This document shows, piece by piece, positions 1 through 58,111 of a stretch of DNA of 58,111 nt. Source of the DNA: a virus; the IMG/VR virus record IMGVR_UViG_3300025141_000107, positions 1-58,111 of that record. The stretch is one strand, 5' to 3'. Positions within the stretch are counted from its first letter, which is position 1. Every line of letters begins with the position of its first letter. The translations under genes and the position numbers were made by a program. The notes beneath the pieces were generated by a model that did no database searches, was not told where the DNA came from, and saw only the letters and a program-made list of their open reading frames with translations.

Positions 1-120
1 GGTCATACCGGAATCATCTTTGAGATTCGTGAGAAGCGGAACGAAACATTCGTTTTCATTAACAGCAAGCTTGTATCATTCTTGCCGCACCATCTCGAGG
101 TGATCAGTGAAAGTCGGTGA
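1..120 (+). CDS. KVGDLV-family small protein (C-terminal part)
   Basis: The gene is cut by the window start; 39 codons remain and end in HHLEVISESR. The final codons overlap the next gene, which starts at GTG 107 in another frame. The stretch GAGGTGATC just before that start is both this protein's Glu-Val-Ile and an extended Shine-Dalgarno site. The visible part has alternating beta-strand character (GIIFEI, FVFINSKLV). The family function is unknown. Confidence 0.7.
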   Translation, partial: GHTGIIFEIREKRNETFVFINSKLVSFLPHHLEVISESR

Positions 121-328
121 CTTGGTAAAAATTATTGTTCCAAAAGGGAAGACACCAGGTTTGAACCCTCTCCTCGATCTAATCGACGAAGATGAAGTCG
201 TCGAGGGAATTGTCGTTGGATTTTGGACTGGACGCTGGTGGGAGATTTTGCGAAATGACCTGGGTGTCATTCAAAGGTTCCATGCAAATTGGTGTGAGGT
301 GTTTGATGAGGCTCTCAGTGAAAATTGA
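107..328 (+). CDS. KVGDLV-family small protein
   Basis: This 73-residue protein starts at GTG inside the end of the upstream gene. It begins MKVGDLVKIIVPKGK and has the family pattern of a short strand, a Gly-x-Val-Val turn (EGIVVGFW) and a Trp-rich strand (RWWEIL). An SH3-like beta-barrel is inferred from the hydrophobic spacing only. It ends ALSEN, a decayed form of the usual ending, and is followed by a promoter rather than an overlapping gene, so it probably closes a transcription unit. Confidence 0.75.
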   Translation: MKVGDLVKIIVPKGKTPGLNPLLDLIDEDEVVEGIVVGFWTGRWWEILRNDLGVIQRFHANWCEVFDEALSEN

Positions 329-348
329 CGAATATTTGAGAATGTTAC

Positions 349-377
349 GTGCAACTAATGTATATTTAATGTATAAT
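349..377 (+). promoter_or_regulatory. Early-type promoter
   Basis: GTGCAA at 349-354, a 17-bp spacer, and TATAAT at 372-377. This is the same promoter that recurs through 16490-30550, and the only copy seen in the array. It precedes the gene at 397. Confidence 0.7.
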
Positions 378-396
378 ATAGGTAAACGGGCTATTA

Positions 397-561
397 ATGA
401 AGATCGGTGACATGGTAAGGTTTAAGGACGTGGAAAAAAGAACTGGTGTGCTTCTTGAATACGGCACGTTTTCTGATGATTGGTGGTCTATTCTGGCTTC
501 CGACGGAAAGATGGTTGTCTGGCCAGAAACTCAGCTTGAGGTAATTGATGAATCTTGCTAG
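397..561 (+). CDS. KVGDLV-family small protein
   Basis: This 54-residue protein starts MKIGDMVRFKDVE and ends LEVIDESC. It is the first gene after the promoter at 349. It keeps the core pattern GVLLEYG, then Trp-Trp, then a Val-Val-Trp strand. Its last codons overlap the ATG of the next gene at 548. Confidence 0.7.
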   Translation: MKIGDMVRFKDVEKRTGVLLEYGTFSDDWWSILASDGKMVVWPETQLEVIDESC

Positions 562-802
562 GATAAAGTGGGAAATCTTGGACTGGCTCGGGTACGTCTT
601 TTGTGAAGCGTCTTTCCGATGGTGGGATATGTTTGACGACGGTTCTGATCTGGAAGATAAGATATATCATCCAACACACTGGGAGAGGCTGACATATTTT
701 ATCGGTGTCCCGTCCTATAGAGTGGGATGTTTCTTCTACAATCTTCAGAATGATGAGGAAGCAGGTGTGATATATGAAGAGGTGATCGATGAAAGTCGGT
801 GA
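548..802 (+). CDS. Hypothetical protein, not of the KVGDLV type
   Basis: This 84-residue protein starts at ATG 548 inside the end of the previous gene; a TTG one codon earlier is less likely. It is rich in Trp, Phe and Tyr (KWEILDWLGYVF, FRWWDMFDD) and does not start with KVGDLV, but it ends EEVIDESR because the shared junction forms its 3' end. I do not recognise it. It is cargo inserted between two family members without disturbing the junction. Confidence 0.65.
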   Translation: MNLARIKWEILDWLGYVFCEASFRWWDMFDDGSDLEDKIYHPTHWERLTYFIGVPSYRVGCFFYNLQNDEEAGVIYEEVIDESR

Positions 803-974
803 CCTTGTGAGATTCTTTAGTGATGAATCAGATTACGCTGATCAGGTCGGTCTCATCACGCGTATAAGACCAGTTTCCGCTGGGCCAGTCCAGGTTTATG
901 TTCAATGGCCGGACGCCGCCAACTTTATAAGATATCCCGAACGACAATTGGAGGTGATCAGTGAAAGTAGGTGA
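789..974 (+). CDS. KVGDLV-family small protein
   Basis: This 61-residue protein starts at ATG 789, with GAGGTGATC ending just before it as Shine-Dalgarno. It shows a clean family pattern: MKVGDLV, then VGLITRIRP, then VQVYVQWPDA, then LEVISESR. The G-x-I-x-x-I and V-x-V-x-W-x-D-A strands suggest a small SH3/Tudor-like barrel (inference). Confidence 0.75.
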   Translation: MKVGDLVRFFSDESDYADQVGLITRIRPVSAGPVQVYVQWPDAANFIRYPERQLEVISESR

Positions 975-1128
975 CTTGGTAATGCATACCCAGCGAAATC
1001 AAGCTGGAGTGATCGTTGAGAAGCTGGCGCGGCGCGTTGCATGGACGTGCAATGTGTGGTTGGTGCTATTCGCTGACGGGCTAGCCCGGGGGACCGACAA
1101 CAACCTCTACGTGGTCTACTACAAATGA
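961..1128 (+). CDS. KVGDLV-family small protein
   Basis: This 55-residue protein starts at GTG 961 with MKVGDLVMHTQRNQ. It contains GVIVEKL and VWLVLFADG, matching the G-x-V and W-x-D-G strands of its neighbours. Its C-terminus (NLYVVYYK) has lost the usual ending, and its stop overlaps the next ATG (ATGA at 1125-1128). Confidence 0.7.
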   Translation: MKVGDLVMHTQRNQAGVIVEKLARRVAWTCNVWLVLFADGLARGTDNNLYVVYYK

Positions 1129-1328
1129 AAGTCGGTGACTTGGTAGCACTTCGATTATGTCAGCAAGCTGGGAAGATTGGAATGATTACAATGCTAACCA
1201 GCCCATCTCATCTTGCTAGGACTAAGCCTGAGCTAAGAATATATTGGGTCTTGACAGATGAAGGAAACCAATGCTTCACAGGCACCCAGCTGATTAGGCA
1301 CAAGTGGATGGAAAGTGAAAGTCGGTGA
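1125..1328 (+). CDS. KVGDLV-family small protein
   Basis: This 67-residue protein starts at ATG 1125 by a 4-base overlap with the upstream stop. It begins MKVGDLVALRLCQQ, followed by KIGMITML and LRIYWVLTDEG, and ends WMESESR, which encodes the next junction. Two internal Cys residues are not in a zinc-binding arrangement. Confidence 0.75.
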   Translation: MKVGDLVALRLCQQAGKIGMITMLTSPSHLARTKPELRIYWVLTDEGNQCFTGTQLIRHKWMESESR

Positions 1329-1521
1329 TTTGGTAAAGCAAGTTTGTCGGTACTCTGGCAAGAAGATTCGAGGTTCCACCTCGGTGGTAATTGCGGTTCA
1401 TGATTGGCCTGGTAATGAGAAGCTGGATCTTGTACTGCTCAACAACGACTGCTCAGGTCGTCCACAGCGCATGGCTCATGTCTATCAAAAACACTACGTT
1501 GTCGTGAGGGAGTGCGCATGA
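1315..1521 (+). CDS. KVGDLV-family small protein
   Basis: This 68-residue protein starts at GTG 1315. It begins MKVGDLVKQVCRYSG, with strand-like STSVVIAVHDW and LDLVLLNND, and a basic, Tyr-rich end (VYQKHYVVVRECA). The junction to the next gene is a simple TGA/ATG overlap. Confidence 0.75.
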   Translation: MKVGDLVKQVCRYSGKKIRGSTSVVIAVHDWPGNEKLDLVLLNNDCSGRPQRMAHVYQKHYVVVRECA

Positions 1522-1694
1522 AAGTCGGTGATCTGGTAAAATATCGGGGTGTATTCCCAGGCTCTCCACAAGCAGTGTTAGTAATTGCGGTGGGTGTCTA
1601 TGTGGGCGGCCGCGATATTAAAGTTCTATGCGCTGATGGAAATGTTAAAATGGCAAAGAGCTCAACGATGGAGTTTGTCAATGAAAGTCGGTGA
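1518..1694 (+). CDS. KVGDLV-family small protein, paralogue of the next gene
   Basis: This 58-residue protein starts at ATG 1518 in the stop overlap; an in-frame GTG at 1512 would add only two residues. It begins MKVGDLVKYRGVFPG and contains LVIAVGVYVG. It aligns without gaps along its whole length with the protein at 1681, so the two are a recent tandem duplication, which shows how the array grows. Confidence 0.75.
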   Translation: MKVGDLVKYRGVFPGSPQAVLVIAVGVYVGGRDIKVLCADGNVKMAKSSTMEFVNESR

Positions 1695-1857
1695 TCTGGT
1701 AAAATATCGAAATGCATTCCCAGACTACCCTCAAGCAATGCTGGTAATTGAGAAGGGTGTCTATGTGGGACGGTGTGATATTAAAATAATGTGGGGCGAC
1801 AGTCATATTCAAACAACTAAGAGTAGAAAGCTGGAGGTCCTCAATGCAAGTCGGTGA
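1681..1857 (+). CDS. KVGDLV-family small protein, paralogue of the previous gene
   Basis: This 58-residue protein starts at ATG 1681 inside the previous gene's VNESR end. It begins MKVGDLVKYRNAFPD and contains LVIEKGVYVGRCDIKIM, a gapless match to its neighbour. The frame stays open upstream to 1585, but no Shine-Dalgarno site supports a longer start. It ends EVLNASR. Confidence 0.75.
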   Translation: MKVGDLVKYRNAFPDYPQAMLVIEKGVYVGRCDIKIMWGDSHIQTTKSRKLEVLNASR

Positions 1858-2035
1858 CCTGGTATCATTGAAGATGAAGAAGACACAACCTCCCCAAGTT
1901 CCGCGACACGGTGTTATTGTGAAGACGTGGAAAAATCACTACCACAAGCTAGTGCAAATAGAAGTACTGTGGGAAAAAGGACACATCTCAGCTCACATCC
2001 CAGCACTGTTTGAGGTGATTAATGAAAGTAACTAA
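1844..2035 (+). CDS. KVGDLV-family small protein
   Basis: This 63-residue protein starts at ATG 1844, with Q in place of K at residue 2 (MQVGDLVSLKMKKTQ). It contains HGVIVKTW and VQIEVLWEKGHI, a very clear copy of the family's two central strands, and ends FEVINESN. It is the last of the first uninterrupted run; the next gene is unrelated. Confidence 0.75.
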   Translation: MQVGDLVSLKMKKTQPPQVPRHGVIVKTWKNHYHKLVQIEVLWEKGHISAHIPALFEVINESN

Positions 2036-2068
2036 AGACAATAGCAATAATGACAAAGAGGAAATAAA

Positions 2069-2311
2069 ATGGCAGAATGTATAACATGTGAAGAAGAGTA
2101 TTCAGATAAACGATTAGAATTAGGATACGAAACTTGTTTAGACTGTGGACAAGCAGAAGCTGTAGGTGTTATAAATGCTCGCAAAAAGAGGGTTCTAGCA
2201 GAAATAGCTCCAACAGCTACAGCTTCAGGAGAATTCGATAAAGACACTGCAAGGAATGATTGGGATGACAGAAAGAATGATCCAGAAGGACAAGAAGATG
2301 AAAGTCGGTGA
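2069..2311 (+). CDS. Small zinc-ribbon protein
   Basis: This 80-residue protein starts at ATG 2069 after AAAGAGGAA. Two CxxC pairs (CITC at residues 4-7, CLDC at 23-26) flank 15 residues, a typical treble-clef or zinc-ribbon arrangement. The rest is Lys/Glu/Asp-rich and probably flexible. A DNA-, RNA- or protein-binding adaptor is likely, but no partner can be named. It ends EDESR because its 3' end forms the next junction. Confidence 0.65.
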   Translation: MAECITCEEEYSDKRLELGYETCLDCGQAEAVGVINARKKRVLAEIAPTATASGEFDKDTARNDWDDRKNDPEGQEDESR

Positions 2312-2513
2312 TCATGTTCGCTTGAGTGAGAAAGCTGTTAGTGTATACGGATTCAGCTCTAATTCTGGCTTGATTATCGATAAGGTTTCGCAAAACACAT
2401 ATTCGGCTTCAGCTGGATATCCGGATGACTATCACATATTGATTAATGGTAAGGTTGAACTTGTAGGTTTTGCAATAGAAAAAGATTGTGAGGTGATCGA
2501 TGAAAGTCGGTGA
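2298..2513 (+). CDS. KVGDLV-family small protein
   Basis: This 71-residue protein starts at ATG 2298 (MKVGDHVRLSEKAVS). The same frame is open from 2256, but those residues overlap the zinc-ribbon gene and lack a ribosome site. It contains SGLIIDKVSQ and DYHILINGKVELVG and ends CEVIDESR. Confidence 0.7.
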   Translation: MKVGDHVRLSEKAVSVYGFSSNSGLIIDKVSQNTYSASAGYPDDYHILINGKVELVGFAIEKDCEVIDESR

Positions 2514-2772
2514 CCTGGTGAAAATGAAGCGAGGCCCCTTCATGCGTGCAATGCCTGGGATTGTTGTTCGTATCGACGAGCAGCACTATGGCTCTTCTAC
2601 AGCCTACAAGGTTTCAAAGGTCGAGCGTGGTAAATGTATTCGTTCGAACATGGTTGATTTTATTGGTGTGACGGCTGACGGTATTCGAGATCGAGTACTG
2701 ATACTGTGGTCAGACAAGGGATTTACATACGAAGAATCTAACAGGCTGGAGGTGATCAATGGTAACACCTAG
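2500..2772 (+). CDS. KVGDLV-family small protein, long variant
   Basis: This 90-residue protein starts at ATG 2500 (MKVGDLVKMKRGPF). It contains PGIVVRIDEQ and a later VLILWSDKG, with an insertion of about 35 residues between the two strands. It ends LEVINGNT; the junction is degenerate but still places GAGGTGATC before the next ATG. Confidence 0.75.
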   Translation: MKVGDLVKMKRGPFMRAMPGIVVRIDEQHYGSSTAYKVSKVERGKCIRSNMVDFIGVTADGIRDRVLILWSDKGFTYEESNRLEVINGNT

Positions 2773-2932
2773 CGGTGCACCAAGTGTGGGAGACCTTGTG
2801 ATAGTTAAGGGATCGATTGGTCCGACGAAACTGGTCACAAAGACACGCGGTATATGGATTCTCGTCATCAGTGAGTGTCACGAGAACTGGTTGCGAAGAA
2901 CAGACGTCAGGATTATCAATGAAAGTCGGTGA
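2759..2932 (+). CDS. KVGDLV-family small protein, N-terminally extended
   Basis: This 57-residue protein starts at ATG 2759. Residues 1-8 (MVTPSGAP) precede a shifted copy of the motif, SVGDLVIVKG. It contains a Trp-Ile-Leu-Val-Ile strand and ends VRIINESR, encoding the next junction. The protein has apparently gained a short extension at the N-terminus. Confidence 0.65.
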   Translation: MVTPSGAPSVGDLVIVKGSIGPTKLVTKTRGIWILVISECHENWLRRTDVRIINESR

Positions 2933-3173
2933 TCTAGTAGAAATATATCGACATATTCCGCGGTATGAATCAGGAGAGATTCAGGTTGGAAAAATGGGAA
3001 TCGGTGTCATCGTAGATATTAGCAGTTTCAATATCATGACTACACAAGATCATCCAAAGCGAGTTTCATATATCACGCCAGATGGCAGTCTTAAGTCAGA
3101 GTGGGTGGGTGATACAGAAGATAATACTTGCGGTGCTATTGTAACTATGAAGGTGATCGATGAAAATAGATAA
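2919..3173 (+). CDS. KVGDLV-family small protein
   Basis: This 84-residue protein starts at ATG 2919. An open frame reaches back to 2817 but would overlap the previous gene completely. It begins MKVGDLVEIYRHIPR, with MGIGVIVDISS and RVSYITPDG. It ends MKVIDENR, whose codons give the Shine-Dalgarno and start of the next gene. Confidence 0.75.
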   Translation: MKVGDLVEIYRHIPRYESGEIQVGKMGIGVIVDISSFNIMTTQDHPKRVSYITPDGSLKSEWVGDTEDNTCGAIVTMKVIDENR

Positions 3174-3360
3174 TCTCGTATTTCTTAGAGACATCAGGAA
3201 GCAGAAATTACAAGCTCATACAATAGAGTCTGCAACAATTTTTTCTCTTGAGAGGCCTGATGATGAGTTGACACTGACTCAGCTTGAGTGTGTTGTCGGT
3301 GGCCTAGATACGAAAAGATTTTCTTTGTGGAGAGCAAAGCTGTTAAGTGAAAAGGGGTGA
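3160..3360 (+). CDS. Diverged KVGDLV-family protein
   Basis: This 66-residue protein starts at ATG 3160 (MKIDNLVFLRDIRKQ). The Gly-Asp of the motif is changed to Asp-Asn, and the second half (LTQLECVVGG, RFSLWRAKLL) is only loosely similar to the family. Codon use is more A/T-rich than in the first genes of the array. Confidence 0.65.
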   Translation: MKIDNLVFLRDIRKQKLQAHTIESATIFSLERPDDELTLTQLECVVGGLDTKRFSLWRAKLLSEKG

Positions 3361-3529
3361 TCTGGTTATAAGAGAAGATGAAAACCTTGTGGGAATAGTT
3401 GTCGAACTAAAAAATGATAATTTAGAAATTCCACCGGCATGCTTAGTCATGTGGGAAGATGGCAGAATTAGTGGAAAGTGGTGGGATGATTTGAAAATCA
3501 TCAATAAAAGTGATATAATAAAAAGGTAA
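3347..3529 (+). CDS. KVGDLV-family small protein
   Basis: This 60-residue protein starts at GTG 3347 (MKRGDLVIREDENL). It keeps GIVVELKND and CLVMWEDGR, a clean pair of core strands. It ends INKSDIIKR, and the usual junction is missing. The next gene starts 31 bp downstream, one of the few real gaps in the array. Confidence 0.7.
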   Translation: MKRGDLVIREDENLVGIVVELKNDNLEIPPACLVMWEDGRISGKWWDDLKIINKSDIIKR

Positions 3530-3560
3530 TCTAATTTTTAAAAATGAAACGTGTAAAACA

Positions 3561-3758
3561 ATGAAAGTAGGTGATCTTGTGAAGATGAAGTATATATCCT
3601 TTTGGATGAAAAAGACGGGTGATGATGTAATTAGATACACTGAGGCACCGCTGCTAGTTCTTGAGACGTCCAACAATGCAGTCAAAGTAATTCTACCTGG
3701 TGGAGAAGTGAAATCAGGTTTGATTGAATACTATGAGGTGATAAGTGAAGCTAGTTAG
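3561..3758 (+). CDS. KVGDLV-family small protein
   Basis: This 65-residue protein starts at ATG 3561 after a 31-bp spacer (MKVGDLVKMKYISFW). It contains APLLVLETS and AVKVILPGGEV, matching the core strands. It ends YYEVISEAS, and the following MazG-like gene starts at a GTG within this end. Confidence 0.75.
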   Translation: MKVGDLVKMKYISFWMKKTGDDVIRYTEAPLLVLETSNNAVKVILPGGEVKSGLIEYYEVISEAS

Positions 3759-4050
3759 AGATGGTATACCAGAAATAATTGAAGCTGATGGTAGCTGGTG
3801 CTTAACTAGATCTGTAAGCAGTGTTGATGAGCACGTCGAGTTGCTGGAGCTTAAGATGATAGAAGAGACACAAGAGTTTATCGAGAATCCTTGCTATGAA
3901 GAAGCCGCTGATATGCTCGAAGTCATTAAGGCATTTTGCCATCTGAATGATTTGGATTTTGAAGTAGCGATTAACGTCGCAAGAAATAAGCAAGAGACTC
4001 ACGGCGGTTTTTATGATGGTATCATATTGCAAAAGGTAGGGAAAGAATGA
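3745..4050 (+). CDS. MazG-superfamily pyrophosphohydrolase-like protein
   Basis: This 101-residue protein starts at GTG 3745. KLVRDGIPEIIEADG at the N-terminus is characteristic of the small MazG-superfamily group annotated as house-cleaning NTP pyrophosphatases. The helix KMIEETQEFIENP followed by EEAADMLEVIKAF supplies the metal-binding Glu/Asp pattern (E-x-x-E, then E-x-x-D). Members hydrolyse nucleoside triphosphates to monophosphate and pyrophosphate; phage members may clean the dNTP pool or alter ppGpp signalling. The substrate cannot be read from sequence. It uses the array's own junction, so it appears to be enzyme cargo placed in the array. Confidence 0.75.
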   Translation: MKLVRDGIPEIIEADGSWCLTRSVSSVDEHVELLELKMIEETQEFIENPCYEEAADMLEVIKAFCHLNDLDFEVAINVARNKQETHGGFYDGIILQKVGKE

Positions 4051-4271
4051 AAATTGGTGATCTTGTAGAAGTAAAAGCATGTCCGCCACAGGCATGGGAG
4101 GATTATCAGTGTGAATGTTTTTTTTGTAGTGGAAACTCTAATCGCGTTGGGGTAGTGCTTGGTCCGGCACCACTAAACAGCTGGCACGTAATGTTCGACT
4201 GTGGATCCTGGCGTCTTGATGACTTCGAGGAAGCTCGTGGAGAAGTGAAGGTGATCAGTGAAGGTAATTGA
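4047..4271 (+). CDS. KVGDLV-family small protein with CxC and CxxC cysteines
   Basis: This 74-residue protein starts at ATG 4047 (MKIGDLVEVKACPPQ). An insertion after the first strand contains C-x-C-x-x-C (CECFFC), which may bind a metal. The core continues as VGVVLGPAP and WHVMFDCGSW. It ends VKVISEGN, encoding the next junction. Confidence 0.7.
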   Translation: MKIGDLVEVKACPPQAWEDYQCECFFCSGNSNRVGVVLGPAPLNSWHVMFDCGSWRLDDFEEARGEVKVISEGN

Positions 4272-4467
4272 TCTTCATGGTATAAAACATGAAGACGTTG
4301 ACAATATTATCATTGATGCGTGCTCTAAGTATGAAACACCTTTCATTATCATTACAGGAAATTCGAACAAGATGAAGCTAATAGTGGAAACAATAGTAAA
4401 TAAGTTTGAGCTAAGAATTCGAGATTCACTTAGGAATTCAGGAAGGGTCGTAGTTGATGAAGTATAG
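4258..4467 (+). CDS. Smr-domain protein
   Basis: This 69-residue protein starts at GTG 4258. VIDLHGIKHEDVDNII carries the D-L-H-G motif of Smr domains, and FIIITGNSNKM corresponds to the conserved glycine strand (I-T-G-x-G/S). Smr domains are found in MutS2 and in stand-alone nucleases, and act on DNA or RNA ends and branched structures. This is a minimal single-domain form. The usual HGxG is changed here to TGNS, so catalytic activity is uncertain. Confidence 0.7.
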   Translation: MKVIDLHGIKHEDVDNIIIDACSKYETPFIIITGNSNKMKLIVETIVNKFELRIRDSLRNSGRVVVDEV

Positions 4468-4912
4468 TCTCGAATACGTGACATTGAAGCCAGCACTTTG
4501 GGAATCTAGTGATCCTGTAAGGCCTGGTCTTAGCGCTGAGTTTAAAACAGCACCAGGAAGAGGGGTTTTTGGGCTGAAGGGCAGAGATGGTGAATGGAAA
4601 GCTTTCATGTGCTATGCGCGAACTATAGATATTCCTAGAAATATTGAAGACCTGACAAGCATGACTTCACAATTTGGGAGAATTATAATCCCATACACAG
4701 TGTGGAGTCACGAAAGAGGTGCTGGCAGAGCTATTATCAAAGAAGTTCTAGTGCTAGCACAAGATTTTGATATGGGTGTAGATCGCGTCGTTACTCTTTC
4801 TCCTCTGACTACGATGGCTAGAAAATTTCATTTACGAAATGACGCTACTGAATTTAGAATGAATGAAACAACAGTTAATTTTGAATATGAGGTGATCAGT
4901 GAAAGTAGGTGA
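4457..4912 (+). CDS. GNAT-like acyltransferase
   Basis: This 151-residue protein starts at ATG 4457. The central strand IIIPYTVWSHERGAGRAII resembles the GNAT acetyl-CoA loop, with R-G-A-G-R in the place of the Q/R-x-x-G-x-G/A signature. VVTLSPLTTMARKFHLRN matches the later helix where acyl-acceptor residues lie. Similar predicted N-acyltransferases are common in large phages, with targets unknown. It ends YEVISESR, so it too has taken on the array junction at its 3' end. Confidence 0.6.
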   Translation: MKYSLEYVTLKPALWESSDPVRPGLSAEFKTAPGRGVFGLKGRDGEWKAFMCYARTIDIPRNIEDLTSMTSQFGRIIIPYTVWSHERGAGRAIIKEVLVLAQDFDMGVDRVVTLSPLTTMARKFHLRNDATEFRMNETTVNFEYEVISESR

Positions 4913-5168
4913 TATCGTACGTCAAAATCATAGTCTTTTAGAGATAAGGAAGGGGACCGCACTTCAACGTCACTCTATGATTACAGGTGTTGTTGTTGAA
5001 ATACGTAATCAGTCTTCTCCAAAAGAGAACGAGACTGAATTTCTACGTGGGTGGATGGATCGTCTTGGACGGCTAGTAGATGTGCTGTGGGCAAACGGTC
5101 GGCTAAGTAAGAATTTTGCAGAGAATAGTCTCGATGTAGTTAGCACGAAAGAGGAATCACCGTCGTGA
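4899..5168 (+). CDS. KVGDLV-family small protein, last of the main array
   Basis: This 89-residue protein starts at GTG 4899 (MKVGDIVRQNHSLLE). It keeps ITGVVVEIRN and VDVLWANGRL. It ends VSTKEESPS with no junction after it, and the next gene starts at a TTG five bases downstream. It appears to be the 3' end of the array. Confidence 0.75.
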   Translation: MKVGDIVRQNHSLLEIRKGTALQRHSMITGVVVEIRNQSSPKENETEFLRGWMDRLGRLVDVLWANGRLSKNFAENSLDVVSTKEESPS

Positions 5169-5172
5169 AGAT

Positions 5173-5376
5173 TTGAAAAATATAGGAAAGGTTATCTCAT
5201 GGAGATTGATTTCTATATTGATAACACTTGCAGTAACATTCTTCATGACAGGTGATTTGAAAGGTGCATCAGCTACAACTGCTGTTCTTCATACAGTTCT
5301 TATTTTTTCTCACTTGATGTTTGAAAATATCTGGGAAAATCTTTGTTCATCTAAAACAGGCCGTAAAGACACATAG
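5173..5376 (+). CDS. DUF2061-like membrane protein
   Basis: This 67-residue protein probably starts at TTG 5173. ISWRLISILITLAVTFFMTG followed by a second hydrophobic stretch (TAVLHTVLIFSHLMFENIWE) matches DUF2061, a two-helix membrane family with a conserved K-x-I-S-W-R start and a H-E-x-x-W-E end (here FENIWE). Function is unknown. It overlaps the next gene by 56 bases if that gene starts at 5321. Confidence 0.6.
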   Translation: MKNIGKVISWRLISILITLAVTFFMTGDLKGASATTAVLHTVLIFSHLMFENIWENLCSSKTGRKDT

Positions 5377-5647
5377 TTATACTTGTCCGGAAAAAGATGT
5401 GCGCAAAGAAGACATTGTTGAGCTAATTAGGGTTGACCTTCCTGACCATACCAATGGTGCATTTGATGTCAAGATAGAGTCAGATGATGGTGGCGCGCAT
5501 ATTTCAATCTTTCTCGAGGATCACACAAATTCTCAGGTTATAATGGGAAAATTTTCTAGAAGATTTAAAGATAGCAGGATCCTAATTATTAAAGTCCCGA
5601 AGGGATCGCTCGACTATCTTAGAACTTCTAGTCTAAAATCCAAGTAG
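5321..5647 (+). CDS. Hypothetical protein
   Basis: The frame is open for 108 residues from a TTG at 5321, but the start is uncertain; GTG 5400 (VRKEDIVELIRVDL) would avoid the 56-base overlap with the membrane protein. The C-terminal part has a mixed pattern of strands (AFDVKIES, AHISIFLED, RILIIKVPKG). I do not recognise the family. Confidence 0.5.
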   Translation: MKISGKIFVHLKQAVKTHSYTCPEKDVRKEDIVELIRVDLPDHTNGAFDVKIESDDGGAHISIFLEDHTNSQVIMGKFSRRFKDSRILIIKVPKGSLDYLRTSSLKSK

Positions 5648-5673
5648 CGAAATAAATATCTCTATAGGCGAGG

Positions 5674-5844
5674 ATGAAAATGAGATATTTAATCTTTATA
5701 TTTTTCTTGATGGCATGTCCAAAGAAAAATGATGTCAAAACATACGAAAAAAAAGAGAAAGAGAGGGCACTTCAGGAGCTTTTAGAGGAAGAGGATTTTG
5801 ATGAGATACCAGAAGCTAATGAAGATATCAAAGAAGAGGATTAA
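5674..5844 (+). CDS. Small acidic lipoprotein
   Basis: This 56-residue protein starts at ATG 5674 after GCGAGG. MKMRYLIFIFFLMACPKKN is a short type II signal peptide with the lipobox L-M-A-C, so Cys15 would be lipidated after export. The mature part of about 42 residues is highly charged and helical (KKEKERALQELLEEEDFDE). Phage lipoproteins of this size often block superinfection or act in host envelope disruption; here the role is unknown. It sits between the KVGDLV array and the first leader protein. Confidence 0.65.
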   Translation: MKMRYLIFIFFLMACPKKNDVKTYEKKEKERALQELLEEEDFDEIPEANEDIKEED

Positions 5845-5915
5845 ATAGATTGTTAATACTGTTTTAATATTAGATAGAAGCAATATATTTATTATAGCAC
5901 ACACTGGATATTGAT

Positions 5916-6632
5916 ATGAAAATTTCAAAAAAAGCCCTTAGGAAAATTATTAGAGAACAGGCAGCGAGGCTCCTCGAGACACCCAATCCATCAGAGACAC
6001 CTTTGCCTAGTGTTCCACAGGATGTACTTGATGCAGGCATCAGTGTCGCCAGTGCCGTGGTCGCTCTTGATTTTATGTCGAAGATGGCACTAGCATCATC
6101 ACTCGCAGATGATCTTGATAAGATGCTTTCTTGCGCTATGACCGCAGCGAACCCATCTGAGGGAGATATAGCAAAGGGTCTTGAGTGCCTGATGCTTATT
6201 AGCAAGCACAAAGCTAAGCTGCAAGAAACTATCCCAGGTGAGAGTGAGAATATAGATAAGATTGAGACATGGATAATGACAATTCCTTCTCAGCTTCCTG
6301 CAATACCGATTCCTAACCCACTAGAGGAAAAAATGAAAATAACGCGCAACCAGCTCAGAAATTTACTCACTACAACTTTGAATGAGTCAACTAATAGATC
6401 ATATAAGATGACATATGAAAAGCCACCCATGCCTATGCAGAGTAGAGCTGATCCAGAATTTGCACAGCTAATTAAAAAGAGTAGAATAAAAGCTGAAGAC
6501 TCGATGAAGATCACTCGCAGTCAGTTGATGCAGATTATGCAAGAAGAACTTGGTAAGTCTGCACCATTCGGCAGTGGAATGAAGCAGGCCAAGCTTGACA
6601 AGGATCAGAAGAAGATCGTCGGCCACACATGA
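5916..6632 (+). CDS. Triple-leader protein (three leader copies in one frame)
   Basis: This 238-residue protein starts at ATG 5916. It contains the shared leader three times: residues 1-20 (MKISKKALRKIIREQ), from residue 140 (MKITRNQLRNLL) and from residue 197 (MKITRSQLMQIMQEE). Both internal copies begin with Met; the one at 6333 has GAGG upstream and could be a separate start. The segment between leaders 1 and 2 is helical and Ala/Ser-rich. The arrangement looks like three leader genes fused by loss of stops, or a polyprotein cut at each leader. After the TGA the frame stays open for 64 more codons. Confidence 0.65.
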   Translation: MKISKKALRKIIREQAARLLETPNPSETPLPSVPQDVLDAGISVASAVVALDFMSKMALASSLADDLDKMLSCAMTAANPSEGDIAKGLECLMLISKHKAKLQETIPGESENIDKIETWIMTIPSQLPAIPIPNPLEEKMKITRNQLRNLLTTTLNESTNRSYKMTYEKPPMPMQSRADPEFAQLIKKSRIKAEDSMKITRSQLMQIMQEELGKSAPFGSGMKQAKLDKDQKKIVGHT

Positions 6633-6827
6633 CTGACTCATGTTAGGCGGAAGGGTTCCGCTTTAAAAGAGCTAGGTGTGGTCAAGAGACATTCATTAAA
6701 TGAATCAGGGGACGTAAAAAACTATGATGTATACTGGACTGAAAGTGGTGTGCTTGAGAAGGGAATACCGGTTCACATGCTCGAATCAGTTAAGCAACAG
6801 CATCATGCTCACGAAGCTACAGAATAG
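6633..6827 (+). pseudogene. In-frame continuation after the TGA of the triple-leader gene
   Basis: The frame of the preceding gene continues directly after TGA 6630-6632 for 64 sense codons to TAG 6825. It reads coding-like text such as YDVYWTESGVLEKG and IPVHMLESVKQQHH. No ATG start exists in frame (GTG 6678 is possible but lacks a clear ribosome site). It may be the old C-terminus cut off by a nonsense mutation, a readthrough extension, or a short gene with an unusual start. Confidence 0.45.
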
Positions 6828-6839
6828 CTAGGAAAGTAG

Positions 6840-7304
6840 ATGAAAATCACCCGTAGACATCTTAGACGACTCATCAATGAAGAGATTACAATTTTATCTG
6901 AGCATGATGGTCACCACGGTGATCATGCATCTGTTGATCAGCGATTTCGCTGGTATCTTGATGTAACTAGCAGGATTGCTTCTAAAAGAGGATCAGCTAT
7001 AGAGGGTGAAATACAGGGCTTGAGAAGAGATGTAGCAGAGTTACTCGGTGATCTAGAGAGACATCTACCTGGCCACAGTCCTGCCTATGATCATCTTATG
7101 AACTTGGTTTTGCGCAATGATGACTTTCCTATACTCTCGTCCCTATTTGCAGATGAAATCAGCGTTCAGAATGATAACACTGATGTTGCAAATACAAGCT
7201 ACTCCGTTGATGATGTCGTATTTCACGATGTGGACTTGAGTGATATCGATGTCGAAGAGCTTGAAGGTAAAACAGGTGCTGCTCAAACTAGGGAAATCCC
7301 ATGA
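6840..7304 (+). CDS. Leader protein, hypothetical
   Basis: This 154-residue protein starts at ATG 6840. Residues 1-20 are the shared leader (MKITRRHLRRLINEEI), followed by ILSEHDGHHGDH, a His-rich stretch with an L-S-E site. The middle is helical (LRRDVAELLGDLERHL) and the C-terminus acidic (DVDLSDIDVEELEG). No known domain is recognised. Confidence 0.65.
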   Translation: MKITRRHLRRLINEEITILSEHDGHHGDHASVDQRFRWYLDVTSRIASKRGSAIEGEIQGLRRDVAELLGDLERHLPGHSPAYDHLMNLVLRNDDFPILSSLFADEISVQNDNTDVANTSYSVDDVVFHDVDLSDIDVEELEGKTGAAQTREIP

Positions 7305-7314
7305 GAGAAAACAA

Positions 7315-8082
7315 ATGAAAATAACGCGAAGACAAATTAATCTTCTTGTAAAAGAAGCAGTTGAAATTTTGAATGAAGAAGGGTATGACTGTATCAAAGA
7401 TTATATGCTAATGGGTTACTCTAGAGGCGAAGCACAGAAAATGTGTGGAGGATCATCCAGCAGAAGCAATTACAGCGGTGGACAAAGAAGGCGACGCTCG
7501 AGAGCGATGTCATACACAGGTCTCAATGATTCTACAATTTCTGACATTGAAACTATTATTAGAGATTCACGTGAGCAGCTTACAGACTGGGAAGATAATT
7601 TTCTTGCATCTGTTCTAAATCAACTTAAATATAAGAGGATAGGCTTGTCTCCCAAGCAAGATCCAATTATAAAGAGAATCTTATCTAAGTATAAGCAGGA
7701 TGATGATCCGGATACTAATGACGACGGTGTTCTTGATGCTGAAGAGATCAGCGCAATGGTTGATAAAATTGAGGACGATATAATCAATGAATCTGCTCAT
7801 GCTAAACCTGAGACTGCTGATCTGGCAAATGCAGCACTCGGTTTCATTCAAGAGTGGCAACAGGACGGAAAAGATGCCAGTGAAAAATCAAAGCGTGCTC
7901 TTGACACAGTAAAGGCTAGCTCTGAGTTTGAAAAGATGAGAACAGATGGAACTTCTGTCAAAGCCGATCGCTCCAGTCTATTTTTGAAAAAAGTACAAGA
8001 TCTCCAGAAAAGTGACAAAGAACTGTTTGATTATCTCAAGGATATCGGCAAGAAGATTACAATTCAAAGTGTCGGACTGTAG
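7315..8082 (+). CDS. Leader protein with an EF-hand-like calcium loop
   Basis: This 255-residue protein starts at ATG 7315; the frame is open upstream to 7240, but the leader MKITRRQINLLVKEAVE fixes the start. An Arg/Ser-rich patch follows at about 55-65 (GGQRRRRSRAM). Around residues 133-148 DPDTNDDGVLDAEEI is a calcium-binding loop of the EF-hand or dockerin type. The remainder is helical. The catalytic role, if any, is unknown. Confidence 0.65.
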   Translation: MKITRRQINLLVKEAVEILNEEGYDCIKDYMLMGYSRGEAQKMCGGSSSRSNYSGGQRRRRSRAMSYTGLNDSTISDIETIIRDSREQLTDWEDNFLASVLNQLKYKRIGLSPKQDPIIKRILSKYKQDDDPDTNDDGVLDAEEISAMVDKIEDDIINESAHAKPETADLANAALGFIQEWQQDGKDASEKSKRALDTVKASSEFEKMRTDGTSVKADRSSLFLKKVQDLQKSDKELFDYLKDIGKKITIQSVGL

Positions 8083-8084
8083 AT

Positions 8085-8822
8085 GTGAAAATCTCAGATG
8101 CAAATATTAGAAGAATCATAAGAGAAGAGATTAGATATTCGCTGAATGAGATATCTGATGAAGAGGCAGAGAAAGTTCTTGGAAGAGAGCTTGAGACAAG
8201 CTTTTGCAGAGTTGGGGCATCAGACTTAAAGAGGTTGACTCTCGCTGATATTAAAAAATATGGTGGAAGAGTTCCGTCTTACTACTCAAGTAAAATAAAC
8301 ATTGCCACGACACCACCTATAAAAGCTGAAGATCTCGTGAGTATCACAAGTAATTTTGCAGGCCCTGGGAGACCTGGGCATAAAGGTATCGACTACGCTG
8401 CAAATGCGGGCACGCCTATCTACGCAGTTGCAGATGGTGTAGTTAGGAAAATATACACTAATCCTGACGCGGTGAACGGTTATGGAGTTGACATTGATCA
8501 CGGCCACGGCGCGGATTGTGTCAACCACAGCTCACAGTACATTCACATGTTCGAGTTGCCGTGGTCAGGTGAGAGAGACGAAAAGGGTAAAAGAATACCT
8601 GGGAAAAATTTAAGAGTAGGTCAAGAAATAAAAAAAGGAGACCACATAGGGAGGGTGGGAAATACAGGTGCAAGTAGGGGGGCACACCTTCACTTTCAGA
8701 TAATGCAAAATGGTGTTGCAGTCAACCCAATTCTATTCAGGGAGGATGATCCCTACGCCGCTGCCCGGGAAAGAGGGTGGAAGGGTGAAATGATAGAAGA
8801 CGAAGAGGAGCATGAAGAGTGA
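8085..8822 (+). CDS. M23-family metallopeptidase with leader
   Basis: This 245-residue protein starts at GTG 8085. The leader is MKISDANIRRIIREEI, then LNE at 20-22. From about residue 88 it is an M23 (LytM-type) zinc peptidase: H99-K-G-I-D103, the G-x-P-x-x-A-V-A-D-G turn and H201-L-H203-F are all present, so the zinc site looks intact. M23 enzymes cut glycyl or peptide cross-links in peptidoglycan. In a phage, a virion-borne copy would help DNA entry and a free copy lysis; the leader favours the virion (inference). The acidic tail is EDEEEHEE. Confidence 0.85.
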   Translation: MKISDANIRRIIREEIRYSLNEISDEEAEKVLGRELETSFCRVGASDLKRLTLADIKKYGGRVPSYYSSKINIATTPPIKAEDLVSITSNFAGPGRPGHKGIDYAANAGTPIYAVADGVVRKIYTNPDAVNGYGVDIDHGHGADCVNHSSQYIHMFELPWSGERDEKGKRIPGKNLRVGQEIKKGDHIGRVGNTGASRGAHLHFQIMQNGVAVNPILFREDDPYAAARERGWKGEMIEDEEEHEE

Positions 8823-8917
8823 AGATCACACGTAAGCAATTAAGACAACTTATCAAAGAAGAGCAAGATAGATTACTATCAAGACATCGGTCTAAAGATC
8901 TCGAAGATTACTTATAA
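8819..8917 (+). CDS. Leader-only micro-protein
   Basis: A 32-residue peptide starts at GTG 8819, overlapping the stop of the peptidase gene. MKITRKQLRQLIKEEQDRLL is one of the best matches to the leader consensus, and only 12 residues follow (SRHRSKDLEDYL). It could be the remnant of a deleted leader protein or a free leader peptide that competes for, or co-assembles with, the leader's binding partner. Confidence 0.55.
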   Translation: MKITRKQLRQLIKEEQDRLLSRHRSKDLEDYL

Positions 8918-8926
8918 ACCTACACT

Positions 8927-9295
8927 ATGGCACCTAAGAAACGAAGGCGCAGGAAGAAGAGAAAGCTGTGGAGCAAAAAGTCAGACTACACATGTCTCGA
9001 TGGCTCAATAGTTTCAATGGATAGCACTTGGGAAGTCGAATGTGCTAAGCGGCTGGATGAACTAGGAATTCGCTGGATAAGAAACCCAAGCCTCAAACTC
9101 AAGTACACCACGCGGGGCCGTAGAGCTCGGAACTATATCCCAGACTTCTACCTGCCTGATCATGATGTCTACATCGAGGTGAAGGGATACTGGACGGACG
9201 CAGCGAGACATAAGATGAAGGACGTCCAGGAGCGCAATCCAGTGAAAATAATCATCCTCGAAAGTCTCGAGGAGATTTGCAACTTTGTACTATAA
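8927..9295 (+). CDS. PD-(D/E)XK nuclease-like protein
   Basis: This 122-residue protein starts at ATG 8927. The first 18 residues are very basic (KKRRRRKKRK). The core NYIPDFYLPD followed by YIEVKGYW gives P-D-x10-E-V-K, the catalytic signature of PD-(D/E)XK endonucleases, here like VSR/DUF559-type small nucleases. An upstream S-x-W-E-x-E-x-A-K-R-L-D helix fits the conserved N-terminal helix of the fold. Possible roles are recombination, DNA-end processing or homing. It is one of few genes in this region without the leader. Confidence 0.75.
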   Translation: MAPKKRRRRKKRKLWSKKSDYTCLDGSIVSMDSTWEVECAKRLDELGIRWIRNPSLKLKYTTRGRRARNYIPDFYLPDHDVYIEVKGYWTDAARHKMKDVQERNPVKIIILESLEEICNFVL

Positions 9296-9325
9296 AAACC
9301 GGAGACTAGAGAATATTTAGATAGT

Positions 9326-10528
9326 ATGCTTATATCTAAAAAGCGATTACTACAGATTATCAGAGAAGAGCTTATTCGTGAGGCAGATGAATTCACCCTA
9401 GGGTATGAGTCAAATGAGCCGACAGAGTCTGAGCATACTTCAAATGTTAGAAACATCGAGAGATGGTTTGAAGAGGTTCGCGAAGAGTTTATAGGATGTA
9501 CCAAGGAAGAGATAGGCAGGACCAGGGAGGAAGGCCTTTACGGCGAGCTATATGCAGACGGCGTAACCTTCAACGATTGGGTTCTTGGCGGTGAAGACTC
9601 GCTTGTTGCTCAGATGAATAGAAGGTGTCCGTCGCTAATGTTTGGAAACCTTGTTGTCAATGAAGATGGGAACGAACTCCTTGGTTTTTTGATGAAGGTG
9701 TTCCTGGCAAGAACAAATCTCATACTGATCACAGGTCCAAATGATCCAAATTGGGGCGAGGAGCAAGGTAGACAAATTGAGAATGATGCCTTCTTTAGAT
9801 CTCGCTTTGGTGTTAGGATGAAAGGCAGTGGTGATACCGAAAGACAGATAGAGAGACATCTCGAGGGAGATCACAATACCATATACATATACATGTACGG
9901 TGTCGATACAGAGAGAGCAAATAGCATAAGTGAATCATTTATCAAGGACACAATTCTGGCACATGAGTTTGGTCACGCTAGACAGAAGCTTACACAGGGA
10001 TTCGGGCAGGCACTTATCACATCACTCGGGTTGCATTCGGAGCTTGAAGACATTGATGCAGGCATTGTTGATGAGCTTATAGAACCCTGGCTGAAAGCAT
10101 CAATTGGAAAAGAGTTTGACTCAGACACTGAAGACATGCTTATGGATAAGTGGGAGAAGCTTGGAGGAAATCTAGGGGATGAGTCACAAACCGGCGCTGG
10201 TCAATACGCCCAGGCAGCGGGGTGGCTAGAGACACGAATGTACAGCGACAATGAGGTTCACAACATTCTAACAACAGACCTGAGAAGAGAGCTGATCAAG
10301 ACGTACGGTCCCCTCTACGGAAATGAACCCGACGAAGTGGCCGAATTTTATGAAGATGCGCTGCGAGACTTCTTGGGCTTAAGCATGCCTGAGATAGTCC
10401 AGGGCGGATTTGATAATCGAAACAGGATGCTAGGGTTTAGACTCCTGCTAAAAGACGATCAGAACATTGACACAATCTACGGCGAGCTGGCCAGCGCTAA
10501 GTCTGATCACGACCACGACCACACTTAA
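9326..10528 (+). CDS. Zincin metalloprotease-like protein with leader
   Basis: This 400-residue protein starts at ATG 9326. Residues 1-19 are a leader variant (MLISKKRLLQIIREEL). A zinc-binding H-E-F-G-H lies at 213-217 within TILAHEFGHARQKL, and E234-x-x-D-x-D or the acidic helix after it may supply the third ligand. The N-terminal half is acidic and helical, and the end has a His/Asp-rich tail (DHDHDHT). Possible roles are capsid or envelope proteolysis, or degradation of a host factor after ejection. The exact family is unknown. Confidence 0.65.
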   Translation: MLISKKRLLQIIREELIREADEFTLGYESNEPTESEHTSNVRNIERWFEEVREEFIGCTKEEIGRTREEGLYGELYADGVTFNDWVLGGEDSLVAQMNRRCPSLMFGNLVVNEDGNELLGFLMKVFLARTNLILITGPNDPNWGEEQGRQIENDAFFRSRFGVRMKGSGDTERQIERHLEGDHNTIYIYMYGVDTERANSISESFIKDTILAHEFGHARQKLTQGFGQALITSLGLHSELEDIDAGIVDELIEPWLKASIGKEFDSDTEDMLMDKWEKLGGNLGDESQTGAGQYAQAAGWLETRMYSDNEVHNILTTDLRRELIKTYGPLYGNEPDEVAEFYEDALRDFLGLSMPEIVQGGFDNRNRMLGFRLLLKDDQNIDTIYGELASAKSDHDHDHT

Positions 10529-10530
10529 GC

Positions 10531-10573
10531 GCGGTTAAACAATAAAAGATCTTAGCTGAAGAATAGTTATAAG
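10531..10573 (+). promoter_or_regulatory. Late-type promoter repeat, copy 1
   Basis: First of six copies of an intergenic block with the core TTAAACAATAAAAGATC and, about 12 bp later, GAATAGTTATAAG. It lies 3 bp after the zincin stop and 18 bp before the next gene's GTG. Confidence 0.55.
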
Positions 10574-10590
10574 TGACCAGAGAGGAACAC

Positions 10591-10950
10591 GTGAAAATAA
10601 CACGTAGACAGCTAAGAAGAATCATTAGTGAGGAAGCTACACATATGAAGGTGATGCATCAGTTAATGAAGATGATTCCCGGATTCAAGAACGTTCCGCG
10701 TGGTAGACCTTGGGCAGATCCTACTAACAGCCGATACATTCCCAATACCTTGGGATGGATCACACAGAAAGATGTTGATGATCTGGGTGGCGGGCAACCT
10801 AAGTCTATTCTGGAGATCACTTCAGATGCTGCAGGCCGCGAGATCACATACACTGTAGTTCGGTGGGGAGGCACGAGCGGTGACACGAAGGCTACATCCA
10901 AGACACACGTCGATTACGTAATTCACTTTGGTAATTCTGGTGCCAGTTAA
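10591..10950 (+). CDS. Leader protein, hypothetical
   Basis: This 119-residue protein starts at GTG 10591 after AGAGGAA. A GTG at 10573 is in frame but would put six residues ahead of the leader MKITRRQLRRIISEE. The body has the pattern of a small alpha/beta domain (ILEITSDAAGREITYTVV, HVDYVIHFG). It is not recognised. Its stop lies within the next late-type repeat. Confidence 0.65.
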   Translation: MKITRRQLRRIISEEATHMKVMHQLMKMIPGFKNVPRGRPWADPTNSRYIPNTLGWITQKDVDDLGGGQPKSILEITSDAAGREITYTVVRWGGTSGDTKATSKTHVDYVIHFGNSGAS

Positions 10951-10985
10951 ACAATAAAAGATCAAAGTAAAAGAATAGTTATATG
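10943..10985 (+). promoter_or_regulatory. Late-type promoter repeat, copy 2
   Basis: AGTTAAACAATAAAAGATC followed by GAATAGTTATAT. The upstream gene's stop codon (TAA 10948-10950) is part of the repeat. It drives the gene at 11002. Confidence 0.55.
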
Positions 10986-11001
10986 GGTACGGAGATAAAC
11001 A

Positions 11002-11481
11002 ATGCGCATAAAGAGAAGATTGCTTGTAGAATTAATCAACGAAGAAATGATGAATGTAAGTGAGGCAAATTCAGGTGTTGATCCGAAGACAGGAAGATCG
11101 TGGTCTATAAGTCCGATGACAGGTGAGAAACACTGGGGAGGGATCGCAGACGAGGATGTTGAGGAACAAGAGAATGCTACTGCAGCAATCGACAATGCTA
11201 GAAACCAGAGAGATGACGGTTTATCATTTGAAGATTTTGCAAGGCTAGTCATTGATCAACTTAATCTATACGATGAGTGGCTGGGCAATACATCTGTTGA
11301 AGACGTAGTTGCTAATCTAGTGGGTGGCGGCACCGACTCTGACGATTGGGAACCAGACACCGGTTATGCCGTCTTGGATGCCGCTCGTGGGTATGAGCTC
11401 GATGAATCAGAAACCGATGAGGGAACACCCTTGACTGAGATGCCAGCATCGTGGCAACAGATATTAAGAAATGTGCTATAA
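11002..11481 (+). CDS. Leader protein, acidic hypothetical
   Basis: This 159-residue protein starts at ATG 11002. The leader is MRIKRRLLVELINEE, then NVSEANS with a possible S-E cleavage position. The rest is strongly acidic, with predicted helices (FEDFARLVIDQLNLYDEW). The C-terminus, PASWQQILRNVL, resembles the W-x-x-(L/I) amphipathic tails seen in other leader proteins here. No domain is recognised. Confidence 0.65.
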   Translation: MRIKRRLLVELINEEMMNVSEANSGVDPKTGRSWSISPMTGEKHWGGIADEDVEEQENATAAIDNARNQRDDGLSFEDFARLVIDQLNLYDEWLGNTSVEDVVANLVGGGTDSDDWEPDTGYAVLDAARGYELDESETDEGTPLTEMPASWQQILRNVL

Positions 11482-11497
11482 AGATGTGGAATGAAAC

Positions 11498-12691
11498 ATG
11501 AGGATAACACACTCACAGCTTAGAGAGATCATAGGCAAAATCATTCTCGCAGAGTCACGATATTTTGGAATGTCAATTCAGGATGTCCTATCTTATCTTA
11601 AGGAATTTTCTGAACATACATGGGTATTTCTAGATCTTGAGACGACTGGGCTTAATAATCCCGCTGAGCTCAAAGAAGGACAGATAACTGAGATAGCTGC
11701 AATAGCTGTCAATCCTAATGACTGGTCAGGAGATTCTCAGATCGTCGGTGTGTTTAATAGAAAGATAGAACTAAATAAGAATACGAAATGGCGACATGAT
11801 AGAGCCGAAGAGAAAGCGAGACTTGTAGCAGATCAGATAAAAAACCTCGAGGATGAGATAGATGAGCTCGAGGAGCTTTGCTCCTCAGATTCTGCTGAAC
11901 TTGAGGAAGATGATGAGAGGTGCGCTGGTCTCGATGACCTGAAGCAACAGCTTCATGACATACTCGAGAAGAAGAAGAAGAACGCTAGGAACTGGTCAGT
12001 CCCGGATGCACTTGAGTATACAAACTACTACGGCATTCCAGATGAGTGGGATTCAGCTGCTGATGGTGTCCTCGAAATTGACGAACAGTGGGATGGAAAT
12101 TATATCGATGAGCAGGTAGCGATCAATGAATTTTTCACATTCGTCGCACAGTATGACAAGCCTGTTCTTGTAATACAAAATGCAGCATTTGATTCTGAGT
12201 GGCTGGGTGTTAGATTCAAGCAGAAGGCTGAGAGATATCCCACGATTGACACATTGAAGATCAGCCAGCTATTTCTCACACCCATGTTAAAGACACTTGC
12301 ATCAAGCGGAGATCAGGATGCGATCGACTTTCTCAGCTCTTCCGGCTCTGATGGCAGGAGTGGTCTAGCAAATATTTCAAAGGGTTTTGGGCTATCAGTG
12401 GACGGGCATCACACTGCTATAGTTGATGTCAAGATGACACTAACCATGCTCTCTCATGTCATCAGCAAGCTTAGAGAGAATCCGGACCTTAACATTGAAG
12501 TCGAGCACGGTGAAGCAGTATTTGGCAGACCTATTTATGATGATGAAGGAAATATTATTGGACGAAAAGGTGGTGCTATTGCATCTGCTGAGCGTGAAAA
12601 GAAGAAAAGAAAATGGTGGACGAAAAAACATCACACTAGAGCACAGCGTAAGAGACGACAAAAGAGAAGAGAATTAGGAGAAACAACGTGA
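11498..12691 (+). CDS. DnaQ-like 3'-5' exonuclease with leader
   Basis: This 397-residue protein starts at ATG 11498. The leader is MRITHSQLREIIGK. The DEDDh exonuclease core is split: WVFLDLETTGL (Exo I, D46 and E48); a long Glu/Lys coiled-coil insertion at about 105-165; QNAAFDSEWLG (Exo II) near 228-237; and HHTAIVDVKMT (Exo III, His then Asp) near 304-312. All four acidic residues and the His are present, so it should be active on DNA or RNA 3' ends. The C-terminus is very basic (KKRKWWTKKHH) and probably binds nucleic acid. Confidence 0.85.
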   Translation: MRITHSQLREIIGKIILAESRYFGMSIQDVLSYLKEFSEHTWVFLDLETTGLNNPAELKEGQITEIAAIAVNPNDWSGDSQIVGVFNRKIELNKNTKWRHDRAEEKARLVADQIKNLEDEIDELEELCSSDSAELEEDDERCAGLDDLKQQLHDILEKKKKNARNWSVPDALEYTNYYGIPDEWDSAADGVLEIDEQWDGNYIDEQVAINEFFTFVAQYDKPVLVIQNAAFDSEWLGVRFKQKAERYPTIDTLKISQLFLTPMLKTLASSGDQDAIDFLSSSGSDGRSGLANISKGFGLSVDGHHTAIVDVKMTLTMLSHVISKLRENPDLNIEVEHGEAVFGRPIYDDEGNIIGRKGGAIASAEREKKKRKWWTKKHHTRAQRKRRQKRRELGETT

Positions 12692-14031
12692 AAATCACAC
12701 GCAAACAACTAGGAAGAATTATCAAGGAAGAGCTCACAAGACTTTCAGAGAGTGATCCTTGGGGTGGACCATCTTATGATGAGCAATGGCAAGATGAAGC
12801 AGCTGGGCTTCATGGAGCCGAGCCAAGTGCGAACATCTTACCTGGGTCGAGTATCGAGAGTGGAGAAGGGTGTGTTGATGGAGACCAAGATGGGATCTGC
12901 GACTTTGCTGATAGCGACCTTGACGATGACGGTATTGTTGATTCAGCTCAGGTACCTTTAGATATTGTCGACGGTGACACAGGTGAGATCTATGCACAGT
13001 GGGATGATCCAGACAACTGGAATGACGAGCCCTTTAGCGGAATGGAAGCAGATTTTGAAATCTGGCTAGGTAAGAATCCACGCTATACAAGACATCCAGA
13101 CACACAAAAACTCTCTCAGGAGAATGCCATCAATGCATGGTGGGTTACAGACGCCGCAGAACAGGCCGCCTGGGACAAGCGTGCAAATCAAACTCTCGTC
13201 GGGAAATACAATCTACCCTCAGGCGGGTGGGGAATACCTGAGCCTGACCGCGGAACGACTAGTGAAGGTACATCTATGAATGAAGGGGTGATGGTATCAC
13301 TCCAGCCTATAACACAGATCAACAGAGCAGAGGAGTCTCATGAATCAAGGTGGATGAGACTTGCAGGCATCACCGAAGAGATGGGAAGACTTGTAGAGGA
13401 TGACGGAGACTCAAATCCTGCAGAGGAGAGGTATGTCACTGTAAGTGCTCAAACTCCTGAAGGTCCAATAGAAATAGAGCTGTGGGATAAAATATCAGGT
13501 GTTGAGACAGGCTTTGCGATAGTTGTAAATCCTTATTACATTGATTTGGGAGAAGTGGGTCATGATCCCGACTGGAAGCGAAAAGATGGGAGAACTGTGG
13601 TGGGAGTTCCACAAGATCACCCTAATGCAGTACCGGTAGGAGATGCATATTTTGAGCTCTACCAGGAGTGGAATGAGGATGGTTACACGACTCCCATTGA
13701 TGATGTCATGGGGTGGACACCTCGCGACAGAGAGTGGTGGAGCGAGACATCAGGCGACGGTGGAGACTATGCACGGCAAGCTTCAGAGTTCGACCCAGAA
13801 GAATATGTGAGATCTGCATCCGGAATGTGGATTTTAAAACCACAGGGAGACGACGATTTAGGTGAGGATCTCCCACCGCACACGGGAATGGGACGAAGAC
13901 CCTCTGGTAGGCATGGAAGAGGTCAGCTTAGTGAAAGCGCAGACACGTGGATGAGAATTGCAGGTATTTCCCAAGAGACGGGAATGCTTACCGAAAAGGA
14001 AGTCCTCAATGAAAAAAGTGAGAATAGATAA
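12688..14031 (+). CDS. Leader protein with calcium-binding Asp repeats
   Basis: This 447-residue protein starts at GTG 12688, overlapping the exonuclease stop. The leader is MKITRKQLGRIIKEEL followed by RLSESDPW. Residues 63-85 are thrombospondin type-3-like calcium loops (DGDQDGICDFADSDLDDDG). Two copies of an amphipathic repeat occur, near 221 (RWMRLAGITEEMGRL) and near 420 (TWMRIAGISQETGML). The repeat and the Trp-rich acidic body suggest a structural or binding role rather than an enzyme. Confidence 0.65.
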   Translation: MKITRKQLGRIIKEELTRLSESDPWGGPSYDEQWQDEAAGLHGAEPSANILPGSSIESGEGCVDGDQDGICDFADSDLDDDGIVDSAQVPLDIVDGDTGEIYAQWDDPDNWNDEPFSGMEADFEIWLGKNPRYTRHPDTQKLSQENAINAWWVTDAAEQAAWDKRANQTLVGKYNLPSGGWGIPEPDRGTTSEGTSMNEGVMVSLQPITQINRAEESHESRWMRLAGITEEMGRLVEDDGDSNPAEERYVTVSAQTPEGPIEIELWDKISGVETGFAIVVNPYYIDLGEVGHDPDWKRKDGRTVVGVPQDHPNAVPVGDAYFELYQEWNEDGYTTPIDDVMGWTPRDREWWSETSGDGGDYARQASEFDPEEYVRSASGMWILKPQGDDDLGEDLPPHTGMGRRPSGRHGRGQLSESADTWMRIAGISQETGMLTEKEVLNEKSENR

Positions 14032-14048
14032 GCTTTGGAGTCAAAGCT
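14031..14048 (+). other. Short hairpin after the calcium-loop gene
   Basis: AGCTTTG, a 4-base loop, CAAAGCT. There is no T-run, so it is not a classic terminator. It may protect a 3' end or weaken readthrough before the next late-type promoter. Confidence 0.4.
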
Positions 14049-14065
14049 CCTATATGAACATGAGT

Positions 14066-14110
14066 GCGGTTAACCAATAAAAGATCAGAGTGGCTGAATA
14101 GTTATATAAG
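14066..14110 (+). promoter_or_regulatory. Late-type promoter repeat, copy 3
   Basis: GCGGTTAACCAATAAAAGATC, then GTGGCTGAATAGTTATATAAG. It lies between the calcium-loop gene and the gene at 14137 and is nearly identical to copy 6. Confidence 0.6.
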
Positions 14111-14136
14111 AATCGCAGAGGGAGAGAGATAGAATC

Positions 14137-14421
14137 ATGCGCGTTACCCGTAATCAACTAAGAAGAATCATTCAGGAAACTATCGACGCAGATGTGGATG
14201 GCAACGGAATACCCGACGATCAGGAAGACACCATGGATCCAGACGACAAGGTCTCTATGATTCTTAATAAAGTTAGAGATCTTCTAGGCGAAGCATACGA
14301 GATTGCCAATAGTGCACCAGATCACCAGGACAAGGGTGAGGGCTACGCAATGGACCAGGTCCAGTCAGTGGTTAACAATCTCCACCAAGATTACGGCACA
14401 GAGTATTGGAATCGCGGTTAA
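14137..14421 (+). CDS. Leader protein with calcium loop, small
   Basis: This 94-residue protein starts at ATG 14137. The leader MRVTRNQLRRIIQE runs directly into DADVDGNGIPDDQED, a calcium-binding loop. A helical domain follows (LNKVRDLLGEAYEIANSA). It ends YWNRG, whose last codons and stop (GGT TAA) are the start of the next late-type repeat. Confidence 0.65.
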   Translation: MRVTRNQLRRIIQETIDADVDGNGIPDDQEDTMDPDDKVSMILNKVRDLLGEAYEIANSAPDHQDKGEGYAMDQVQSVVNNLHQDYGTEYWNRG

Positions 14422-14457
14422 CCAATATAAGATCAGAGTAGATGAATACTTATATAG
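14414..14457 (+). promoter_or_regulatory. Late-type promoter repeat, copy 4
   Basis: GCGGTTAACCAATATAAGATC then GATGAATACTTATATAGG. The upstream stop is inside it, and the next start ATG 14461 is 4 bp downstream. That spacing implies either a very short leader or an upstream transcription start. Confidence 0.55.
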
Positions 14458-14460
14458 GTC

Positions 14461-15093
14461 ATGCGGATAACTAGAAAACGACTAAGACAGATTATCAAGG
14501 AGGAGCTTCTTCTCGAAGGAGGAATGATTTGGCTTCCTGTTCATCCTGCTGCACTTGTTTATCACTATTACACACCGCAAATGCTTCAAAAAATTATAGG
14601 AGCGTATATTTCTCTTGCAAAAGATGCAGCAATGCATATCGAAAAAAACCCGCTTGGTAAAGCACTGCTAAAAAGAGCTGGAATAAAACAAGGCTCACTG
14701 TTTAGTTCACTTAAATCAGGGCAAAAAAACGCATATGGAATTTATTTAATTGCGTATGCATCGGGGGTGATTGGGTGGAATATAGGTGAAGTCCTTTTGG
14801 ATGCATACCCTCATGATTTGGGAGCTTCGGCAAGCGGAAAGCAAATTCAAGTTGATGTTGATAATATCGATTTTGATGACTTAAAAGAAAATCTTATTCC
14901 ATACGCAATAGAAATTGCATCAACTTTAATTCCCAAAATGGCTGCGGCTCCAGGTGAAATGCTCACGCATGGAGGCGACGCATTTAGAAGAGCAACAACG
15001 TCTACTGCTTCGGGAAAATTAATTGATCCTGACCCGAGAGGCATTGACTGGCCTTATGCATGGGAACAACTCAAGAGTGCGGTTAACCAATAA
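14461..15093 (+). CDS. Leader protein, hypothetical helical
   Basis: This 210-residue protein starts at ATG 14461. The leader is MRITRKRLRQIIKEELLLEG. The central part has moderately hydrophobic stretches (YGIYLIAYASGVIGWNIGEV) that could pack in a helical bundle or touch membrane. Codon use is more A/T-rich than in neighbouring genes. The C-terminal SAVNQ is encoded by the next late-type repeat. Function is unknown. Confidence 0.6.
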   Translation: MRITRKRLRQIIKEELLLEGGMIWLPVHPAALVYHYYTPQMLQKIIGAYISLAKDAAMHIEKNPLGKALLKRAGIKQGSLFSSLKSGQKNAYGIYLIAYASGVIGWNIGEVLLDAYPHDLGASASGKQIQVDVDNIDFDDLKENLIPYAIEIASTLIPKMAAAPGEMLTHGGDAFRRATTSTASGKLIDPDPRGIDWPYAWEQLKSAVNQ

Positions 15094-15121
15094 AAGAACA
15101 GAGTAGATGAATAGTTATAAG
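15079..15121 (+). promoter_or_regulatory. Late-type promoter repeat, copy 5
   Basis: GCGGTTAACCAATAAAAGAAC then GATGAATAGTTATAAGG. It overlaps the last four codons and stop of the upstream gene and drives the LysM gene at 15141. Confidence 0.6.
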
Positions 15122-15140
15122 GGCACGGAGAGATAGAATC

Positions 15141-15545
15141 ATGCGCATAACTCGTAATCAACTTAGACAGATAATTCAGGAAGAACTGAGCAGAGGACGT
15201 CAGCTCACTAGAGAATCCTTTTTCTATAGCGGAAGCAATACAGGCCAGCTAGCAGACTATCACGTTCAATCAGGTGATAGACTAAATGACATCGTTACAA
15301 ACTTTGTAAGAAAACAGTTTACTATAGACGATGTTCTGGAAGACAACCCAGATATAACAGATCCTAATGTAATATTTGCAGGTGACGTTATTAAGATTCC
15401 TATTGACAGTGCTCCCTACCAGACAGTCGGAGATCAGCTAATGACAGTCGATCATCCAGCAGTGACACGATTCCGTCGTTACCCATCTCCAGGATCAGAG
15501 GGCGACGGGATAATCTTTCAATTCTACGGGGATGGAGAACAGTAA
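15141..15545 (+). CDS. LysM-domain protein with leader
   Basis: This 134-residue protein starts at ATG 15141. The leader is MRITRNQLRQIIQEEL. Residues 40-87 form a LysM domain: YHVQSGDRLNDIV, then DDVLEDNPDI, then VIFAGDVIKIP. LysM binds N-acetylglucosamine polymers such as peptidoglycan. With the M23 peptidase nearby, it may anchor a virion or lysis component to the cell wall. The C-terminal 45 residues are unrecognised. Confidence 0.8.
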   Translation: MRITRNQLRQIIQEELSRGRQLTRESFFYSGSNTGQLADYHVQSGDRLNDIVTNFVRKQFTIDDVLEDNPDITDPNVIFAGDVIKIPIDSAPYQTVGDQLMTVDHPAVTRFRRYPSPGSEGDGIIFQFYGDGEQ

Positions 15546-15586
15546 ATCAATCACACGGGCGAGCACACCGCGACTAGGGTCTCAAG

Positions 15587-15632
15587 CGCGGTTAAACAAT
15601 AAAAGATCAGAGTGGCTGAATAGTTATATAAG
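15587..15632 (+). promoter_or_regulatory. Late-type promoter repeat, copy 6
   Basis: GCGCGGTTAAACAATAAAAG then GTGGCTGAATAGTTATATAAG. Unlike copies 2, 4 and 5, it is separated from the upstream stop by about 40 bp. It drives the gene at 15659. Confidence 0.6.
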
Positions 15633-15658
15633 AACATGCATAGAGGAGAACAGGAATC

Positions 15659-16075
15659 ATGCGCGTAACCCGTAGACAACTAAGACAGCTTATTCAGGAA
15701 GCAGTTCTTAAAGAACAGGATACTTCTCAAGCTTTCGAAATCATCACTCAGCTGGCTAGTGGATTGGTAGATGAGCTTAAGGGTTGGACGACAGACGAAG
15801 AAAGAGTTTTAGAATATCTCAAGGAGATATGGGAGCTGCATCATCTCGTGAAACAGCACGGTCCTGGGTCTTATCACGCAATGGCGAAAATGCAAGGCCC
15901 CTGGGATCGAGTGAAGGAAGTTGCAGATAAACTTTTGGGTGAGGAGGGTGGCTTAGTGAAGCTGATCAAGTCTGAGACCATTGATGATCTTGAAGCCAAA
16001 GTAGTGAAGCACGCCGTCTCCGATGAGATCTCCTTGCTGTTGAATCAACTTGAGAGTGCTGGACGACCCTGGTAA
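15659..16075 (+). CDS. Leader protein, possible annexin-like repeat
   Basis: This 138-residue protein starts at ATG 15659. The leader is MRVTRRQLRQLIQEAVLKE. The body is all helical. KGWTTDEERVLEYLKEI faintly recalls the G-x-G-T-D-E start of annexin repeats, but one short match is not enough to assign the family. It is the last gene before the non-coding control region. Confidence 0.6.
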   Translation: MRVTRRQLRQLIQEAVLKEQDTSQAFEIITQLASGLVDELKGWTTDEERVLEYLKEIWELHHLVKQHGPGSYHAMAKMQGPWDRVKEVADKLLGEEGGLVKLIKSETIDDLEAKVVKHAVSDEISLLLNQLESAGRPW

Positions 16076-16140
16076 ATCGAGCGCCCGGGCGAGCACCCGC
16101 GTACGTATGCATCGGGCTCTGGGCACTATCTTTTTTTACT

Positions 16141-16185
16141 GAGCACAGCACTCTCTACCTCTGAGGCTGTGCTCCTTCTCTTTTT
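16141..16185 (+). terminator. Rho-independent terminator
   Basis: A 9-bp stem, GAGCACAGC with GCTGTGCTC, is followed by CTTCTCTTTTT. It ends the late-type block of leader genes. Confidence 0.75.
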
Positions 16186-16335
16186 CCGGGACACGTGGCA
16201 CAAGGACTACTAAAGGCTGCTCGCATGTTGCGGTGGCATCGAGCACTCACATATACGGAAATTCCGTGCTATGATCGAGCAGTAGGATCGAGCGCCCGCG
16301 CACGTACGTCGAGGACTTAGGGGGAGCTCACACAA

Positions 16336-16429
16336 TGACAAATTGTCACAACATTACACACTTTTTGACACGTTGTCACTCATTTTGACACAACGTCACG
16401 AGCTTTAGCTCTCCGTCGACACTTTGTCA
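16336..16429 (+). repeat. Four phased TGACA-N3-TGTCA palindromes
   Basis: TGACAAATTGTCA (16336), TGACACGTTGTCA (16366), TGACACAACGTCA (16386) and CGACACTTTGTCA (16417). Starts are 30, 20 and 31 bp apart, close to whole helical turns, so a dimeric protein would bind all on one DNA face. These are operators or origin iterons (inference). Confidence 0.7.
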
Positions 16430-16460
16430 CCACCTTTATTATTCTACACCCCCATCGAGG

Positions 16461-16499
16461 AGTGTACAAGCGAAAAAAAGTTTTAAAAACGTGTACACT
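16461..16499 (+). repeat. Inverted repeat over a promoter -35
   Basis: AGTGTACA at 16461-16468 and TGTACACT at 16492-16499 are exact inverted copies. The right arm overlaps the promoter's GTGTAC. The arms are 31 bp apart, three helical turns, suggesting a repressor or activator site. Confidence 0.5.
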
Positions 16500-16519
16500 A
16501 CACTCCCATGTGGTAAGAT
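16491..16519 (+). promoter_or_regulatory. Early-type promoter
   Basis: GTGTAC 16491-16496, a 17-bp spacer ending TGG, TAAGAT 16514-16519. First promoter of the early gene block; drives 16544. Confidence 0.65.
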
Positions 16520-16543
16520 AAATTATCTACAAGCGGAGACGGG

Positions 16544-16840
16544 TTGTCAAGGTCAAAAATTAATCGAGGACGAGCGAGAAGAGAAGAGTTGCGAGAGAGT
16601 GCGGAGTCGAGGGCAAAGCTCCGGCTCGAGCGGACAAATTCTCAACAGATCGAGCACCTCGACAAGATGCTTGGAAAAGATATTGGTGCGAAGAAAGAAC
16701 GGGAGAGACTGGAGAGATTGATTGAGGTCGAGCTGAGCAAGAAAAATGTGAAGCGAAAAACCTCTGGGTCGGCACGAGACAGGGACAAGAGAAAGAACAT
16801 GAAGAAGAGCAAGAGCAGCTCCGGTGAGGTCGATGCTTAA
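16544..16840 (+). CDS. Highly basic, charged hypothetical protein
   Basis: The 98-residue protein uses TTG 16544 as start, 5 bases after GGAG and about 25 bases after the promoter -10. It is almost entirely charged and helical (RARREELRESAESRAKL, KERERLERLIEVELSKK), ending in a Lys/Arg/Ser tail. Probably it binds nucleic acid or is a long coiled coil. Both antisense frames are also open here, an effect of low-complexity composition. The stop overlaps the next ATG. Confidence 0.55.
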   Translation: MSRSKINRGRARREELRESAESRAKLRLERTNSQQIEHLDKMLGKDIGAKKERERLERLIEVELSKKNVKRKTSGSARDRDKRKNMKKSKSSSGEVDA

Positions 16841-16937
16841 AATCGTCCCGGAGATACTTAAGGGGATCTGGCTCGTGTCGACCCTCATTCTTACAACGAC
16901 CGCGATGTGGTTGACGTTTGCCACCTTCGCAACGTAG
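16833..16937 (+). CDS. Single-span membrane micro-protein
   Basis: This 34-residue peptide starts at ATG 16833, inside the end of the basic gene (GAGGTCG just upstream). MLKIVPEILKGIWLVSTLIL followed by a Thr-rich hydrophobic stretch forms one membrane helix with a positive start. Its translation is probably coupled to the upstream gene. Function is unknown; small early phage membrane peptides often modify the host envelope. Confidence 0.55.
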   Translation: MLKIVPEILKGIWLVSTLILTTTAMWLTFATFAT

Positions 16938-16948
16938 AGGGTACATAG

Positions 16949-17485
16949 GTGTGCAGTGAGATCGATGAAATTGAATCTTACATGCGTGAGAAAATAAATG
17001 AGCTTGGCAACGCTGGGTACGGTCCTCGATCGGAGTTCAAGTGCTGGAGGAGAAACCAGTCGATCGGGTTCCTAATCTATGCCAGGAGAGAGTTCAAGAC
17101 TGGGCCGTTCGGCGTCATCAATGTCGAGGACTATCGAGTCCACGTCGCTTGTCACTCAGGGGAGGACGGTCCTCATCGAGCTGTGGACGACATTGTTAAC
17201 TTTCTTTTCAACAGCGTCGAGATGCCCAAGGCACCTAAGGATGATCGAGCTCTGTTCAAGGAGTGGCTACTCGCTGATATCATCGAGAAGGGCATCGAAC
17301 TCAATCGGGAGCGACGCTCCTGGAAGAATGATCGAAGGCACATCCTCATGACGATGTACTTCGACAATATGAATGTCGCGAGGTGGTGTGAACCCATGCT
17401 CAAGGATTGGAATTTTGTGTGGTCTAATGATGGCAAGTCACTGTCGAGAGACTGGCGATGGCGTGGGCCGGACGCTGGCGTGTAA
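16949..17485 (+). CDS. Hypothetical protein
   Basis: This 178-residue protein starts at GTG 16949. It has a mixed alpha/beta pattern (SIGFLIYARREFKTG, DYRVHVACHSG) with many Trp and charged residues near the end (DWNFVWSND, RDWRWRGPD). The family is not recognised. Its last codons, GTG TAA, are the -35 of the next promoter. Confidence 0.65.
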   Translation: MCSEIDEIESYMREKINELGNAGYGPRSEFKCWRRNQSIGFLIYARREFKTGPFGVINVEDYRVHVACHSGEDGPHRAVDDIVNFLFNSVEMPKAPKDDRALFKEWLLADIIEKGIELNRERRSWKNDRRHILMTMYFDNMNVARWCEPMLKDWNFVWSNDGKSLSRDWRWRGPDAGV

Positions 17486-17508
17486 ATTGATTTTAGTTAA
17501 TGTATTAT
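17480..17508 (+). promoter_or_regulatory. Early-type promoter
   Basis: GTGTAA 17480-17485 (containing the upstream Val-stop), 17-bp spacer, TATTAT 17503-17508. Drives 17550. Confidence 0.7.
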
Positions 17509-17549
17509 TTATATAGGCCGCTTTGGCCAGCAACATGAGGTAGTAAGCA

Positions 17550-17744
17550 ATGGAATTCATTCCACTAATTCAAACATGCACCTGTGCAATGTGTGGCGAG
17601 GAGGGGTCCTGTACAAAGCATCCCGACAGCAAGATGCCGGTCTGTCGAGCGTGTGATCCAGTCAGCTGGGAGCAAGCGGCAGCAGATGAGAAGAACATGT
17701 ACATGTCTGGTATCAATCTTGAGAAGCTCGACGCAGCTAAGTGA
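17550..17744 (+). CDS. Small zinc-finger protein
   Basis: This 64-residue protein starts at ATG 17550. Cysteines CTCAMC, then C at 21, then CRAC give two pairs (C-x-x-C and C-x-x-C) about 16 residues apart, a zinc-ribbon or treble-clef knuckle. A helical tail follows. A regulator or adaptor role is likely but no target can be named. The next gene starts three bases after the stop. Confidence 0.6.
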   Translation: MEFIPLIQTCTCAMCGEEGSCTKHPDSKMPVCRACDPVSWEQAAADEKNMYMSGINLEKLDAAK

Positions 17745-17747
17745 CTA

Positions 17748-18032
17748 ATGCACAATGTCACCTTCCGATATCTGATCGGCAAGAGTTCGATGTTTGATTC
17801 GGTGGAGGATCTGATCAAGCACTATCAGTCGAAGGGTGAGGAGTATGATGAGTCGATCTTTGAAAGTTTCTCCATTGAGGTGCCTGTTGATCGAGCTCAC
17901 GGCGAGATAATGTTGGTCGGGCACGGGTGTGCTTTCATCAAAGGGTGGTCGGTTCGTGATTCAATTAGCACAATATTCATAGACCGCAGTGAGAAACCAA
18001 TTTGGGATTATTCTCATCATTCACAACGCTAG
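17748..18032 (+). CDS. Hypothetical protein, paralogue of 25525
   Basis: This 94-residue protein starts at ATG 17748. It has SVEDLIKHYQSKGEEYDES and then GHGCAFIKGWSVRDSIS, a pattern shared with the protein at 25525 (GRGIAFSNDWCMDHTFS). The two are distant paralogues, probably an alpha/beta domain. Function is unknown. Confidence 0.65.
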   Translation: MHNVTFRYLIGKSSMFDSVEDLIKHYQSKGEEYDESIFESFSIEVPVDRAHGEIMLVGHGCAFIKGWSVRDSISTIFIDRSEKPIWDYSHHSQR

Positions 18033-18034
18033 GC

Positions 18035-18063
18035 GTGTACCTTGCGTAATACTAGGTTATAAT
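18035..18063 (+). promoter_or_regulatory. Early-type promoter
   Basis: GTGTAC 18035-18040, 17-bp spacer, TATAAT 18058-18063. Drives 18090. Confidence 0.7.
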
Positions 18064-18089
18064 ATACTTACAGACACATGGAGAAACCA

Positions 18090-18437
18090 ATGATTCACTT
18101 TAGCGGAAATCTTAAACACGACGGCGGTCGCATCGATCTCGAGGTCTATCTCGACGGAGATCAGACTGTTCTTCGATTCGGTAATAGCTTCACGCTACGC
18201 CTGGAGGAGGATCAGCTCACAAGGCTGTGTGACGTGATCATGGATGCGCTAAACGCGCAAAGATCCCAGCGACGTAACGCCGCTAAGGTTGTGCTCGATG
18301 AGGCAGGCGAGATCTCGATGAGTGATCTTCAGGCTGCTGAGGATGTCTTTGTGCAGCTAGGAATCGACGCCCGAGAGAAGCTCAAGGCCAAGCGGAAGTC
18401 AGAACTGTGGGACCCAGATGATCCGGCGAATTGGTGA
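18090..18437 (+). CDS. Hypothetical protein
   Basis: A protein of 115 residues is read from ATG 18090, which has GGAG 7 bases upstream; ATG 18078 is in frame but would leave a leader of under 15 bases and no ribosome site. The N-terminal half is strand-rich (RIDLEVYLDGDQTVLRFG) and the C-terminal half helical (LQAAEDVFVQLGIDAREKL). No family is recognised. Confidence 0.65.
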   Translation: MIHFSGNLKHDGGRIDLEVYLDGDQTVLRFGNSFTLRLEEDQLTRLCDVIMDALNAQRSQRRNAAKVVLDEAGEISMSDLQAAEDVFVQLGIDAREKLKAKRKSELWDPDDPANW

Positions 18438-18441
18438 TAAG

Positions 18442-18690
18442 ATGGGTGAGCTAGTTGACTTCGCGGCATGGAAGAAGCGCAGGGAGGATGAGGAGCATGA
18501 GAAGGAGATGGAGGAGATCCGTGCTCTGCAGGCAGAGGTCTCATCATACTTGGATGATATGGATGACCTGAGCACAGGTCCGTTTGTCCTGGACGAGGAC
18601 AGGGAGGAGTTCGCTCACAGAGCTTTGCAGATTATGCTATCGGCTCTCGACGGATATTCCCATTGGCCCAATGACTCGACGGATCTTTAA
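18442..18690 (+). CDS. Hypothetical acidic helical protein
   Basis: A protein of 82 residues starts at ATG 18442. MGELVDFAAWKKRRE is reminiscent of small phage helical proteins, followed by a Glu-rich coiled coil (EEHEKEMEEIRALQAEV). The stop lies one base before the tRNA-Thr gene, so the transcript must be processed to free the tRNA. Confidence 0.6.
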   Translation: MGELVDFAAWKKRREDEEHEKEMEEIRALQAEVSSYLDDMDDLSTGPFVLDEDREEFAHRALQIMLSALDGYSHWPNDSTDL

Positions 18691-18691
18691 T

Positions 18692-18768
18692 GCCGCCTTA
18701 GCTCAGTTGGCCAGAGCAGCTGTCTTGTAAACAGCAGGTCGTCGGTTCAAATCCGACAGGTGGCTCCA
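18692..18768 (+). tRNA. tRNA-Thr (anticodon UGU)
   Basis: A full cloverleaf: acceptor GCCGCCT with AGGTGGC (one G-T pair), D-arm GCTC/GAGC, anticodon stem GCTGT/ACAGC with loop CTTGTAA, T-arm GTCGG-TTCAAAT-CCGAC. CCA is encoded. Confidence 0.95.
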
Positions 18769-18782
18769 CACAGGAGAAAGAA

Positions 18783-18983
18783 ATGAGAGATAATATAACG
18801 CTGGAACACCAGATCGATGGTCTGACAGGTCAGTGTAGAAAATTGGTTGAAAGGAATGAGGAGCTGGAGCAGCGACTGGGATATGTTGAGACAGTTCTCG
18901 TTAAGCTGATCGTCGCTCTTAGGGAGGGTGGCATCATTGTTCCATCAGAGACTGTGCCTGGCGCACCTGAATACGAGTTCTAA
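18783..18983 (+). CDS. Small coiled-coil protein
   Basis: This 66-residue protein starts at ATG 18783 after AGGAGAAAG, 14 bases downstream of tRNA-Thr. Heptad-like helix IDGLTGQCRKLVERNEELEQ continues to residue 50, then a Pro-rich tail. It probably forms oligomers. It is read from the same transcript as the tRNA. Confidence 0.6.
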   Translation: MRDNITLEHQIDGLTGQCRKLVERNEELEQRLGYVETVLVKLIVALREGGIIVPSETVPGAPEYEF

Positions 18984-18997
18984 GCACTATTCGACGC

Positions 18998-19026
18998 GTG
19001 CAACTTTGTGCAGTTTAAGTTAAAAT
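18998..19026 (+). promoter_or_regulatory. Early-type promoter
   Basis: GTGCAA 18998-19003, 17-bp spacer, TAAAAT 19021-19026. Drives 19044 and tRNA-Lys. Confidence 0.65.
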
Positions 19027-19043
19027 AATAGCAGGAGGAAACA

Positions 19044-19322
19044 ATGCCAGTTTCACAACACCCCGGACTATCTGTTAACACACTATCTCTCGATGAGCTA
19101 CGTACACTCAACTCAGCTGTTGTTCAGCGAATCAAGTGGCTCCGCTCAGAGGAAGATAAGCGGATGAAGCGAACGCTATTCATCGGCAGCCAGGTCTCGT
19201 TCAGAGACAATGACGGCCGGATGGCTGAAGGTAAGGTCACAAAGATCATGCGGAAGTTCGCAAAGGTCGACGTCGGAGATTGCATCTGGCGTGTACCTCT
19301 TAATCACCTGACAAAGGTGTAA
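19044..19322 (+). CDS. Hypothetical protein with SH3/KOW-like C-terminal domain
   Basis: A protein of 92 residues starts at ATG 19044 after CAGGAGGAA. A helical segment (LDELRTLNSAVVQRIKWLRS) precedes FIGSQVSFRDNDGR, then GKVTKIMRKFAKVDV and WRVPLNHLTKV. This strand order fits a small SH3/KOW-like barrel. Similar proteins with this pairing occur widely in phages; their role is unknown. Confidence 0.65.
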   Translation: MPVSQHPGLSVNTLSLDELRTLNSAVVQRIKWLRSEEDKRMKRTLFIGSQVSFRDNDGRMAEGKVTKIMRKFAKVDVGDCIWRVPLNHLTKV

Positions 19323-19332
19323 GCACGCTAAC

Positions 19333-19408
19333 GGGTCAATAGCTCAATTGGTAGAGCACCGGCCTTTTAAGCCGTAGGTTCTGGGATCGTGCCCCAGTTG
19401 ACCCACCA
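19333..19408 (+). tRNA. tRNA-Lys (anticodon UUU)
   Basis: Acceptor GGGTCAA with TTGACCC, D-arm GCTC/GAGC, anticodon loop CTTTTAA, CCA encoded. Two oddities: the T-loop reads ATCGTGC instead of the usual TTC-start, and the top anticodon-stem pair is C-T. It may still be functional. Confidence 0.88.
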
Positions 19409-19413
19409 TTTAC

Positions 19414-19442
19414 GTGTAGCTTTATTGCTAGAGTGGTATAAT
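19414..19442 (+). promoter_or_regulatory. Early-type promoter
   Basis: GTGTAG 19414-19419, 17-bp spacer ending TGG, TATAAT 19437-19442, 5 bp after tRNA-Lys. Drives 19468. Confidence 0.8.
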
Positions 19443-19467
19443 AATAATGTACCAACCAAGGAAAATC

Positions 19468-19734
19468 ATGCCAACTGCTCCATCTATTGTTCCCGACACT
19501 CAACGGCCCGAAACTGGGTTGGGTGAGTTTATCTACGGACCCTTCGCTGTCCTTGACGACAGCTCCACCTATTCAGGTGCTGAGGGTGCTGCAATCTACT
19601 TTCTGACCCCCAAGGGGATGGAACAACTCGAGAACAGCAATGACATGAAGAGTGTTGACGGAGACGAGGTTGGGCATCTCACGATCAGTGACCTGCTCGA
19701 CGCTTATAACAAGGTTCACGGAACGGACCTCTAG
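19468..19734 (+). CDS. Hypothetical protein
   Basis: A protein of 88 residues. ATG 19468 is preferred (AAGGA upstream) over ATG 19447, which lies too close to the -10 to be transcribed with a leader. It has a strand-rich start (GEFIYGPFAVLDD) and a helical end. The family is not recognised. Confidence 0.65.
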   Translation: MPTAPSIVPDTQRPETGLGEFIYGPFAVLDDSSTYSGAEGAAIYFLTPKGMEQLENSNDMKSVDGDEVGHLTISDLLDAYNKVHGTDL

Positions 19735-19742
19735 GAGATAAT

Positions 19743-19979
19743 ATGCCCCTTCAAGATAACATCGAGATTGAGAACATCCTCGACGAGGCTACAGACTGCT
19801 TTGAGGATAAGCTGAAGCAATTGTTCGACGAGCTCGATGACACCAGCAAGATCAATGTGAGCACCAATCAGATGAACTGGTGTACACAGGTATCCGCAGC
19901 GGGTGATGAGCTCAGAAAGGAATTGAACCACACCATCGAGTGGTTCGAGGTTAAATTCTTGCGCGGTGAGTTTAAATAG
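19743..19979 (+). CDS. Hypothetical helical protein
   Basis: A protein of 78 residues starts at ATG 19743 after AGGAGATAA. It is acidic and mainly helical (IENILDEATDCFEDKLKQLF), then NHTIEWFEVKFLRGEFK. No motif is recognised. It lies 8 bases after the previous gene in the same operon. Confidence 0.65.
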   Translation: MPLQDNIEIENILDEATDCFEDKLKQLFDELDDTSKINVSTNQMNWCTQVSAAGDELRKELNHTIEWFEVKFLRGEFK

Positions 19980-19980
19980 G

Positions 19981-20178
19981 ATGGATGACACGGTGCTTAA
20001 CATGACCAAGGAAGAGATGTGGACTGTGATCAGTGCGCTGACTGTGTACTCGAATGAGCACAGGCGTGAGGTCGAGGAATCACTCTTTCCGGAGACGCAA
20101 CGTCATTCACGTCAGGAGTGGCTTAAAGCTGTTGATCTCCTGAATCGTCTTGATCCTGTTAATTTCCCGCGCGTGTAA
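19981..20178 (+). CDS. Hypothetical helical protein
   Basis: A protein of 65 residues from ATG 19981, one base after the upstream stop; GTG 19966 in frame is an alternative. TKEEMWTVISALTVYSNEHR resembles small helical phage proteins of unknown function. The last codons GTG TAA are the next promoter's -35. Confidence 0.6.
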   Translation: MDDTVLNMTKEEMWTVISALTVYSNEHRREVEESLFPETQRHSRQEWLKAVDLLNRLDPVNFPRV

Positions 20179-20201
20179 GCAGCGCGCTAGCATGGTATAA
20201 T
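20173..20201 (+). promoter_or_regulatory. Early-type promoter
   Basis: GTGTAA 20173-20178 (upstream Val-stop), 17-bp spacer ending TGG, TATAAT 20196-20201. Drives 20223. Confidence 0.85.
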
Positions 20202-20222
20202 ATAAGCACCTTAGGAGGTAAC

Positions 20223-20522
20223 ATGGCTACAATCGCTGAAGTCGCAAATAAGTTTGGGGTCTCGGAAGGCCAGATCAAGAAGCTCAAGAATGGAATGGCA
20301 ACTGTCTGGGACATGATCGGTTACGACTGTTATGAGTTCTTGGATTCATATGACTCTGAGACAGAGATGATTGCTGAGATGACGCTCGACGCTGGACGTC
20401 TCGAGGAGTACACTCGTATTCAAGGCGGGGACAACGATTGGGCGTGGCTCGATACAGTCGGAAAGAATGGCCACTCGATCATGGAGCTTGGTCAAGAAAC
20501 TTGGGATGCACGATACGTGTAA
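20223..20522 (+). CDS. Hypothetical protein with possible helix-turn-helix
   Basis: A protein of 99 residues starts at ATG 20223 after TAGGAGG. IAEVANKFGVSEGQIKKLKN reads like a helix-turn-helix (residues 4-23), followed by an acidic Trp-rich domain (NDWAWLDTVGKNG). It could be a small DNA-binding regulator, but the call rests on one motif. It ends YV with the stop in the next promoter. Confidence 0.55.
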   Translation: MATIAEVANKFGVSEGQIKKLKNGMATVWDMIGYDCYEFLDSYDSETEMIAEMTLDAGRLEEYTRIQGGDNDWAWLDTVGKNGHSIMELGQETWDARYV

Positions 20523-20545
20523 TCCGCACCCAGCTGTGGTATAAT
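20517..20545 (+). promoter_or_regulatory. Early-type promoter
   Basis: GTGTAA 20517-20522 (upstream Val-stop), 17-bp spacer ending TGG, TATAAT 20540-20545. Drives 20568. Confidence 0.85.
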
Positions 20546-20567
20546 ATAAGTACCCAAGGAGGTACAC

Positions 20568-20804
20568 ATGGAATTCATCTTCAATCCCGCTGAGGACATC
20601 GTGCGGCACCCAGCAGATTATATGGGTGCCTTCGGCTATGAGAAGGATGAGTACGAGATGTTTCACAAAGAGGTCATCGCCATGCAAGGTGAGGAGATCG
20701 TGAGCCTGAAGAAGGTTCTCACTGGATACTACGATATCACCTTCGCTGGTGGTCACGTGCTCCATGCTATCTCAGGCTGCTGCATCACAATGCAACCCGT
20801 GTAA
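20568..20804 (+). CDS. Hypothetical protein
   Basis: A protein of 78 residues starts at ATG 20568 after AAGGAGG. A helical N-terminal half (HPADYMGAFGYEKDEYEMF) precedes strands (GYYDITFAGGHVLHAISG) and a Cys-Cys pair. The family is unknown. It is a single-gene unit between two promoters and ends with the Val-stop overlap. Confidence 0.65.
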   Translation: MEFIFNPAEDIVRHPADYMGAFGYEKDEYEMFHKEVIAMQGEEIVSLKKVLTGYYDITFAGGHVLHAISGCCITMQPV

Positions 20805-20827
20805 CATACCAGCAACTGTGGTATAAT
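20799..20827 (+). promoter_or_regulatory. Early-type promoter
   Basis: GTGTAA 20799-20804 (upstream Val-stop), 17-bp spacer ending TGG, TATAAT 20822-20827. Drives 20852. Confidence 0.85.
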
Positions 20828-20851
20828 AAAGGCACCCAAGGAGGTTACCTT

Positions 20852-21034
20852 ATGGTTAAGTATCAGGTACATTTTGAATACCAGGTTTTCAAACGGAATA
20901 TCGGCTGGGTCGGCAAGCACGGAATCAGGAACATCAAGGCACGCAGCGAAAGTGAAGCGATCCTTCGAATCCGCTCTCGGATTCCAGACAGCTTTGGCCA
21001 CTGGGTCAACCGTCTGGCAAATGTGGTAGCATGA
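20852..21034 (+). CDS. Hypothetical protein, paralogue of 26137
   Basis: A protein of 60 residues starts at ATG 20852 after AAGGAGG. MVKYQVHFE, then IRNIKARSESEAILRIRS, then SFGHWVNRLANVVA align along most of the length with the 56-residue protein at 26137. Both are followed by an overlapping gene and preceded by the same promoter type, so a promoter-plus-gene unit was duplicated. Function is unknown. Confidence 0.7.
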   Translation: MVKYQVHFEYQVFKRNIGWVGKHGIRNIKARSESEAILRIRSRIPDSFGHWVNRLANVVA

Positions 21035-21300
21035 GCTGGATTCACGAAGACGGTCTACATCGTAGCAAACACGGAATCATCCTGCGAAGAGAACAGCATC
21101 AAGCGCCAGAGCTCAATGTTGGAGACAGGTTCTTCGATGTTGGTAACGGTCGTTGGGCAACGTTGCTTAGGATTCGACCGGAGCCTGAGGCATTGGGCGC
21201 ACCTTTTGAAGCACTCTATGACGGATGTGATACATACAGTCCATTCATCGGATGTGCTATGCACTGTGACATTGGGGAGATACTCTGTGAAAGTCGGTGA
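21031..21300 (+). CDS. Hypothetical protein ending in the KVGDLV junction
   Basis: A protein of 89 residues starts at ATG 21031, overlapping the upstream stop. Strand-rich segments LNVGDRFFDVGNGRWATLLR and FEALYDGCDTYS suggest a compact beta domain, with VGDRF recalling the KVGDLV family. It ends LCESR because its 3' end forms the start of the next gene. Confidence 0.65.
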   Translation: MSWIHEDGLHRSKHGIILRREQHQAPELNVGDRFFDVGNGRWATLLRIRPEPEALGAPFEALYDGCDTYSPFIGCAMHCDIGEILCESR

Positions 21301-21472
21301 CCTGGTAAAAGTAAAGACAAGGTTCTACGGCACAAAGACAGGATTCCTGATTGAAAAGGTGAATGATGTATGGGGTGACGGATGGATGATCTCGCCAACA
21401 GATCACCCTCGTCAGATAATCGCAGACCCGCGGGATATAGAGATTGTATCCTCGCGTGTAACTTTAAAGTGA
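21287..21472 (+). CDS. KVGDLV-family small protein in the early region
   Basis: A protein of 61 residues starts at GTG 21287 (MKVGDLVKVKTRFYG). The junction GTGAAAGTCGGTGACCTGGT is base-for-base the one used in the 1-5200 array, 16 kb away. It contains TGFLIEKVNDV and a Trp-rich turn. The next promoter's -35 lies within its last codons. This shows that the two regions exchange or share modules. Confidence 0.75.
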   Translation: MKVGDLVKVKTRFYGTKTGFLIEKVNDVWGDGWMISPTDHPRQIIADPRDIEIVSSRVTLK

Positions 21473-21484
21473 TAATGGTATAAT
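21456..21484 (+). promoter_or_regulatory. Early-type promoter
   Basis: GTGTAA 21456-21461, 17-bp spacer ending TGG, TATAAT 21479-21484; the -35 lies inside the upstream gene. Drives 21502. Confidence 0.85.
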
Positions 21485-21501
21485 GTTACCAGAGGAAACA
21501 A

Positions 21502-21729
21502 ATGACACACGCTGAAGAGCTCTGGCTTAGAGAAATGTATGATCAGGACCCAGGCTTCGCTTATGAGTGCTCAGCTGATGACCTAGACAAGCTCCTTGCC
21601 CTGTTCGGAGAGATGGAGCCTATCGTCGATGCAATAAATGTTAATGCAGGCGTCGGGATCGAGCAGAGAGCGCGGGACATTGGTTGCTTGCCCACAGACT
21701 TTGAAGGATGGGAAGCAGAATGCAAGTAG
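21502..21729 (+). CDS. Hypothetical acidic protein
   Basis: A protein of 75 residues starts at ATG 21502 after AGAGGAAA. It is acidic and helical (HAEELWLREMYDQDPGF, DDLDKLLALFGEME). No family is recognised. Its 3' end overlaps the start of the next gene by 10 bases. Confidence 0.65.
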   Translation: MTHAEELWLREMYDQDPGFAYECSADDLDKLLALFGEMEPIVDAINVNAGVGIEQRARDIGCLPTDFEGWEAECK

Positions 21730-21998
21730 GCGATACAGTTCGTAATATCTTTGAGGTAAGAACAAACCCGGTTGTCAATGAGAGTCGAGGGTGGTCACCT
21801 ATTCCAGTAGGGCACTTTGGGATCGTGACAAAGGTCAGGCAGACAAATCTCAATTCTCAGCACAGTGATGATGGCAAGGGAGATGTATATGTCGATGTTC
21901 TCCTGGCAGTTGACGGTGAAGCGGTAAGGTGCGGTAACTACCACTCAGGAACCTTCGAGGTTGTGGATGACAGGCGGCACAGGAACTACGTTCTATGA
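21720..21998 (+). CDS. KVGDLV-like protein, long variant
   Basis: A protein of 92 residues from ATG 21720 (MQVGDTVRNIFEVR); ATG 21708 in frame would add four residues. HFGIVTKVRQ and GDVYVDVLLAVDGE match the family's core strands with a long insertion between. It overlaps the upstream gene and continues the MQVGD/MKVGD theme in this operon. Confidence 0.65.
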   Translation: MQVGDTVRNIFEVRTNPVVNESRGWSPIPVGHFGIVTKVRQTNLNSQHSDDGKGDVYVDVLLAVDGEAVRCGNYHSGTFEVVDDRRHRNYVL

Positions 21999-22017
21999 TG
22001 ATACAAAGGAGATTGAG

Positions 22018-22242
22018 ATGAGAGATATTTGTGAAGAAGCTGGCCTGAGTGAGGCTGAGATTAGCATCGTTGATTGTTACCTCACGAACCCACACTATGA
22101 GAATGCTGGGTTCATCGAGACGACAGCTTTTGAGAAGCTGCTAAACTATTTTGCTGATGAGATGCCCTATCTCATTCAGAAGTGTCGAACAGGTGAGCCG
22201 GATGCCTGGATTCTCGATCGACTTGAAGAGGGGAATGGCTAG
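22018..22242 (+). CDS. Hypothetical helical protein
   Basis: A protein of 74 residues starts at ATG 22018 after AAAGGAG; the frame is open from 21961 but without a ribosome site. It is helical and acidic (CEEAGLSEAEISIVDCYL, TAFEKLLNYFADEMPYLI). The next gene starts directly after its stop. Confidence 0.65.
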   Translation: MRDICEEAGLSEAEISIVDCYLTNPHYENAGFIETTAFEKLLNYFADEMPYLIQKCRTGEPDAWILDRLEEGNG

Positions 22243-22437
22243 ATGTCTAAGAACCTCGAGCCAGGTATGCTCGTGAAAATCCGAAGAAAGGACTGGCATC
22301 AGGACAGCGGTGAGATCGCAACACTTGTTGCCAGGGAGTACCTGGCATATGAAACAAAGTTCTGCAGGTGGTCGTGCCTCTGCGGTTCAGAGGTGCGGAT
22401 TGTTTATGAGAATAATCTTTACCCAGTCAGGCAATAG
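22243..22437 (+). CDS. KVGDLV-like small protein
   Basis: A protein of 64 residues starts at ATG 22243, abutting the upstream stop. LEPGMLVKIRRKDW is a variant of the GDLVK start; IATLVAREYLAYETKF and VRIVYENNLYPV continue the strand pattern. Cysteines in CRWSCLC could bind metal. No function is known. Confidence 0.6.
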   Translation: MSKNLEPGMLVKIRRKDWHQDSGEIATLVAREYLAYETKFCRWSCLCGSEVRIVYENNLYPVRQ

Positions 22438-22463
22438 TTTAACTTAATGAAAAGAGAGAAAGT

Positions 22464-22706
22464 ATGGAGAAGATATATCTTGATAGACAACAATGTGAAC
22501 GGTTCGAAGTTCCGTATACTTCAAGTGATGGGGAGCTTATTGTTCATGCTAGCACGCTTCTTGAATCGAAGTGGAGCGGCTATGACAGCGAGCATACTGA
22601 ATATCTACAAGGGTTCGGTGATGTGTATGTCCACCTTGTTCGGAATGACATCGAGGATTCCCCCGGATGGTTCAGGGTCGTTGACACGTGTAACTCTTTT
22701 GGGTGA
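22464..22706 (+). CDS. Hypothetical protein
   Basis: A protein of 80 residues starts at ATG 22464 after AGAGAG. It is strand-rich (FEVPYTSSDGELIVHAS, FGDVYVHLVRND). The family is unknown. Its last 18 bases lie inside the next promoter. Another open frame of 167 codons runs through this gene but contains the promoter, so it is not real upstream of 22738. Confidence 0.65.
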   Translation: MEKIYLDRQQCERFEVPYTSSDGELIVHASTLLESKWSGYDSEHTEYLQGFGDVYVHLVRNDIEDSPGWFRVVDTCNSFG

Positions 22707-22716
22707 ATGGTATAAT
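22688..22716 (+). promoter_or_regulatory. Early-type promoter
   Basis: GTGTAA 22688-22693, 17-bp spacer ending TGG, TATAAT 22711-22716; overlaps the upstream gene's 3' end. Drives 22738. Confidence 0.85.
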
Positions 22717-22737
22717 AGCCATACCAAGGAGAACAAT

Positions 22738-22950
22738 ATGGATTGTCAAGAGTGTGAAGATCAGTACCCAATCAAGCTGTCATTCACTTGCCCTCACACA
22801 GGTGAGGCATTTGAACGTGAGATGAATGATGAGGGTCAGGCTGATGATGTATTCCACTGGTTCTTTTCAAAGTGGGGGTATGAGGTACCGTACAGTGTGG
22901 ATGAAGTCCGCGTGCCTGCTGCGACTGTGATCGGAGTGAGTAGTGGGTGA
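22738..22950 (+). CDS. Hypothetical zinc-binding-like protein
   Basis: A protein of 70 residues starts at ATG 22738 after AAGGAGAAC. MDCQECEDQYPIKLSFTCPH has C-x-x-C and a later C-x-x-H that could form a zinc site. An acidic helical part follows (ADDVFHWFFSKWGYEV). The stop overlaps the next gene's start. Confidence 0.6.
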   Translation: MDCQECEDQYPIKLSFTCPHTGEAFEREMNDEGQADDVFHWFFSKWGYEVPYSVDEVRVPAATVIGVSSG

Positions 22951-23314
22951 GGTGTATGAACACGGCCCGCTGCTAAAGAAATGGTTCGTTAGTGATGCCA
23001 CTGTCCTGGACTGGGAGTCGCAGGATCTTGCAGCATCAGAGATTCTATGGAAGATTGATGATGAAAGAGTGTGGCCAGTGCCGCCTCATTATCGAATCAT
23101 CAGTGTGCCGTACAAAGAATTCAGAGAACTCGTTTTCTTGCTACCTGATTTTGCTGAGCTCCCGATCTTATGGACATGTTGGTGCTCGCTCGATAGACCG
23201 ATCGAATTCATCGTGAGGTGCATAGATGACAACGACACAATTCTTATCGACACATCAGGATTCCACTACGCTCGATACAGAGCGGCGTGTAGGTTTAAGG
23301 AGTCAGTGGTATAA
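22943..23314 (+). CDS. Hypothetical protein
   Basis: A protein of 123 residues starts at GTG 22943. It is Trp-rich (ATVLDWESQDL, LPILWTCWCSLD) with mixed strands and helices. I do not recognise the family. Its last two codons and stop (GTG GTA TAA) spell the extended -10 of the next promoter. Confidence 0.6.
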   Translation: MGEVYEHGPLLKKWFVSDATVLDWESQDLAASEILWKIDDERVWPVPPHYRIISVPYKEFRELVFLLPDFAELPILWTCWCSLDRPIEFIVRCIDDNDTILIDTSGFHYARYRAACRFKESVV

Positions 23315-23315
23315 T
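23287..23315 (+). promoter_or_regulatory. Early-type promoter
   Basis: GTGTAG 23287-23292, 17-bp spacer ending TGG, TATAAT 23310-23315; the upstream stop TAA is within the -10. Drives 23336. Confidence 0.8.
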
Positions 23316-23335
23316 ATGTGGGTAAGGAGGCAGAC

Positions 23336-23512
23336 ATGGCCAAAAGAAAGAAGAAGAAGAGCTGGGACCCGCGGAAGGCGGCAAAGTCTGCAGCTCGTAA
23401 GGCCCACTTCGAGGCCGGAGGTACGCTCGCTATGTGGCGAGGTGCAGCTCACACTTTCACTGATCGCAAGAAGGCAGCAAACAAGAACGCATGCCGCGGG
23501 AAGGTGATGTGA
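23336..23512 (+). CDS. Small basic protein
   Basis: A protein of 58 residues starts at ATG 23336 after AAGGAGG. It is extremely basic (MAKRKKKKSWDPRKAAKSAA, DRKKAANKNACRGK), consistent with nucleic-acid binding. The stop overlaps the next start as TGATG, implying coupled translation. Confidence 0.65.
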   Translation: MAKRKKKKSWDPRKAAKSAARKAHFEAGGTLAMWRGAAHTFTDRKKAANKNACRGKVM

Positions 23513-23859
23513 TGAGAGCACTGTACGATCAATTGAAAGGGCATGACTGGTATTACGGTTACAGCGACGACCATCGAGTATGGAAGAAAGGCCAGCGACG
23601 TCATGACCACCTGCGACGCTTGCTAGGAAGCTTGAACTGTCCTTATCCGATGCAGCACCTGAGAATGGCCGTCGAAGAGATGGTGGTCGACATGTTCGTT
23701 GAGGAAACGCCAGGGCACTGGTATCGGAATCCTCACACATACAAGAATGTGGCACCGGTGAAGCGCTCCGAGCTCCTGCTCCGTGCTGATCAGGTTCAGA
23801 TCCTCGCTTGGATCGAAGCGCAAGGTGAACAGATCACAGCTGATACACCACACGTGTAA
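23512..23859 (+). CDS. Hypothetical protein
   Basis: A protein of 115 residues from ATG 23512 in the TGATG overlap; ATG 23491 is an in-frame alternative. It is basic, with His and Trp (GHDWYYGYSDDHRVW), then helical (LRMAVEEMVVDMFVEE, LLRADQVQILAWIEAQ). The family is not known. It ends HV with the stop in the next promoter's -35. Confidence 0.6.
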   Translation: MRALYDQLKGHDWYYGYSDDHRVWKKGQRRHDHLRRLLGSLNCPYPMQHLRMAVEEMVVDMFVEETPGHWYRNPHTYKNVAPVKRSELLLRADQVQILAWIEAQGEQITADTPHV

Positions 23860-23882
23860 CATTCATATACACGTGGTATAAT
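23854..23882 (+). promoter_or_regulatory. Early-type promoter for a non-coding region
   Basis: GTGTAA 23854-23859 (upstream Val-stop), 17-bp spacer ending TGG, TATAAT 23877-23882. Unlike the other copies it is not followed within 40 bases by a ribosome site and ATG. Confidence 0.85.
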
Positions 23883-23888
23883 ATAAAC

Positions 23889-24195
23889 ACAAGGGGCAAG
23901 GAACACTGCTCGCGCTGGTTACACCGGCCGTCTGGAGCCGGAAGGCTAGGTTCCTCCACCACCTGCGCGGTTGGCGCTACAAGGGAATAGTCAAGGTGTC
24001 CCTCCAATCACCGGTCCTCGTCCGGTCCACTTGTCAGCGGGGAACTTATTCATTTTTGGGAGGAGCTAGGGTCCCTTCCAGAGTTAACACAAGGCGCGAC
24101 GGTGCCGGAGGTAACAGCAAAAAGCCGCCCGAGTGGCGAACACCGATGTCGGCGGGAAACAATGATTCCGACAGTCACCAACCCTACATTTTCAA
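23889..24195 (+). ncRNA. Candidate structured non-coding RNA
   Basis: About 300 bases lie between a strong promoter and the next one without a supported gene; the only frame over 60 codons (from 23996) has no ribosome site and low-complexity composition. The 5' part folds as AGGAAC with GTTCCT enclosing CCGGC/GCCGG. Further small GC-rich hairpins follow (CCGGTCC-TCGT-like near 24020, CCGATGTCGG near 24146). It vaguely recalls a tRNA in size of the first element, but no T-arm forms and the central loop has eight bases. Confidence 0.5.
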
Positions 24196-24198
24196 AAC

Positions 24199-24227
24199 GT
24201 GCAACTTAGATGATTAAGTGGTATAAT
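24199..24227 (+). promoter_or_regulatory. Early-type promoter
   Basis: GTGCAA 24199-24204, 17-bp spacer ending TGG, TATAAT 24222-24227. Drives 24280 through a hairpin leader. Confidence 0.85.
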
Positions 24228-24235
24228 AGAAACAC

Positions 24236-24254
24236 GGAAGGAAAGGATCCTTCC
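24236..24254 (+). promoter_or_regulatory. 5'UTR hairpin shared with 29362
   Basis: GGAAGGA, 5-base loop, TCCTTCC, just after the transcription start and 25 bases before the ATG. A near-identical element precedes the paralogous gene at 29408. It may stabilise the mRNA. Confidence 0.65.
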
Positions 24255-24279
24255 TAAAACCAAAACAAGGAGGCCAACA

Positions 24280-24684
24280 ATGGCCAAGTTCGATGTCCGT
24301 ATTCTTTCTCTCATCACCACTTCAGAAGATCCGGAGGCACCTGCCTTCGAGGCAGTCGGCTTGATCGATGGTGCTTCCTTCAAGGCTCGTACGATTCTCT
24401 GGGGTCCCAAGGGCAACAAACAGCCTCTCTTCAAGGTAGTTGAAGGTGAATCGGTCGGCGGGTCGCTTGCTGATTCTGAATTCACCCGTGGTCAGCGCAT
24501 TGCAATTGCTCGGGCTTGCAAGCTGGTTCGGACCGGTGCCGCAAGCCTTGAGGAAGATGATGGTCTTCAGAATCTCACACTCAAGGAGCTCCGTGCCAAG
24601 GCCAAGGTCTTGGGTGTCTCGGGAACTCACCGAAAGGGTATCACCAAGGCTGAGGTGGTGGAGCTCGTACGCTCCGCGGCCTAA
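24280..24684 (+). CDS. Hypothetical protein with C-terminal SAP/Rho-N-like domain
   Basis: A protein of 134 residues starts at ATG 24280 after CAAGGAGG. The N-terminal domain (residues 1-85) is strand-rich and contains FTRGQRIAIARAC, shared with the protein at 29408 (FTRGARIAIAKKC). Residues 98-134, LTLKELRAKAKVLGVSG and then KAEVVELVRSA, match the SAP/Rho N-terminal helix-extended-helix that binds nucleic acid. Promoter, leader hairpin, good ribosome site and GC-rich third positions suggest high expression. A nucleic-acid-binding early protein is likely. Confidence 0.7.
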   Translation: MAKFDVRILSLITTSEDPEAPAFEAVGLIDGASFKARTILWGPKGNKQPLFKVVEGESVGGSLADSEFTRGQRIAIARACKLVRTGAASLEEDDGLQNLTLKELRAKAKVLGVSGTHRKGITKAEVVELVRSAA

Positions 24685-24694
24685 GGCCAGCATG

Positions 24695-24716
24695 GCACGG
24701 GGGAAATCCCCCGTGC
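24695..24716 (+). other. Hairpin after the SAP-like gene
   Basis: A perfect 9-bp stem, GCACGGGGG with CCCCCGTGC, has a 4-base loop. No T-run follows; the next promoter starts 3 bases later. It may be a 3'-end stabiliser or partial terminator. Confidence 0.6.
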
Positions 24717-24718
24717 AC

Positions 24719-24747
24719 GTGTATATCTCAATTCCCAGTGGTATAAT
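24719..24747 (+). promoter_or_regulatory. Early-type promoter
   Basis: GTGTAT 24719-24724, 17-bp spacer ending TGG, TATAAT 24742-24747. Drives 24769. Confidence 0.8.
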
Positions 24748-24768
24748 ATATTGGTCCAGGAGGATCAC

Positions 24769-25008
24769 ATGGAACTTACACCCCTCGAAGAAGCAGTCAT
24801 CAGCGCACACGAAGTCGCATGCGGCCTAGCTGGTCTTGCTCTTATCAAGGATCTGCTTGACAAAGGTGACGCGGCGAATATCATTACAAGAGATCGACAA
24901 AGGTCGCTGGAAGATAGGAAGCAGGCACTTGTAGAGAGCAGACACGTGAACAAGGTGCTGAATCTCATTGCAGCACAGCGGTCGCTTGCATTCGGAATCG
25001 ATGCTTAG
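24769..25008 (+). CDS. Hypothetical helical protein
   Basis: A protein of 79 residues starts at ATG 24769 after AGGAGG. It is wholly helical (PLEEAVISAHEVACGLAGLA, LEDRKQALVESRHVNKVLNL). The family is not recognised. The frame extends upstream to 24751 but overlaps the transcription start. Confidence 0.65.
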   Translation: MELTPLEEAVISAHEVACGLAGLALIKDLLDKGDAANIITRDRQRSLEDRKQALVESRHVNKVLNLIAAQRSLAFGIDA

Positions 25009-25016
25009 GAGTACTC

Positions 25017-25166
25017 ATGCGGTTATATAGAGCAACCATTCGAATTCCAGGTCAGCACGACTTTGTAGCAGAGGTACGAGCTGACGATCAGATTCAGGCA
25101 CTGGGCATGCTCAGGTCGATGTATGGTTACGGGTCCATCGTTGGGAACTGTGTATATAGCGTGTAG
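25017..25166 (+). CDS. Small hypothetical protein
   Basis: A protein of 49 residues starts at ATG 25017, with TTAGGAG just upstream (the upstream stop TAG is part of it). MRLYRATIRIPGQHDFVAEV then ADDQIQALGMLRSMYG gives a strand-strand-helix pattern like small phage alpha/beta proteins at 30214 and 20852. It ends SV with GTG TAG in the next -35. Confidence 0.6.
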   Translation: MRLYRATIRIPGQHDFVAEVRADDQIQALGMLRSMYGYGSIVGNCVYSV

Positions 25167-25189
25167 CATTTAGCTGCTAATGGTATAAT
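25161..25189 (+). promoter_or_regulatory. Early-type promoter
   Basis: GTGTAG 25161-25166 (upstream Val-stop), 17-bp spacer ending TGG, TATAAT 25184-25189. Drives 25217. Confidence 0.85.
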
Positions 25190-25216
25190 AGTAACACCTA
25201 CTAAGGAGGAATCATA

Positions 25217-25528
25217 ATGATTTCAGCAACAACAATGACATTCGGTAGCGACCTCGGTACTGACAATCTGGCAAAGCACGTTAACGTCGTATTTGACAAC
25301 GGGCCAAAGATGGTGAGCCTGAGCCTGGACAATAGTGCTGGACGGATGGCACACATCGCGCGTGCAGATATACGGCTGCTCTACACTGACCCACTCGATG
25401 GTGGGGTCGTGGACGTGACATCAGATGTCTTTGGCGGCAGGGGCGATGATATCGTTCGAGGAACTCTTAGGAACATGGACCGGGCAATGAAGTGGCTTCA
25501 GATGGCCAGCTGGGGATTCGTACGATGA
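25217..25528 (+). CDS. Hypothetical protein
   Basis: A protein of 103 residues starts at ATG 25217 after AAGGAGG. It is strand-rich (KHVNVVFDNGPKMVSLSLD, ADIRLLYTDPLDGGVVDV) with an amphipathic C-terminal helix (LRNMDRAMKWLQMASW). The family is unknown. It overlaps the next gene by four bases. Confidence 0.65.
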   Translation: MISATTMTFGSDLGTDNLAKHVNVVFDNGPKMVSLSLDNSAGRMAHIARADIRLLYTDPLDGGVVDVTSDVFGGRGDDIVRGTLRNMDRAMKWLQMASWGFVR

Positions 25529-25833
25529 AGACATTTACTTTCGTTATCGGCAGCGCAGATGACTTCGAGGGAATGGAAGACCTGCAGGATTACGTGGAAC
25601 AGGAGGGCAGCAGTGGTAACCTCAACTACTCAGTCCACGAGTTCGAGTCACATGATGACTGCGACGAAGAAACAGTAACCATGATCGGACGAGGTATCGC
25701 CTTCAGTAATGACTGGTGTATGGACCACACGTTTAGCTTCTTGGTGCGAGGAACAGTAAGTGATTCAGATGGCAAGAGCGGGTCACAAATGCAGATGCAT
25801 GACCTTTGGGAGATTCCTGATGGGGCCGTCTAG
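25525..25833 (+). CDS. Hypothetical protein, paralogue of 17748
   Basis: A protein of 102 residues starts at ATG 25525 in an ATGA overlap. It contains FEGMEDLQDYVEQEGS and GRGIAFSNDWCMDHTFS, matching the protein at 17748 in order and spacing. It is acidic; function is unknown. Confidence 0.65.
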   Translation: MKTFTFVIGSADDFEGMEDLQDYVEQEGSSGNLNYSVHEFESHDDCDEETVTMIGRGIAFSNDWCMDHTFSFLVRGTVSDSDGKSGSQMQMHDLWEIPDGAV

Positions 25834-25843
25834 CGTGGTTCTT

Positions 25844-25918
25844 ATGGGCCTCGTGTGGTTTGTCATCTGGGTGGTGGGAATCCTGGTATGGACCCACATA
25901 AAGAAGAGAAAGCTGTAA
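25844..25918 (+). CDS. Single-span membrane micro-protein
   Basis: A 24-residue peptide, MGLVWFVIWVVGILVWTHIK then KRKL: one Trp-rich membrane helix with a basic end inside. GTG 25835 is an in-frame alternative start adding three residues. The stop overlaps the next ATG (TAATG). It was chosen because the neighbours are packed stop-to-start around it. Confidence 0.5.
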   Translation: MGLVWFVIWVVGILVWTHIKKRKL

Positions 25919-26088
25919 TGAGTTTGAAAGTGAATGACAGTGTCCGTCATGTTGAATATCCAGATCAGTGCGGAATAGTTGTCGCAGTGACTAAGAGGTG
26001 GCCGTCAGGACCTCCAGTGATCCTAGTTAAGTGGGGGAAGTCCAATGACTGCTCTCGGCACATTCCTAGTGCATTGAGGCTCGTGTAG
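25918..26088 (+). CDS. KVGDLV-like small protein
   Basis: A protein of 56 residues starts at ATG 25918 in the TAATG overlap (MSLKVNDSVRHVEYPD). CGIVVAVTKRW and VILVKWGKSND match the family's core strands. It ends RLV, with GTG TAG in the next promoter. Confidence 0.65.
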   Translation: MSLKVNDSVRHVEYPDQCGIVVAVTKRWPSGPPVILVKWGKSNDCSRHIPSALRLV

Positions 26089-26111
26089 CTATTAGCAGTC
26101 AATGGTATAAT
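26083..26111 (+). promoter_or_regulatory. Early-type promoter
   Basis: GTGTAG 26083-26088 (upstream Val-stop), 17-bp spacer ending TGG, TATAAT 26106-26111. Drives 26137. Confidence 0.85.
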
Positions 26112-26136
26112 AGAAGTACCAATCAAGGAAGATTCA

Positions 26137-26307
26137 ATGATTAAGTACCAAGTACACTTTGAGAAGCCAACCTGCAAAGGTATCAAGCGTGGCATCCGCA
26201 CAATCAAGGCACGTAACGAAGCAGAGGCAATCATCAAGTGCAAGTCAGTGGTTGCCAATAGCTTCGGACACTGGGTTAACCGTCTTGCAAATGAGGTGGC
26301 AGTATGA
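26137..26307 (+). CDS. Hypothetical protein, paralogue of 20852
   Basis: A protein of 56 residues starts at ATG 26137. MIKYQVHFE, IRTIKARNEAEAIIKCKS and SFGHWVNRLANEVAV closely match the protein at 20852. The identical C-terminal block suggests a conserved function. The stop overlaps the next start by four bases. Confidence 0.7.
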   Translation: MIKYQVHFEKPTCKGIKRGIRTIKARNEAEAIIKCKSVVANSFGHWVNRLANEVAV

Positions 26308-26546
26308 AGATAGGAGACAAGGTAGTTCACGTGGACAGGCTCGACCTCATCGGTCGGGTGGTCGCAAAGCAGAGCAAGGCACTCGGCGAAGGCATCACGG
26401 TACTGTGGGAGAAGAGCCTTAGGAATCCTGACGCAATCCCGCTGGTGAACGGTCGACGCACGTCCCATCACCACTGGAGCACTCTCACAAAGGTGGTGAC
26501 CAGGTCGCAAGACACATGTAAGTTTGGCCAACCTGTGGTACAATAG
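26304..26546 (+). CDS. KVGDLV-like small protein
   Basis: A protein of 80 residues starts at ATG 26304 (MKIGDKVVHVDRLDL). IGRVVAKQSKALGEGITVLW gives both core strands. The C-terminal 12 residues are encoded within the next promoter (GTG GTA CAA TAG covers the extended -10 and stop), so they may be incidental. Confidence 0.65.
   Translation: MKIGDKVVHVDRLDLIGRVVAKQSKALGEGITVLWEKSLRNPDAIPLVNGRRTSHHHWSTLTKVVTRSQDTCKFGQPVVQ
26516..26544 (+). promoter_or_regulatory. Early-type promoter
   Basis: ATGTAA 26516-26521, 17-bp spacer ending TGG, TACAAT 26539-26544; fully inside the upstream coding end. Drives 26565. Confidence 0.75.
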
Positions 26547-26564
26547 TACCACCAAGGAGATACA

Positions 26565-26744
26565 ATGAAGTATACCATCAAGAAGTTCAACGGCGACGAT
26601 CAATACAGCTGGGCTGTATTCCGCAAAGCTGACGTGAAAGGGATGCGGAGCCCGATCTTTTACGGTCAGGCGACGCCGATCATCAACGGTCTCGATCAAT
26701 ATGAGGCGCGGTACCACAGAGATCGCTTGGAGAAGATAGCATGA
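26565..26744 (+). CDS. Small hypothetical protein
   Basis: A protein of 59 residues starts at ATG 26565 after AAGGAGA. MKYTIKKFNGDDQYSWAVFR is strand-rich, then an amphipathic helix (YEARYHRDRLEKIA). The family is not recognised. Four-base overlap with the next gene. Confidence 0.65.
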   Translation: MKYTIKKFNGDDQYSWAVFRKADVKGMRSPIFYGQATPIINGLDQYEARYHRDRLEKIA

Positions 26745-26959
26745 AAGCTGGAGACCTGATTCACATGCCTGGCCAGACCCTGGCAAAGGGAGAGATCCCG
26801 AGCTTGGGCATTGTCATTGATGACGTCCCTCAGTTCAGGCACAAGCACAGCACTCGAGGACGCATCGGCATAATGTGGGTGGAAAACTGGGGCAAAGTAG
26901 ATTATGAGCCAAAAGATTGGCTGGAGGTGGTAAGTGAAGCTATTCCTGTGGAAGCTTAG
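26741..26959 (+). CDS. KVGDLV-family small protein
   Basis: A protein of 72 residues starts at ATG 26741 (MKAGDLIHMPGQTLA). LGIVIDDVPQ and RIGIMWVENWG match the core strands, and LEVVSEA resembles the array ending. The next gene starts at a GTG within that ending, the same architecture as in the 1-5200 array. Confidence 0.7.
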   Translation: MKAGDLIHMPGQTLAKGEIPSLGIVIDDVPQFRHKHSTRGRIGIMWVENWGKVDYEPKDWLEVVSEAIPVEA

Positions 26960-27239
26960 TCAAGACGTCAACAACGATTACGACACGTACAGCGATGCAG
27001 TCGTGGTGTCAAGTAACCCGGTTGCTGCCAAGCGGATCCATCCGAGCGTTGATAGCCAGACAGGTGAGATGATGTTCCGGTATGTCGAGGACAAAGGGTG
27101 GCATTGGGTCCATGACGGAGCTCACTATGGCAATAGCGGCTGGGCTGAGCCAAAGGACATCCAGGTTACGTGTGTCGGTGAGGCAGCTGCCTGGCTGGGC
27201 GAAGGCGGCGTGGTATGTTCGTCCTTTCATGCTGGGTAG
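26934..27239 (+). CDS. Conserved phage hypothetical protein
   Basis: A protein of 101 residues starts at GTG 26934. MKLFLWKLSQDVNNDYDTYS followed by AVVVSSNPVAAKRIHP is a pattern I recognise from conserved short phage proteins of unknown function (L-x-L-W, V-N-N-x-Y-D-T-Y, A-V-V, I-H-P). It continues with VTCVGEAAAWL. No biochemical role is known. Confidence 0.65.
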   Translation: MKLFLWKLSQDVNNDYDTYSDAVVVSSNPVAAKRIHPSVDSQTGEMMFRYVEDKGWHWVHDGAHYGNSGWAEPKDIQVTCVGEAAAWLGEGGVVCSSFHAG

Positions 27240-27243
27240 AGAA

Positions 27244-27420
27244 ATGCACACGATAAGAGTGCTGATCACACCGCAAGAACATCCTGATGGAGAACAGTGG
27301 GTGACACACACATTCAGTGAACATGAGCTAGACGACATGCTCGCGAATATCAGGTACTGGGAGTCGATGAACATTCCCTTCGAACACACGTACGAACGTG
27401 TAACACCGAGGCCAATGTAG
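27244..27420 (+). CDS. Small hypothetical protein
   Basis: A protein of 58 residues from ATG 27244; the frame is open upstream to 27082 but overlaps the previous gene. MHTIRVLITPQEHPDGEQW, then an acidic helix. Its stop abuts the -10 of the next promoter. Confidence 0.6.
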   Translation: MHTIRVLITPQEHPDGEQWVTHTFSEHELDDMLANIRYWESMNIPFEHTYERVTPRPM

Positions 27421-27426
27421 TATAAT
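27398..27426 (+). promoter_or_regulatory. Early-type promoter
   Basis: GTGTAA 27398-27403, 17-bp spacer, TATAAT 27421-27426 (TAG rather than TGG before it). Drives 27452. Confidence 0.8.
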
Positions 27427-27451
27427 AGTATCACCAACCAAGGAGGCCCAC

Positions 27452-27715
27452 GTGGCTATCAAAACTTACCGCTGCCGCTTTTTCCCAAATCACGCACCCA
27501 CCCCTGGGCGAGGAGAGCTTGCTGAGTATCTCGTCCCCGTTGAGTGGTGGGCATACGCCGACGACCGGCTGGACGCACGCGGTCCGGCTGAACTGACCAA
27601 GGCACAGGTTGAGGTCAAGGCCTACAGTCCAGAGGAAGCCAGAAAGCTGGTGGTCCGGGAGTGGGGTGACTACGGCCGAGTCGGTACCGCCGTCGCGCAG
27701 GAGGTGGCAGCATGA
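27452..27715 (+). CDS. Hypothetical protein
   Basis: A protein of 87 residues starts at GTG 27452 after AAGGAGG. It has strands KTYRCRFFPNHAP and VEVKAYSPEEARKLVVREWG, the latter a strand-helix unit similar to small alpha/beta phage proteins. Its stop overlaps the zinc-ribbon gene. GC content is higher than in the flanks. Confidence 0.65.
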   Translation: MAIKTYRCRFFPNHAPTPGRGELAEYLVPVEWWAYADDRLDARGPAELTKAQVEVKAYSPEEARKLVVREWGDYGRVGTAVAQEVAA

Positions 27716-27816
27716 AGTACTACTGTAGATTCTGCGGAGTCGAGTCACATAAGCCAGACTGGGTGCAGGGCATCTGTCCAAGATGCGGCACAAGAATCCC
27801 ACCGAAGGAGTGGTAG
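27712..27816 (+). CDS. Zinc-ribbon micro-protein
   Basis: A 34-residue protein starts at ATG 27712 in an ATGA overlap. MKYYCRFCGVESHKPDWVQG then ICPRCGTRIPPKEW has two C-x-x-C-G knuckles 15 residues apart, a complete rubredoxin-like zinc ribbon. It could bind nucleic acid or act as a protein adaptor. Confidence 0.75.
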   Translation: MKYYCRFCGVESHKPDWVQGICPRCGTRIPPKEW

Positions 27817-27817
27817 A

Positions 27818-28048
27818 ATGAATCCATGGATTGACGTTTTCGGGTGGTGCCTCGTCATTGCTTGCATCATCTTCCTCAGGTATGAGATACCTAGGGCAGC
27901 TCGTGAGATCAGAAAGATACTCAGCGAATCTCAGGCAGTGCAACAGCACATTAGTCGAGGGCAGATGGCGTGTCCCACATGTGGTGTGGCCAGGGAGCCC
28001 GGCGACCCGTTGCATGGTGGATTCCGATGCGCCTGCTGGCAACTGTAA
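27818..28048 (+). CDS. Membrane-anchored zinc-ribbon-like protein
   Basis: A protein of 76 residues starts at ATG 27818, one base after the previous stop. Residues 5-21 form a membrane helix (IDVFGWCLVIACIIFL), then a basic helix, then ACPTCGVAREPGD and FRCACWQL with C-x-x-C and C-x-C, a likely zinc site on the inner side. The pairing with the preceding ribbon gene suggests they work together (inference). Confidence 0.65.
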   Translation: MNPWIDVFGWCLVIACIIFLRYEIPRAAREIRKILSESQAVQQHISRGQMACPTCGVAREPGDPLHGGFRCACWQL

Positions 28049-28052
28049 GCCC

Positions 28053-28081
28053 GTGCAACTATCATATACAGATGGTATAAT
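28053..28081 (+). promoter_or_regulatory. Early-type promoter
   Basis: GTGCAA 28053-28058, 17-bp spacer ending TGG, TATAAT 28076-28081. Drives 28107. Confidence 0.85.
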
Positions 28082-28106
28082 AGATAGGTAATCAAGGAGA
28101 TTATTC

Positions 28107-28556
28107 ATGACTCTCACTCCCTGCGAACTTGGCCTCCTCTCCAACACCGACGTCCTGGGTTACATCCGGGCGCAGAACGCCGCGCGCAACGCGCAGGCAA
28201 TTGCAGAAGGCTGGCAGTTCTGGACGCTCATGGCAGAGGAGCTTGCTGAGGAGCACACCAATGTCTATGAGCTGGAGCTCCGATTCGCTCGCGGCACGTA
28301 CAGTGACGTGTACAAGGAGTGGTGCGGGTGCCGTCCCTCCATCAACCGGGAACTCACCCTGGCGCAGCTGGAGGTGGAGATTGGCCGCATGTCTGACATG
28401 GCAGCGGCGGCGTACAAGGAAGAGCTGGAGTGGCAGGCAGAGCAGGACCGCAAGGACCGCGAGGACATCGCCCTGGGCGTGACACCTCCCACGCCAGGCA
28501 CGGAGCTGGAGCAGTGGGAAATCTACGAGGCCAAGGCCGAAGAGGCTGGGTACTAA
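28107..28556 (+). CDS. Hypothetical acidic helical protein
   Basis: A protein of 149 residues starts at ATG 28107 after AAGGAGA. It is helical throughout (IRAQNAARNAQAIAEGW, LAQLEVEIGRMSDMAAA) with an acidic tail. The GC content is high and all six frames are partly open, but only this one has a promoter and ribosome site. The family is unknown. Confidence 0.65.
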   Translation: MTLTPCELGLLSNTDVLGYIRAQNAARNAQAIAEGWQFWTLMAEELAEEHTNVYELELRFARGTYSDVYKEWCGCRPSINRELTLAQLEVEIGRMSDMAAAAYKEELEWQAEQDRKDREDIALGVTPPTPGTELEQWEIYEAKAEEAGY

Positions 28557-28566
28557 GTTGGAAGTC

Positions 28567-28595
28567 GTGCAGGTCTCGCAGCCTAATGGTATAAT
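28567..28595 (+). promoter_or_regulatory. Early-type promoter
   Basis: GTGCAG 28567-28572, 17-bp spacer ending TGG, TATAAT 28590-28595. Drives 28624. Confidence 0.8.
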
Positions 28596-28623
28596 ATAGA
28601 TGTCAGCTAAGGAGTGTGACACA

Positions 28624-28737
28624 ATGTTTGATTTCGATCCAGCGGAAGCTTGGATATTTGGATTCCTGGGAACTATGGGATCACTCGCCCTGGCGATGGG
28701 TTTCGCGGCACTATCTAGCGGAGGATGTCTGTCATGA
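28624..28737 (+). CDS. Membrane micro-protein
   Basis: A 37-residue peptide starts at ATG 28624 after AAGGAGTG. After an acidic start (MFDFDPAEAW) a Gly/Ala-rich membrane helix spans about residues 11-31, ending in SSGGCLS. It overlaps the next membrane peptide by four bases; the two may form a pair. Confidence 0.6.
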   Translation: MFDFDPAEAWIFGFLGTMGSLALAMGFAALSSGGCLS

Positions 28738-28862
28738 CGTTTTCATTCGCATTCTTTCTTGCTTCAGTATCACTCTGGGGCATCGCAATTGGTTACGGAG
28801 TCCCGTCTTTCATTGACTGGACCCAACGCAAAGTCGCTGAGATGGAGGCAGACAATGCTTAA
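28734..28862 (+). CDS. Membrane micro-protein
   Basis: A 42-residue peptide starts at ATG 28734 in an ATGA overlap. MTFSFAFFLASVSLWGIAIG is a membrane helix, followed by a short amphipathic tail (WTQRKVAEMEADNA). Its last codons GAC AAT GCT TAA contain the ATG of the next gene. Confidence 0.6.
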   Translation: MTFSFAFFLASVSLWGIAIGYGVPSFIDWTQRKVAEMEADNA

Positions 28863-29088
28863 AGCAGGAGATTTGGTCACTTACGTTCGACCCCACCCAG
28901 ACGAGGTCGGCCTCGTTCACCGAGTGACAGCAGTCATGGAGGACGACGACGGTATATGGGTGCACCTGGATGAGGAGCCACCCGACTCAACTGGTGGGCC
29001 GGTTGAGATTGAGCCAGGCATCTACGGAGGCTGCGGCGGATGGGAACAGTTGCACCAGTTCAAGCTCGTGGAGGAAGACAATGCTTAG
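28855..29088 (+). CDS. KVGDLV-like small protein
   Basis: A protein of 77 residues starts at ATG 28855 (MLKAGDLVTYVRPHP). EVGLVHRVTAVMEDDDGIWV gives the core strands with an acidic loop. It ends KLVEEDNA, whose codons hold the next ATG. The GACAATGCTTA junction repeats the one at its own start, a second dual-coding junction type. Confidence 0.65.
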   Translation: MLKAGDLVTYVRPHPDEVGLVHRVTAVMEDDDGIWVHLDEEPPDSTGGPVEIEPGIYGGCGGWEQLHQFKLVEEDNA

Positions 29089-29323
29089 TGTGGGAGACAC
29101 AGTCGAATACAAAGGCTACAGAGGTCGCGTCAGTGAGCTCATCGGTCACGGTGTGGTCAAGGTCCGCTGGGAGGACGGAGCTGAAGGTGAAGCCGCGGAG
29201 CAGCAGATGACGAAGGTCTACCAGACGAATCGTTTCAACTTCATCCTCTTCAAGAACTACGATGGCTCGGTGACGTCGAAGACGATTCCTCGCGTCACAT
29301 ACAACAAGTTGTTCGCCCAGTAA
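29081..29323 (+). CDS. KVGDLV-like small protein with extra C-terminal part
   Basis: A protein of 80 residues starts at ATG 29081 (MLSVGDTVEYKGYRG). RVSELIGHGVVKVRWEDGAE is a textbook SH3-like two-strand pattern with W-x-D-G. A C-terminal extension follows (RFNFILFKNYDG). The next promoter begins two bases after its stop. Confidence 0.65.
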   Translation: MLSVGDTVEYKGYRGRVSELIGHGVVKVRWEDGAEGEAAEQQMTKVYQTNRFNFILFKNYDGSVTSKTIPRVTYNKLFAQ

Positions 29324-29324
29324 C

Positions 29325-29353
29325 GTGTAGCTATCAGCTACTAATGGTATAAT
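29325..29353 (+). promoter_or_regulatory. Early-type promoter
   Basis: GTGTAG 29325-29330, 17-bp spacer ending TGG, TATAAT 29348-29353. Drives 29408 through a hairpin leader. Confidence 0.85.
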
Positions 29354-29361
29354 ATATACAC

Positions 29362-29381
29362 GGAAGGAAAGGATTCCTTCC
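29362..29381 (+). promoter_or_regulatory. 5'UTR hairpin shared with 24236
   Basis: GGAAGGAA, loop AGGA, TTCCTTCC, about 9 bases after the -10. Same position, sequence and distance to ATG as the leader of the gene at 24280. Confidence 0.65.
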
Positions 29382-29407
29382 AAACCCCCGATTCAAGGAG
29401 AATCACC

Positions 29408-29803
29408 ATGGCTACAGCCAACGCAAAGTACGAATTCGATATCACTGACTCCGAGGTCCTCGCACCTCATCCGAAGTCCGGCCTCGCAACCCTGGTTGTG
29501 CAGGGTGTTTGCACCAACGCTGATGGCGTCAGCTTTGACTTCATCGCTGTCAACAACCTTGACCAGCGCTACCCGGAACGGTTCAAGGTGAACTGGAACG
29601 GTTCCAAGGCTCGTATGCCCGAGGTGGTCGGTCACGGCCTGGCGGATGATGTCCGCGCCGGTCGCTCGGTCTCGGCTGACCTTTACTTCACACGGGGCGC
29701 GCGCATTGCGATCGCTAAGAAGTGCATCACGCTCTTCCCGCTGTGGAAGCAGCAGGCCGGCGCTATCGGTGAGGAAGCTGCTGAGGAAACTGACGCAAGC
29801 TAG
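29408..29803 (+). CDS. Hypothetical early protein, paralogue of 24280
   Basis: A protein of 131 residues starts at ATG 29408 after CAAGGAGAA. It shares with the protein at 24280 the strand-rich first domain and the motif FTRGARIAIAKKC, but lacks the SAP-like tail and ends in a Glu/Ala helix (GAIGEEAAEETDAS). Same promoter, same leader hairpin and GC-rich codons suggest strong early expression. A nucleic-acid-related role is inferred from its relative only. Confidence 0.65.
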   Translation: MATANAKYEFDITDSEVLAPHPKSGLATLVVQGVCTNADGVSFDFIAVNNLDQRYPERFKVNWNGSKARMPEVVGHGLADDVRAGRSVSADLYFTRGARIAIAKKCITLFPLWKQQAGAIGEEAAEETDAS

Positions 29804-29808
29804 AACGT

Positions 29809-29849
29809 AGGCTGGGCCGCTTCCGGTAACCAATCCGGACCCCCAGCCT
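29809..29849 (+). other. Stem-loop after the 29408 gene
   Basis: Outer stem AGGCTGGG with CCCAGCCT, inner stem TCCGG with CCGGA. Six bases after the stop; no T-run. A transcript-end structure. Confidence 0.6.
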
Positions 29850-29854
29850 CACTT

Positions 29855-29883
29855 GGCCGTCCCGGTGTACAACCGGGGCGGTC
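29855..29883 (+). terminator. Possible terminator hairpin overlapping a promoter
   Basis: An 11-bp stem from GGCCGTCCCGG to CCGGGGCGGTC (two G-T pairs) around a 7-base loop, followed by GTCTTT. The loop contains GTGTAC, the -35 of the tRNA promoter. Confidence 0.5.
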
Positions 29884-29894
29884 GTCTTTATAAT
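29865..29894 (+). promoter_or_regulatory. Early-type promoter, 18-bp spacer
   Basis: GTGTAC 29865-29870, 18-bp spacer, TATAAT 29889-29894. It precedes tRNA-Arg; the -35 lies in a hairpin loop. Confidence 0.55.
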
Positions 29895-29903
29895 GTTCAA
29901 CAT

Positions 29904-29979
29904 GCGCCCTTAGCTCAGCGGATAGAGCATTGGCCTTCTAAGCCAAGGGTCGGAGGTTCGAATCCTCCAGGGCGTGCCA
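29904..29979 (+). tRNA. tRNA-Arg (anticodon UCU)
   Basis: Acceptor GCGCCCT with AGGGCGT (first pair G-T), D-arm GCTC/GAGC, anticodon stem TTGGC/GCCAA with loop CTTCTAA, T-arm GGAGG-TTCGAAT-CCTCC, CCA encoded. It reads AGA codons, common in the A/T-rich leader genes. Confidence 0.95.
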
Positions 29980-29989
29980 TCTTCTCAAC

Positions 29990-30018
29990 GTGCAGCTATC
30001 AGTCAAGAGTGGTATAAT
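29990..30018 (+). promoter_or_regulatory. Early-type promoter
   Basis: GTGCAG 29990-29995, 17-bp spacer ending TGG, TATAAT 30013-30018. Drives 30039. Confidence 0.8.
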
Positions 30019-30038
30019 AGTATCACCAAGGAGGTATC

Positions 30039-30203
30039 ATGAAAGGTATCATCGCAGCAATCGCTTCCCTCGTAATCCCCGGCCTCGGCCAGCTCATTCT
30101 AGGTGAGTGGACCCTCGCCGCCATCTGGTTCTTCCTGGGATTCTGTTTTCCCGGTATTGCGAACATCCTGTCCGCAGTCCACGCTCTAATGCTTACCGAC
30201 TAA
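30039..30203 (+). CDS. TM2-like small membrane protein
   Basis: A protein of 54 residues starts at ATG 30039 after AAGGAGG. LVIPGLGQLILGEWTLAAIW has the P-G-L-G-Q-x-x-x-G turn typical of TM2-like and related two-helix membrane proteins, followed by a second hydrophobic segment (FFLGFCFPGIANILSAV). Function is unknown. Confidence 0.65.
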   Translation: MKGIIAAIASLVIPGLGQLILGEWTLAAIWFFLGFCFPGIANILSAVHALMLTD

Positions 30204-30213
30204 GGAGTCAGTT

Positions 30214-30363
30214 ATGCGTTTCGATATCTATGTGGGTCGTACCCTCTATGTAAGCACCCTGAATATTGACGAGGCCTTTCGCGTCTTTCGTCTCCACATC
30301 GGCCAGGGCAATAACGTCAAGCTTAAGTTCATCCCGCTAGCTGGCAATCAGCAGGCGGCATAA
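30214..30363 (+). CDS. Small hypothetical protein
   Basis: A protein of 49 residues starts at ATG 30214 after TAAGGAG. MRFDIYVGRTLYVSTLNIDE then AFRVFRLHIG gives strand-strand-helix, like the protein at 25017. Same operon as the TM2-like gene. Confidence 0.6.
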   Translation: MRFDIYVGRTLYVSTLNIDEAFRVFRLHIGQGNNVKLKFIPLAGNQQAA

Positions 30364-30426
30364 ACCTAAACATTCAGAGTAGGGTGTATAGTATACCCTC
30401 TTAACACAAGCGCGAAGGAGCGTATC

Positions 30427-30516
30427 ATGGTAGTAGCAACAGTATTCGTAATAGTCACAGGATCCCTTTGGACAATGATGTTCGGAGTCATGGGGATCGC
30501 ACTCATTCAGTCGTAG
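30427..30516 (+). CDS. Membrane micro-protein
   Basis: A 29-residue peptide starts at ATG 30427 after GAAGGAG: MVVATVFVIVTGSLWTMMFG then VMGIALIQS, one continuous hydrophobic helix. A TATAGT at 30387 could be a -10, but the family -35 is missing. It could be an early membrane effector. Confidence 0.5.
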   Translation: MVVATVFVIVTGSLWTMMFGVMGIALIQS

Positions 30517-30522
30517 GAAGAC

Positions 30523-30551
30523 GTGCAGGGTGCACGCTCCAGGGATATAAT
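30523..30551 (+). promoter_or_regulatory. Early-type promoter
   Basis: GTGCAG 30523-30528, 17-bp spacer, TATAAT 30546-30551 (GGA rather than TGG before it). Drives 30579, the last early gene. Confidence 0.75.
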
Positions 30552-30578
30552 AAGAGAGTCATCAACAAGGAGCATGAC

Positions 30579-30800
30579 ATGAACGACAGCACCCCCACAA
30601 CCCAGACCCTCCGCCGGCTCAAGACCCAGATGAAGGCAATCCGCCTGGCTTCCCGCCTCCTCGAGGAACGGGGTGCCGGTGGCAACAGCACCTGGCAGGA
30701 GCTCTCCAACGAGCTGCAGCGGCTCAAGGCGGAGTACCGGTACCTCACCTACGAGGAGAACCACGGTAGCCTGGCAGCAGAGATGGTTGTCGGCTGCTAA
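30579..30800 (+). CDS. Hypothetical helical protein
   Basis: A protein of 73 residues starts at ATG 30579 after AAGGAGC; the open frame upstream to 30468 overlaps the promoter. It is basic then acidic helical (TLRRLKTQMKAIRLASRLL, LSNELQRLKAEYRYLTYEE). GC-rich. It ends the early block before a strong terminator. Confidence 0.65.
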   Translation: MNDSTPTTQTLRRLKTQMKAIRLASRLLEERGAGGNSTWQELSNELQRLKAEYRYLTYEENHGSLAAEMVVGC

Positions 30801-30815
30801 CCCCAGGACCTCTCT

Positions 30816-30865
30816 AGGGGCCCCCTCCAGCCTAAAACAAGGGCTAGGGCGGGCCCCTTCTTTTT
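30816..30865 (+). terminator. Rho-independent terminator of the early block
   Basis: AGGGGCCC pairs with GGGCCCCT, with partial inner pairing (AGCC/GGCT), then TCTTTTT. It lies 15 bases after the last early gene. Confidence 0.8.
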
Positions 30866-31198
30866 GTCTTCTAAGGGCTGGGGAGGGGGCTACCTAAAAT
30901 CAGCTGAAAACAGCCTAGGGGGCCCGGAGCGCCCCCTCCAGGCCAGGGGGCCCCTGCAGGCTCAGCCCAGGGCTAGGGCCCATCCAGGGCTGCCTAAGTG
31001 CTCTCGCAGTTTTCTGAAATTTTCAAAAGTTTTTGCTACGTCTCTTCAGTCATAGTGCTGAACTCTGATCTTTATCATGCCCTAGACTACTTCTTGAGCA
31101 ACATACATGACGAGACACGTGGTAGTTGAAAAACTGGGCGCAGATGAAAAAAAGAAATGTAATCATTCTTGAAAAAAATTCCGGAGAAATTTTCAAAA
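30866..31198. other. Non-coding stretch with GC-rich palindromes, then A/T-rich DNA
   Basis: From 30866 to about 31005 the DNA is very GC-rich with nested palindromes (AGGGGGC/GCCCCCT at 30917-30937, CAGGGG-G-CCCCTG at 30944-30956) and two copies of AGGGCTAGGGC. After that it turns A/T-rich with no gene visible. It separates the early block from a minus-strand gene. Possible packaging, origin or recombination site; nothing decides between these. Confidence 0.5.
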
Positions 31199-31384
31199 CT
31201 ATTCTGGGTTAACTTTTTGACCTGTGTCCGTAAGATATTCTTGCATGAAGGACTCATCATATCCTGAGACTGTGGAGAGCACATCACTTGCTCTGTTGTC
31301 AGGTTTAAGTGCACCAATTTTAACAAGGAAGAATATGGAGACAATCATACCAGTAAGCATCCAAACCAGAGCTGTTTCTAGCAT
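31199..31384 (-). CDS. Single-span membrane protein
   Basis: A protein of 61 residues on the minus strand starts at ATG 31384; an upstream TTG at 31402 is in frame. MLETALVWMLTGMIVSIFFL then VKIGALKP is a membrane anchor followed by a soluble tail (SGYDESFMQEYLTDTGQK). It is transcribed toward the GC-rich block. Function is unknown. Confidence 0.6.
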   Translation of the reverse strand: MLETALVWMLTGMIVSIFFLVKIGALKPDNRASDVLSTVSGYDESFMQEYLTDTGQKVNPE

Positions 31385-31568
31385 TGTTTCTACCTGGTGC
31401 AATGTATTCCCCTATATTTTAGGTATATCACTAGGAAAAATTATATAAAGTGTAACCAGACATAACGTAGACAATCTGTACTAGCAAAACTTTCACAAAA
31501 TTCCAAAAGAAATTTTCCGAATCTTTTGTATAGTTATAGAGGTAACTCATCGCAAAGGGTAATATAAG
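31385..31568. promoter_or_regulatory. Divergent A/T-rich promoter region
   Basis: 184 bp between the minus-strand membrane gene and the rightward leader gene. ATAGTTATAGAGG near 31530 resembles the end of the late-type promoter repeat (AATAGTTATATAAG). No complete copy of the 45-bp repeat is present. Confidence 0.4.
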
Positions 31569-32186
31569 ATGCGCATCAATAGAGACCAGCTTCTGTCAAT
31601 TATCCTTGATGAGGCTAAAAAGATTAAAAAAAGTGAAACTGACGCGAAGAGCAGTGCGATCACGGGAATAGTCAACAAGTATGATAAGAACAGCAATAAA
31701 ACAGTTGACTGGGACGAGATGGCAGACCTCATGGGTGATGTGATGACAGGAAAGATGACATCAGCTCGCGCGAGGACCACACAGGGAAAATCCAAAAAGG
31801 AGACAAAGGTAGAAATGAAAATCTCACAAAAAGAACTTAGGGGCATACTCGACGAGGCCATGATGTCCTTGATTCAGGAAAAAAGGGCCATGAGAGAGGA
31901 GTACGGAAAGGACTTTCTGTCCAGTACACACCCAGACGGACACGGCGAGGAGAGAGACCCTGAGCTGGACTTTGCCGGCGAGACGCTGGACCTCGACGAG
32001 GATAGCGGTTCTGAGGAAGGCTCCCACTATCGCAAGAATAGGAGAGCTGACCGCCAACACCTCAGGGATCTCGAGAAAGATATGCGTTACGACCGCGAGC
32101 ACATCAAATCCGAGTCCGGAAGATATGCGTTAAGGCGCGCTATAATAAGCATCCTATCTGAAGACTTAAAGGGGAAGACACTATGA
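31569..32186 (+). CDS. Double-leader protein with EF-hand-like loop
   Basis: A protein of 205 residues starts at ATG 31569. Leader 1 is MRINRDQLLSIILDEAKK; a second leader starts at Met83 (MKISQKELRGILDEAM). Between them NKYDKNSNKTVDWDEMADLM is a typical EF-hand loop. The C-terminal part is charged and His-rich, and ends in another leader-like helix (YALRRAIISILSEDL). A second example of serial leaders in one chain. Confidence 0.65.
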   Translation: MRINRDQLLSIILDEAKKIKKSETDAKSSAITGIVNKYDKNSNKTVDWDEMADLMGDVMTGKMTSARARTTQGKSKKETKVEMKISQKELRGILDEAMMSLIQEKRAMREEYGKDFLSSTHPDGHGEERDPELDFAGETLDLDEDSGSEEGSHYRKNRRADRQHLRDLEKDMRYDREHIKSESGRYALRRAIISILSEDLKGKTL

Positions 32187-32872
32187 GTAATTCTAAAGAT
32201 ACTTTTGACCGCGCAGCAATACGCAGTTTTTTCCGAGGTGACTGGAATGATGAGCCCGCGCGATCACGCACTGATCGAAGAATGCTCGCAGAGGCCGCTG
32301 AGGATCATAAGTTGCCTGCACTAGAGAGTTACCAGGTCAGTCGCCTGGCTGATGCTATAGTTACTGGCCTTATAGATCAATTCGACATCAATATGCCTAA
32401 AGGCAAAGACGGTAAGAAGTCAGATGAGGAGAAAGAGCTATTAGCACAGATCACGTATCACGTGGAAAAGTATACGGAATTGCCCGCGATAATCTACGAG
32501 CTAGCCATGGATACACAGGTCGAGCTAGGAGGAGACTGGGAGTATGACCAGGCTGGGAATCGCGTTAACGTTGATGACGCTGACGATGATGATCCCTGGG
32601 AGGACTATGATTTCGGACCTGATGCGCCAGAGCGTGCAGAGATGGTTGATATTGTAGCGGGTGCTGTGTGGGATGCTATTACTGATGGCGGCTGGACAGG
32701 TGAGTTCAATAGGGCTGAGCTGGACGACCTTGTTGATAATATGATAGCAGCTGCTGATCTAGACAAGGAAGCCTGGCACCAGGCAAATATTGATTTTGAA
32801 GAGATTAATGATAGAGTTAATGAGTTCAAGGATGATTACCAGGACGAGCTTTCTGGCGGTGGGTTAAAATAA
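32183..32872 (+). CDS. Acidic hypothetical protein
   Basis: A protein of 229 residues starts at ATG 32183, overlapping the upstream stop. No leader is present. It is strongly acidic (VNVDDADDDDPWEDYDFG) and helical, with a possible repeat of the type AELDDLVDNMIAAADLD. No family is recognised. Translation is likely coupled to the preceding gene. Confidence 0.6.
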   Translation: MSNSKDTFDRAAIRSFFRGDWNDEPARSRTDRRMLAEAAEDHKLPALESYQVSRLADAIVTGLIDQFDINMPKGKDGKKSDEEKELLAQITYHVEKYTELPAIIYELAMDTQVELGGDWEYDQAGNRVNVDDADDDDPWEDYDFGPDAPERAEMVDIVAGAVWDAITDGGWTGEFNRAELDDLVDNMIAAADLDKEAWHQANIDFEEINDRVNEFKDDYQDELSGGGLK

Positions 32873-32890
32873 TAGAGGAATGATAAAATT

Positions 32891-33298
32891 ATGGAAATAG
32901 TTGTTTTAGTTAAAAATTTATTTGTTGATTTGCTTATTGTGCTGTGGGGAGTTGTCTCCGCCGTGCTAGAATTCGCTCTGAGCACTGCTCACTGGCTTCA
33001 CTTCGATGCACCGCGTGTCGAGGGGTTGCTGGTGGGTGTGTTCTTGGCCTGGGTGATGTCACGTAAGGACAGGCATCCGGTGCTCAAGGTGCTCTCTGCA
33101 CCGCTCCGCCTTGTTCTAGGTATCCTAGACCTCGTCTGGGACCACATAGTTGAATTCCTGTCCGATACCAAGGCTACAGTGCTGGGATTCCTCCAGCAGG
33201 GCTGGGGAGCTCTCACTGGACGGGTTAAAAGCGCCTGGGCCGGCATGCTCGGTTGTCTAGCGAGCATCCGTGACAGGCTGCGCGGAAAGAATAAGTGA
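32891..33298 (+). CDS. Membrane protein
   Basis: A protein of 135 residues starts at ATG 32891 after GAGGAATG. Hydrophobic segments at about 3-32 (VLVKNLFVDLLIVLWGVVS) and 45-56 (EGLLVGVFLAWVMS) and amphipathic helices later suggest a membrane-bound protein with a basic tail (RDRLRGKNK). It could be holin-like, but nothing proves it. Confidence 0.55.
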   Translation: MEIVVLVKNLFVDLLIVLWGVVSAVLEFALSTAHWLHFDAPRVEGLLVGVFLAWVMSRKDRHPVLKVLSAPLRLVLGILDLVWDHIVEFLSDTKATVLGFLQQGWGALTGRVKSAWAGMLGCLASIRDRLRGKNK

Positions 33299-33927
33299 TA
33301 CTTAGCCACACTAAGCTTCGCTCACTTATTAGAGAGCAATTTTTTCTCCAGGTAACAGGTGAAGAGGAAGATTATGTCATTGATCCGCCTGACTCTACTG
33401 ATGCCTGGCACCCAAGTGATGTCGTACCCCTAGATGATGCATGGGCAGGGGGTGACAATATTGATACACCAGTCGATCACTCATATGTTGAAACTGGTGA
33501 GAGCAACGCTGGGAATCATTCTCCAATTGGTTTCTCAGGCGAGCCCGAACCGTTGGGCGATGATGAGCTAGAATTTTCTCCTTGTGATGGCACAAGTTTG
33601 GTGGACCTAGTTTTTCTCCGTGAAACGGATGGGGATCTTGTTACGCCTGAAGAAGCTCTTGTATCTGATGAGCTCATTGAGCCAGAAAGAGAGGCGATAG
33701 TCATTCAGATAAAAAATAGGATGGACGATGTGGGCATCAGTGGCGAAACTAAAGGTAGTATGCTCTCTCAAGTGGACAACGCTGATGAGTTTGAAGATCT
33801 AATTAGATTTATATTTGATGAAGCCGGACTTAACAATAGGCAGCTAGCCGGTGTCGCACTAAGCATAGCAAAAGATTTTCAGGAAAATCCCGATACTGCA
33901 GCAAGTCTCAGCACTTTTAATACATAA
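33295..33927 (+). CDS. Leader protein, acidic
   Basis: A protein of 210 residues starts at GTG 33295, overlapping the upstream stop. The leader is a variant, MILSHTKLRSLIREQF. The body is very acidic and low in complexity (DELEFSPCDGTSLVD), with a helical C-terminal third (QIKNRMDDVGISGETKG). No domain is recognised. Confidence 0.6.
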   Translation: MILSHTKLRSLIREQFFLQVTGEEEDYVIDPPDSTDAWHPSDVVPLDDAWAGGDNIDTPVDHSYVETGESNAGNHSPIGFSGEPEPLGDDELEFSPCDGTSLVDLVFLRETDGDLVTPEEALVSDELIEPEREAIVIQIKNRMDDVGISGETKGSMLSQVDNADEFEDLIRFIFDEAGLNNRQLAGVALSIAKDFQENPDTAASLSTFNT

Positions 33928-33959
33928 AAATTTTTCTAAGCTAAGCTGCAGGTAATATT

Positions 33960-34094
33960 ATGAAAATTAAACAGTGGATGGATCAGAGAGGGTTATCCTA
34001 TTCAGATCTTTTAAAGATAGGATTCTCAATGGGATTTCTCCTGGCGTTTGTCATAGTTATGCTTATAGGTGCAATTGGAGCATTGATATCATGA
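33960..34094 (+). CDS. Single-span membrane micro-protein
   Basis: A 44-residue protein starts at ATG 33960 after CAGGTAA. MKIKQWMDQRGLSYSDLLKI is a leader-like amphipathic helix, followed by a membrane helix (FSMGFLLAFVIVMLIGAIG). Overlaps the next gene by four bases. Confidence 0.6.
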   Translation: MKIKQWMDQRGLSYSDLLKIGFSMGFLLAFVIVMLIGAIGALIS

Positions 34095-34192
34095 CTATGA
34101 CACTTGATGAAGCGTTAAAAACATTGACACCGGAAGAACTAGTTGAGTATGAGGAGCTCATTGAGCTCTGGATAACATACGGTGGTGATTAA
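34091..34192 (+). CDS. Acidic micro-protein
   Basis: A 33-residue peptide starts at ATG 34091 in an ATGA overlap: MTMTLDEALKTLTPEELVEY then an acidic helix. Its stop abuts the next ATG. Four genes in a row here are joined stop-to-start. Function is unknown. Confidence 0.55.
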   Translation: MTMTLDEALKTLTPEELVEYEELIELWITYGGD

Positions 34193-34552
34193 ATGAAAAT
34201 AACACGCAGGCAATTAAGACAGTTAATAAATGAAGAGAGAACGCTTTTTGAGAATGAAGAGCGCGAGTCAGAACTTCGAGAATTCGCAAGGGGCCGCGGC
34301 GGGAATAACGTTCGCAAGTCAGGTGCAAAAATCGAGTCAGCTGCAAATCTTATTGAAGCCGAGGCAGAAATACAGACCGGAAAGATGAGAGAGACACTCT
34401 ATAATATTTCAGAGTTTGTTGCAAAGGTAGGATCAGCTCTCTCAGGATTAGGATCTCTCAATGAGGGTGACAATGAATCCATGGCTGAGAGTTTACCATC
34501 TATCCAAGAGCTTCGAAAGCTTAAGAAGAATATTGAAAAACTTGAGAGATAA
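34193..34552 (+). CDS. Leader protein, helical
   Basis: A protein of 119 residues starts at ATG 34193 directly after TAA. The leader MKITRRQLRQLINEE is among the best matches. The body is a charged helix (ESELREFAREG-like, then KSGAKIESAANLIEAEAEI) and ends ELRKLKKNIEKLER. It could be a scaffold-like internal protein. Confidence 0.65.
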   Translation: MKITRRQLRQLINEERTLFENEERESELREFARGRGGNNVRKSGAKIESAANLIEAEAEIQTGKMRETLYNISEFVAKVGSALSGLGSLNEGDNESMAESLPSIQELRKLKKNIEKLER

Positions 34553-34553
34553 A

Positions 34554-35624
34554 ATGAAAATCACGCGCAGACAACTAAGACAGATCATCAAGGAATCATT
34601 CTCAGGCTACGCATCTGAGCGTCCGAATAACCCAATGGAACGTGCCTATGCCAGGCGTGCCGAAGAAGAGGCTGCAGCCAAGGCTGAAGAAGATATAGAT
34701 CACAGTGAGCTTGAAGAGACTTTAGATGACATTCTGTTGAGTCTATTACGTGTTCCAGGAGTTCATGACGATGCATTGATAGGTGACCCTCCACATTTGT
34801 CAGATGAGCAGCAAGCTCTTCAAGAGCTTCAAGCCCATGGGTTGACAGCTGATCGTGCGAAAGAGTACATCACAAACTTTTTGAAGTGGGCCGAGGAAGA
34901 GGGAGATGAAATTGACCTGGCAAAGCTTAGTAGGTCCGGCATGTACCTCGACTACTCCGGCTCTCCGGGGGTCTATAACGAATCAACCATACAAATAGAT
35001 CGTAATCATCTAAGAAGAATAATCAAGGAAGAGCTCCGTGGGCTCAACGAGAGCATAAGCGTTGATACTTATGAATCTCTTGAAAGGGCACTTAGAGGGC
35101 GTGACAGAGAAGAGCTTTCACGTATACTAAGTGTCGCATATGAGGAAGGTATAGCATCTTACTCTCCGGACCAAATAGTTGCAGGAATCCCAGGTAAGAC
35201 AAGAGATCGACCAGTTGATCCTGATCCCCACAAAGAAGTTGTCAACGACATCACGTCTCTCGTGAGAAGCATTCTAGCTGACATAGAAAATGATGGCTCT
35301 GGTGTCACAAGAAATCTAGAAGATATTACTCCTCAAGATATGGCAGATGCAAAGAGATATGCCGGCTCAGAACCTGTTGATCAAGCTAGATATCTCGGGA
35401 TTGATGTTGATGATTGGTATCGCATTAGAGAAGACATGGATGACTGGTATGAAGAGAGACACTGGATGGACCAGGCTGACGCAGACGATGACTGGTATGA
35501 CTTACCTGAGCTATCTCCGGCTATTCCAGATGATCATCCTAGCTTAGCACGGGGTCCTTCTAAGAAGCCGCATCCGCTTGACACTGATGGTGACGGTGAT
35601 GTTGACTACGATGAGATATCATAA
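34554..35624 (+). CDS. Double-leader protein with C-terminal calcium loop
   Basis: A protein of 356 residues starts at ATG 34554, one base after the previous stop. Leader 1 is MKITRRQLRQIIKESF. A second leader without Met lies near 145-168 (IQIDRNHLRRIIKEELRGL followed by NES), so here it cannot be a simple alternative start. The C-terminus DTDGDGDVDYDEIS is a complete calcium loop. Acidic Tyr/Trp-Asp repeats precede it (DDWYRI, DDWYEE, DDWYDL). Possible polyprotein. Confidence 0.7.
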   Translation: MKITRRQLRQIIKESFSGYASERPNNPMERAYARRAEEEAAAKAEEDIDHSELEETLDDILLSLLRVPGVHDDALIGDPPHLSDEQQALQELQAHGLTADRAKEYITNFLKWAEEEGDEIDLAKLSRSGMYLDYSGSPGVYNESTIQIDRNHLRRIIKEELRGLNESISVDTYESLERALRGRDREELSRILSVAYEEGIASYSPDQIVAGIPGKTRDRPVDPDPHKEVVNDITSLVRSILADIENDGSGVTRNLEDITPQDMADAKRYAGSEPVDQARYLGIDVDDWYRIREDMDDWYEERHWMDQADADDDWYDLPELSPAIPDDHPSLARGPSKKPHPLDTDGDGDVDYDEIS

Positions 35625-35666
35625 TAATATACTCACTGAAGAAGCTTGATTTAATTAAATTAAATG

Positions 35667-35695
35667 TTGTAAACACTTCTATAACATGTTAGAAT
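35667..35695 (+). promoter_or_regulatory. Promoter candidate
   Basis: TTGTAA 35667-35672, 17-bp spacer, TAGAAT 35690-35695. It is followed by the palindrome TTGACA-AAAA-TGTCAA (35703-35718), whose arms match the half-sites of the operators at 16336-16429. Confidence 0.55.
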
Positions 35696-35746
35696 TTCTT
35701 AATTGACAAAAATGTCAATACTATGCTAACAACAGGAGAATATAGC

Positions 35747-35974
35747 ATGCCATATAATAAGTCAAAGTCCACCAAGCGCTTCAGCTTCGGTATCAACCGT
35801 AACACCACCGCCAAGAAGGCAGGTTCTAACATCGTAACTATCGCGACCCTTCCCTACGAGGATAGCCAGTACAGTGTTGGCCAGACAAGCCTTACCATGA
35901 CGGTCCGTGAAGCTCAAGCTCTTCGTACTTTCTTGAACGAGAACCTTGACTATAGCTCAGATGTGACACTCTAG
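35747..35974 (+). CDS. Hypothetical small protein in its own unit
   Basis: A protein of 75 residues from ATG 35747 after CAGGAGAA; ATG 35723 in frame lacks a ribosome site. MPYNKSKSTKRFSFGINRN is a basic start, then strands (NIVTIATLPYE, TSLTMTVREA) and a helix. Its GC-rich third positions contrast with the A/T-rich flanks, suggesting strong expression. It is flanked by its own promoter, an operator-like palindrome and a terminator. Confidence 0.7.
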   Translation: MPYNKSKSTKRFSFGINRNTTAKKAGSNIVTIATLPYEDSQYSVGQTSLTMTVREAQALRTFLNENLDYSSDVTL

Positions 35975-36003
35975 TCATTAATCTAAGATAATAGAAAAAT
36001 ACA

Positions 36004-36034
36004 ACAGCTACGACTTAGTCGTAGCTGTTTTTTT
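36004..36034 (+). terminator. Rho-independent terminator
   Basis: A perfect 11-bp stem, ACAGCTACGAC with GTCGTAGCTGT, a 3-base loop and seven T residues. Confidence 0.92.
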
Positions 36035-36114
36035 GTGTATTTGCAAATCAATCTCAAAAACATCTTATGGAATATAATAGTGATAGATAAATAATAACAG
36101 GAGCAGTGATTTAA

Positions 36115-36726
36115 TTGACTAGCAGGATAATGATAATTGCATCAATATTGCTTTTGATTAACTGTAACAATCAAAATGTTAAAGAAGATTGTGAACATGA
36201 GTCGCCAGCGGAAGTTAGAAAACCACAAATAGTTCTTGATGTTATTAAAATTTTTCCTGATCCTAAAATTTCTCATTTCTGGATAATAACACCAAAGATT
36301 ACGTTCTGCAAGTCGAGTGGAATATCAGAGACAAGGGCACGTCAGGCCGTGAGCTATTGGAAAAAATTAGGATATCCAATACTAGAAGTTAAGTTTATTA
36401 GAAATGACGCAGAGTGCATACGGGATGCAGAGTACGGTGAAATTATGGTTAAAATTATAAATAGCGACACTCCGATTGGAAATAATCTCGCAGTGACAAG
36501 TGTGGCATATAGATCTGACACCAGGGTGATACTCACTGCTTCGATTTATATGATACCAGGATACGCGAATAAACCAAGAGTTATCGAGCACGAGATCGGT
36601 CACGCTCTTGGGTGGGGCCACTATGGAAGATCTTACCACATTATGAATCCTAATTATAAGGATACAGGATCTAATGCATATGGTCTTAGATACTCTTCAT
36701 ACAGATCTCTTTCAGAAAAATTTTAA
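36115..36726 (+). CDS. Metzincin-like metalloprotease, predicted lipoprotein
   Basis: A protein of 203 residues from TTG 36115 (ATG 36130 is in frame). The N-terminus IMIIASILLLINCNNQ is a lipoprotein signal with Cys17 as lipid site. The zinc signature H159-E-I-G-H-A-L-G-W-G-H169 is the full HExxHxxGxxH of metzincins, and IMNP at 176-179 supplies the Met-turn. This combination is typical of matrixin-like proteases. It would be anchored in the envelope facing the periplasm or outside. Confidence 0.75.
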   Translation: MTSRIMIIASILLLINCNNQNVKEDCEHESPAEVRKPQIVLDVIKIFPDPKISHFWIITPKITFCKSSGISETRARQAVSYWKKLGYPILEVKFIRNDAECIRDAEYGEIMVKIINSDTPIGNNLAVTSVAYRSDTRVILTASIYMIPGYANKPRVIEHEIGHALGWGHYGRSYHIMNPNYKDTGSNAYGLRYSSYRSLSEKF

Positions 36727-36758
36727 AAATAATTTGAATGTATTGCTGCTCTCAAGCT

Positions 36759-36808
36759 TATAATACATGTAGCGTGAGCTACAGTATAATATATGTAGTA
36801 ATGCTACA
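36759..36808 (+). promoter_or_regulatory. Promoter with flanking inverted repeats
   Basis: Two -10-like sequences (TATAAT at 36759 and 36785). TGTAGC-GTGA-GCTACA (36768-36783) and TGTAG-TAATG-CTACA (36794-36808) flank the second -10, 26 bp apart. A paired-operator layout upstream of 36824. Confidence 0.5.
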
Positions 36809-36823
36809 GGGGATAATTTAAAA

Positions 36824-37144
36824 ATGAGAATAGCAGTTATATTTGCAATTTTAACAGCAGTGGGTTTAGAATCTACTGCATATGCGCATGGCAATTCAAA
36901 AAATATACATTCGCAACATAAGACACACACAACGTGGATATGGATAGAAGGTCACTGGAATCAAAATAAGTGGACTATAGGTCATTGGATACACCCGAGA
37001 TACGGAAAATCATACAGAAGATTTCATCATGGTCCTCCGCTTGCTCACCAGAGCCATTATCACAATACTATACATGTCAATGGTCACTGGTCTGGAAAGG
37101 GCAAGAATAAAAAATGGATTCGACCTCACCGCCACAAAAGATAA
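36824..37144 (+). CDS. Exported His/Trp-rich protein with YXWGXW-like repeats
   Basis: A protein of 106 residues starts at ATG 36824 after AGGGGATAA. Residues 1-21 are a signal peptide (MRIAVIFAILTAVGLESTAYA). The mature part has W-x-W-I-E-G-H-W, W-T-I-G-H-W and V-N-G-H-W-S-G, like the YXWGXW repeat found in bacterial periplasmic proteins, plus many His residues that could bind metal. It ends in a basic tail (WIRPHRHKR). Function is unknown. Confidence 0.7.
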   Translation: MRIAVIFAILTAVGLESTAYAHGNSKNIHSQHKTHTTWIWIEGHWNQNKWTIGHWIHPRYGKSYRRFHHGPPLAHQSHYHNTIHVNGHWSGKGKNKKWIRPHRHKR

Positions 37145-37213
37145 AAAACTTAAACATTTCAAATTTTTGATATATTTTTAATGATCATCAACATTAAAAG
37201 GAGACTTAATATT

Positions 37214-37465
37214 ATGATTGATAAACTAAAGAAACTTCTTACAAATTGGAAGGTAAGTGTTGTCCTTGTGGGCGGCGCTGTGGTTGTTGCAACAGTTTTT
37301 GGTACATGTACATTTGAACCTGGAGCTGATGCAGAGAGTGAAACAAGTGAAGAGAGTGAAGCACCAGGTGCGGATGTATCTACTACTACAGATGGCGAGG
37401 AAGCTTCAAGCACAGACGTTGACGTTGACATAGAGACAGAAGATAGTGAGACTACAGCTAACTAG
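37214..37465 (+). CDS. Membrane-anchored acidic protein
   Basis: A protein of 83 residues from ATG 37214 after AAAGGAGA. After a basic start, residues 14-32 form a membrane helix (VSVVLVGGAVVVATVFG), then GTC and a low-complexity acidic Ser/Thr/Glu tail. The tail probably sits in the periplasm. A Thr before Cys makes a lipobox unlikely. Terminator 22 bp downstream. Confidence 0.65.
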   Translation: MIDKLKKLLTNWKVSVVLVGGAVVVATVFGTCTFEPGADAESETSEESEAPGADVSTTTDGEEASSTDVDVDIETEDSETTAN

Positions 37466-37486
37466 TTTTTCAATTTAGAGATTAAA

Positions 37487-37521
37487 ACAGATGACATGAA
37501 AAATGTCATCTGTTTTTTTTT
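37487..37521 (+). terminator. Rho-independent terminator
   Basis: An 11-bp perfect stem, ACAGATGACAT with ATGTCATCTGT, loop GAAAA and nine T residues. Confidence 0.92.
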
Positions 37522-37560
37522 ATATTGCTTGATAATTAGCAATTGAGGTCTCGAGCTGTA

Positions 37561-37785
37561 GTGAATTTAGATTTAAACGAGTTTAGATTATCTATTTTAA
37601 ATACTGGTGATATGGGATGCTTTAGAAGACCTACATCAAAAAAAGAAGATGAGTATATAGGTTTAATAATAAACGTAGATAAAACATGCTCTGATGGTGA
37701 AGTAACCTACCATGTCCTATGTCATGACAGCAGCATGAGATTTTTCACGGAGCAAGAAATTATTGAACATTTATTTAAAATTTGA
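37561..37785 (+). CDS. KVGDLV-like hypothetical protein
   Basis: A protein of 74 residues from GTG 37561; TTG 37543 is an in-frame alternative. LSILNTGDMGCFRRPTS and IGLIINVDKTC then VTYHVLCHD follow the GD-M-strand-strand pattern of the small array proteins, with weak similarity. It ends in an acidic helix (EQEIIEHLFKI). Confidence 0.55.
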   Translation: MNLDLNEFRLSILNTGDMGCFRRPTSKKEDEYIGLIINVDKTCSDGEVTYHVLCHDSSMRFFTEQEIIEHLFKI

Positions 37786-37822
37786 GATAAGAACATTTTT
37801 TAAAAATAATTTTAATAAAATG

Positions 37823-37840
37823 ATAACAAATTGTTATAAT
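37823..37840 (+). promoter_or_regulatory. Palindrome over a -10
   Basis: ATAACAA-A-TTGTTAT (37823-37837) overlaps TATAAT (37835-37840). No good -35 is seen. Its core ACAAATTGT equals that of the first operator at 16336. Confidence 0.45.
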
Positions 37841-37862
37841 TTACTTGCTCAAAGAGATATGA

Positions 37863-38216
37863 ATGCCTAACTATAAAGTTGGAGACATTGTTTTGGTAAA
37901 GTCTATTGCTGGTGACTTTGTTCCGCGTGTTCACGTTAGACTACTAGAGCGTGTAATAGTGAAACCAACAAAAGGAAAAAGGGTCGGAATTAGAATGTCT
38001 ATGGACTGGCCTGGCTACAGTGGCTGGGAAGCTGAAATGGTATATCAGGAAGAAATTGATGATTTAAGAAAAAATTGTTCTATTCCGTTTAACGCACCAG
38101 GTGATCGAACTTTTGTTTATGATAGCTGCATCATTAAGAAACCTAGAAAAAGTAAAAAACTAGACAATGTTAAAATAAATTCTTCTGGAAAGAGAACAAT
38201 TGTTAGAAAAAAATAA
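37863..38216 (+). CDS. SH3-like protein with basic tail
   Basis: A protein of 117 residues starts at ATG 37863. YKVGDIVLVKSIAGD is an internal form of the KVGDLV motif, followed by RVGIRMSMDWPGYSGW. The last 25 residues are Lys-rich (KKPRKSKKLDNVK, GKRTIVRKK). The motif shows that the small-array fold is also used in the late region. Confidence 0.6.
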   Translation: MPNYKVGDIVLVKSIAGDFVPRVHVRLLERVIVKPTKGKRVGIRMSMDWPGYSGWEAEMVYQEEIDDLRKNCSIPFNAPGDRTFVYDSCIIKKPRKSKKLDNVKINSSGKRTIVRKK

Positions 38217-38271
38217 AAAATAGCCGTGAAGTTGCTATATATAAAGAAAAAAATAAAAGGATTTAAAATAT

Positions 38272-38634
38272 ATGATTAAATTAATATCCGCCATTATTGT
38301 GAGCTCGTTAATTTCCAATACTGCTGCGGCAAATTCGAGTTCAAAAACTTTTTACGTGGGTGAGAAAGTTAAGATATGCTATTCTCCAGATGAGATTGTT
38401 CACAAGCCCGACGTAAACGGTTCGCCATATTTCTTAAATTATAATAGTGAAAGTAAGGATAGCACTTATTTAACAATTGTAATATGGAGCCATGATATTC
38501 CCAAGCTTGAGATAAACCCGTATAGCTATTTTTCATCAGATAATCTTTGTCTAGAGGGTAATATTACTACGTACCGTGAAAGAAAACAGCTCGTTATAAG
38601 AGAAATAGATCAATTAGTTATAAATACTAAATAA
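38272..38634 (+). CDS. Exported hypothetical protein
   Basis: A protein of 120 residues starts at ATG 38272 after AAAAGG. Residues 1-20 form a signal peptide (MIKLISAIIVSSLISNTAAA). The mature part is strand-rich with two Cys that could form a disulfide. Probably periplasmic. The family is not recognised. Confidence 0.65.
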   Translation: MIKLISAIIVSSLISNTAAANSSSKTFYVGEKVKICYSPDEIVHKPDVNGSPYFLNYNSESKDSTYLTIVIWSHDIPKLEINPYSYFSSDNLCLEGNITTYRERKQLVIREIDQLVINTK

Positions 38635-38683
38635 AATTATCTTAATTTAGGATATTTATTTTCGTTGACACACGGAGAAGAAA

Positions 38684-38938
38684 GTGAAAATAAAGAGGTC
38701 TGAGATTATTAAAATAATCAATAAAATAATAGAAGAACAGTTTACTATTCCTGTACATTCTAAACATAGTGACTTTCCCATGTTTTCTGAATCAGATGTA
38801 GAAGATGAAGATGGTGAAGATATTGATGAGCAAGGTTTTGTCTCTCCGGCTGCATCTCTGCAGGCGGACGGTGATGATGCACGTGCAATGCAGGGAGGAT
38901 TTCCTGTATACCAATATGATGAGGCTGAAGAGCGTTGA
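38684..38938 (+). CDS. Leader protein, small acidic
   Basis: A protein of 84 residues starts at GTG 38684 after AGAAGAAA. The leader is a divergent form, MKIKRSEIIKIINKIIEEQ. The rest is acidic (SESDVEDEDGEDIDEQG). Its stop overlaps the TTG start of the Nudix gene. Confidence 0.6.
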   Translation: MKIKRSEIIKIINKIIEEQFTIPVHSKHSDFPMFSESDVEDEDGEDIDEQGFVSPAASLQADGDDARAMQGGFPVYQYDEAEER

Positions 38939-39360
38939 AAAAAAATGGTGCAGGGTTTTTAATCGGAAAGATTTTTCCCGATGGCAATATTAGATTCCTT
39001 GGCCTTGTTGCACCAATTGAGACAAGAGTAAAAAAGAAAGGAATTTTTGATATTCCAAAGGGAAAGATAAAGCCTGGAGAGAGTTCACTAGACTGCGCAA
39101 TAAGGGAGTGCTTTGAAGAATCAGGAATTTTAATATCTAGAAAAGATATTATTGGAAAGCCATACAGTGATAAAAATTTAATAATCTACCCAGCAATTTC
39201 AAATAGCGATGTTGAAATTTTACCAAACCCAGAGACTGGTATCGTAGAGCATGAAGGGGCGATGTGGCTATCAAGAGATGAGATTGAAAATCTTTGTCTT
39301 GATTATCTATCTAGAATTATTAAAAAACTGACGGTATCTTTCACTACTCGCGTGAGATAA
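38935..39360 (+). CDS. Nudix hydrolase
   Basis: A protein of 141 residues, probably from TTG 38935 in the stop overlap. The Nudix box is complete: G43-x5-E49-x7-R57-E58-C-F-E61-E62-S-G64, within IPKGKIKPGESSLDCAIREC. Nudix enzymes hydrolyse nucleoside diphosphates linked to another group (NADH, ADP-ribose, mutagenic dNTPs, RNA caps). The short IPKGK start resembles Ap4A/diphosphoinositol-type members, but the substrate is unknown. Confidence 0.85.
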   Translation: MKKNGAGFLIGKIFPDGNIRFLGLVAPIETRVKKKGIFDIPKGKIKPGESSLDCAIRECFEESGILISRKDIIGKPYSDKNLIIYPAISNSDVEILPNPETGIVEHEGAMWLSRDEIENLCLDYLSRIIKKLTVSFTTRVR

Positions 39361-39417
39361 AAATAATTTTGTCAAATACATATACACATAAACATTATTA
39401 TGTTTCAAGGGTGTAAA

Positions 39418-39765
39418 ATGATACTAAAGAGAAGTGATCTTGCTAGGTTAATACTAGAAGAGAGTACAAGACTTGATGAAGATTGCGGCTGCGGAGGTTC
39501 CATGTCTGATGATGAATATATGGATTCGACTCTGCCCTTTGAAGAAGCTGATTATGAACTAGAATCTCATGACTTGCCAGATGAGATGAGTAACTTTATT
39601 GACAATGATGATTACTATTATGATAATTTGGGAAATGAAGTATTTACATCTAATACGTTTCTATCCAGGGATGAAGCACTCAAGGCAGTCGTAGCTCTCG
39701 CACAGTCAACATCATGCTCGGTAACAAAGGAAGCATTGCTGGGTGTCGTTAGAAACCTTATGTAA
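39418..39765 (+). CDS. Leader protein, acidic
   Basis: A protein of 115 residues from ATG 39418; ATG 39400 would place MFQGCK before the leader MILKRSDLARLILEEST. A C-G-C-G-G stretch follows, then an acidic Tyr-rich segment, and a helical C-terminus (SRDEALKAVVALAQSTS). No family is recognised. Confidence 0.6.
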   Translation: MILKRSDLARLILEESTRLDEDCGCGGSMSDDEYMDSTLPFEEADYELESHDLPDEMSNFIDNDDYYYDNLGNEVFTSNTFLSRDEALKAVVALAQSTSCSVTKEALLGVVRNLM

Positions 39766-39776
39766 GTTTTAAAACA

Positions 39777-40244
39777 ATGTCTACAAAAAAAAATAAAAAA
39801 TCAAAGAAGAAACATTCTAAATCCAAGACTTCCCTTGGGTGGCCAGAAGGGACCGATAGCAATTTATTTCTTGATAAACCTTTTGTAGCACTGTCAAATC
39901 TAAGTATCAAAAAGAATGGAAAGGAAGTTCCGGTTAACGTACAGATATCTGACTATTTAAAAAGTATGAAGCTATTGGAAAAATCAATAAAAAATCTAGA
40001 AAATACAATTGAAAAATCTGATAATTTGACCAGGAATTATAAAATAATGAGCGAGGGTAGGAAACTTAAGAGACGATACAAGGGAAAGGTATACACAACT
40101 ACAAGAGCTATGATTGAAGCTGTTTCACTATACGATATGGGAAGAATATCTAAAAAAGATCTAATAGAATCAGCGTCGTGGGCTTCCAATCCAGAATCAG
40201 CAATTAGAGTAGCCATGATGATAGCGGGAATTTATCCGTACTAG
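39777..40244 (+). CDS. Basic hypothetical protein
   Basis: A protein of 155 residues starts at ATG 39777. The first 18 residues are Lys/Ser-rich (MSTKKNKKSKKKHSKSKT). It continues with a coiled coil (LKSMKLLEKSIKNLENTIEK) and a helical end (SNPESAIRVAMMIAGIYPY). No leader. Possibly a DNA-binding or virion protein. Confidence 0.6.
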   Translation: MSTKKNKKSKKKHSKSKTSLGWPEGTDSNLFLDKPFVALSNLSIKKNGKEVPVNVQISDYLKSMKLLEKSIKNLENTIEKSDNLTRNYKIMSEGRKLKRRYKGKVYTTTRAMIEAVSLYDMGRISKKDLIESASWASNPESAIRVAMMIAGIYPY

Positions 40245-40250
40245 GAAAAT

Positions 40251-40757
40251 ATGAAACTTAGAACTAACATTGAAAGAATTAAAATGCTAACAGAGACACT
40301 GGTAGATAGAGACTCTGTCAGGTTGAAAATAATAAGTTTGTTTGATAAGTTTTGCAATGATTTTCCCATACCGATGGATGCATGGATTGTTGATGAAAAT
40401 TTAAAATTTATATCTAAAAACGGGCAGGAGATAAAAAAAGAAATATCAGTTTATGATATTTTTTCCGATGCGAGCAAAGATAAAAATATAGAAATGCACA
40501 AAAGAGCGCTTTCAGGCGAGTGCGTAACATACACTATTTTAGATAATGATACTACTTTTTTAACAAAGCTGATACCCGCAGAAGGTATATCAAATATGGT
40601 TTTTGGAATTTCAATGAATGTTACATCTTTTGTTAATCTAGCAGCAGCACTTGAGCATCATTGCAAAGATATTGAAAGTAGTGAGTGTGATCTGATTAAA
40701 AGGGTAAAGAATGATTCTTTGTACAGTGCTATTATAAAAGGAGATCTTGATGAATGA
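40251..40757 (+). CDS. PAS-like sensor domain protein
   Basis: A protein of 168 residues starts at ATG 40251. AWIVDENLKFISKNGQEI, then ISVYDIFSD, EMHKRALSGECVTYTILDND and NMVFGISMNVTSF follow the strand and helix order of a PAS domain (sensory strand, helix, then the G-x-x-x-x-Y strand). No output domain is attached. It could sense a small molecule and act on a partner; the gene overlaps the coiled-coil membrane gene that follows. Confidence 0.6.
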   Translation: MKLRTNIERIKMLTETLVDRDSVRLKIISLFDKFCNDFPIPMDAWIVDENLKFISKNGQEIKKEISVYDIFSDASKDKNIEMHKRALSGECVTYTILDNDTTFLTKLIPAEGISNMVFGISMNVTSFVNLAAALEHHCKDIESSECDLIKRVKNDSLYSAIIKGDLDE

Positions 40758-41073
40758 TAATCAAAATGGATGGAATGAGTATTCAAAGTTAGTTCTTAAA
40801 GAGCTTACAACTCTTGCTGCAAGTATTCAGTCTCTGAATTCAGAGATTCAGGAGCTCAAGCAAGAAATTGCTCGTATGCGCGAAAGAGAGGACAGGGTGG
40901 ATGACATTAAAGTCTGGAAAGAGAAGATAGACGAGGTCGTATCTCCCACTCAACTTCAAGGATATGTTAAAGATATCGAAGATCTTAGGGCATTTAAAAC
41001 CAAGGCAATCACAGTATTTGCAATCGTTCAGTTTTTAATGGCAGCTGCTGTAAGTGCTTCTAAGATCTTTTAA
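40750..41073 (+). CDS. Coiled-coil protein with C-terminal membrane anchor
   Basis: A protein of 107 residues from ATG 40750 after AAGGAGAT, overlapping the PAS gene. A long coiled coil (LNSEIQELKQEIARMRERED) is followed by a C-terminal hydrophobic helix (AITVFAIVQFLMAAAVSASK). Pairing with the PAS-like gene suggests a shared task (inference). Confidence 0.65.
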   Translation: MNDNQNGWNEYSKLVLKELTTLAASIQSLNSEIQELKQEIARMREREDRVDDIKVWKEKIDEVVSPTQLQGYVKDIEDLRAFKTKAITVFAIVQFLMAAAVSASKIF

Positions 41074-41089
41074 CTAGTGGAATTTTAAA

Positions 41090-41935
41090 ATGAAAATAAG
41101 AAAATTAATACTTGAAAAAATTATTAAAGAAGAGCTCATGCTAGATGAAAAAAGAGATCTAGCGACACTTCTAGAAGATGATGATGAGTACGTTCCAAAG
41201 GTTGATAGGCTTAGACAAGGTAAAGCATATAAAAAATACATGGATGCATTTGATGCGAATGTAATTGATAAATTACATACAATTGCTGCAGATGAGGAGG
41301 TTCGTCCGTACTTTGGCTACGCAGGAATGGCTATAAAGATAGGTTCTACAAAGCACTTTCTAAAATCTGTAGGCGTTGAAAGTGAACATCTACGAAATGT
41401 TCTTGCAGGCGGTTTTGAAAATATACCTTCCAAATACTGGGTAGGTGTAATAGAGCACTGGTCGACGACTGTTCCTGAATATGGCCACAAGGGTTGCGAT
41501 GCAGTTGCAGATGCTTTTGTAAGAGGTGTTATATATGATATAATCACAGGGCCATCTGGTGCTGTAGCAAGGGCAAGAAAGGTAAGGAGCATATCCGCCA
41601 TCGTACAAAAACATCGACTCATAGGGTTGGTCATAAATGATGAGATGCTTGAGGCTATACTTTCAGCTCAGACAATTGAGGAGATAATGAAGACAAGCCA
41701 AGCAAAAGAAGCTGTTAAGAAGGTATCAGCTAAAATTTGCACATCTTCGTGGGATGAATTTTTACTTAATGCAGAGTCTGAAATTGTAAAATACGCTGCA
41801 GAATTAACAGCTATTGTTCTTGGAGTTCCCACACCAGGCGGGGGAGGCGGAGGTGGTACACCTCCAGCTCCAGGAAAAACTTGCTCAGGCGGAGGGGCAC
41901 CTGATGGGAACGATATGTGTCCAGAAGACTACTGA
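41090..41935 (+). CDS. Leader protein with Gly/Pro-rich tail
   Basis: A protein of 281 residues starts at ATG 41090. The leader is MKIRKLILEKIIKEELML then DEKRDLATLLEDDDE. The middle is a helical bundle (ARARKVRSISAIVQKHRLIG). The end has a poly-Gly stretch (TPGGGGGGGTPPAPG) and a Cys-containing tail (CSGGGAPDGNDMCPEDY). The Gly linker suggests a flexible attachment of the last segment. Confidence 0.65.
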   Translation: MKIRKLILEKIIKEELMLDEKRDLATLLEDDDEYVPKVDRLRQGKAYKKYMDAFDANVIDKLHTIAADEEVRPYFGYAGMAIKIGSTKHFLKSVGVESEHLRNVLAGGFENIPSKYWVGVIEHWSTTVPEYGHKGCDAVADAFVRGVIYDIITGPSGAVARARKVRSISAIVQKHRLIGLVINDEMLEAILSAQTIEEIMKTSQAKEAVKKVSAKICTSSWDEFLLNAESEIVKYAAELTAIVLGVPTPGGGGGGGTPPAPGKTCSGGGAPDGNDMCPEDY

Positions 41936-41938
41936 TTA

Positions 41939-42178
41939 ATGGGAAAAGAATCTAAAAAAGATATAGCAAATATCATATTTGATCTAATAGAGTCTAATGT
42001 CAATGTAAGAGCATTTAAAGGTTTCGGATCTACACAGGTATTCTTCGATAGATCACCGACAAATCTAGGAAAATCATCGGTTAGTGTAGCCATAGAGAAA
42101 GACAAGCCTTCTGAAAAAGAATCTCACGACAGGAAAAAGCTAGTTAAGGTTAGTAGGGCATTTATAAAGACCCTATAG
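41939..42178 (+). CDS. Hypothetical protein
   Basis: A protein of 79 residues starts at ATG 41939, three bases after the upstream stop. A helix (DIANIIFDLIESNVNV) is followed by strands (TQVFFDRSP, SSVSVAIEKD) and a basic end. Its 3' end overlaps the 3' end of the convergent minus-strand gene by six bases. The family is unknown. Confidence 0.6.
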   Translation: MGKESKKDIANIIFDLIESNVNVRAFKGFGSTQVFFDRSPTNLGKSSVSVAIEKDKPSEKESHDRKKLVKVSRAFIKTL

Positions 42179-42700
42179 AGAGCTTACAAATCTCTTTCCA
42201 AATGTATGTGCAGGTGACTCACTCTTATACAGGCACATAGCATCCTGCTTGTAGTGATAGAATTCATGTGCAACTGTCTCATAAATACCTTCACTTGGTT
42301 GATCAATTCCAATATAAAGCTCAGCAGTATCACCACTGTGAAAAGAGTCATATGACCCCCAAATATCCTTATCGTTCCACCTCTGCCAGTCTAAAAAATG
42401 CATTACATCCCTGTCTAAAAGCACTTTATCATCAAGAAGATATAGTTCAACCTTTAGATCTTTACACGGCTTCATATTGTGAAAGTTAATACTTTCTAGT
42501 ACAGCTGGCAATATTCCAATAACTATCTCAGCTTTTTGTGGAGACTCAGCATATATTTTAATATCACCATACGAATATTGAGTAAATTCAACATTGTCAA
42601 ATAGTTTATCATGATAATTTTCTATTTTTTCTCGTGCAAAAGCACTACTTGACAATGTTGAAAAAGTAAAGAAAACGAGAAATAGTATTTGTTTAAACAT
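42173..42700 (-). CDS. Exported zincin-like metalloprotease
   Basis: A protein of 175 residues on the minus strand. ATG 42700 is chosen because it begins a clear signal peptide (MFKQILFLVFFTFSTLSSSA-like, cleavage near residue 22); the frame is open 13 residues further. H145-E-F-Y-H149 within IYETVAHEFYHYKQD is a zinc-binding HExxH. It would act in the periplasm or outside. Convergent with its left neighbour and divergent from its right. Confidence 0.7.
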   Translation of the reverse strand: MFKQILFLVFFTFSTLSSSAFAREKIENYHDKLFDNVEFTQYSYGDIKIYAESPQKAEIVIGILPAVLESINFHNMKPCKDLKVELYLLDDKVLLDRDVMHFLDWQRWNDKDIWGSYDSFHSGDTAELYIGIDQPSEGIYETVAHEFYHYKQDAMCLYKSESPAHTFGKRFVSSL

Positions 42701-42743
42701 AATTAATTGTATATAGATTTTTTCAAATTTACAAGGCATAGTA

Positions 42744-43916
42744 ATGAAATTCTCAGAGAGCTATTTAAAAAGAATTATCAAGGAAGAAGTTTCAAAAAGC
42801 TTTCAAATTCTCAACGAGGATGAGTGGCAGTGGGATAATGACGCCTGGGAGTGGATAACAGGGGATCCTAATATAAATACGACAGCTAGTCGGGTAGGTG
42901 CTAATCTGGGCCAAGCTGCCAATGCACCAGGCGAGGCAGTTCAGGCAGGCGCGAAGAAAATTGATAAATATATACTAGACCCGTTACTAGATGAGTGGGA
43001 GGGCCGTCACATTCCGATGCCGGGATGGCTATACGATGCTCTTGAAGCATCGCCTGAACTTGCGAAGAAACTAGCAGTTGCTGCGGGCGAAGAGATAGAA
43101 GATGAGTGGAAAGGCGGGCACTTTCCTCTTCCTACATGGGCATATGAGCTAGGTGACTGGGTAGCAGATACCCCAGAGAGAGCAGCCACTACTCATGATC
43201 TTAAGCTTGTCCAAGCGCCGCCTGCAAGATCAGACTTTAGTGGAAATTTATCTGGAAAGAAGTTTGTGCAATCATCTGATCTAGAGACATCTAGCTATTA
43301 TGAGGCTATTCATAAATTTTTTGATAAACAAAAACGAATCGAGTTATCAAACATTACTATGATTAAGGATCCATGGCAACATAAAATTCACGAAGATTTC
43401 GCAATGTTTCCCGGATTAATGTGGGGACCAGAGCCTTCAAAGGCCTGGGGAAGCTATCAACCTCAGGTTACGTGGTTGGCAAATAGACTTTTAAAACACG
43501 GTCTGTCGGGAGAGGAAAATATAAAATATGTTCTTCAGGCGTACAAGCCACCCGATGAATGGGAATTGGGTGATGGTGAGCCCCCTAGTGCTATGCCAGA
43601 ATTTGTAAGTCCATACTGGTATACAGAAAGATATGCAATTGATTGGGCTAAGAAAATTCATGATGAGCAGACTAGGATTGGCACTGCTGATTCTGACAAT
43701 GCAATGTTTGGAATTTATGAGTGTAGGTATAAAATGGCATTTCCTCGAGAACAGCTTGACTATATTGGAACTGCTCTAGGCAGTGTTGGAGATATGCTGG
43801 CACGAGACTTTCTTGACCCAGTACAAGAGGACTATCAGAATTGCAATGTTGTAGGAAAAACTGATGATCCAAGATTTGTAGATTCTAATAGCAGAATGAT
43901 TTTTATAAGCTATTAG
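42744..43916 (+). CDS. Leader protein, large, Trp-rich
   Basis: A protein of 390 residues starts at ATG 42744. The leader is MKFSESYLKRIIKEEV, then ILNEDEW with an L-N-E site. The body contains two similar segments (DEWEGRHIPMPGWLYDALEA near 85 and DEWKGGHFPLPTWAYELGD near 120), a short internal duplication. The rest is unrecognised. Its stop overlaps the convergent gene's end. Confidence 0.65.
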   Translation: MKFSESYLKRIIKEEVSKSFQILNEDEWQWDNDAWEWITGDPNINTTASRVGANLGQAANAPGEAVQAGAKKIDKYILDPLLDEWEGRHIPMPGWLYDALEASPELAKKLAVAAGEEIEDEWKGGHFPLPTWAYELGDWVADTPERAATTHDLKLVQAPPARSDFSGNLSGKKFVQSSDLETSSYYEAIHKFFDKQKRIELSNITMIKDPWQHKIHEDFAMFPGLMWGPEPSKAWGSYQPQVTWLANRLLKHGLSGEENIKYVLQAYKPPDEWELGDGEPPSAMPEFVSPYWYTERYAIDWAKKIHDEQTRIGTADSDNAMFGIYECRYKMAFPREQLDYIGTALGSVGDMLARDFLDPVQEDYQNCNVVGKTDDPRFVDSNSRMIFISY

Positions 43917-45943
43917 TCATTCTCTATAGATAAGACTTCACTCAGCGCGTGAACAAGCATGGTTTCTTTAATTAGCAAGTCTGATGTCTCATACTCCCAG
44001 TCATCATTACACTTTTGGGCAAGAATATTTAATTGTTGTTCAAAATCGAAGTCTCCAGATCTCTGTGCGCCGCCATAGGCCATCCTACCCTCCCATGATT
44101 CAGGATCAACTCGAATATGAGGGGATATTATTTCCCAGTCATCGTCACTAGAGAGAGGATTGATCTTTAGTGTATCTGGCTGGTGAAATTCCTTGCCAGT
44201 GGGCTTGTATTTACATTTCACCTGCAAGGCTCTACCAGCACTTGTTGGTATAAATGCAGATCTGGTTCCGTTAAATTGATTTGCTGCGACGCCCACACCA
44301 GTCATGAATTTTCTTACAGACTTTCCATCAACAGGGAAGGGATATATCTGAGGCCTGCATGTGTAGAAAATAGAGGGACATGGTTTTAACTCACCGTATA
44401 ACTTGCCTCGAATTTCCTCCGCATCACCAATAAATGGTACTGCTGTTGTTGAAACAACTTCGGGTTTTTCCTCCTCCGCACGTCGGATTCTCTCAGCTTT
44501 TTTCTCCTCCACACTCATTTCCGCTTCCTTGCCCAGTTCCATACCAAGCGTATGTTGAATTTTTTCTACTGAGGACTTTGAAGGATCGAATCTTCTACCG
44601 CATCTGTCATCTGAATCTGTCCAGAATTTGAAGATGGTCCCGTCCAGGTGGTTGGACCAGTCAAGATCATCATAGGGTGGGAGATCTGCAATAGGCTCCC
44701 ATTTTGATTTAACGAGATCGACTATGCCAGTTTTTGAAGTATTTACACCAATATTTGAAATCTCTCTAGCAGCAGAGATTCTTTTTCCAGTCTTGATCTG
44801 AATATAATTTATTATAGACAGGTCTTCCCCGCTGGCAACTCTTTCAGCTGCTGCAGCAATGGAGTTCTCAATAAGAACATTTGCCATGAGTATTACAGTA
44901 GCAAGCCTGTTCTTACAGCCGCCATCTCTGCCGCCGCGAATATATTTTTCAATATTAGCAGAAGGTCTTGTTAAAAATCGTGCGAATTTTCTTCTAGATG
45001 CAAGCTTGTTTACATCTGACCAGTTTTCAAATTGACTTCTCGATCCATCCCATCCAATATAGTTTAGTGCCCTGAGACCCATACCATCTACAGTTCCCAG
45101 GGCTACCCCGGATAGAATGCGAGCCTTTTTTACAAGAGCAGCACTTTTAAGTTCATCAAATGTTTTTCCACAACTAATTCTTCCCTCATCCTCTGCCTGC
45201 TGAGGAGTTCCCCAGTCACGAATCTGCCCAGTGTCTTCAATATTATCATCTACGGGCAGAGCTGGATCTGGTATTGTAGCACCTATTGATAATTTTTTTG
45301 TAGAAGGCGCTGATACAACACGCCAGGTTCCGTCATAATTGTCTTCGTACGTAAATGGATCACCTTGCCTTTGAATTTTTCCAAGCTCAGTTCTTCCAGA
45401 TTCTATCCAGTAAACATCATTAGAATATGTTTTGTCAGTGCCATACAGATGATTATCAAACTTTACATTCATTGTCAAAGATCTTTCAGGCATATCAGAC
45501 ATTGATTCTCCGCCACCGTAGATCTGGGCAGATTCTCTAAGGAATACTCTTGATATCTTTATACTCTCGCCTAGTATCTCTGCGGGGTCGCCTCCCCTAC
45601 CGCTGCTATCTGTGTCAATTGGCGCGGGTGATTCTCCAGGTTTTGGCGGCACGGAACAGTCCCAACCAAACCCAAGGTTGGTAAATAGCTGCCAGGGTGA
45701 TGCTCGTATAGTGTTTTCTAGCTCAACCCAAAACAACCGTTGTACATTTTGAATATCCCAGCTGTATTTATTAAAAAAATCTATAAGGGCCGCTTCTTCT
45801 GACTCATCGAGATTTCCATGAAACTTAACGGCACCATGCAAAGCTTGTTCTATTGCTAGGAGTTTTGCTGCTGAGAGTGCACCCCTCCCTAGCCATGCTA
45901 GCCACGCTAGTTCATTTAATAATTTTTTACCTTTTTTCTGCAT
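43913..45943 (-). CDS. Large hypothetical protein
   Basis: A protein of 676 residues on the minus strand, one of the longest here, without a leader. The N-terminus is helical and Trp/Leu-rich (LLNELAWLAWLGRGALSAAK), not a clean signal peptide. The middle has strand-rich parts (YDGTWRVVSAPSTKKLSIG) and a charged coil (EEKKAERIRRAEEEKPE). The end has a leader-like amphipathic helix (DLLIKETMLVHALSEVL). A structural role is possible but unproven. Confidence 0.6.
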   Translation of the reverse strand: MQKKGKKLLNELAWLAWLGRGALSAAKLLAIEQALHGAVKFHGNLDESEEAALIDFFNKYSWDIQNVQRLFWVELENTIRASPWQLFTNLGFGWDCSVPPKPGESPAPIDTDSSGRGGDPAEILGESIKISRVFLRESAQIYGGGESMSDMPERSLTMNVKFDNHLYGTDKTYSNDVYWIESGRTELGKIQRQGDPFTYEDNYDGTWRVVSAPSTKKLSIGATIPDPALPVDDNIEDTGQIRDWGTPQQAEDEGRISCGKTFDELKSAALVKKARILSGVALGTVDGMGLRALNYIGWDGSRSQFENWSDVNKLASRRKFARFLTRPSANIEKYIRGGRDGGCKNRLATVILMANVLIENSIAAAAERVASGEDLSIINYIQIKTGKRISAAREISNIGVNTSKTGIVDLVKSKWEPIADLPPYDDLDWSNHLDGTIFKFWTDSDDRCGRRFDPSKSSVEKIQHTLGMELGKEAEMSVEEKKAERIRRAEEEKPEVVSTTAVPFIGDAEEIRGKLYGELKPCPSIFYTCRPQIYPFPVDGKSVRKFMTGVGVAANQFNGTRSAFIPTSAGRALQVKCKYKPTGKEFHQPDTLKINPLSSDDDWEIISPHIRVDPESWEGRMAYGGAQRSGDFDFEQQLNILAQKCNDDWEYETSDLLIKETMLVHALSEVLSIEND

Positions 45944-46030
45944 GTAGGTAGTTTTACCTTGTTATTGGATTAAACCTTTGCTTGATAATAATTATTTTAG
46001 AAAACTGTAATTTATATGGAGAATTTTATT

Positions 46031-48319
46031 ATGTATAAAATTTCTGAAGAAGTGCTGCGACAGTTCATTAGAGAGAGAATTTTATCTGCGTACGGAGCTT
46101 ATGATACATCCCACCCTGGTAAAAATGTTTTAAATGAGGGAGCAAGATGGAATATTGTCTGGACTCCTATGAAAAAACATCTTCTATCAGTAATAAACAA
46201 GGCTGCATGGGTTTCGTTCCCAATATCCAAGGCTTGGTTTCATAATGTTCGTAAACAGATGGTCAGCCCAAAGACCGTTCAGGGACTACTTGACAATGCT
46301 GCAAGCACAAGAATCCGCCAGGTATACGGAAGCCCACATACCAAGATGTTTAACCAGTTTGTAGATGATGGAATCATCGTGAAGCGGACCGTGCCTACCG
46401 GTCATCCTTTGCACGGTCTTGCTGACAACCCAGCTCCAAACAAGGTTTGGGCAATAAAAGGTCCAGGCGGTGAAGCGGCTCACTATAGTCCTGATACCTT
46501 TCTTGATCATGCTGTATCTGTAAGGCATCAAATGACAGATGTCACAGACCCAGTGACTGGGATCGTCAAGCCTGTATATACACCCAAAAAATCTGGATTT
46601 GATTATGCCCAGAACCTGAAGTATTCCAAAGACTACACGCTCGACGGCTTCGCAAAACTTAAATGGGATCCAAAACAGTGGGCATCATTGCTGATGTTGG
46701 TCGGCACAGTTTCGCTTGATGACTACATTTGGGAAACGGTGTTTGGTTGGAGCCCTGGAGACTCCCTTCTAGATAATACTTTATTCAGAGCATCATCGGC
46801 TTTAGGCCTTGGAGACAAAGGTTCTACGAAATTTTTAAGAGAATGTCTAAGTGTGAAAACTTACAATGATGCGTATGATATATCTACAGATCAATCATTT
46901 GTTCAGTCAGTTAGTGTACAGTGCACGGGTATGGAAAAGCCAGTTCCCATGCTAGCGATCGGCGGTGCGTTCATCCTATTCGACCCAGGGACTGGGAGGG
47001 TTCAGCAAGATCGGGTGGGTATGCCGGCGCTCACGGCAGCACTTGACAGTGTTGTAAAAAGTATTGGAAGAACTAGTTTGATCCATGTTCTCCTTGGATC
47101 ACCCGCTGAGAAAAACACAGCCGGGAATATCATCAGCACGGACGCGTATCTGGGTGCCGATGGCCGCCATGCTCTCCAATCAGCGGCGAGCCAAATTAGT
47201 ACGGTAGCTGAACGGATCGCTGCGATGCCTCAGCCGCACGGTGCAAAAAAGACCCCGATAACAATACTAGATGTATCAGCAGCATTTAAGAATACCGACG
47301 CTTCAGAAGAAGACGCAGAATCTTTCATTGAAGCATTTGAATCCTTTTGGGATATTGTTCCAGCAGCCGTCGGGGTGGCTGTCGATGGGCTGAAGCTGCT
47401 GGGTGTGTCAGCATCGGATGCTGCCAATATAAGGGGTCAAGTGGAATCAGAGTTAAAAATAAGAGAAGCATTTTTAAAAATCTTTCAAGACATAGAAGAA
47501 AGATTTTATGTTCTGAACATCAGAGATTACGTCGCACATAAAGGGCCGCCGACCAGATCTGATAGTTTTGAAGAGGCAGAAGATGAGCTCATAGCTGCAG
47601 AGAGTGGTGTATCGGGTCTGGTAGAAAAGACAGTAGCTGCGATGGCGAATCTTTCAGATTCTCTTGCTGCAGGAGATAACTGTACAAGTCTGCTATCAAA
47701 AATAGATTCAAATGTCGAAGAGATTGGTCTGGGCTATTCTGCGATGTTCTACGCTGCAGAGGGCTTCAATCCATACGCTAATGCAGAAGATTCTTCAGCC
47801 GTTGGTGCCGCAATTACACGTGATCCCGAGCCTGGTACTGACCTGGTCGGCGCAAACCCGCATGCCGCACTTGTTGCTACGCTTGTAGATGATGGTGTGG
47901 CGGTAATTGATCTTCAGGCTGGGACTTGGGATAATGCGGCGGTGGCTGGATGGGTTAATACCTGGTTTACAAGAAATAGTAATGCACTTACAGAGTCTAA
48001 AAATGGAAAAGCAGCGGTTGCATTTTATAAAAGGGCTACATGTACTGAAGGTGATGATAACTGCCCAGGCATAGTCAAAGATGGTTCAGGTTACGTTGAC
48101 TTTTTTAAGAGGCTCGTGGTGGACAATCTTGGAGAAGCACAGTTCGACGCTAACGACGAGCAGCTGCCTGGGGCTGCATTTACGGGCGAAAACCTGGGCC
48201 CCAGACGGGCTATGATGCTCTATTGGCTTGGGAATGGTCAGAAGACCAAGACAAAGAATATTCCGCAGACGCCTGAGAAGATGATGCCTCTTATCACTAA
48301 AATAATTTTATCGAATTGA
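46031..48319 (+). CDS. Large leader protein
   Basis: A protein of 762 residues from ATG 46031; ATG 46016 is in frame, but GGAG lies 9 bases before 46031 and the leader MYKISEEVLRQFIRERIL starts there. VLNEGARWN follows with an L-N-E site. The body is Ala/Gly-rich, mixed alpha/beta, with Cys pairs near the end (CTEGDDNCPG). No known domain is recognised. Its size and composition suggest a virion or ejection protein (inference). Confidence 0.65.
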   Translation: MYKISEEVLRQFIRERILSAYGAYDTSHPGKNVLNEGARWNIVWTPMKKHLLSVINKAAWVSFPISKAWFHNVRKQMVSPKTVQGLLDNAASTRIRQVYGSPHTKMFNQFVDDGIIVKRTVPTGHPLHGLADNPAPNKVWAIKGPGGEAAHYSPDTFLDHAVSVRHQMTDVTDPVTGIVKPVYTPKKSGFDYAQNLKYSKDYTLDGFAKLKWDPKQWASLLMLVGTVSLDDYIWETVFGWSPGDSLLDNTLFRASSALGLGDKGSTKFLRECLSVKTYNDAYDISTDQSFVQSVSVQCTGMEKPVPMLAIGGAFILFDPGTGRVQQDRVGMPALTAALDSVVKSIGRTSLIHVLLGSPAEKNTAGNIISTDAYLGADGRHALQSAASQISTVAERIAAMPQPHGAKKTPITILDVSAAFKNTDASEEDAESFIEAFESFWDIVPAAVGVAVDGLKLLGVSASDAANIRGQVESELKIREAFLKIFQDIEERFYVLNIRDYVAHKGPPTRSDSFEEAEDELIAAESGVSGLVEKTVAAMANLSDSLAAGDNCTSLLSKIDSNVEEIGLGYSAMFYAAEGFNPYANAEDSSAVGAAITRDPEPGTDLVGANPHAALVATLVDDGVAVIDLQAGTWDNAAVAGWVNTWFTRNSNALTESKNGKAAVAFYKRATCTEGDDNCPGIVKDGSGYVDFFKRLVVDNLGEAQFDANDEQLPGAAFTGENLGPRRAMMLYWLGNGQKTKTKNIPQTPEKMMPLITKIILSN

Positions 48320-48343
48320 AAACTCAAGTGAGAATTTAAAAAC

Positions 48344-51025
48344 ATGAATATAACAGAATCACAGTTTAGAGAACTAGTCAGATCAGAAATAATAAGAAGA
48401 AACAAAGGGTCTCTGAATGAGGGTCTCCATAGTCTTATAACCCAAGAGTATGGGTTGCAGTGGGGTGGCTCTTTGCAGAACTCTGATACAAGAAAAACTT
48501 GGGCGAAAAATCTAGGCTACCCAGAAGAACGGCTCGCGTCGATAGGTACCACGAAGGGCAACATCGCTTTTGAGAAATGGCTACGGGATACATACCCGCC
48601 TGGAAAAGGCGATAATAATAAAACAGTCAAAGCCGCTGTAAGTGAGCCGGTGGAACAACAGACTAAGAGTGACACGGCTACAGCAGGTGGCACTGTAGCT
48701 GATCTAGTCAAGATGATCACGACGCCAGGTGGCACTCTGACTGACGGCGGAAAGTTATTCACTGTATTATTAGACAGAGTAGGTCAGACAGGTAAACTTT
48801 ATATAAAAGCAGGCGGGACAGAAATCAGTTTACGCAACGTCGTTGTCCCTGCTGGGGGTGGTTCATTTATTAACCATGTCAAAAAGCTTAAAGCTTCTGA
48901 TAAAATATCTTCACTAGTTTCAGACCCGCAAACTGCATGGGTTGCAGTGTTGTACGCTTGTTTGGAGGCATCTAAAGCCTTGCCTCAGTTGTCTCCCCAG
49001 CTGGCGGCCATGCTCGATGCAGGGCAGTGGGAAAGCATCCAGACGTATCTTGATGCTGTGAACAAGCTTCAATCTTTGAAAGATATCGGGATAAGCTTCA
49101 TTATAAAGGCTGCAGAAGCAAAGAAGTGGGGCAAGGATCTTGAATGGAAACGAGCCGCGAAAGACGGACCTGATGTCTTTGTGGCAACAGCTGATGTTGA
49201 TATACAGGCTTTATCAGGAAATAAGCTAAAGGGAGCCAAGCCCTGGACTATTAAATATTATATTGGGCAGGGCGAGAAGCCATCTATCAATATCAAATCC
49301 TCTGATGGTGACGGAAAAGAGCTGTATATGCAAGGTGATAGCAAGTCACAATTCGACTATATTGTGGATAATATAGGCACCTACGCCGAAGTCAAGGCAA
49401 AAGTCGTGGAGGCTGAAGGTGGTGGTGACGATGACGGCGGTGCTCAAGTAAGGGACCCAGAGGTTGTCGGTGGCAAAATTGACAAAGATAAGAAGCTAGT
49501 AACGAAATTGTGGCCAGTAAGATATGACGGTGATGGTGAGGTAGCATTCAACATTCGACTTCCGGCAGCATATGTTAATGCTGGACGCAAGTTCCAGTCT
49601 GTAGATAGGAAACTTGGACTATTTGACAAAGAGGTTCTCTCGAAGGTAAATGCTGCAAATTTAGCTGTGCCCGATAGTGAAAAAGGTTTCACAATCAGGT
49701 GGGGTAAGTACAATGGTATGCCTACTGATTATACCTCTATATTCAAAGAAACGGAGGTCACCTCCATTGAGAACATAGAAGAGATTAGGCTAGATGTTCA
49801 AAAGCTTAAGAAGATAAGCGAGGCTGAGTCACAGGTGAAACAGGTTTATAATATACTTGTGGCCTACAAGAAGCAACTCAGAGCTCAGATAAAAAATTAC
49901 CAGAGTCACGGTAGTGAAGACTGGCATAGCACGGAATTCGCGAAGAGCATGTCTGATAGTTTGAAAGTTGTTAATAACATTATCAAAAAAATGGAGGAAT
50001 CGCTGTGGGATGAATTAAAAGTTGTTCTTAGAAATGGTACAACACGGAAGCTCTATAGGCCACACAAGAATGCACTTGGTTCCAGCATAATGAAGCAAAT
50101 TGACAATGTGATGCAGAATTTAAATCACGAAAAATATGAAACTGCAAAATACAAAAAAGGAAAGCAGACACCTAAGCGAATGTTACAGTGGGTAGATCCA
50201 GGAAACGACTCTAACACAAGATATGTTCCGCCTAAGCCCGCGAATGAAAATATAACAAGAAATCTATTGGACACCATAGAGTCACTAATCTTAGAAGAAT
50301 TATCAAAAAAAAAAGTAGTTAGTGAAAAAGTATACAATAGAAATCTAACAACATCGATTTATAGGGTGCCAGAGCCGGGACGCGGCGTAAAGCTGTCATC
50401 AATGAAAGGATCAATTAAAAAGTATGGTGTTTTAGCTGTTGGTGCTGCTGCTGGCTATAAGCTTGGTGATAATAAGGATTCTAGACTCAATCCACCTATT
50501 GTGACTAATCATATTGAAGTATCATCTGATGCTGGCGGAAGACATGATCCAACTGACATGACCAGGTACAAGATGCACCATGGCGTGGATATTCCGGTCT
50601 CTTCTGGAACACCTGTCTACGCAGTAGGACCTGGCACAGTGGCGGAGGTAGCCGGGGTTTCTAGTCCGCATACAGGTTGGGGTTGCTTTGTTAAGATTAC
50701 ACACACTGGGCTGGATTTCACAACGACACGATATGCTCATCTTTCTAGTGTGAGTGTAAAGGTGGGTGATACTATAGGAAAAGAACGCCTTATTGGTCTG
50801 TCTGGTGGGACAAAAGACGAACCTTGCGCTGGAAAATCAACTGGGCCTCATCTTCACTTTTCAATTGATGAAAGTGCTGATAGAGCTGTATATGACAACT
50901 TTTTTGGCCAGGCTGGAAGATGGCAAAGCGAACCCGGAGCGACAGGCTGGGGTGCTGAGGAATTTGAAAAAGAGTACAGAAGTTCGGAAGATTGGGGTGA
51001 TTCTGAATTTGAAAAAGATCCTTGA
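48344..51025 (+). CDS. Large leader protein with C-terminal M23 peptidase
   Basis: A protein of 893 residues starts at ATG 48344. The leader is MNITESQFRELVRSEII, then SLNEGLH. From about 20-85 a domain with LQWGGSLQNSDTRKTW resembles a small helical binding domain. A degenerate second leader lies near 634-653 (NITRNLLDTIESLILEEL). The C-terminal M23 domain has H746-G-V-D749, the G-x-P-V-Y-A-V turn, H-L at the active-site loop and H836-L-H838-F. A virion-associated peptidoglycan hydrolase is the best guess. Confidence 0.8.
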   Translation: MNITESQFRELVRSEIIRRNKGSLNEGLHSLITQEYGLQWGGSLQNSDTRKTWAKNLGYPEERLASIGTTKGNIAFEKWLRDTYPPGKGDNNKTVKAAVSEPVEQQTKSDTATAGGTVADLVKMITTPGGTLTDGGKLFTVLLDRVGQTGKLYIKAGGTEISLRNVVVPAGGGSFINHVKKLKASDKISSLVSDPQTAWVAVLYACLEASKALPQLSPQLAAMLDAGQWESIQTYLDAVNKLQSLKDIGISFIIKAAEAKKWGKDLEWKRAAKDGPDVFVATADVDIQALSGNKLKGAKPWTIKYYIGQGEKPSINIKSSDGDGKELYMQGDSKSQFDYIVDNIGTYAEVKAKVVEAEGGGDDDGGAQVRDPEVVGGKIDKDKKLVTKLWPVRYDGDGEVAFNIRLPAAYVNAGRKFQSVDRKLGLFDKEVLSKVNAANLAVPDSEKGFTIRWGKYNGMPTDYTSIFKETEVTSIENIEEIRLDVQKLKKISEAESQVKQVYNILVAYKKQLRAQIKNYQSHGSEDWHSTEFAKSMSDSLKVVNNIIKKMEESLWDELKVVLRNGTTRKLYRPHKNALGSSIMKQIDNVMQNLNHEKYETAKYKKGKQTPKRMLQWVDPGNDSNTRYVPPKPANENITRNLLDTIESLILEELSKKKVVSEKVYNRNLTTSIYRVPEPGRGVKLSSMKGSIKKYGVLAVGAAAGYKLGDNKDSRLNPPIVTNHIEVSSDAGGRHDPTDMTRYKMHHGVDIPVSSGTPVYAVGPGTVAEVAGVSSPHTGWGCFVKITHTGLDFTTTRYAHLSSVSVKVGDTIGKERLIGLSGGTKDEPCAGKSTGPHLHFSIDESADRAVYDNFFGQAGRWQSEPGATGWGAEEFEKEYRSSEDWGDSEFEKDP

Positions 51026-51038
51026 TCTCTATTGATTT

Positions 51039-51536
51039 TTACAGGATACCGTTTCTAAATATTCTTGATTCATATATTGAATTTCTGTAATCTTCGCTCT
51101 GAGCGTAGGCCTTTATGATCTCTCCAGCCTTTGCATTAGCCTCATCTTCAATTTCACCACCGATATCCTGCACAGGAAACTCTATTCTGTCTTCAAGCAT
51201 CTGTGACATGTGTGTCATCTCATGTGCTATGGACCTGCAGATATCAACTACTGCCCTTGCTTTTCCGTATATTGATATTTTATGATTCTGCGGGTCGTAC
51301 GATGCAGTTGTTCTTATACCTGAGTCATCTCTATTATCTGATATCAGTATCTTGATCGGATGATCTATTTTTAAAAACTGGGCACAAAAGTTACAAAAAT
51401 CTTCAATAATGTGTAGATTATCATTACATCTTTCAAGTGACGGTGAGACTGATACGTCGACCAGACAATTAGGTGAAATTTGATTTTCCACCTCTTCTCT
51501 TATGATTCGTATTAACTTTTCAGATGTGATTTTCAT
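51039..51536 (-). CDS. Leader protein with HExxH zincin motif
   Basis: A protein of 165 residues on the minus strand starts at ATG 51536. The leader is MKITSEKLIRIIREEVE, showing that leader genes also occur on this strand. H105-E-M-T-H109 in RSIAHEMTHMSQ is a zinc-binding motif, and E-I-E-D-E-A-N-A near 127-135 may give the third ligand (SprT or ImmA-like arrangement). Cys residues are present in the middle. A protease packaged in the virion is the inference. Confidence 0.7.
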   Translation of the reverse strand: MKITSEKLIRIIREEVENQISPNCLVDVSVSPSLERCNDNLHIIEDFCNFCAQFLKIDHPIKILISDNRDDSGIRTTASYDPQNHKISIYGKARAVVDICRSIAHEMTHMSQMLEDRIEFPVQDIGGEIEDEANAKAGEIIKAYAQSEDYRNSIYESRIFRNGIL

Positions 51537-51594
51537 TCGTGTAAACCCGCCAGGCGTTTTATATAATTATATAAAATATTCTAAAGGAATTTCG

Positions 51595-51873
51595 TTGAAT
51601 AGAAAAACCCTTATAGCAAAAATTAAAATGATAGAGATGGGAATAGTGCCAGCTCTAAACGGTTTTGAGCTACACACACAGCTAGAGTCACTAAGCGAGC
51701 CCGATAGAAGAATCGTGAAGAGAAAGTTTAGAAAGGTGTGGAGAAAAATTAGAAAAAGTGATCCGTCTTTTTCATACCTGATGGGTGATAAAAAAGGTGT
51801 AACTCCGACTAGAAGCCAAAAAAGAAATAGAACTGCGGTTGTAGTTGCAAAGATTGTCAAGGATATAGGCTAA
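51595..51873 (+). CDS. Small basic protein
   Basis: A protein of 92 residues from TTG 51595 with AAAGGA upstream; the frame is open to 51502 but overlaps the divergent gene's start. It is basic (KRKFRKVWRKIRKSDPSFS, SQKRNRTAVVVAKIVKD). The family is unknown; DNA or RNA binding is possible. Its 3' end overlaps the convergent protease gene by four bases. Confidence 0.55.
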   Translation: MNRKTLIAKIKMIEMGIVPALNGFELHTQLESLSEPDRRIVKRKFRKVWRKIRKSDPSFSYLMGDKKGVTPTRSQKRNRTAVVVAKIVKDIG

Positions 51874-52703
51874 GGGGTGATATCTATGTCAGACTCTGCC
51901 TCGTACTCTCTAATGAACTCTGTTATATCGTAGATGCCTACCCCTATGGTAACCTCGGGAAAGCCGACAAGTGATCTCTGGGTTATCCCTATGACCTCTT
52001 TTTCATAATTTAGAACAAGGCTCCCAGAGCTTCCTGATATGGCAGGTATTGTAAAAAAGCATGCGGTGCTGTTACATCCGGAAAATGTACCAGAGAAATG
52101 AAGGCTAACACCGTCTTCTGATACACCTAGCGGTGATGATACAGTTGTAGTGAGCTCGCCAAGTTCTGGCATTGACTTAGCTAGCTTTAGCTTTTCATCG
52201 ACAATATAGTCTTCTGAGGATATTAGACATAGATCTGTATCTGGATTTTGCTTCAATATTGAAAACTCGTACTCATTTCCATCTTTGTATATTTTTCTCT
52301 TTATGCTAATTGAATCTGTCATCTCTGGCGGAATATTTCTAGTCATGTCGTCTGTATCACAAAAGTGATCAGCAGTTAGAAGATAGGTGACACCGCCGAC
52401 CCTAGATAGAGCTCCAGCAGACGCCCTTGAGGTGTAGATCTCATATATTTCATTTTCGCACTCTATATGTGAAAGAACTCCCGAATCTAAGAATTCATCC
52501 TCGCAAATTATCTCTAGGGTGCCTGATGTCTCTAGAGTGACGAAGTTGTCAACTGGGAGATTATATTTAAATAAAAACTTAGAAGATCCTACAGCTACTA
52601 GAGCTGAGAGGAATGTTAGTATGATACAGTTTAGTAGAAAGTTCTTTCTTATTATAATTTTTCTATCTAGAGGTAGAGATATAATTTCTTTAAGATTCTT
52701 CAT
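51870..52703 (-). CDS. Membrane-anchored trypsin-like serine protease
   Basis: A protein of 277 residues on the minus strand starts at ATG 52703. Residues 22-40 form a membrane helix (FLLNCIILTFLSALVAVGS). The catalytic triad of the chymotrypsin fold is visible: H113 in LLTADHFC, D157 in DTDLCLIS, and S226 in ISGSSGSLV. It would act in the periplasm. Phages rarely carry such enzymes; it may degrade envelope proteins or antimicrobial factors. Confidence 0.75.
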   Translation of the reverse strand: MKNLKEIISLPLDRKIIIRKNFLLNCIILTFLSALVAVGSSKFLFKYNLPVDNFVTLETSGTLEIICEDEFLDSGVLSHIECENEIYEIYTSRASAGALSRVGGVTYLLTADHFCDTDDMTRNIPPEMTDSISIKRKIYKDGNEYEFSILKQNPDTDLCLISSEDYIVDEKLKLAKSMPELGELTTTVSSPLGVSEDGVSLHFSGTFSGCNSTACFFTIPAISGSSGSLVLNYEKEVIGITQRSLVGFPEVTIGVGIYDITEFIREYEAESDIDITP

Positions 52704-52775
52704 AGTATTGATTAGAATATATTATAATTTATTTAATACTGCATATTTTTGAAATGTTTAACCGACTGTGAACAA

Positions 52776-52805
52776 TTGTACAATTTATCTGAATTCATCT
52801 ATACT
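52776..52805 (+). promoter_or_regulatory. Promoter candidate for the YeaH-SpoVR-PrkA operon
   Basis: TTGTAC 52776-52781, 18-bp spacer, TATACT 52800-52805, 28 bases before the first ATG. It resembles but does not match the early-type promoter. Confidence 0.5.
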
Positions 52806-52833
52806 TAGATTTAGGTAATAGAGATTTTTTCAC

Positions 52834-54027
52834 ATGTCAATATTCAAACACCACAAGACCTCAGCTGATAGATCTGCAACTGACAGATCTAGGCATAAGG
52901 ATAAGATTAGAAAGGCAATTAGAGAGGGTGTCCACCACATAGTCTCAGATGAATCTATAATTGGCCAGAACGGAAAAAAGAAGATAAAAATACCCGTCAG
53001 AGGCATCAAGGAGTATAGGTTTGTATACGGTGACAATGACAAGAATAAGAAGGTTGGATCAGCAAATGACAAGGAGGTCAGGAGGGGCCAGAAGGTAGGT
53101 CCAGCAAGAAAAAAGGGTAGAAAACCAGGCTCTGGTGAAGATAAACCAGGAAATAAGCCTGGAGAGGAAATGTACGAAGTAGAGATAACCCTTGAAGAGC
53201 TTTCCAGCTACCTATTTGATGATCTCAAGCTTCCAGATCTCGAAAAGAAGAAGATGCTAAATATAGTTTCAGATAAGTTTAAGAGAAAGGGACATCGAGC
53301 ACAAGGTATCCGCCCCAGGTTATCAAAGAAAGAAACTTTAAAAAATAAAATTAGAAGAAAGAAATCCTCAGAGAGATTTAAAAAATCAACCGGTGAAGAA
53401 AATGAGGACGAATCATTTTCTTTTCACGAGTCAGATTTAAAATACAAGCACATAAAGAAGCAAAAAGAGAAAACAAGCAATGCTGTCATATTCTTTATGA
53501 TGGATACATCTGGTTCAATGACTAAGCATAAAAAATTCCTAGCACGATCATTCTTTTTTCTACTTTACCACTTTATTAGAAAAAAATATAAAAATACCGA
53601 GATCGTATTTATATCTCACTCCTCAGAAGCAAAAGAGGTTGGCGAGGATGATTTCTTTCAGAGAGTGAGTTCAGGCGGAACTATCATTTCGTCAGCTTTG
53701 GAAAAATGCATAGATATCTGCTCTCAGAGATACCACGCAGACACGTGGAATATATACGCTTTTCATTGTTCGGATGGCGATAACTGGCCTTCTGATAATA
53801 AAAAATCAGCAAATCTTTCTTTAAAGCTGGCAGATATGTGTCAGCTCTACGCCTACATTCAAACTACACACGGTGTCGGTGATTACTGGAGCAACAATAA
53901 TACAATTGTTGCCGACTATGGTTCAATAAATCACCAAAAGTTTAAAATTGCACACCTGGAGAAAAAGGTAGATGTGTGGCACGAATTTAAAAGAATACTA
54001 GGGGGTTCCAGTGGATTGGAAAATTAA
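52834..54027 (+). CDS. YeaH/DUF444 family protein
   Basis: A protein of 397 residues starts at ATG 52834. The N-terminus with DRSRHKDKIRKAIREGVHHI and the following basic, Gly-rich linker, then a von Willebrand A domain with MIDAS D224-T-S-G-S228 (FFMMDTSGSMTKHKK), match the YeaH/DUF444 family along the full length. In E. coli, yeaH is co-transcribed with the kinase gene yeaG and linked to ycgB in the stress and nitrogen-starvation response; its biochemical role is unclear. It overlaps the SpoVR gene by 17 bases. Confidence 0.85.
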   Translation: MSIFKHHKTSADRSATDRSRHKDKIRKAIREGVHHIVSDESIIGQNGKKKIKIPVRGIKEYRFVYGDNDKNKKVGSANDKEVRRGQKVGPARKKGRKPGSGEDKPGNKPGEEMYEVEITLEELSSYLFDDLKLPDLEKKKMLNIVSDKFKRKGHRAQGIRPRLSKKETLKNKIRRKKSSERFKKSTGEENEDESFSFHESDLKYKHIKKQKEKTSNAVIFFMMDTSGSMTKHKKFLARSFFFLLYHFIRKKYKNTEIVFISHSSEAKEVGEDDFFQRVSSGGTIISSALEKCIDICSQRYHADTWNIYAFHCSDGDNWPSDNKKSANLSLKLADMCQLYAYIQTTHGVGDYWSNNNTIVADYGSINHQKFKIAHLEKKVDVWHEFKRILGGSSGLEN

Positions 54028-55339
54028 AGATTTGCAGGAATGGGATGATAATATTTGCAAGCTTGCAAAAGAGTTATCTCTCGACTGGTATCCTATAAAC
54101 TACGAGATATGTGATTATTATGAGATGATAGGTCACATGTCATATCATGGAATGCCCAGCCACTATCAGCACTGGTCATATGGAAAGTCATTTGAGAGAA
54201 CACACCAAATGTATAATCTAGGTGCAGAGGGGCTACCGTACGAGCTGATAATAAATTCTAATCCATCAATAGCATACCTTATGAGACAAAATCCTCTATA
54301 TTTGCAGATATTGATCATGGCACACTGCGTTGGCCATTCTGATTTTTTTAAAAATAACAGGATGTTTTCGGACACCAGACCGGAATCTGTTACATCTAGA
54401 TTTAGAAATGCTAGAAAGAGAATACAAAAATATAGCGAAGACCCTAGCATTGGATTAAAAAAAGTTGAAAGATTTCTTGATGCAATTCACGCAATTAAAT
54501 TTCAAATAAATAGAAACAATAGAAAAAGATTGACACGAGATGAGGTAAAGAGCAGAGTTATTTCAAAATACAATCAAAATAAGAAAAATAAGAAAAATAA
54601 TAAAAATAATAAAAATATTTTAAAACCAGACTTAAAGAGAAGGCTTCTGCAGCCAGATGATGATTTTTTATCATTTTTGATAGAGTACGGAAATCACTTT
54701 GAAGATTGGGAAATTGATATACTAAGCATTATTAGAGATGAATCTGAGTATTTTATACCTCAAATTAAAACAAAAATTTTAAATGAAGGGTGGGCATCTT
54801 TTTGGCATTATAAGCTTTTGCATAATCTAGATTTGCCACAAAAATTTCATCTTCCATTTCTAAAATCACACAATCAGGTAATTAGACCACACATAGGGTC
54901 AGTTAATCCGTATCACCTTGGCTTTCATATTTTTAATAAAATTGAAAAAGAGAGAGGGATAGAGGAGTGTTTCTTTATCAGAGAAGTCCACGAGGATGTC
55001 TCGGCAGTTAGAATGTACCTTGAGTATGAAGATTTTAAAAATTTAAACTTATTTTCATACTCAAGAAAGAAGGATGGAAGAACAATTGATGAAATATCTG
55101 ACGGAATTGGTTGGGAAAAAGTTAGAGATGATTTAATTAAAAATATAGGTGACAATTCGATCCCAAGGGTTATAGTATCCAATATATCAACTAATGGTGA
55201 TCTAATACTAGAGCATATACACGATGGTAGAGATCTAGATCTAGACTATGCAGATAATGTTGTAAACTCTATTAGAGTATTGTGGAATAAAGATGTAAAA
55301 TTTTTCACAATTATTGAAGATGAACCCTGGGAAATTTGA
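54011..55339 (+). CDS. SpoVR/YcgB family protein
   Basis: A protein of 442 residues starts at GTG 54011. WYPINYEICDYYEMIGHMSY then GMPSHYQHWSYGKSFERT is the diagnostic SpoVR N-terminal block, and GWASFWHYKLLHNL together with HLGFHIFNKIE are the conserved later parts. Typical length is 450-510. In Bacillus, SpoVR affects spore cortex formation; in other bacteria it is tied to PrkA and YeaH. Metal-binding or enzymatic function is not established. The overlap with the upstream gene implies coupled translation. Confidence 0.9.
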   Translation: MDWKIKDLQEWDDNICKLAKELSLDWYPINYEICDYYEMIGHMSYHGMPSHYQHWSYGKSFERTHQMYNLGAEGLPYELIINSNPSIAYLMRQNPLYLQILIMAHCVGHSDFFKNNRMFSDTRPESVTSRFRNARKRIQKYSEDPSIGLKKVERFLDAIHAIKFQINRNNRKRLTRDEVKSRVISKYNQNKKNKKNNKNNKNILKPDLKRRLLQPDDDFLSFLIEYGNHFEDWEIDILSIIRDESEYFIPQIKTKILNEGWASFWHYKLLHNLDLPQKFHLPFLKSHNQVIRPHIGSVNPYHLGFHIFNKIEKERGIEECFFIREVHEDVSAVRMYLEYEDFKNLNLFSYSRKKDGRTIDEISDGIGWEKVRDDLIKNIGDNSIPRVIVSNISTNGDLILEHIHDGRDLDLDYADNVVNSIRVLWNKDVKFFTIIEDEPWEI

Positions 55340-55360
55340 TATAATTAACATGGAGATACA

Positions 55361-57289
55361 ATGTCTAAATCTGATTTTTTAAAAATAATTCGAGATCAAA
55401 GATCTAAAAAGAAAGAAGTTCGCTTTAGTGGGACATTTATTGAATATTTGGACCATATTAGAGAAAATCCAGAAATTATAAAAACTTCTCACAAAAGATT
55501 GTATGGCTGCATAATAGAACAGGGTATGGAAGTTATGCCTGATAGTGATCCAAGAAAATCAAATATATTTGGCGGAGACAACGTAAGGGTATACAATTAT
55601 TTTAAAGATCAGTTTTTCGGAATGGAAAATGTAATATCAAAACTAATGAGATTTCTTGCTTCTGCATCTAAGCGAGGTGAGGAATCTAGGCAGGTATTGC
55701 TCCTAATGGGACCGGTAGGTGCAGGAAAATCAGATCTGACAGAGCATATTAAGAGTTCTCTTGAGGGTTCAACATTTTTTCACCTTGTTGGAGATCCCCA
55801 GAGGGGCGAACCTTTACAGCTTATACCTAGAAATCTTAGGGAAAAATTTGAAGAGGCACTTTGCGTAAAAATTGAAGGTGACATCAGCCCAGTAGCTCGC
55901 TATATTTTAATGGAAGAGCTAGAGGGGAAATATGAAAATTTTAATGTCAAAGAGACTAGTTTTTCCCAAAGAGCACGACGCGGCATAGCTTCAGTCCCAC
56001 CGATGGATGCAAATTCACAGGATGTAGGTGTTCTTATAGGGACCGAGGATATTTCAAAACTAGATAAATATCCCGAAGATGACCCGCGTGTTTTGTCTCT
56101 AAATGGTGCATTCAATGTTGGCAACAGAGGTATAGTTGAACTTATAGAGATTTTTAAGAATGAAATAGAGTTTCTTCATACAGTCATAACTGCTACACAG
56201 GAAAAGAGAATTCCGTCACCTGGAAAAAATGATATGATTTATTTCGATGGCGTAATTCTTGCTCACTGTAATGAGTCTGAATGGAATAGATTCCAGAGTG
56301 AACATACGAATGAAGCAATTCTTGATAGAATTGTCAAGATAGATGTTCCATATGTTCTCGAACTAGATCAGGAAATAAGGATATATGAAAAAATCATTGG
56401 TAAGTCTGATTTTGATGCCCATATAGCACCCCATACTTTAAAAGTTGCATCAATGTTCTCAGTAATGTCAAGACTCCAGCAATCTCAAAAATGTGATCTT
56501 TTGACAAAAATGAAAATCTACAACGGCGAAGATGTCATTGAAAAAGGCAGGGTTAAGAATGTAGATATAAAAGATCTGAGAGATGAGTCAAATAGAGAAG
56601 GAATGAAAGGAATTTCTACAAGATTTATCATGAAATCAATAGATGCAGCCCTTTCAGATTCAGAAAAAAATATGATAACACCGATATCGATTATGGATTC
56701 ACTTATAAAGCAGGTAAAAGACCAGGTTATAAATGAAGATGACAAAGAGAGATATCTTGAAATAATTCAAAAAATAATTAGAGAAGAGTATCTCAAAATA
56801 CTAGAAAATGAAATTGCTAAAGCATTCATCTCTGCATACGAAGAACAAGCCCAGTCTCTTTTTGATTCATACCTTGATAATGCAGAATCTTACACAAATA
56901 GAACAATAATGAAAGATAGAATAACAAAAGAAGAGAGAGAGCCAGATGAAAAATTTATGGGTGCTATTGAAGAACAGATAGGAATAGTTGGTAGCGCATG
57001 TGAAGGATTTAGAGGCGATGTTACTGCTTACATGTTTGCCAAAATGAGAAGAGGGGAGAAAATAGACTACAGATCATACGGACCGCTAAAGGAAGCAATT
57101 GAGTCATATCTCATAACATCTGTCAAAGATATCGCTAGAATTGTCACTAGAAGCAAATCTAGAGATGAAGACCAGAAAAAGAAATACAGCGAAATGATGA
57201 AAACACTAATGGATGAATATGAATATAGTGAGGAAAGTGCAGAGGAGATTCTAGTATTTGCAGCAAATAATCTCTGGCGGGATTCGTAG
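55361..57289 (+). CDS. PrkA/YeaG family AAA+ protein (serine kinase-like)
   Basis: A protein of 642 residues starts at ATG 55361 after TGGAGATA. The PrkA AAA+ domain is clear: Walker A G117-P-V-G-A-G-K-S124, the block FHLVGDPQRGEPLQLIP, then FDGVILAHCNESEW and the sensor ILDRIVKIDVPYVL. Full family length is about 640. PrkA/YeaG is described as a protein kinase and, more recently, as an ATP-dependent protease-like enzyme in stress response. It completes the operon in the order yeaH-spoVR-prkA; the common bacterial order starts with prkA. Confidence 0.92.
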   Translation: MSKSDFLKIIRDQRSKKKEVRFSGTFIEYLDHIRENPEIIKTSHKRLYGCIIEQGMEVMPDSDPRKSNIFGGDNVRVYNYFKDQFFGMENVISKLMRFLASASKRGEESRQVLLLMGPVGAGKSDLTEHIKSSLEGSTFFHLVGDPQRGEPLQLIPRNLREKFEEALCVKIEGDISPVARYILMEELEGKYENFNVKETSFSQRARRGIASVPPMDANSQDVGVLIGTEDISKLDKYPEDDPRVLSLNGAFNVGNRGIVELIEIFKNEIEFLHTVITATQEKRIPSPGKNDMIYFDGVILAHCNESEWNRFQSEHTNEAILDRIVKIDVPYVLELDQEIRIYEKIIGKSDFDAHIAPHTLKVASMFSVMSRLQQSQKCDLLTKMKIYNGEDVIEKGRVKNVDIKDLRDESNREGMKGISTRFIMKSIDAALSDSEKNMITPISIMDSLIKQVKDQVINEDDKERYLEIIQKIIREEYLKILENEIAKAFISAYEEQAQSLFDSYLDNAESYTNRTIMKDRITKEEREPDEKFMGAIEEQIGIVGSACEGFRGDVTAYMFAKMRRGEKIDYRSYGPLKEAIESYLITSVKDIARIVTRSKSRDEDQKKKYSEMMKTLMDEYEYSEESAEEILVFAANNLWRDS

Positions 57290-57292
57290 TAT

Positions 57293-58111
57293 ATGGCTTA
57301 TAACATACATGATAGGTCTAAAATAGCAAGTTCAGTAGGAAAAATTAAAAATAAAATAGATGATCTAACATATCAGAATTGCATAAACAATCTAACTAAT
57401 TCAATATCTGAAGACCTTGTTCAAAATCTAGTATACATGACAAAAATAAGAGGTGGAAACTTAGATAATCTTATTCTAAAACTTATTGTAAATGAAACAA
57501 TAATATCAGAATCAACAGTTGCTGGAACAGGAAATCTTTCACTTAGATTTTTATCTCACTATCTAGATACTTTTAAAGGTCTAAAGACTAAAAAAGATAG
57601 ACTGGAGAGTATAGAGTGTGTCAGAAGTGATATAGTGAAAACTGCAATATTTTTGAATGAATTTCTTAGAAAGATGAACATAAATGATTTAAAAAAAATG
57701 ATCGATAGCGCAGGATTTAGTAAAGATATTTCAAAAATAATAAAAGAAATAATCACTACGATGGAAATTGGGGAATCAATTAATATTGAAAAATCCAACA
57801 CTTCAGAAACATATTTCGAAAAAGCAAGCGGGAATTCAATAAAGATAGAAGTTCCACAACTATTATTAACTAAAAATAACTCGTGGAATAGACAGGCAGT
57901 TAATGTTATTTTGATAGACGGAACAATAGAGTCTGTATCACAGATACATCATCTCCTGGAAAGAGTATCATCTTCAAAAGAACCCTTTTTAATAATTTGT
58001 AGAAAAGCACTTGAAGAAGTCAGAAAAACTATTGACACTAATTTCATAAGAGGAACATTAGATTTATTTTTAGTTGAAACAGGCTTTGATATCTGCCACC
58101 ACCATATCTTT
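57293..58111 (+). CDS. Divergent GroEL-like chaperonin (partial)
   Basis: The gene starts at ATG 57293, 3 bases after the PrkA stop, and runs off the window; 273 codons are visible. Residues 202-262 match the GroEL apical domain: VNVILIDGTIESVSQIHHLL (GroEL: I-L-L-x-D-K-K-I-S-N-I), then EPFLIICRKALEEVRKTI, NFIRGTLDLFLVETGFD (GroEL: M-R-G-x-x-K-V-A-A-V-K-A-P-G-F-G-D). The equatorial ATP motif D-G-T-T-T is replaced by ESTVAGTGNLSLRF near 80-93, so ATP use is uncertain. Phage chaperonins are known in some jumbo phages. Confidence 0.75.
   Translation, partial: MAYNIHDRSKIASSVGKIKNKIDDLTYQNCINNLTNSISEDLVQNLVYMTKIRGGNLDNLILKLIVNETIISESTVAGTGNLSLRFLSHYLDTFKGLKTKKDRLESIECVRSDIVKTAIFLNEFLRKMNINDLKKMIDSAGFSKDISKIIKEIITTMEIGESINIEKSNTSETYFEKASGNSIKIEVPQLLLTKNNSWNRQAVNVILIDGTIESVSQIHHLLERVSSSKEPFLIICRKALEEVRKTIDTNFIRGTLDLFLVETGFDICHHHIF

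Follow-up and report, generated by a model that had tools for sequence, protein, structure and literature searches.

What is a bacterial PrkA-YeaH-SpoVR trio doing in viral DNA, and do these proteins, whose joint function has long been unsolved, represent phage machinery or genes recently stolen from a host? The stretch analysed here (the window) comes from IMG/VR, where it is recorded as a viral fragment of 58 kb with contig ends at 1 and 58111. On its plus strand lie yeaH (52834..54027), coding for a DUF444 protein with a von Willebrand A-like (vWA) domain and the MIDAS motif DTSGS (PF04285, E 2.9e-110), spoVR (54011..55339), with a GTG start and the conserved AHxxGH and NEGxAxxxH residues (PF04293, E 6.3e-119), and prkA (55361..57289), whose product combines an AAA+ domain with the PrkA C-terminal kinase-like domain, scores far over cut-off for both (PF08298, E 5.4e-135; PF06798, E 5.6e-77) and matches the PDB PrkA 9xip at E 5.9e-91. 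All three genes are full-length and spaced by gaps of -17 and +21 nt, spoVR overlapping yeaH by 17 nt; a C-terminal PF24755 match in SpoVR stays just under cut-off. A fourth ORF (57293..58111, plus strand) begins 3 nt past prkA and is open at the contig end after 273 aa, its 3' part lying beyond; family profile and model mark it as a divergent member of the group I chaperonins that lacks the ATP-site motifs. The original prediction, which placed the trio in one operon with a chaperonin-like gene next to it, is thus matched by three intact genes with Pfam support and by the ORF at 57293. Upstream and divergent to the trio lies a gene (51870..52703, minus strand; PF13365, E 1e-7) for a trypsin-like serine protease that has a hydrophobic stretch at its N-terminus. 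It has relatives in about 41 of 75 loci and hence is a frequent trio neighbour, its membership in the module being uncertain.

No capsid, terminase, portal or sheath gene is among the genes scanned on this 58-kb fragment, and the window is assigned to its clade through PrkA (80% identical to that of locus L003) and gene order. That we are dealing with phage DNA, as predicted together with a check for capsid, terminase and tail genes, is seen on the contigs of its relatives, which are non-chromosomal, reach 298 kb and bear T4-type head and tail genes. Half of 20 long trio-bearing contigs (10/20) have a gp23-type capsid gene, and close relatives with a T4-type capsid gene are on contigs of 132-298 kb. 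The full set is found on contig G001 (293 kb), where homologues of T4 gp17, gp20, gp21, gp23 (two), gp13, gp18 (two), gp19 and gp41, including terminase, portal, prohead protease and tail sheath, are clustered at 167-211 kb and the trio lies ~100 kb away at about 64-69 kb. While the Terminase_6C profile gave nothing above cut-off over the jumbo contigs, a direct search with T4 gp17 did find the G001 terminase; on this contig of 293 kb, the 16 occurrences of the T4 late-promoter word TATAAATA follow no evident pattern. The nearest capsids of named phages (Flavobacterium phage immuto, Microcystis phage Mel-JY01) are distant: alignments cover 50-58% of the protein, at ~47% identity. Contigs found by the major capsid protein (MCP), so not picked for PrkA, have PrkA in five of five cases where they are at least 205 kb long (G002, G004, G005, G007, G484). 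PrkA is missing from G485 (200 kb) and from MCP contigs shorter than that, which decides nothing on trio loss because prkA and the MCP gene are ~146 kb apart in G007.

Our scan of IMG/VR with the window PrkA gave 153 relatives, and among the best 80 of these (69-80% identical) all three genes are present in 76 loci; in the remaining four the contig stops within or before the missing gene. Hence the trio is whole in these viral loci wherever the contig is long enough, which answers the proposal to look for its co-occurrence in other large phages. A separate scan by SpoVR alignment (395 relatives, 80 loci kept) returned the order yeaH-spoVR-prkA in all 80 kept loci, and since the PrkA and SpoVR scans favour close relatives, such trio counts describe the jumbo clade and not all viral SpoVR. 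Typically, yeaH runs up to or into spoVR (median gap -1 nt over 69 loci), and the translation of the two is predicted to be near-coupled; the gap between spoVR and prkA is mostly 7-71 nt. Bacteria have the order prkA-yeaH-spoVR instead (loci L113 and L116; E. coli yeaG-yeaH), so the order had indeed changed, as first noted from the window.

Is the trio, then, an old or a recent possession? In a maximum-likelihood PrkA tree of 126 sequences (quick method, SH-aLRT support only) the 83 jumbo-phage PrkAs are set apart from all others by a branch with support 100. Their neighbours belong to a subfamily of bacterial PrkAs that share 52-57% identity with the phage protein and come mainly from Bacillota and Calditrichota where named, and some of these bacteria also have a second PrkA (34-39% identical); Proteobacterial YeaG-type PrkAs reach 31-35%. 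Among ten genomes with PrkA as well as MCP, mean pairwise identity is 0.73 for PrkA, 0.65 for MCP, 0.60 for YeaH and 0.58 for SpoVR, and trio distances correlate with MCP distances (r 0.74-0.80). PrkA dN/dS is 0.02-0.06 in close pairs, rough values because dS is near saturation in many pairs. Rate and correlation together are the pattern of a core gene inherited with the genome. Thus a single PrkA clade, a PrkA more conserved than the capsid protein and distances that track the capsid's argue for one old acquisition followed by vertical inheritance as a core gene, and the situation is most simply explained by uptake from a bacterium whose PrkA was of one particular subfamily, the genes being rearranged to yeaH-spoVR-prkA later on. 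A recent transfer would place the trio genes inside a single host genus, which is not what we see, and the long residence suspected at the outset is in keeping with the one clade, strong purifying selection and the capsid correlation. We demonstrate here that uncultured jumbo phages with T4-type heads, a large clade, inherit the trio vertically as a core module; it is part of the phage's own machinery and not a set of genes lately taken from a host.

Phage trios as such are already on record. Thermus phages phiYS40, TMA, phiLo, Lalka and MN1 have a complete one in the arrangement yeaH-spoVR-[gp58]-serine kinase, so that phiYS40 and phiLo show the gene order of the jumbo clade; SpoVR and PrkA are present in the GenBank annotation of phiYS40, and a Pfam search matched nothing in its gp58, which separates spoVR from prkA. 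Their PrkAs, however, sit on separate, very divergent branches, and the equivalent of K426 in E. coli YeaG is D in phiYS40. Four huge uncultured phages (LR745206, LR756502, LR756504, LR756511) also match PrkA, YeaH and SpoVR like the jumbo clade, yet LR745206 has the bacterial order prkA-yeaH-spoVR, and three of their PrkAs are near YeaG with that of LR756511 elsewhere, indicating acquisitions separate from the jumbo clade's. Since Thermus phages, the three huge phages and LR756511 are all placed elsewhere in the PrkA tree, phages seem to have taken up the family several times, the exact number being uncertain because of long branches. In the Ralstonia jumbo phage RsoM2USA, SpoVR (ORF28) and PrkA (ORF30) are encoded near each other (PMC8504454); this phage was not found in the collection searched. 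Compared with the bacterial operon (E. coli yeaGH; Bacillus prkA, spoVR), the jumbo trio consists of the same families with Walker A, the K426-equivalent lysine and MIDAS intact but is phage-encoded, permuted in order, built on another PrkA subfamily and usually adjoined by a chaperonin gene.

Conservation extends to the residues on which activity may depend. All 80 phage PrkAs have the Walker A motif GPVGxGKS and the lysine equivalent to K426 of E. coli YeaG, and all 74 full-length YeaH relatives have the MIDAS sequence D.SGS. SpoVR has invariant H105, H109, N258, E259, H266 and H287 (alignment A5); its model has a pLDDT of 78 with a weak stretch at about residues 40-90, and Foldseek returned no match to it at E 0.001 or better. 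For Bacillus PrkA, kinase, ATPase and protease reports are in conflict. Relevant to control of proteolysis, one of the uses first suggested for the trio, an assay of the B. anthracis protein found no protease activity, negligible kinase activity and ATP-dependent oligomers (PMC13001217).

As for the fourth gene, a Pfam search gave no match in the window's chaperonin ORF, and no single family member by itself matches Pfam's chaperonin model. A profile of 39 members (A1), however, detects PDB GroEL chains (E 1.8e-37) over their intermediate and apical parts. Given that the window gene is cut by the contig end, the fold was modelled on the full-length member L004 (AlphaFold2, pLDDT 89), whose model shows the three-domain group I fold and aligns with whole GroEL/Hsp60 chains (VIA, Cpn60) at Z 26 over 443 of 450 residues (rmsd 4.2, 14% identity), superposing best on GroES-bound or nucleotide-bound states, a predicted conformation not to be over-read. 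Going by this model, the gene product is a chaperonin by fold and no GroEL. The ATP-site motifs TLGPKG, D52, GDGTTT, D398 and GGG are absent or altered in all aligned divergent members (DGTT in 0 of 39), so that the "GroEL-like" label holds at the level of fold (profile, model) and fails for the ATPase, which the divergent chaperonin probably lacks.

This protein is about 400-470 aa long and evolves fast, with a mean pairwise identity of 0.22 in the same ten genomes (canonical GroEL, 0.45), yet it appears to be under selection, since its dN/dS is about 0.07-0.2 in close pairs. It lies directly downstream of prkA in 49 of 69 loci and within 2 kb in two more, and away from prkA in about a quarter; in ten other loci a chaperonin ORF is found about 8-12 kb upstream, nine of the ten being 537-546 aa long and thus mostly of full GroEL length. 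Seven large genomes have a canonical second chaperonin elsewhere than the trio, which matches PF00118 and retains GDGTTT, the D398 equivalent and the glycine run with a slightly changed first motif, and six of the seven have both kinds. Other phage GroELs (EL gp146, AR9, Vibrio, Flavobacterium and Bacteroides phages) share the group I fold, the canonical type occurring in the jumbo genomes as well; compared with them, the prkA-adjacent chaperonin is shorter, far faster-evolving and devoid of ATP-site motifs. Named phage records gave one weak match to the divergent family, and as far as we found there is no earlier report of an ATP-site-less chaperonin beside a canonical phage GroEL. It is this chaperonin, together with the jumbo-wide core status of the trio, that is new.

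What may such a module do? To our minds, the trio and its chaperonin could form an ATP-driven AAA+/vWA protein-remodelling machine of lytic growth that stems from one old acquisition, a reading we regard as about evenly poised between right and wrong. PrkA would be the ATP-driven AAA+ motor, YeaH might present substrate as its vWA partner via the MIDAS site, and SpoVR could act as a metal-dependent effector, a guess prompted by its invariant His and Glu residues. The ATP-site-less chaperonin would then fold or hold proteins passively as a subunit, perhaps in a mixture with the canonical GroEL of the phage, and the machine would remodel or fold proteins needed in each lytic cycle, be it for virion assembly or for host-protein takeover. 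Such a need in every cycle may account for a motor that changes more slowly than the capsid protein does. More generally, a constrained core trio in a phage clade argues for a basic activity useful in lytic growth rather than for sporulation, as do the several separate acquisitions by phages. There is a parallel in the MoxR-vWA pair of group 2.2 jumbo phages, likewise an AAA+ ATPase with a vWA partner, for which a paper that does not mention PrkA or SpoVR proposes a role in virion assembly (PMC7824862); in the jumbo clade, the AAA+ protein is of the PrkA and not the MoxR family, and SpoVR and the chaperonin come in addition. A narrower version, in which the PrkA/YeaH/SpoVR remodeller is coupled to a chaperonin subunit lacking ATP hydrolysis, which would form a passive ring or join the phage's canonical GroEL rings in a regulatory role, seems to us tentative and rather doubtful.

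Several observations count against lytic remodelling. The trio is far from the head genes on G001, and our search for an enriched promoter motif upstream of yeaH or common to trio and capsid genes gave none beyond AT-richness and ribosome-binding-like words. The MKITRRQLRRIIKEE-type leader, common to many other window proteins, is absent from the module proteins, SpoVR is without a recognisable fold match, and the chaperonin is unlinked in ~1/4 of loci. Bacterial YeaG and YeaH, moreover, act on host metabolism and not on virions: they jointly quiesce metabolism in nitrogen-starved E. coli by a mechanism that is not known, and the overexpression effect of YeaG is lost in its K426A variant (PMC10954441).

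Hence the main rival to remodelling is host-state control, with the trio as a metabolic brake or switch like that of E. coli PrkA/YeaH by which slow or starved cells are kept phage-making, and we consider it possible though on the unlikely side. The joint YeaG/YeaH effect and the K426-equivalent lysine kept in every one of the 80 phage PrkAs speak for it, yet the phage protein belongs to another subfamily, being closer to the Bacillota/Calditrichota type (52-57%) than to Proteobacterial YeaG (31-35%), and core status with a rate below the capsid's would be unusual for a niche-specific host modulator. A PhoH-like gene, starvation-linked by name, lies downstream of the trio in 47 of 75 loci and would fit such control as well; PhoH genes are, however, common in phages. 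We lean towards lytic-cycle remodelling on account of core status, constraint and the neighbouring chaperonin, without a firm separation of the two.

Manipulation of sporulation or dormancy, as originally suggested, is very unlikely. Gene names favour it, and both SpoVR and PrkA do influence Bacillus sporulation (PMC13001217 and references therein), but the suggestion draws on the names of B. subtilis PrkA and E. coli YeaG, the latter type being so distant from the phage protein, and the families also occur in E. coli-type non-spore-formers (yeaG-yeaH) and in Thermus phages. The jumbo relatives come from many metagenomes with no host shown to be spore-forming, nothing ties their hosts to spore formers, and no further sporulation gene is among the conserved neighbours of the trio. 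Finally, that the trio is chromosomal or prophage-edge DNA miscalled viral and merely adjoining phage genes is scarcely credible: the window has no capsid gene and the record of Enterobacter phage LAU1 does end in host-like yeaGH, its YeaG being nearly identical to E. coli's in the PrkA tree, but chromosomal origin is refuted for the clade by the same locus lying inside long contigs with T4-type head genes, by PrkAs that form their own clade and by the altered gene order.

This bears on a marine oxygen-minimum-zone virome in which spoVR outnumbered all other "sporulation" auxiliary genes and was read as a sporulation aid (PMC8940887). Because every SpoVR locus we recovered belongs to a trio, that reading deserves a second look, and the spoVR genes counted there as sporulation auxiliary metabolic genes may largely be trio members.

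With regard to the rest of the window, an Rfam scan gave nothing beyond three tRNAs. Recoding was considered for the 16-31 kb region with its many short ORFs and rejected, as no stop reassignment gave convincing long frames. Freshwater loci have 434-aa minus-strand ORFs after prkA; a link of these to the chaperonins was dropped, and by eye they are glycosyltransferase-like.

Downstream (3') of the yeaH-spoVR-prkA trio lies a pair of small, conserved genes without an assigned family (for example at 14347-14808 of locus L015 and 14387-14656 of locus L040), one for a Cys-rich protein of ~155 aa with the motif HCxLPQ...CNNC, encoded there in 51 of the 75 loci, and the second for a protein of ~81 aa (46/75 loci).

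The longest contig with the trio (L046/G003, 361 kb) has, in contrast to the other large contigs, neither a match to the T4-type capsid protein gp23 nor one to the chaperonin. Jumbo-phage trio and chaperonin are both present on NHDW01000006.1 (L111, 306 kb) and PBIO01000025.1 (L112, 101 kb), which are assigned to the MAGs Methylococcaceae TMED69 and Halobacteriovorax SP2999, respectively; both contigs appear to be phage DNA that was wrongly binned with bacterial genomes. At 176-180 kb (L090, L092) of the trio-bearing relative G001, gp23-type capsid genes occur twice in tandem, as do sheath genes in the same genome.

Around 17 window genes, spanning 5916-42787 (+) plus one at 51536 (-), open with near-identical N-terminal peptides such as MKITRRQLRRIIKEE, and related loci also hold similar gene starts. 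Presumably these resemble a shared targeting leader of the kind exemplified by T4's capsid-targeting sequence; the trio proteins of the window are without it. As for nucleotide repeats, promoter-like elements (CGTGTAAC...TGGTATAATA) recur across 20172-30026, where G+C is raised and long genes are few. Nine copies of a repeat coding for an MKVGDLV-type protein start are found at 96-2949 and 21276, and a 50-nt repeat (GGTTAAMCAATAAAAGATC...GAATAGTTATA) occurs in six, mostly intergenic, copies at 10528-15634.
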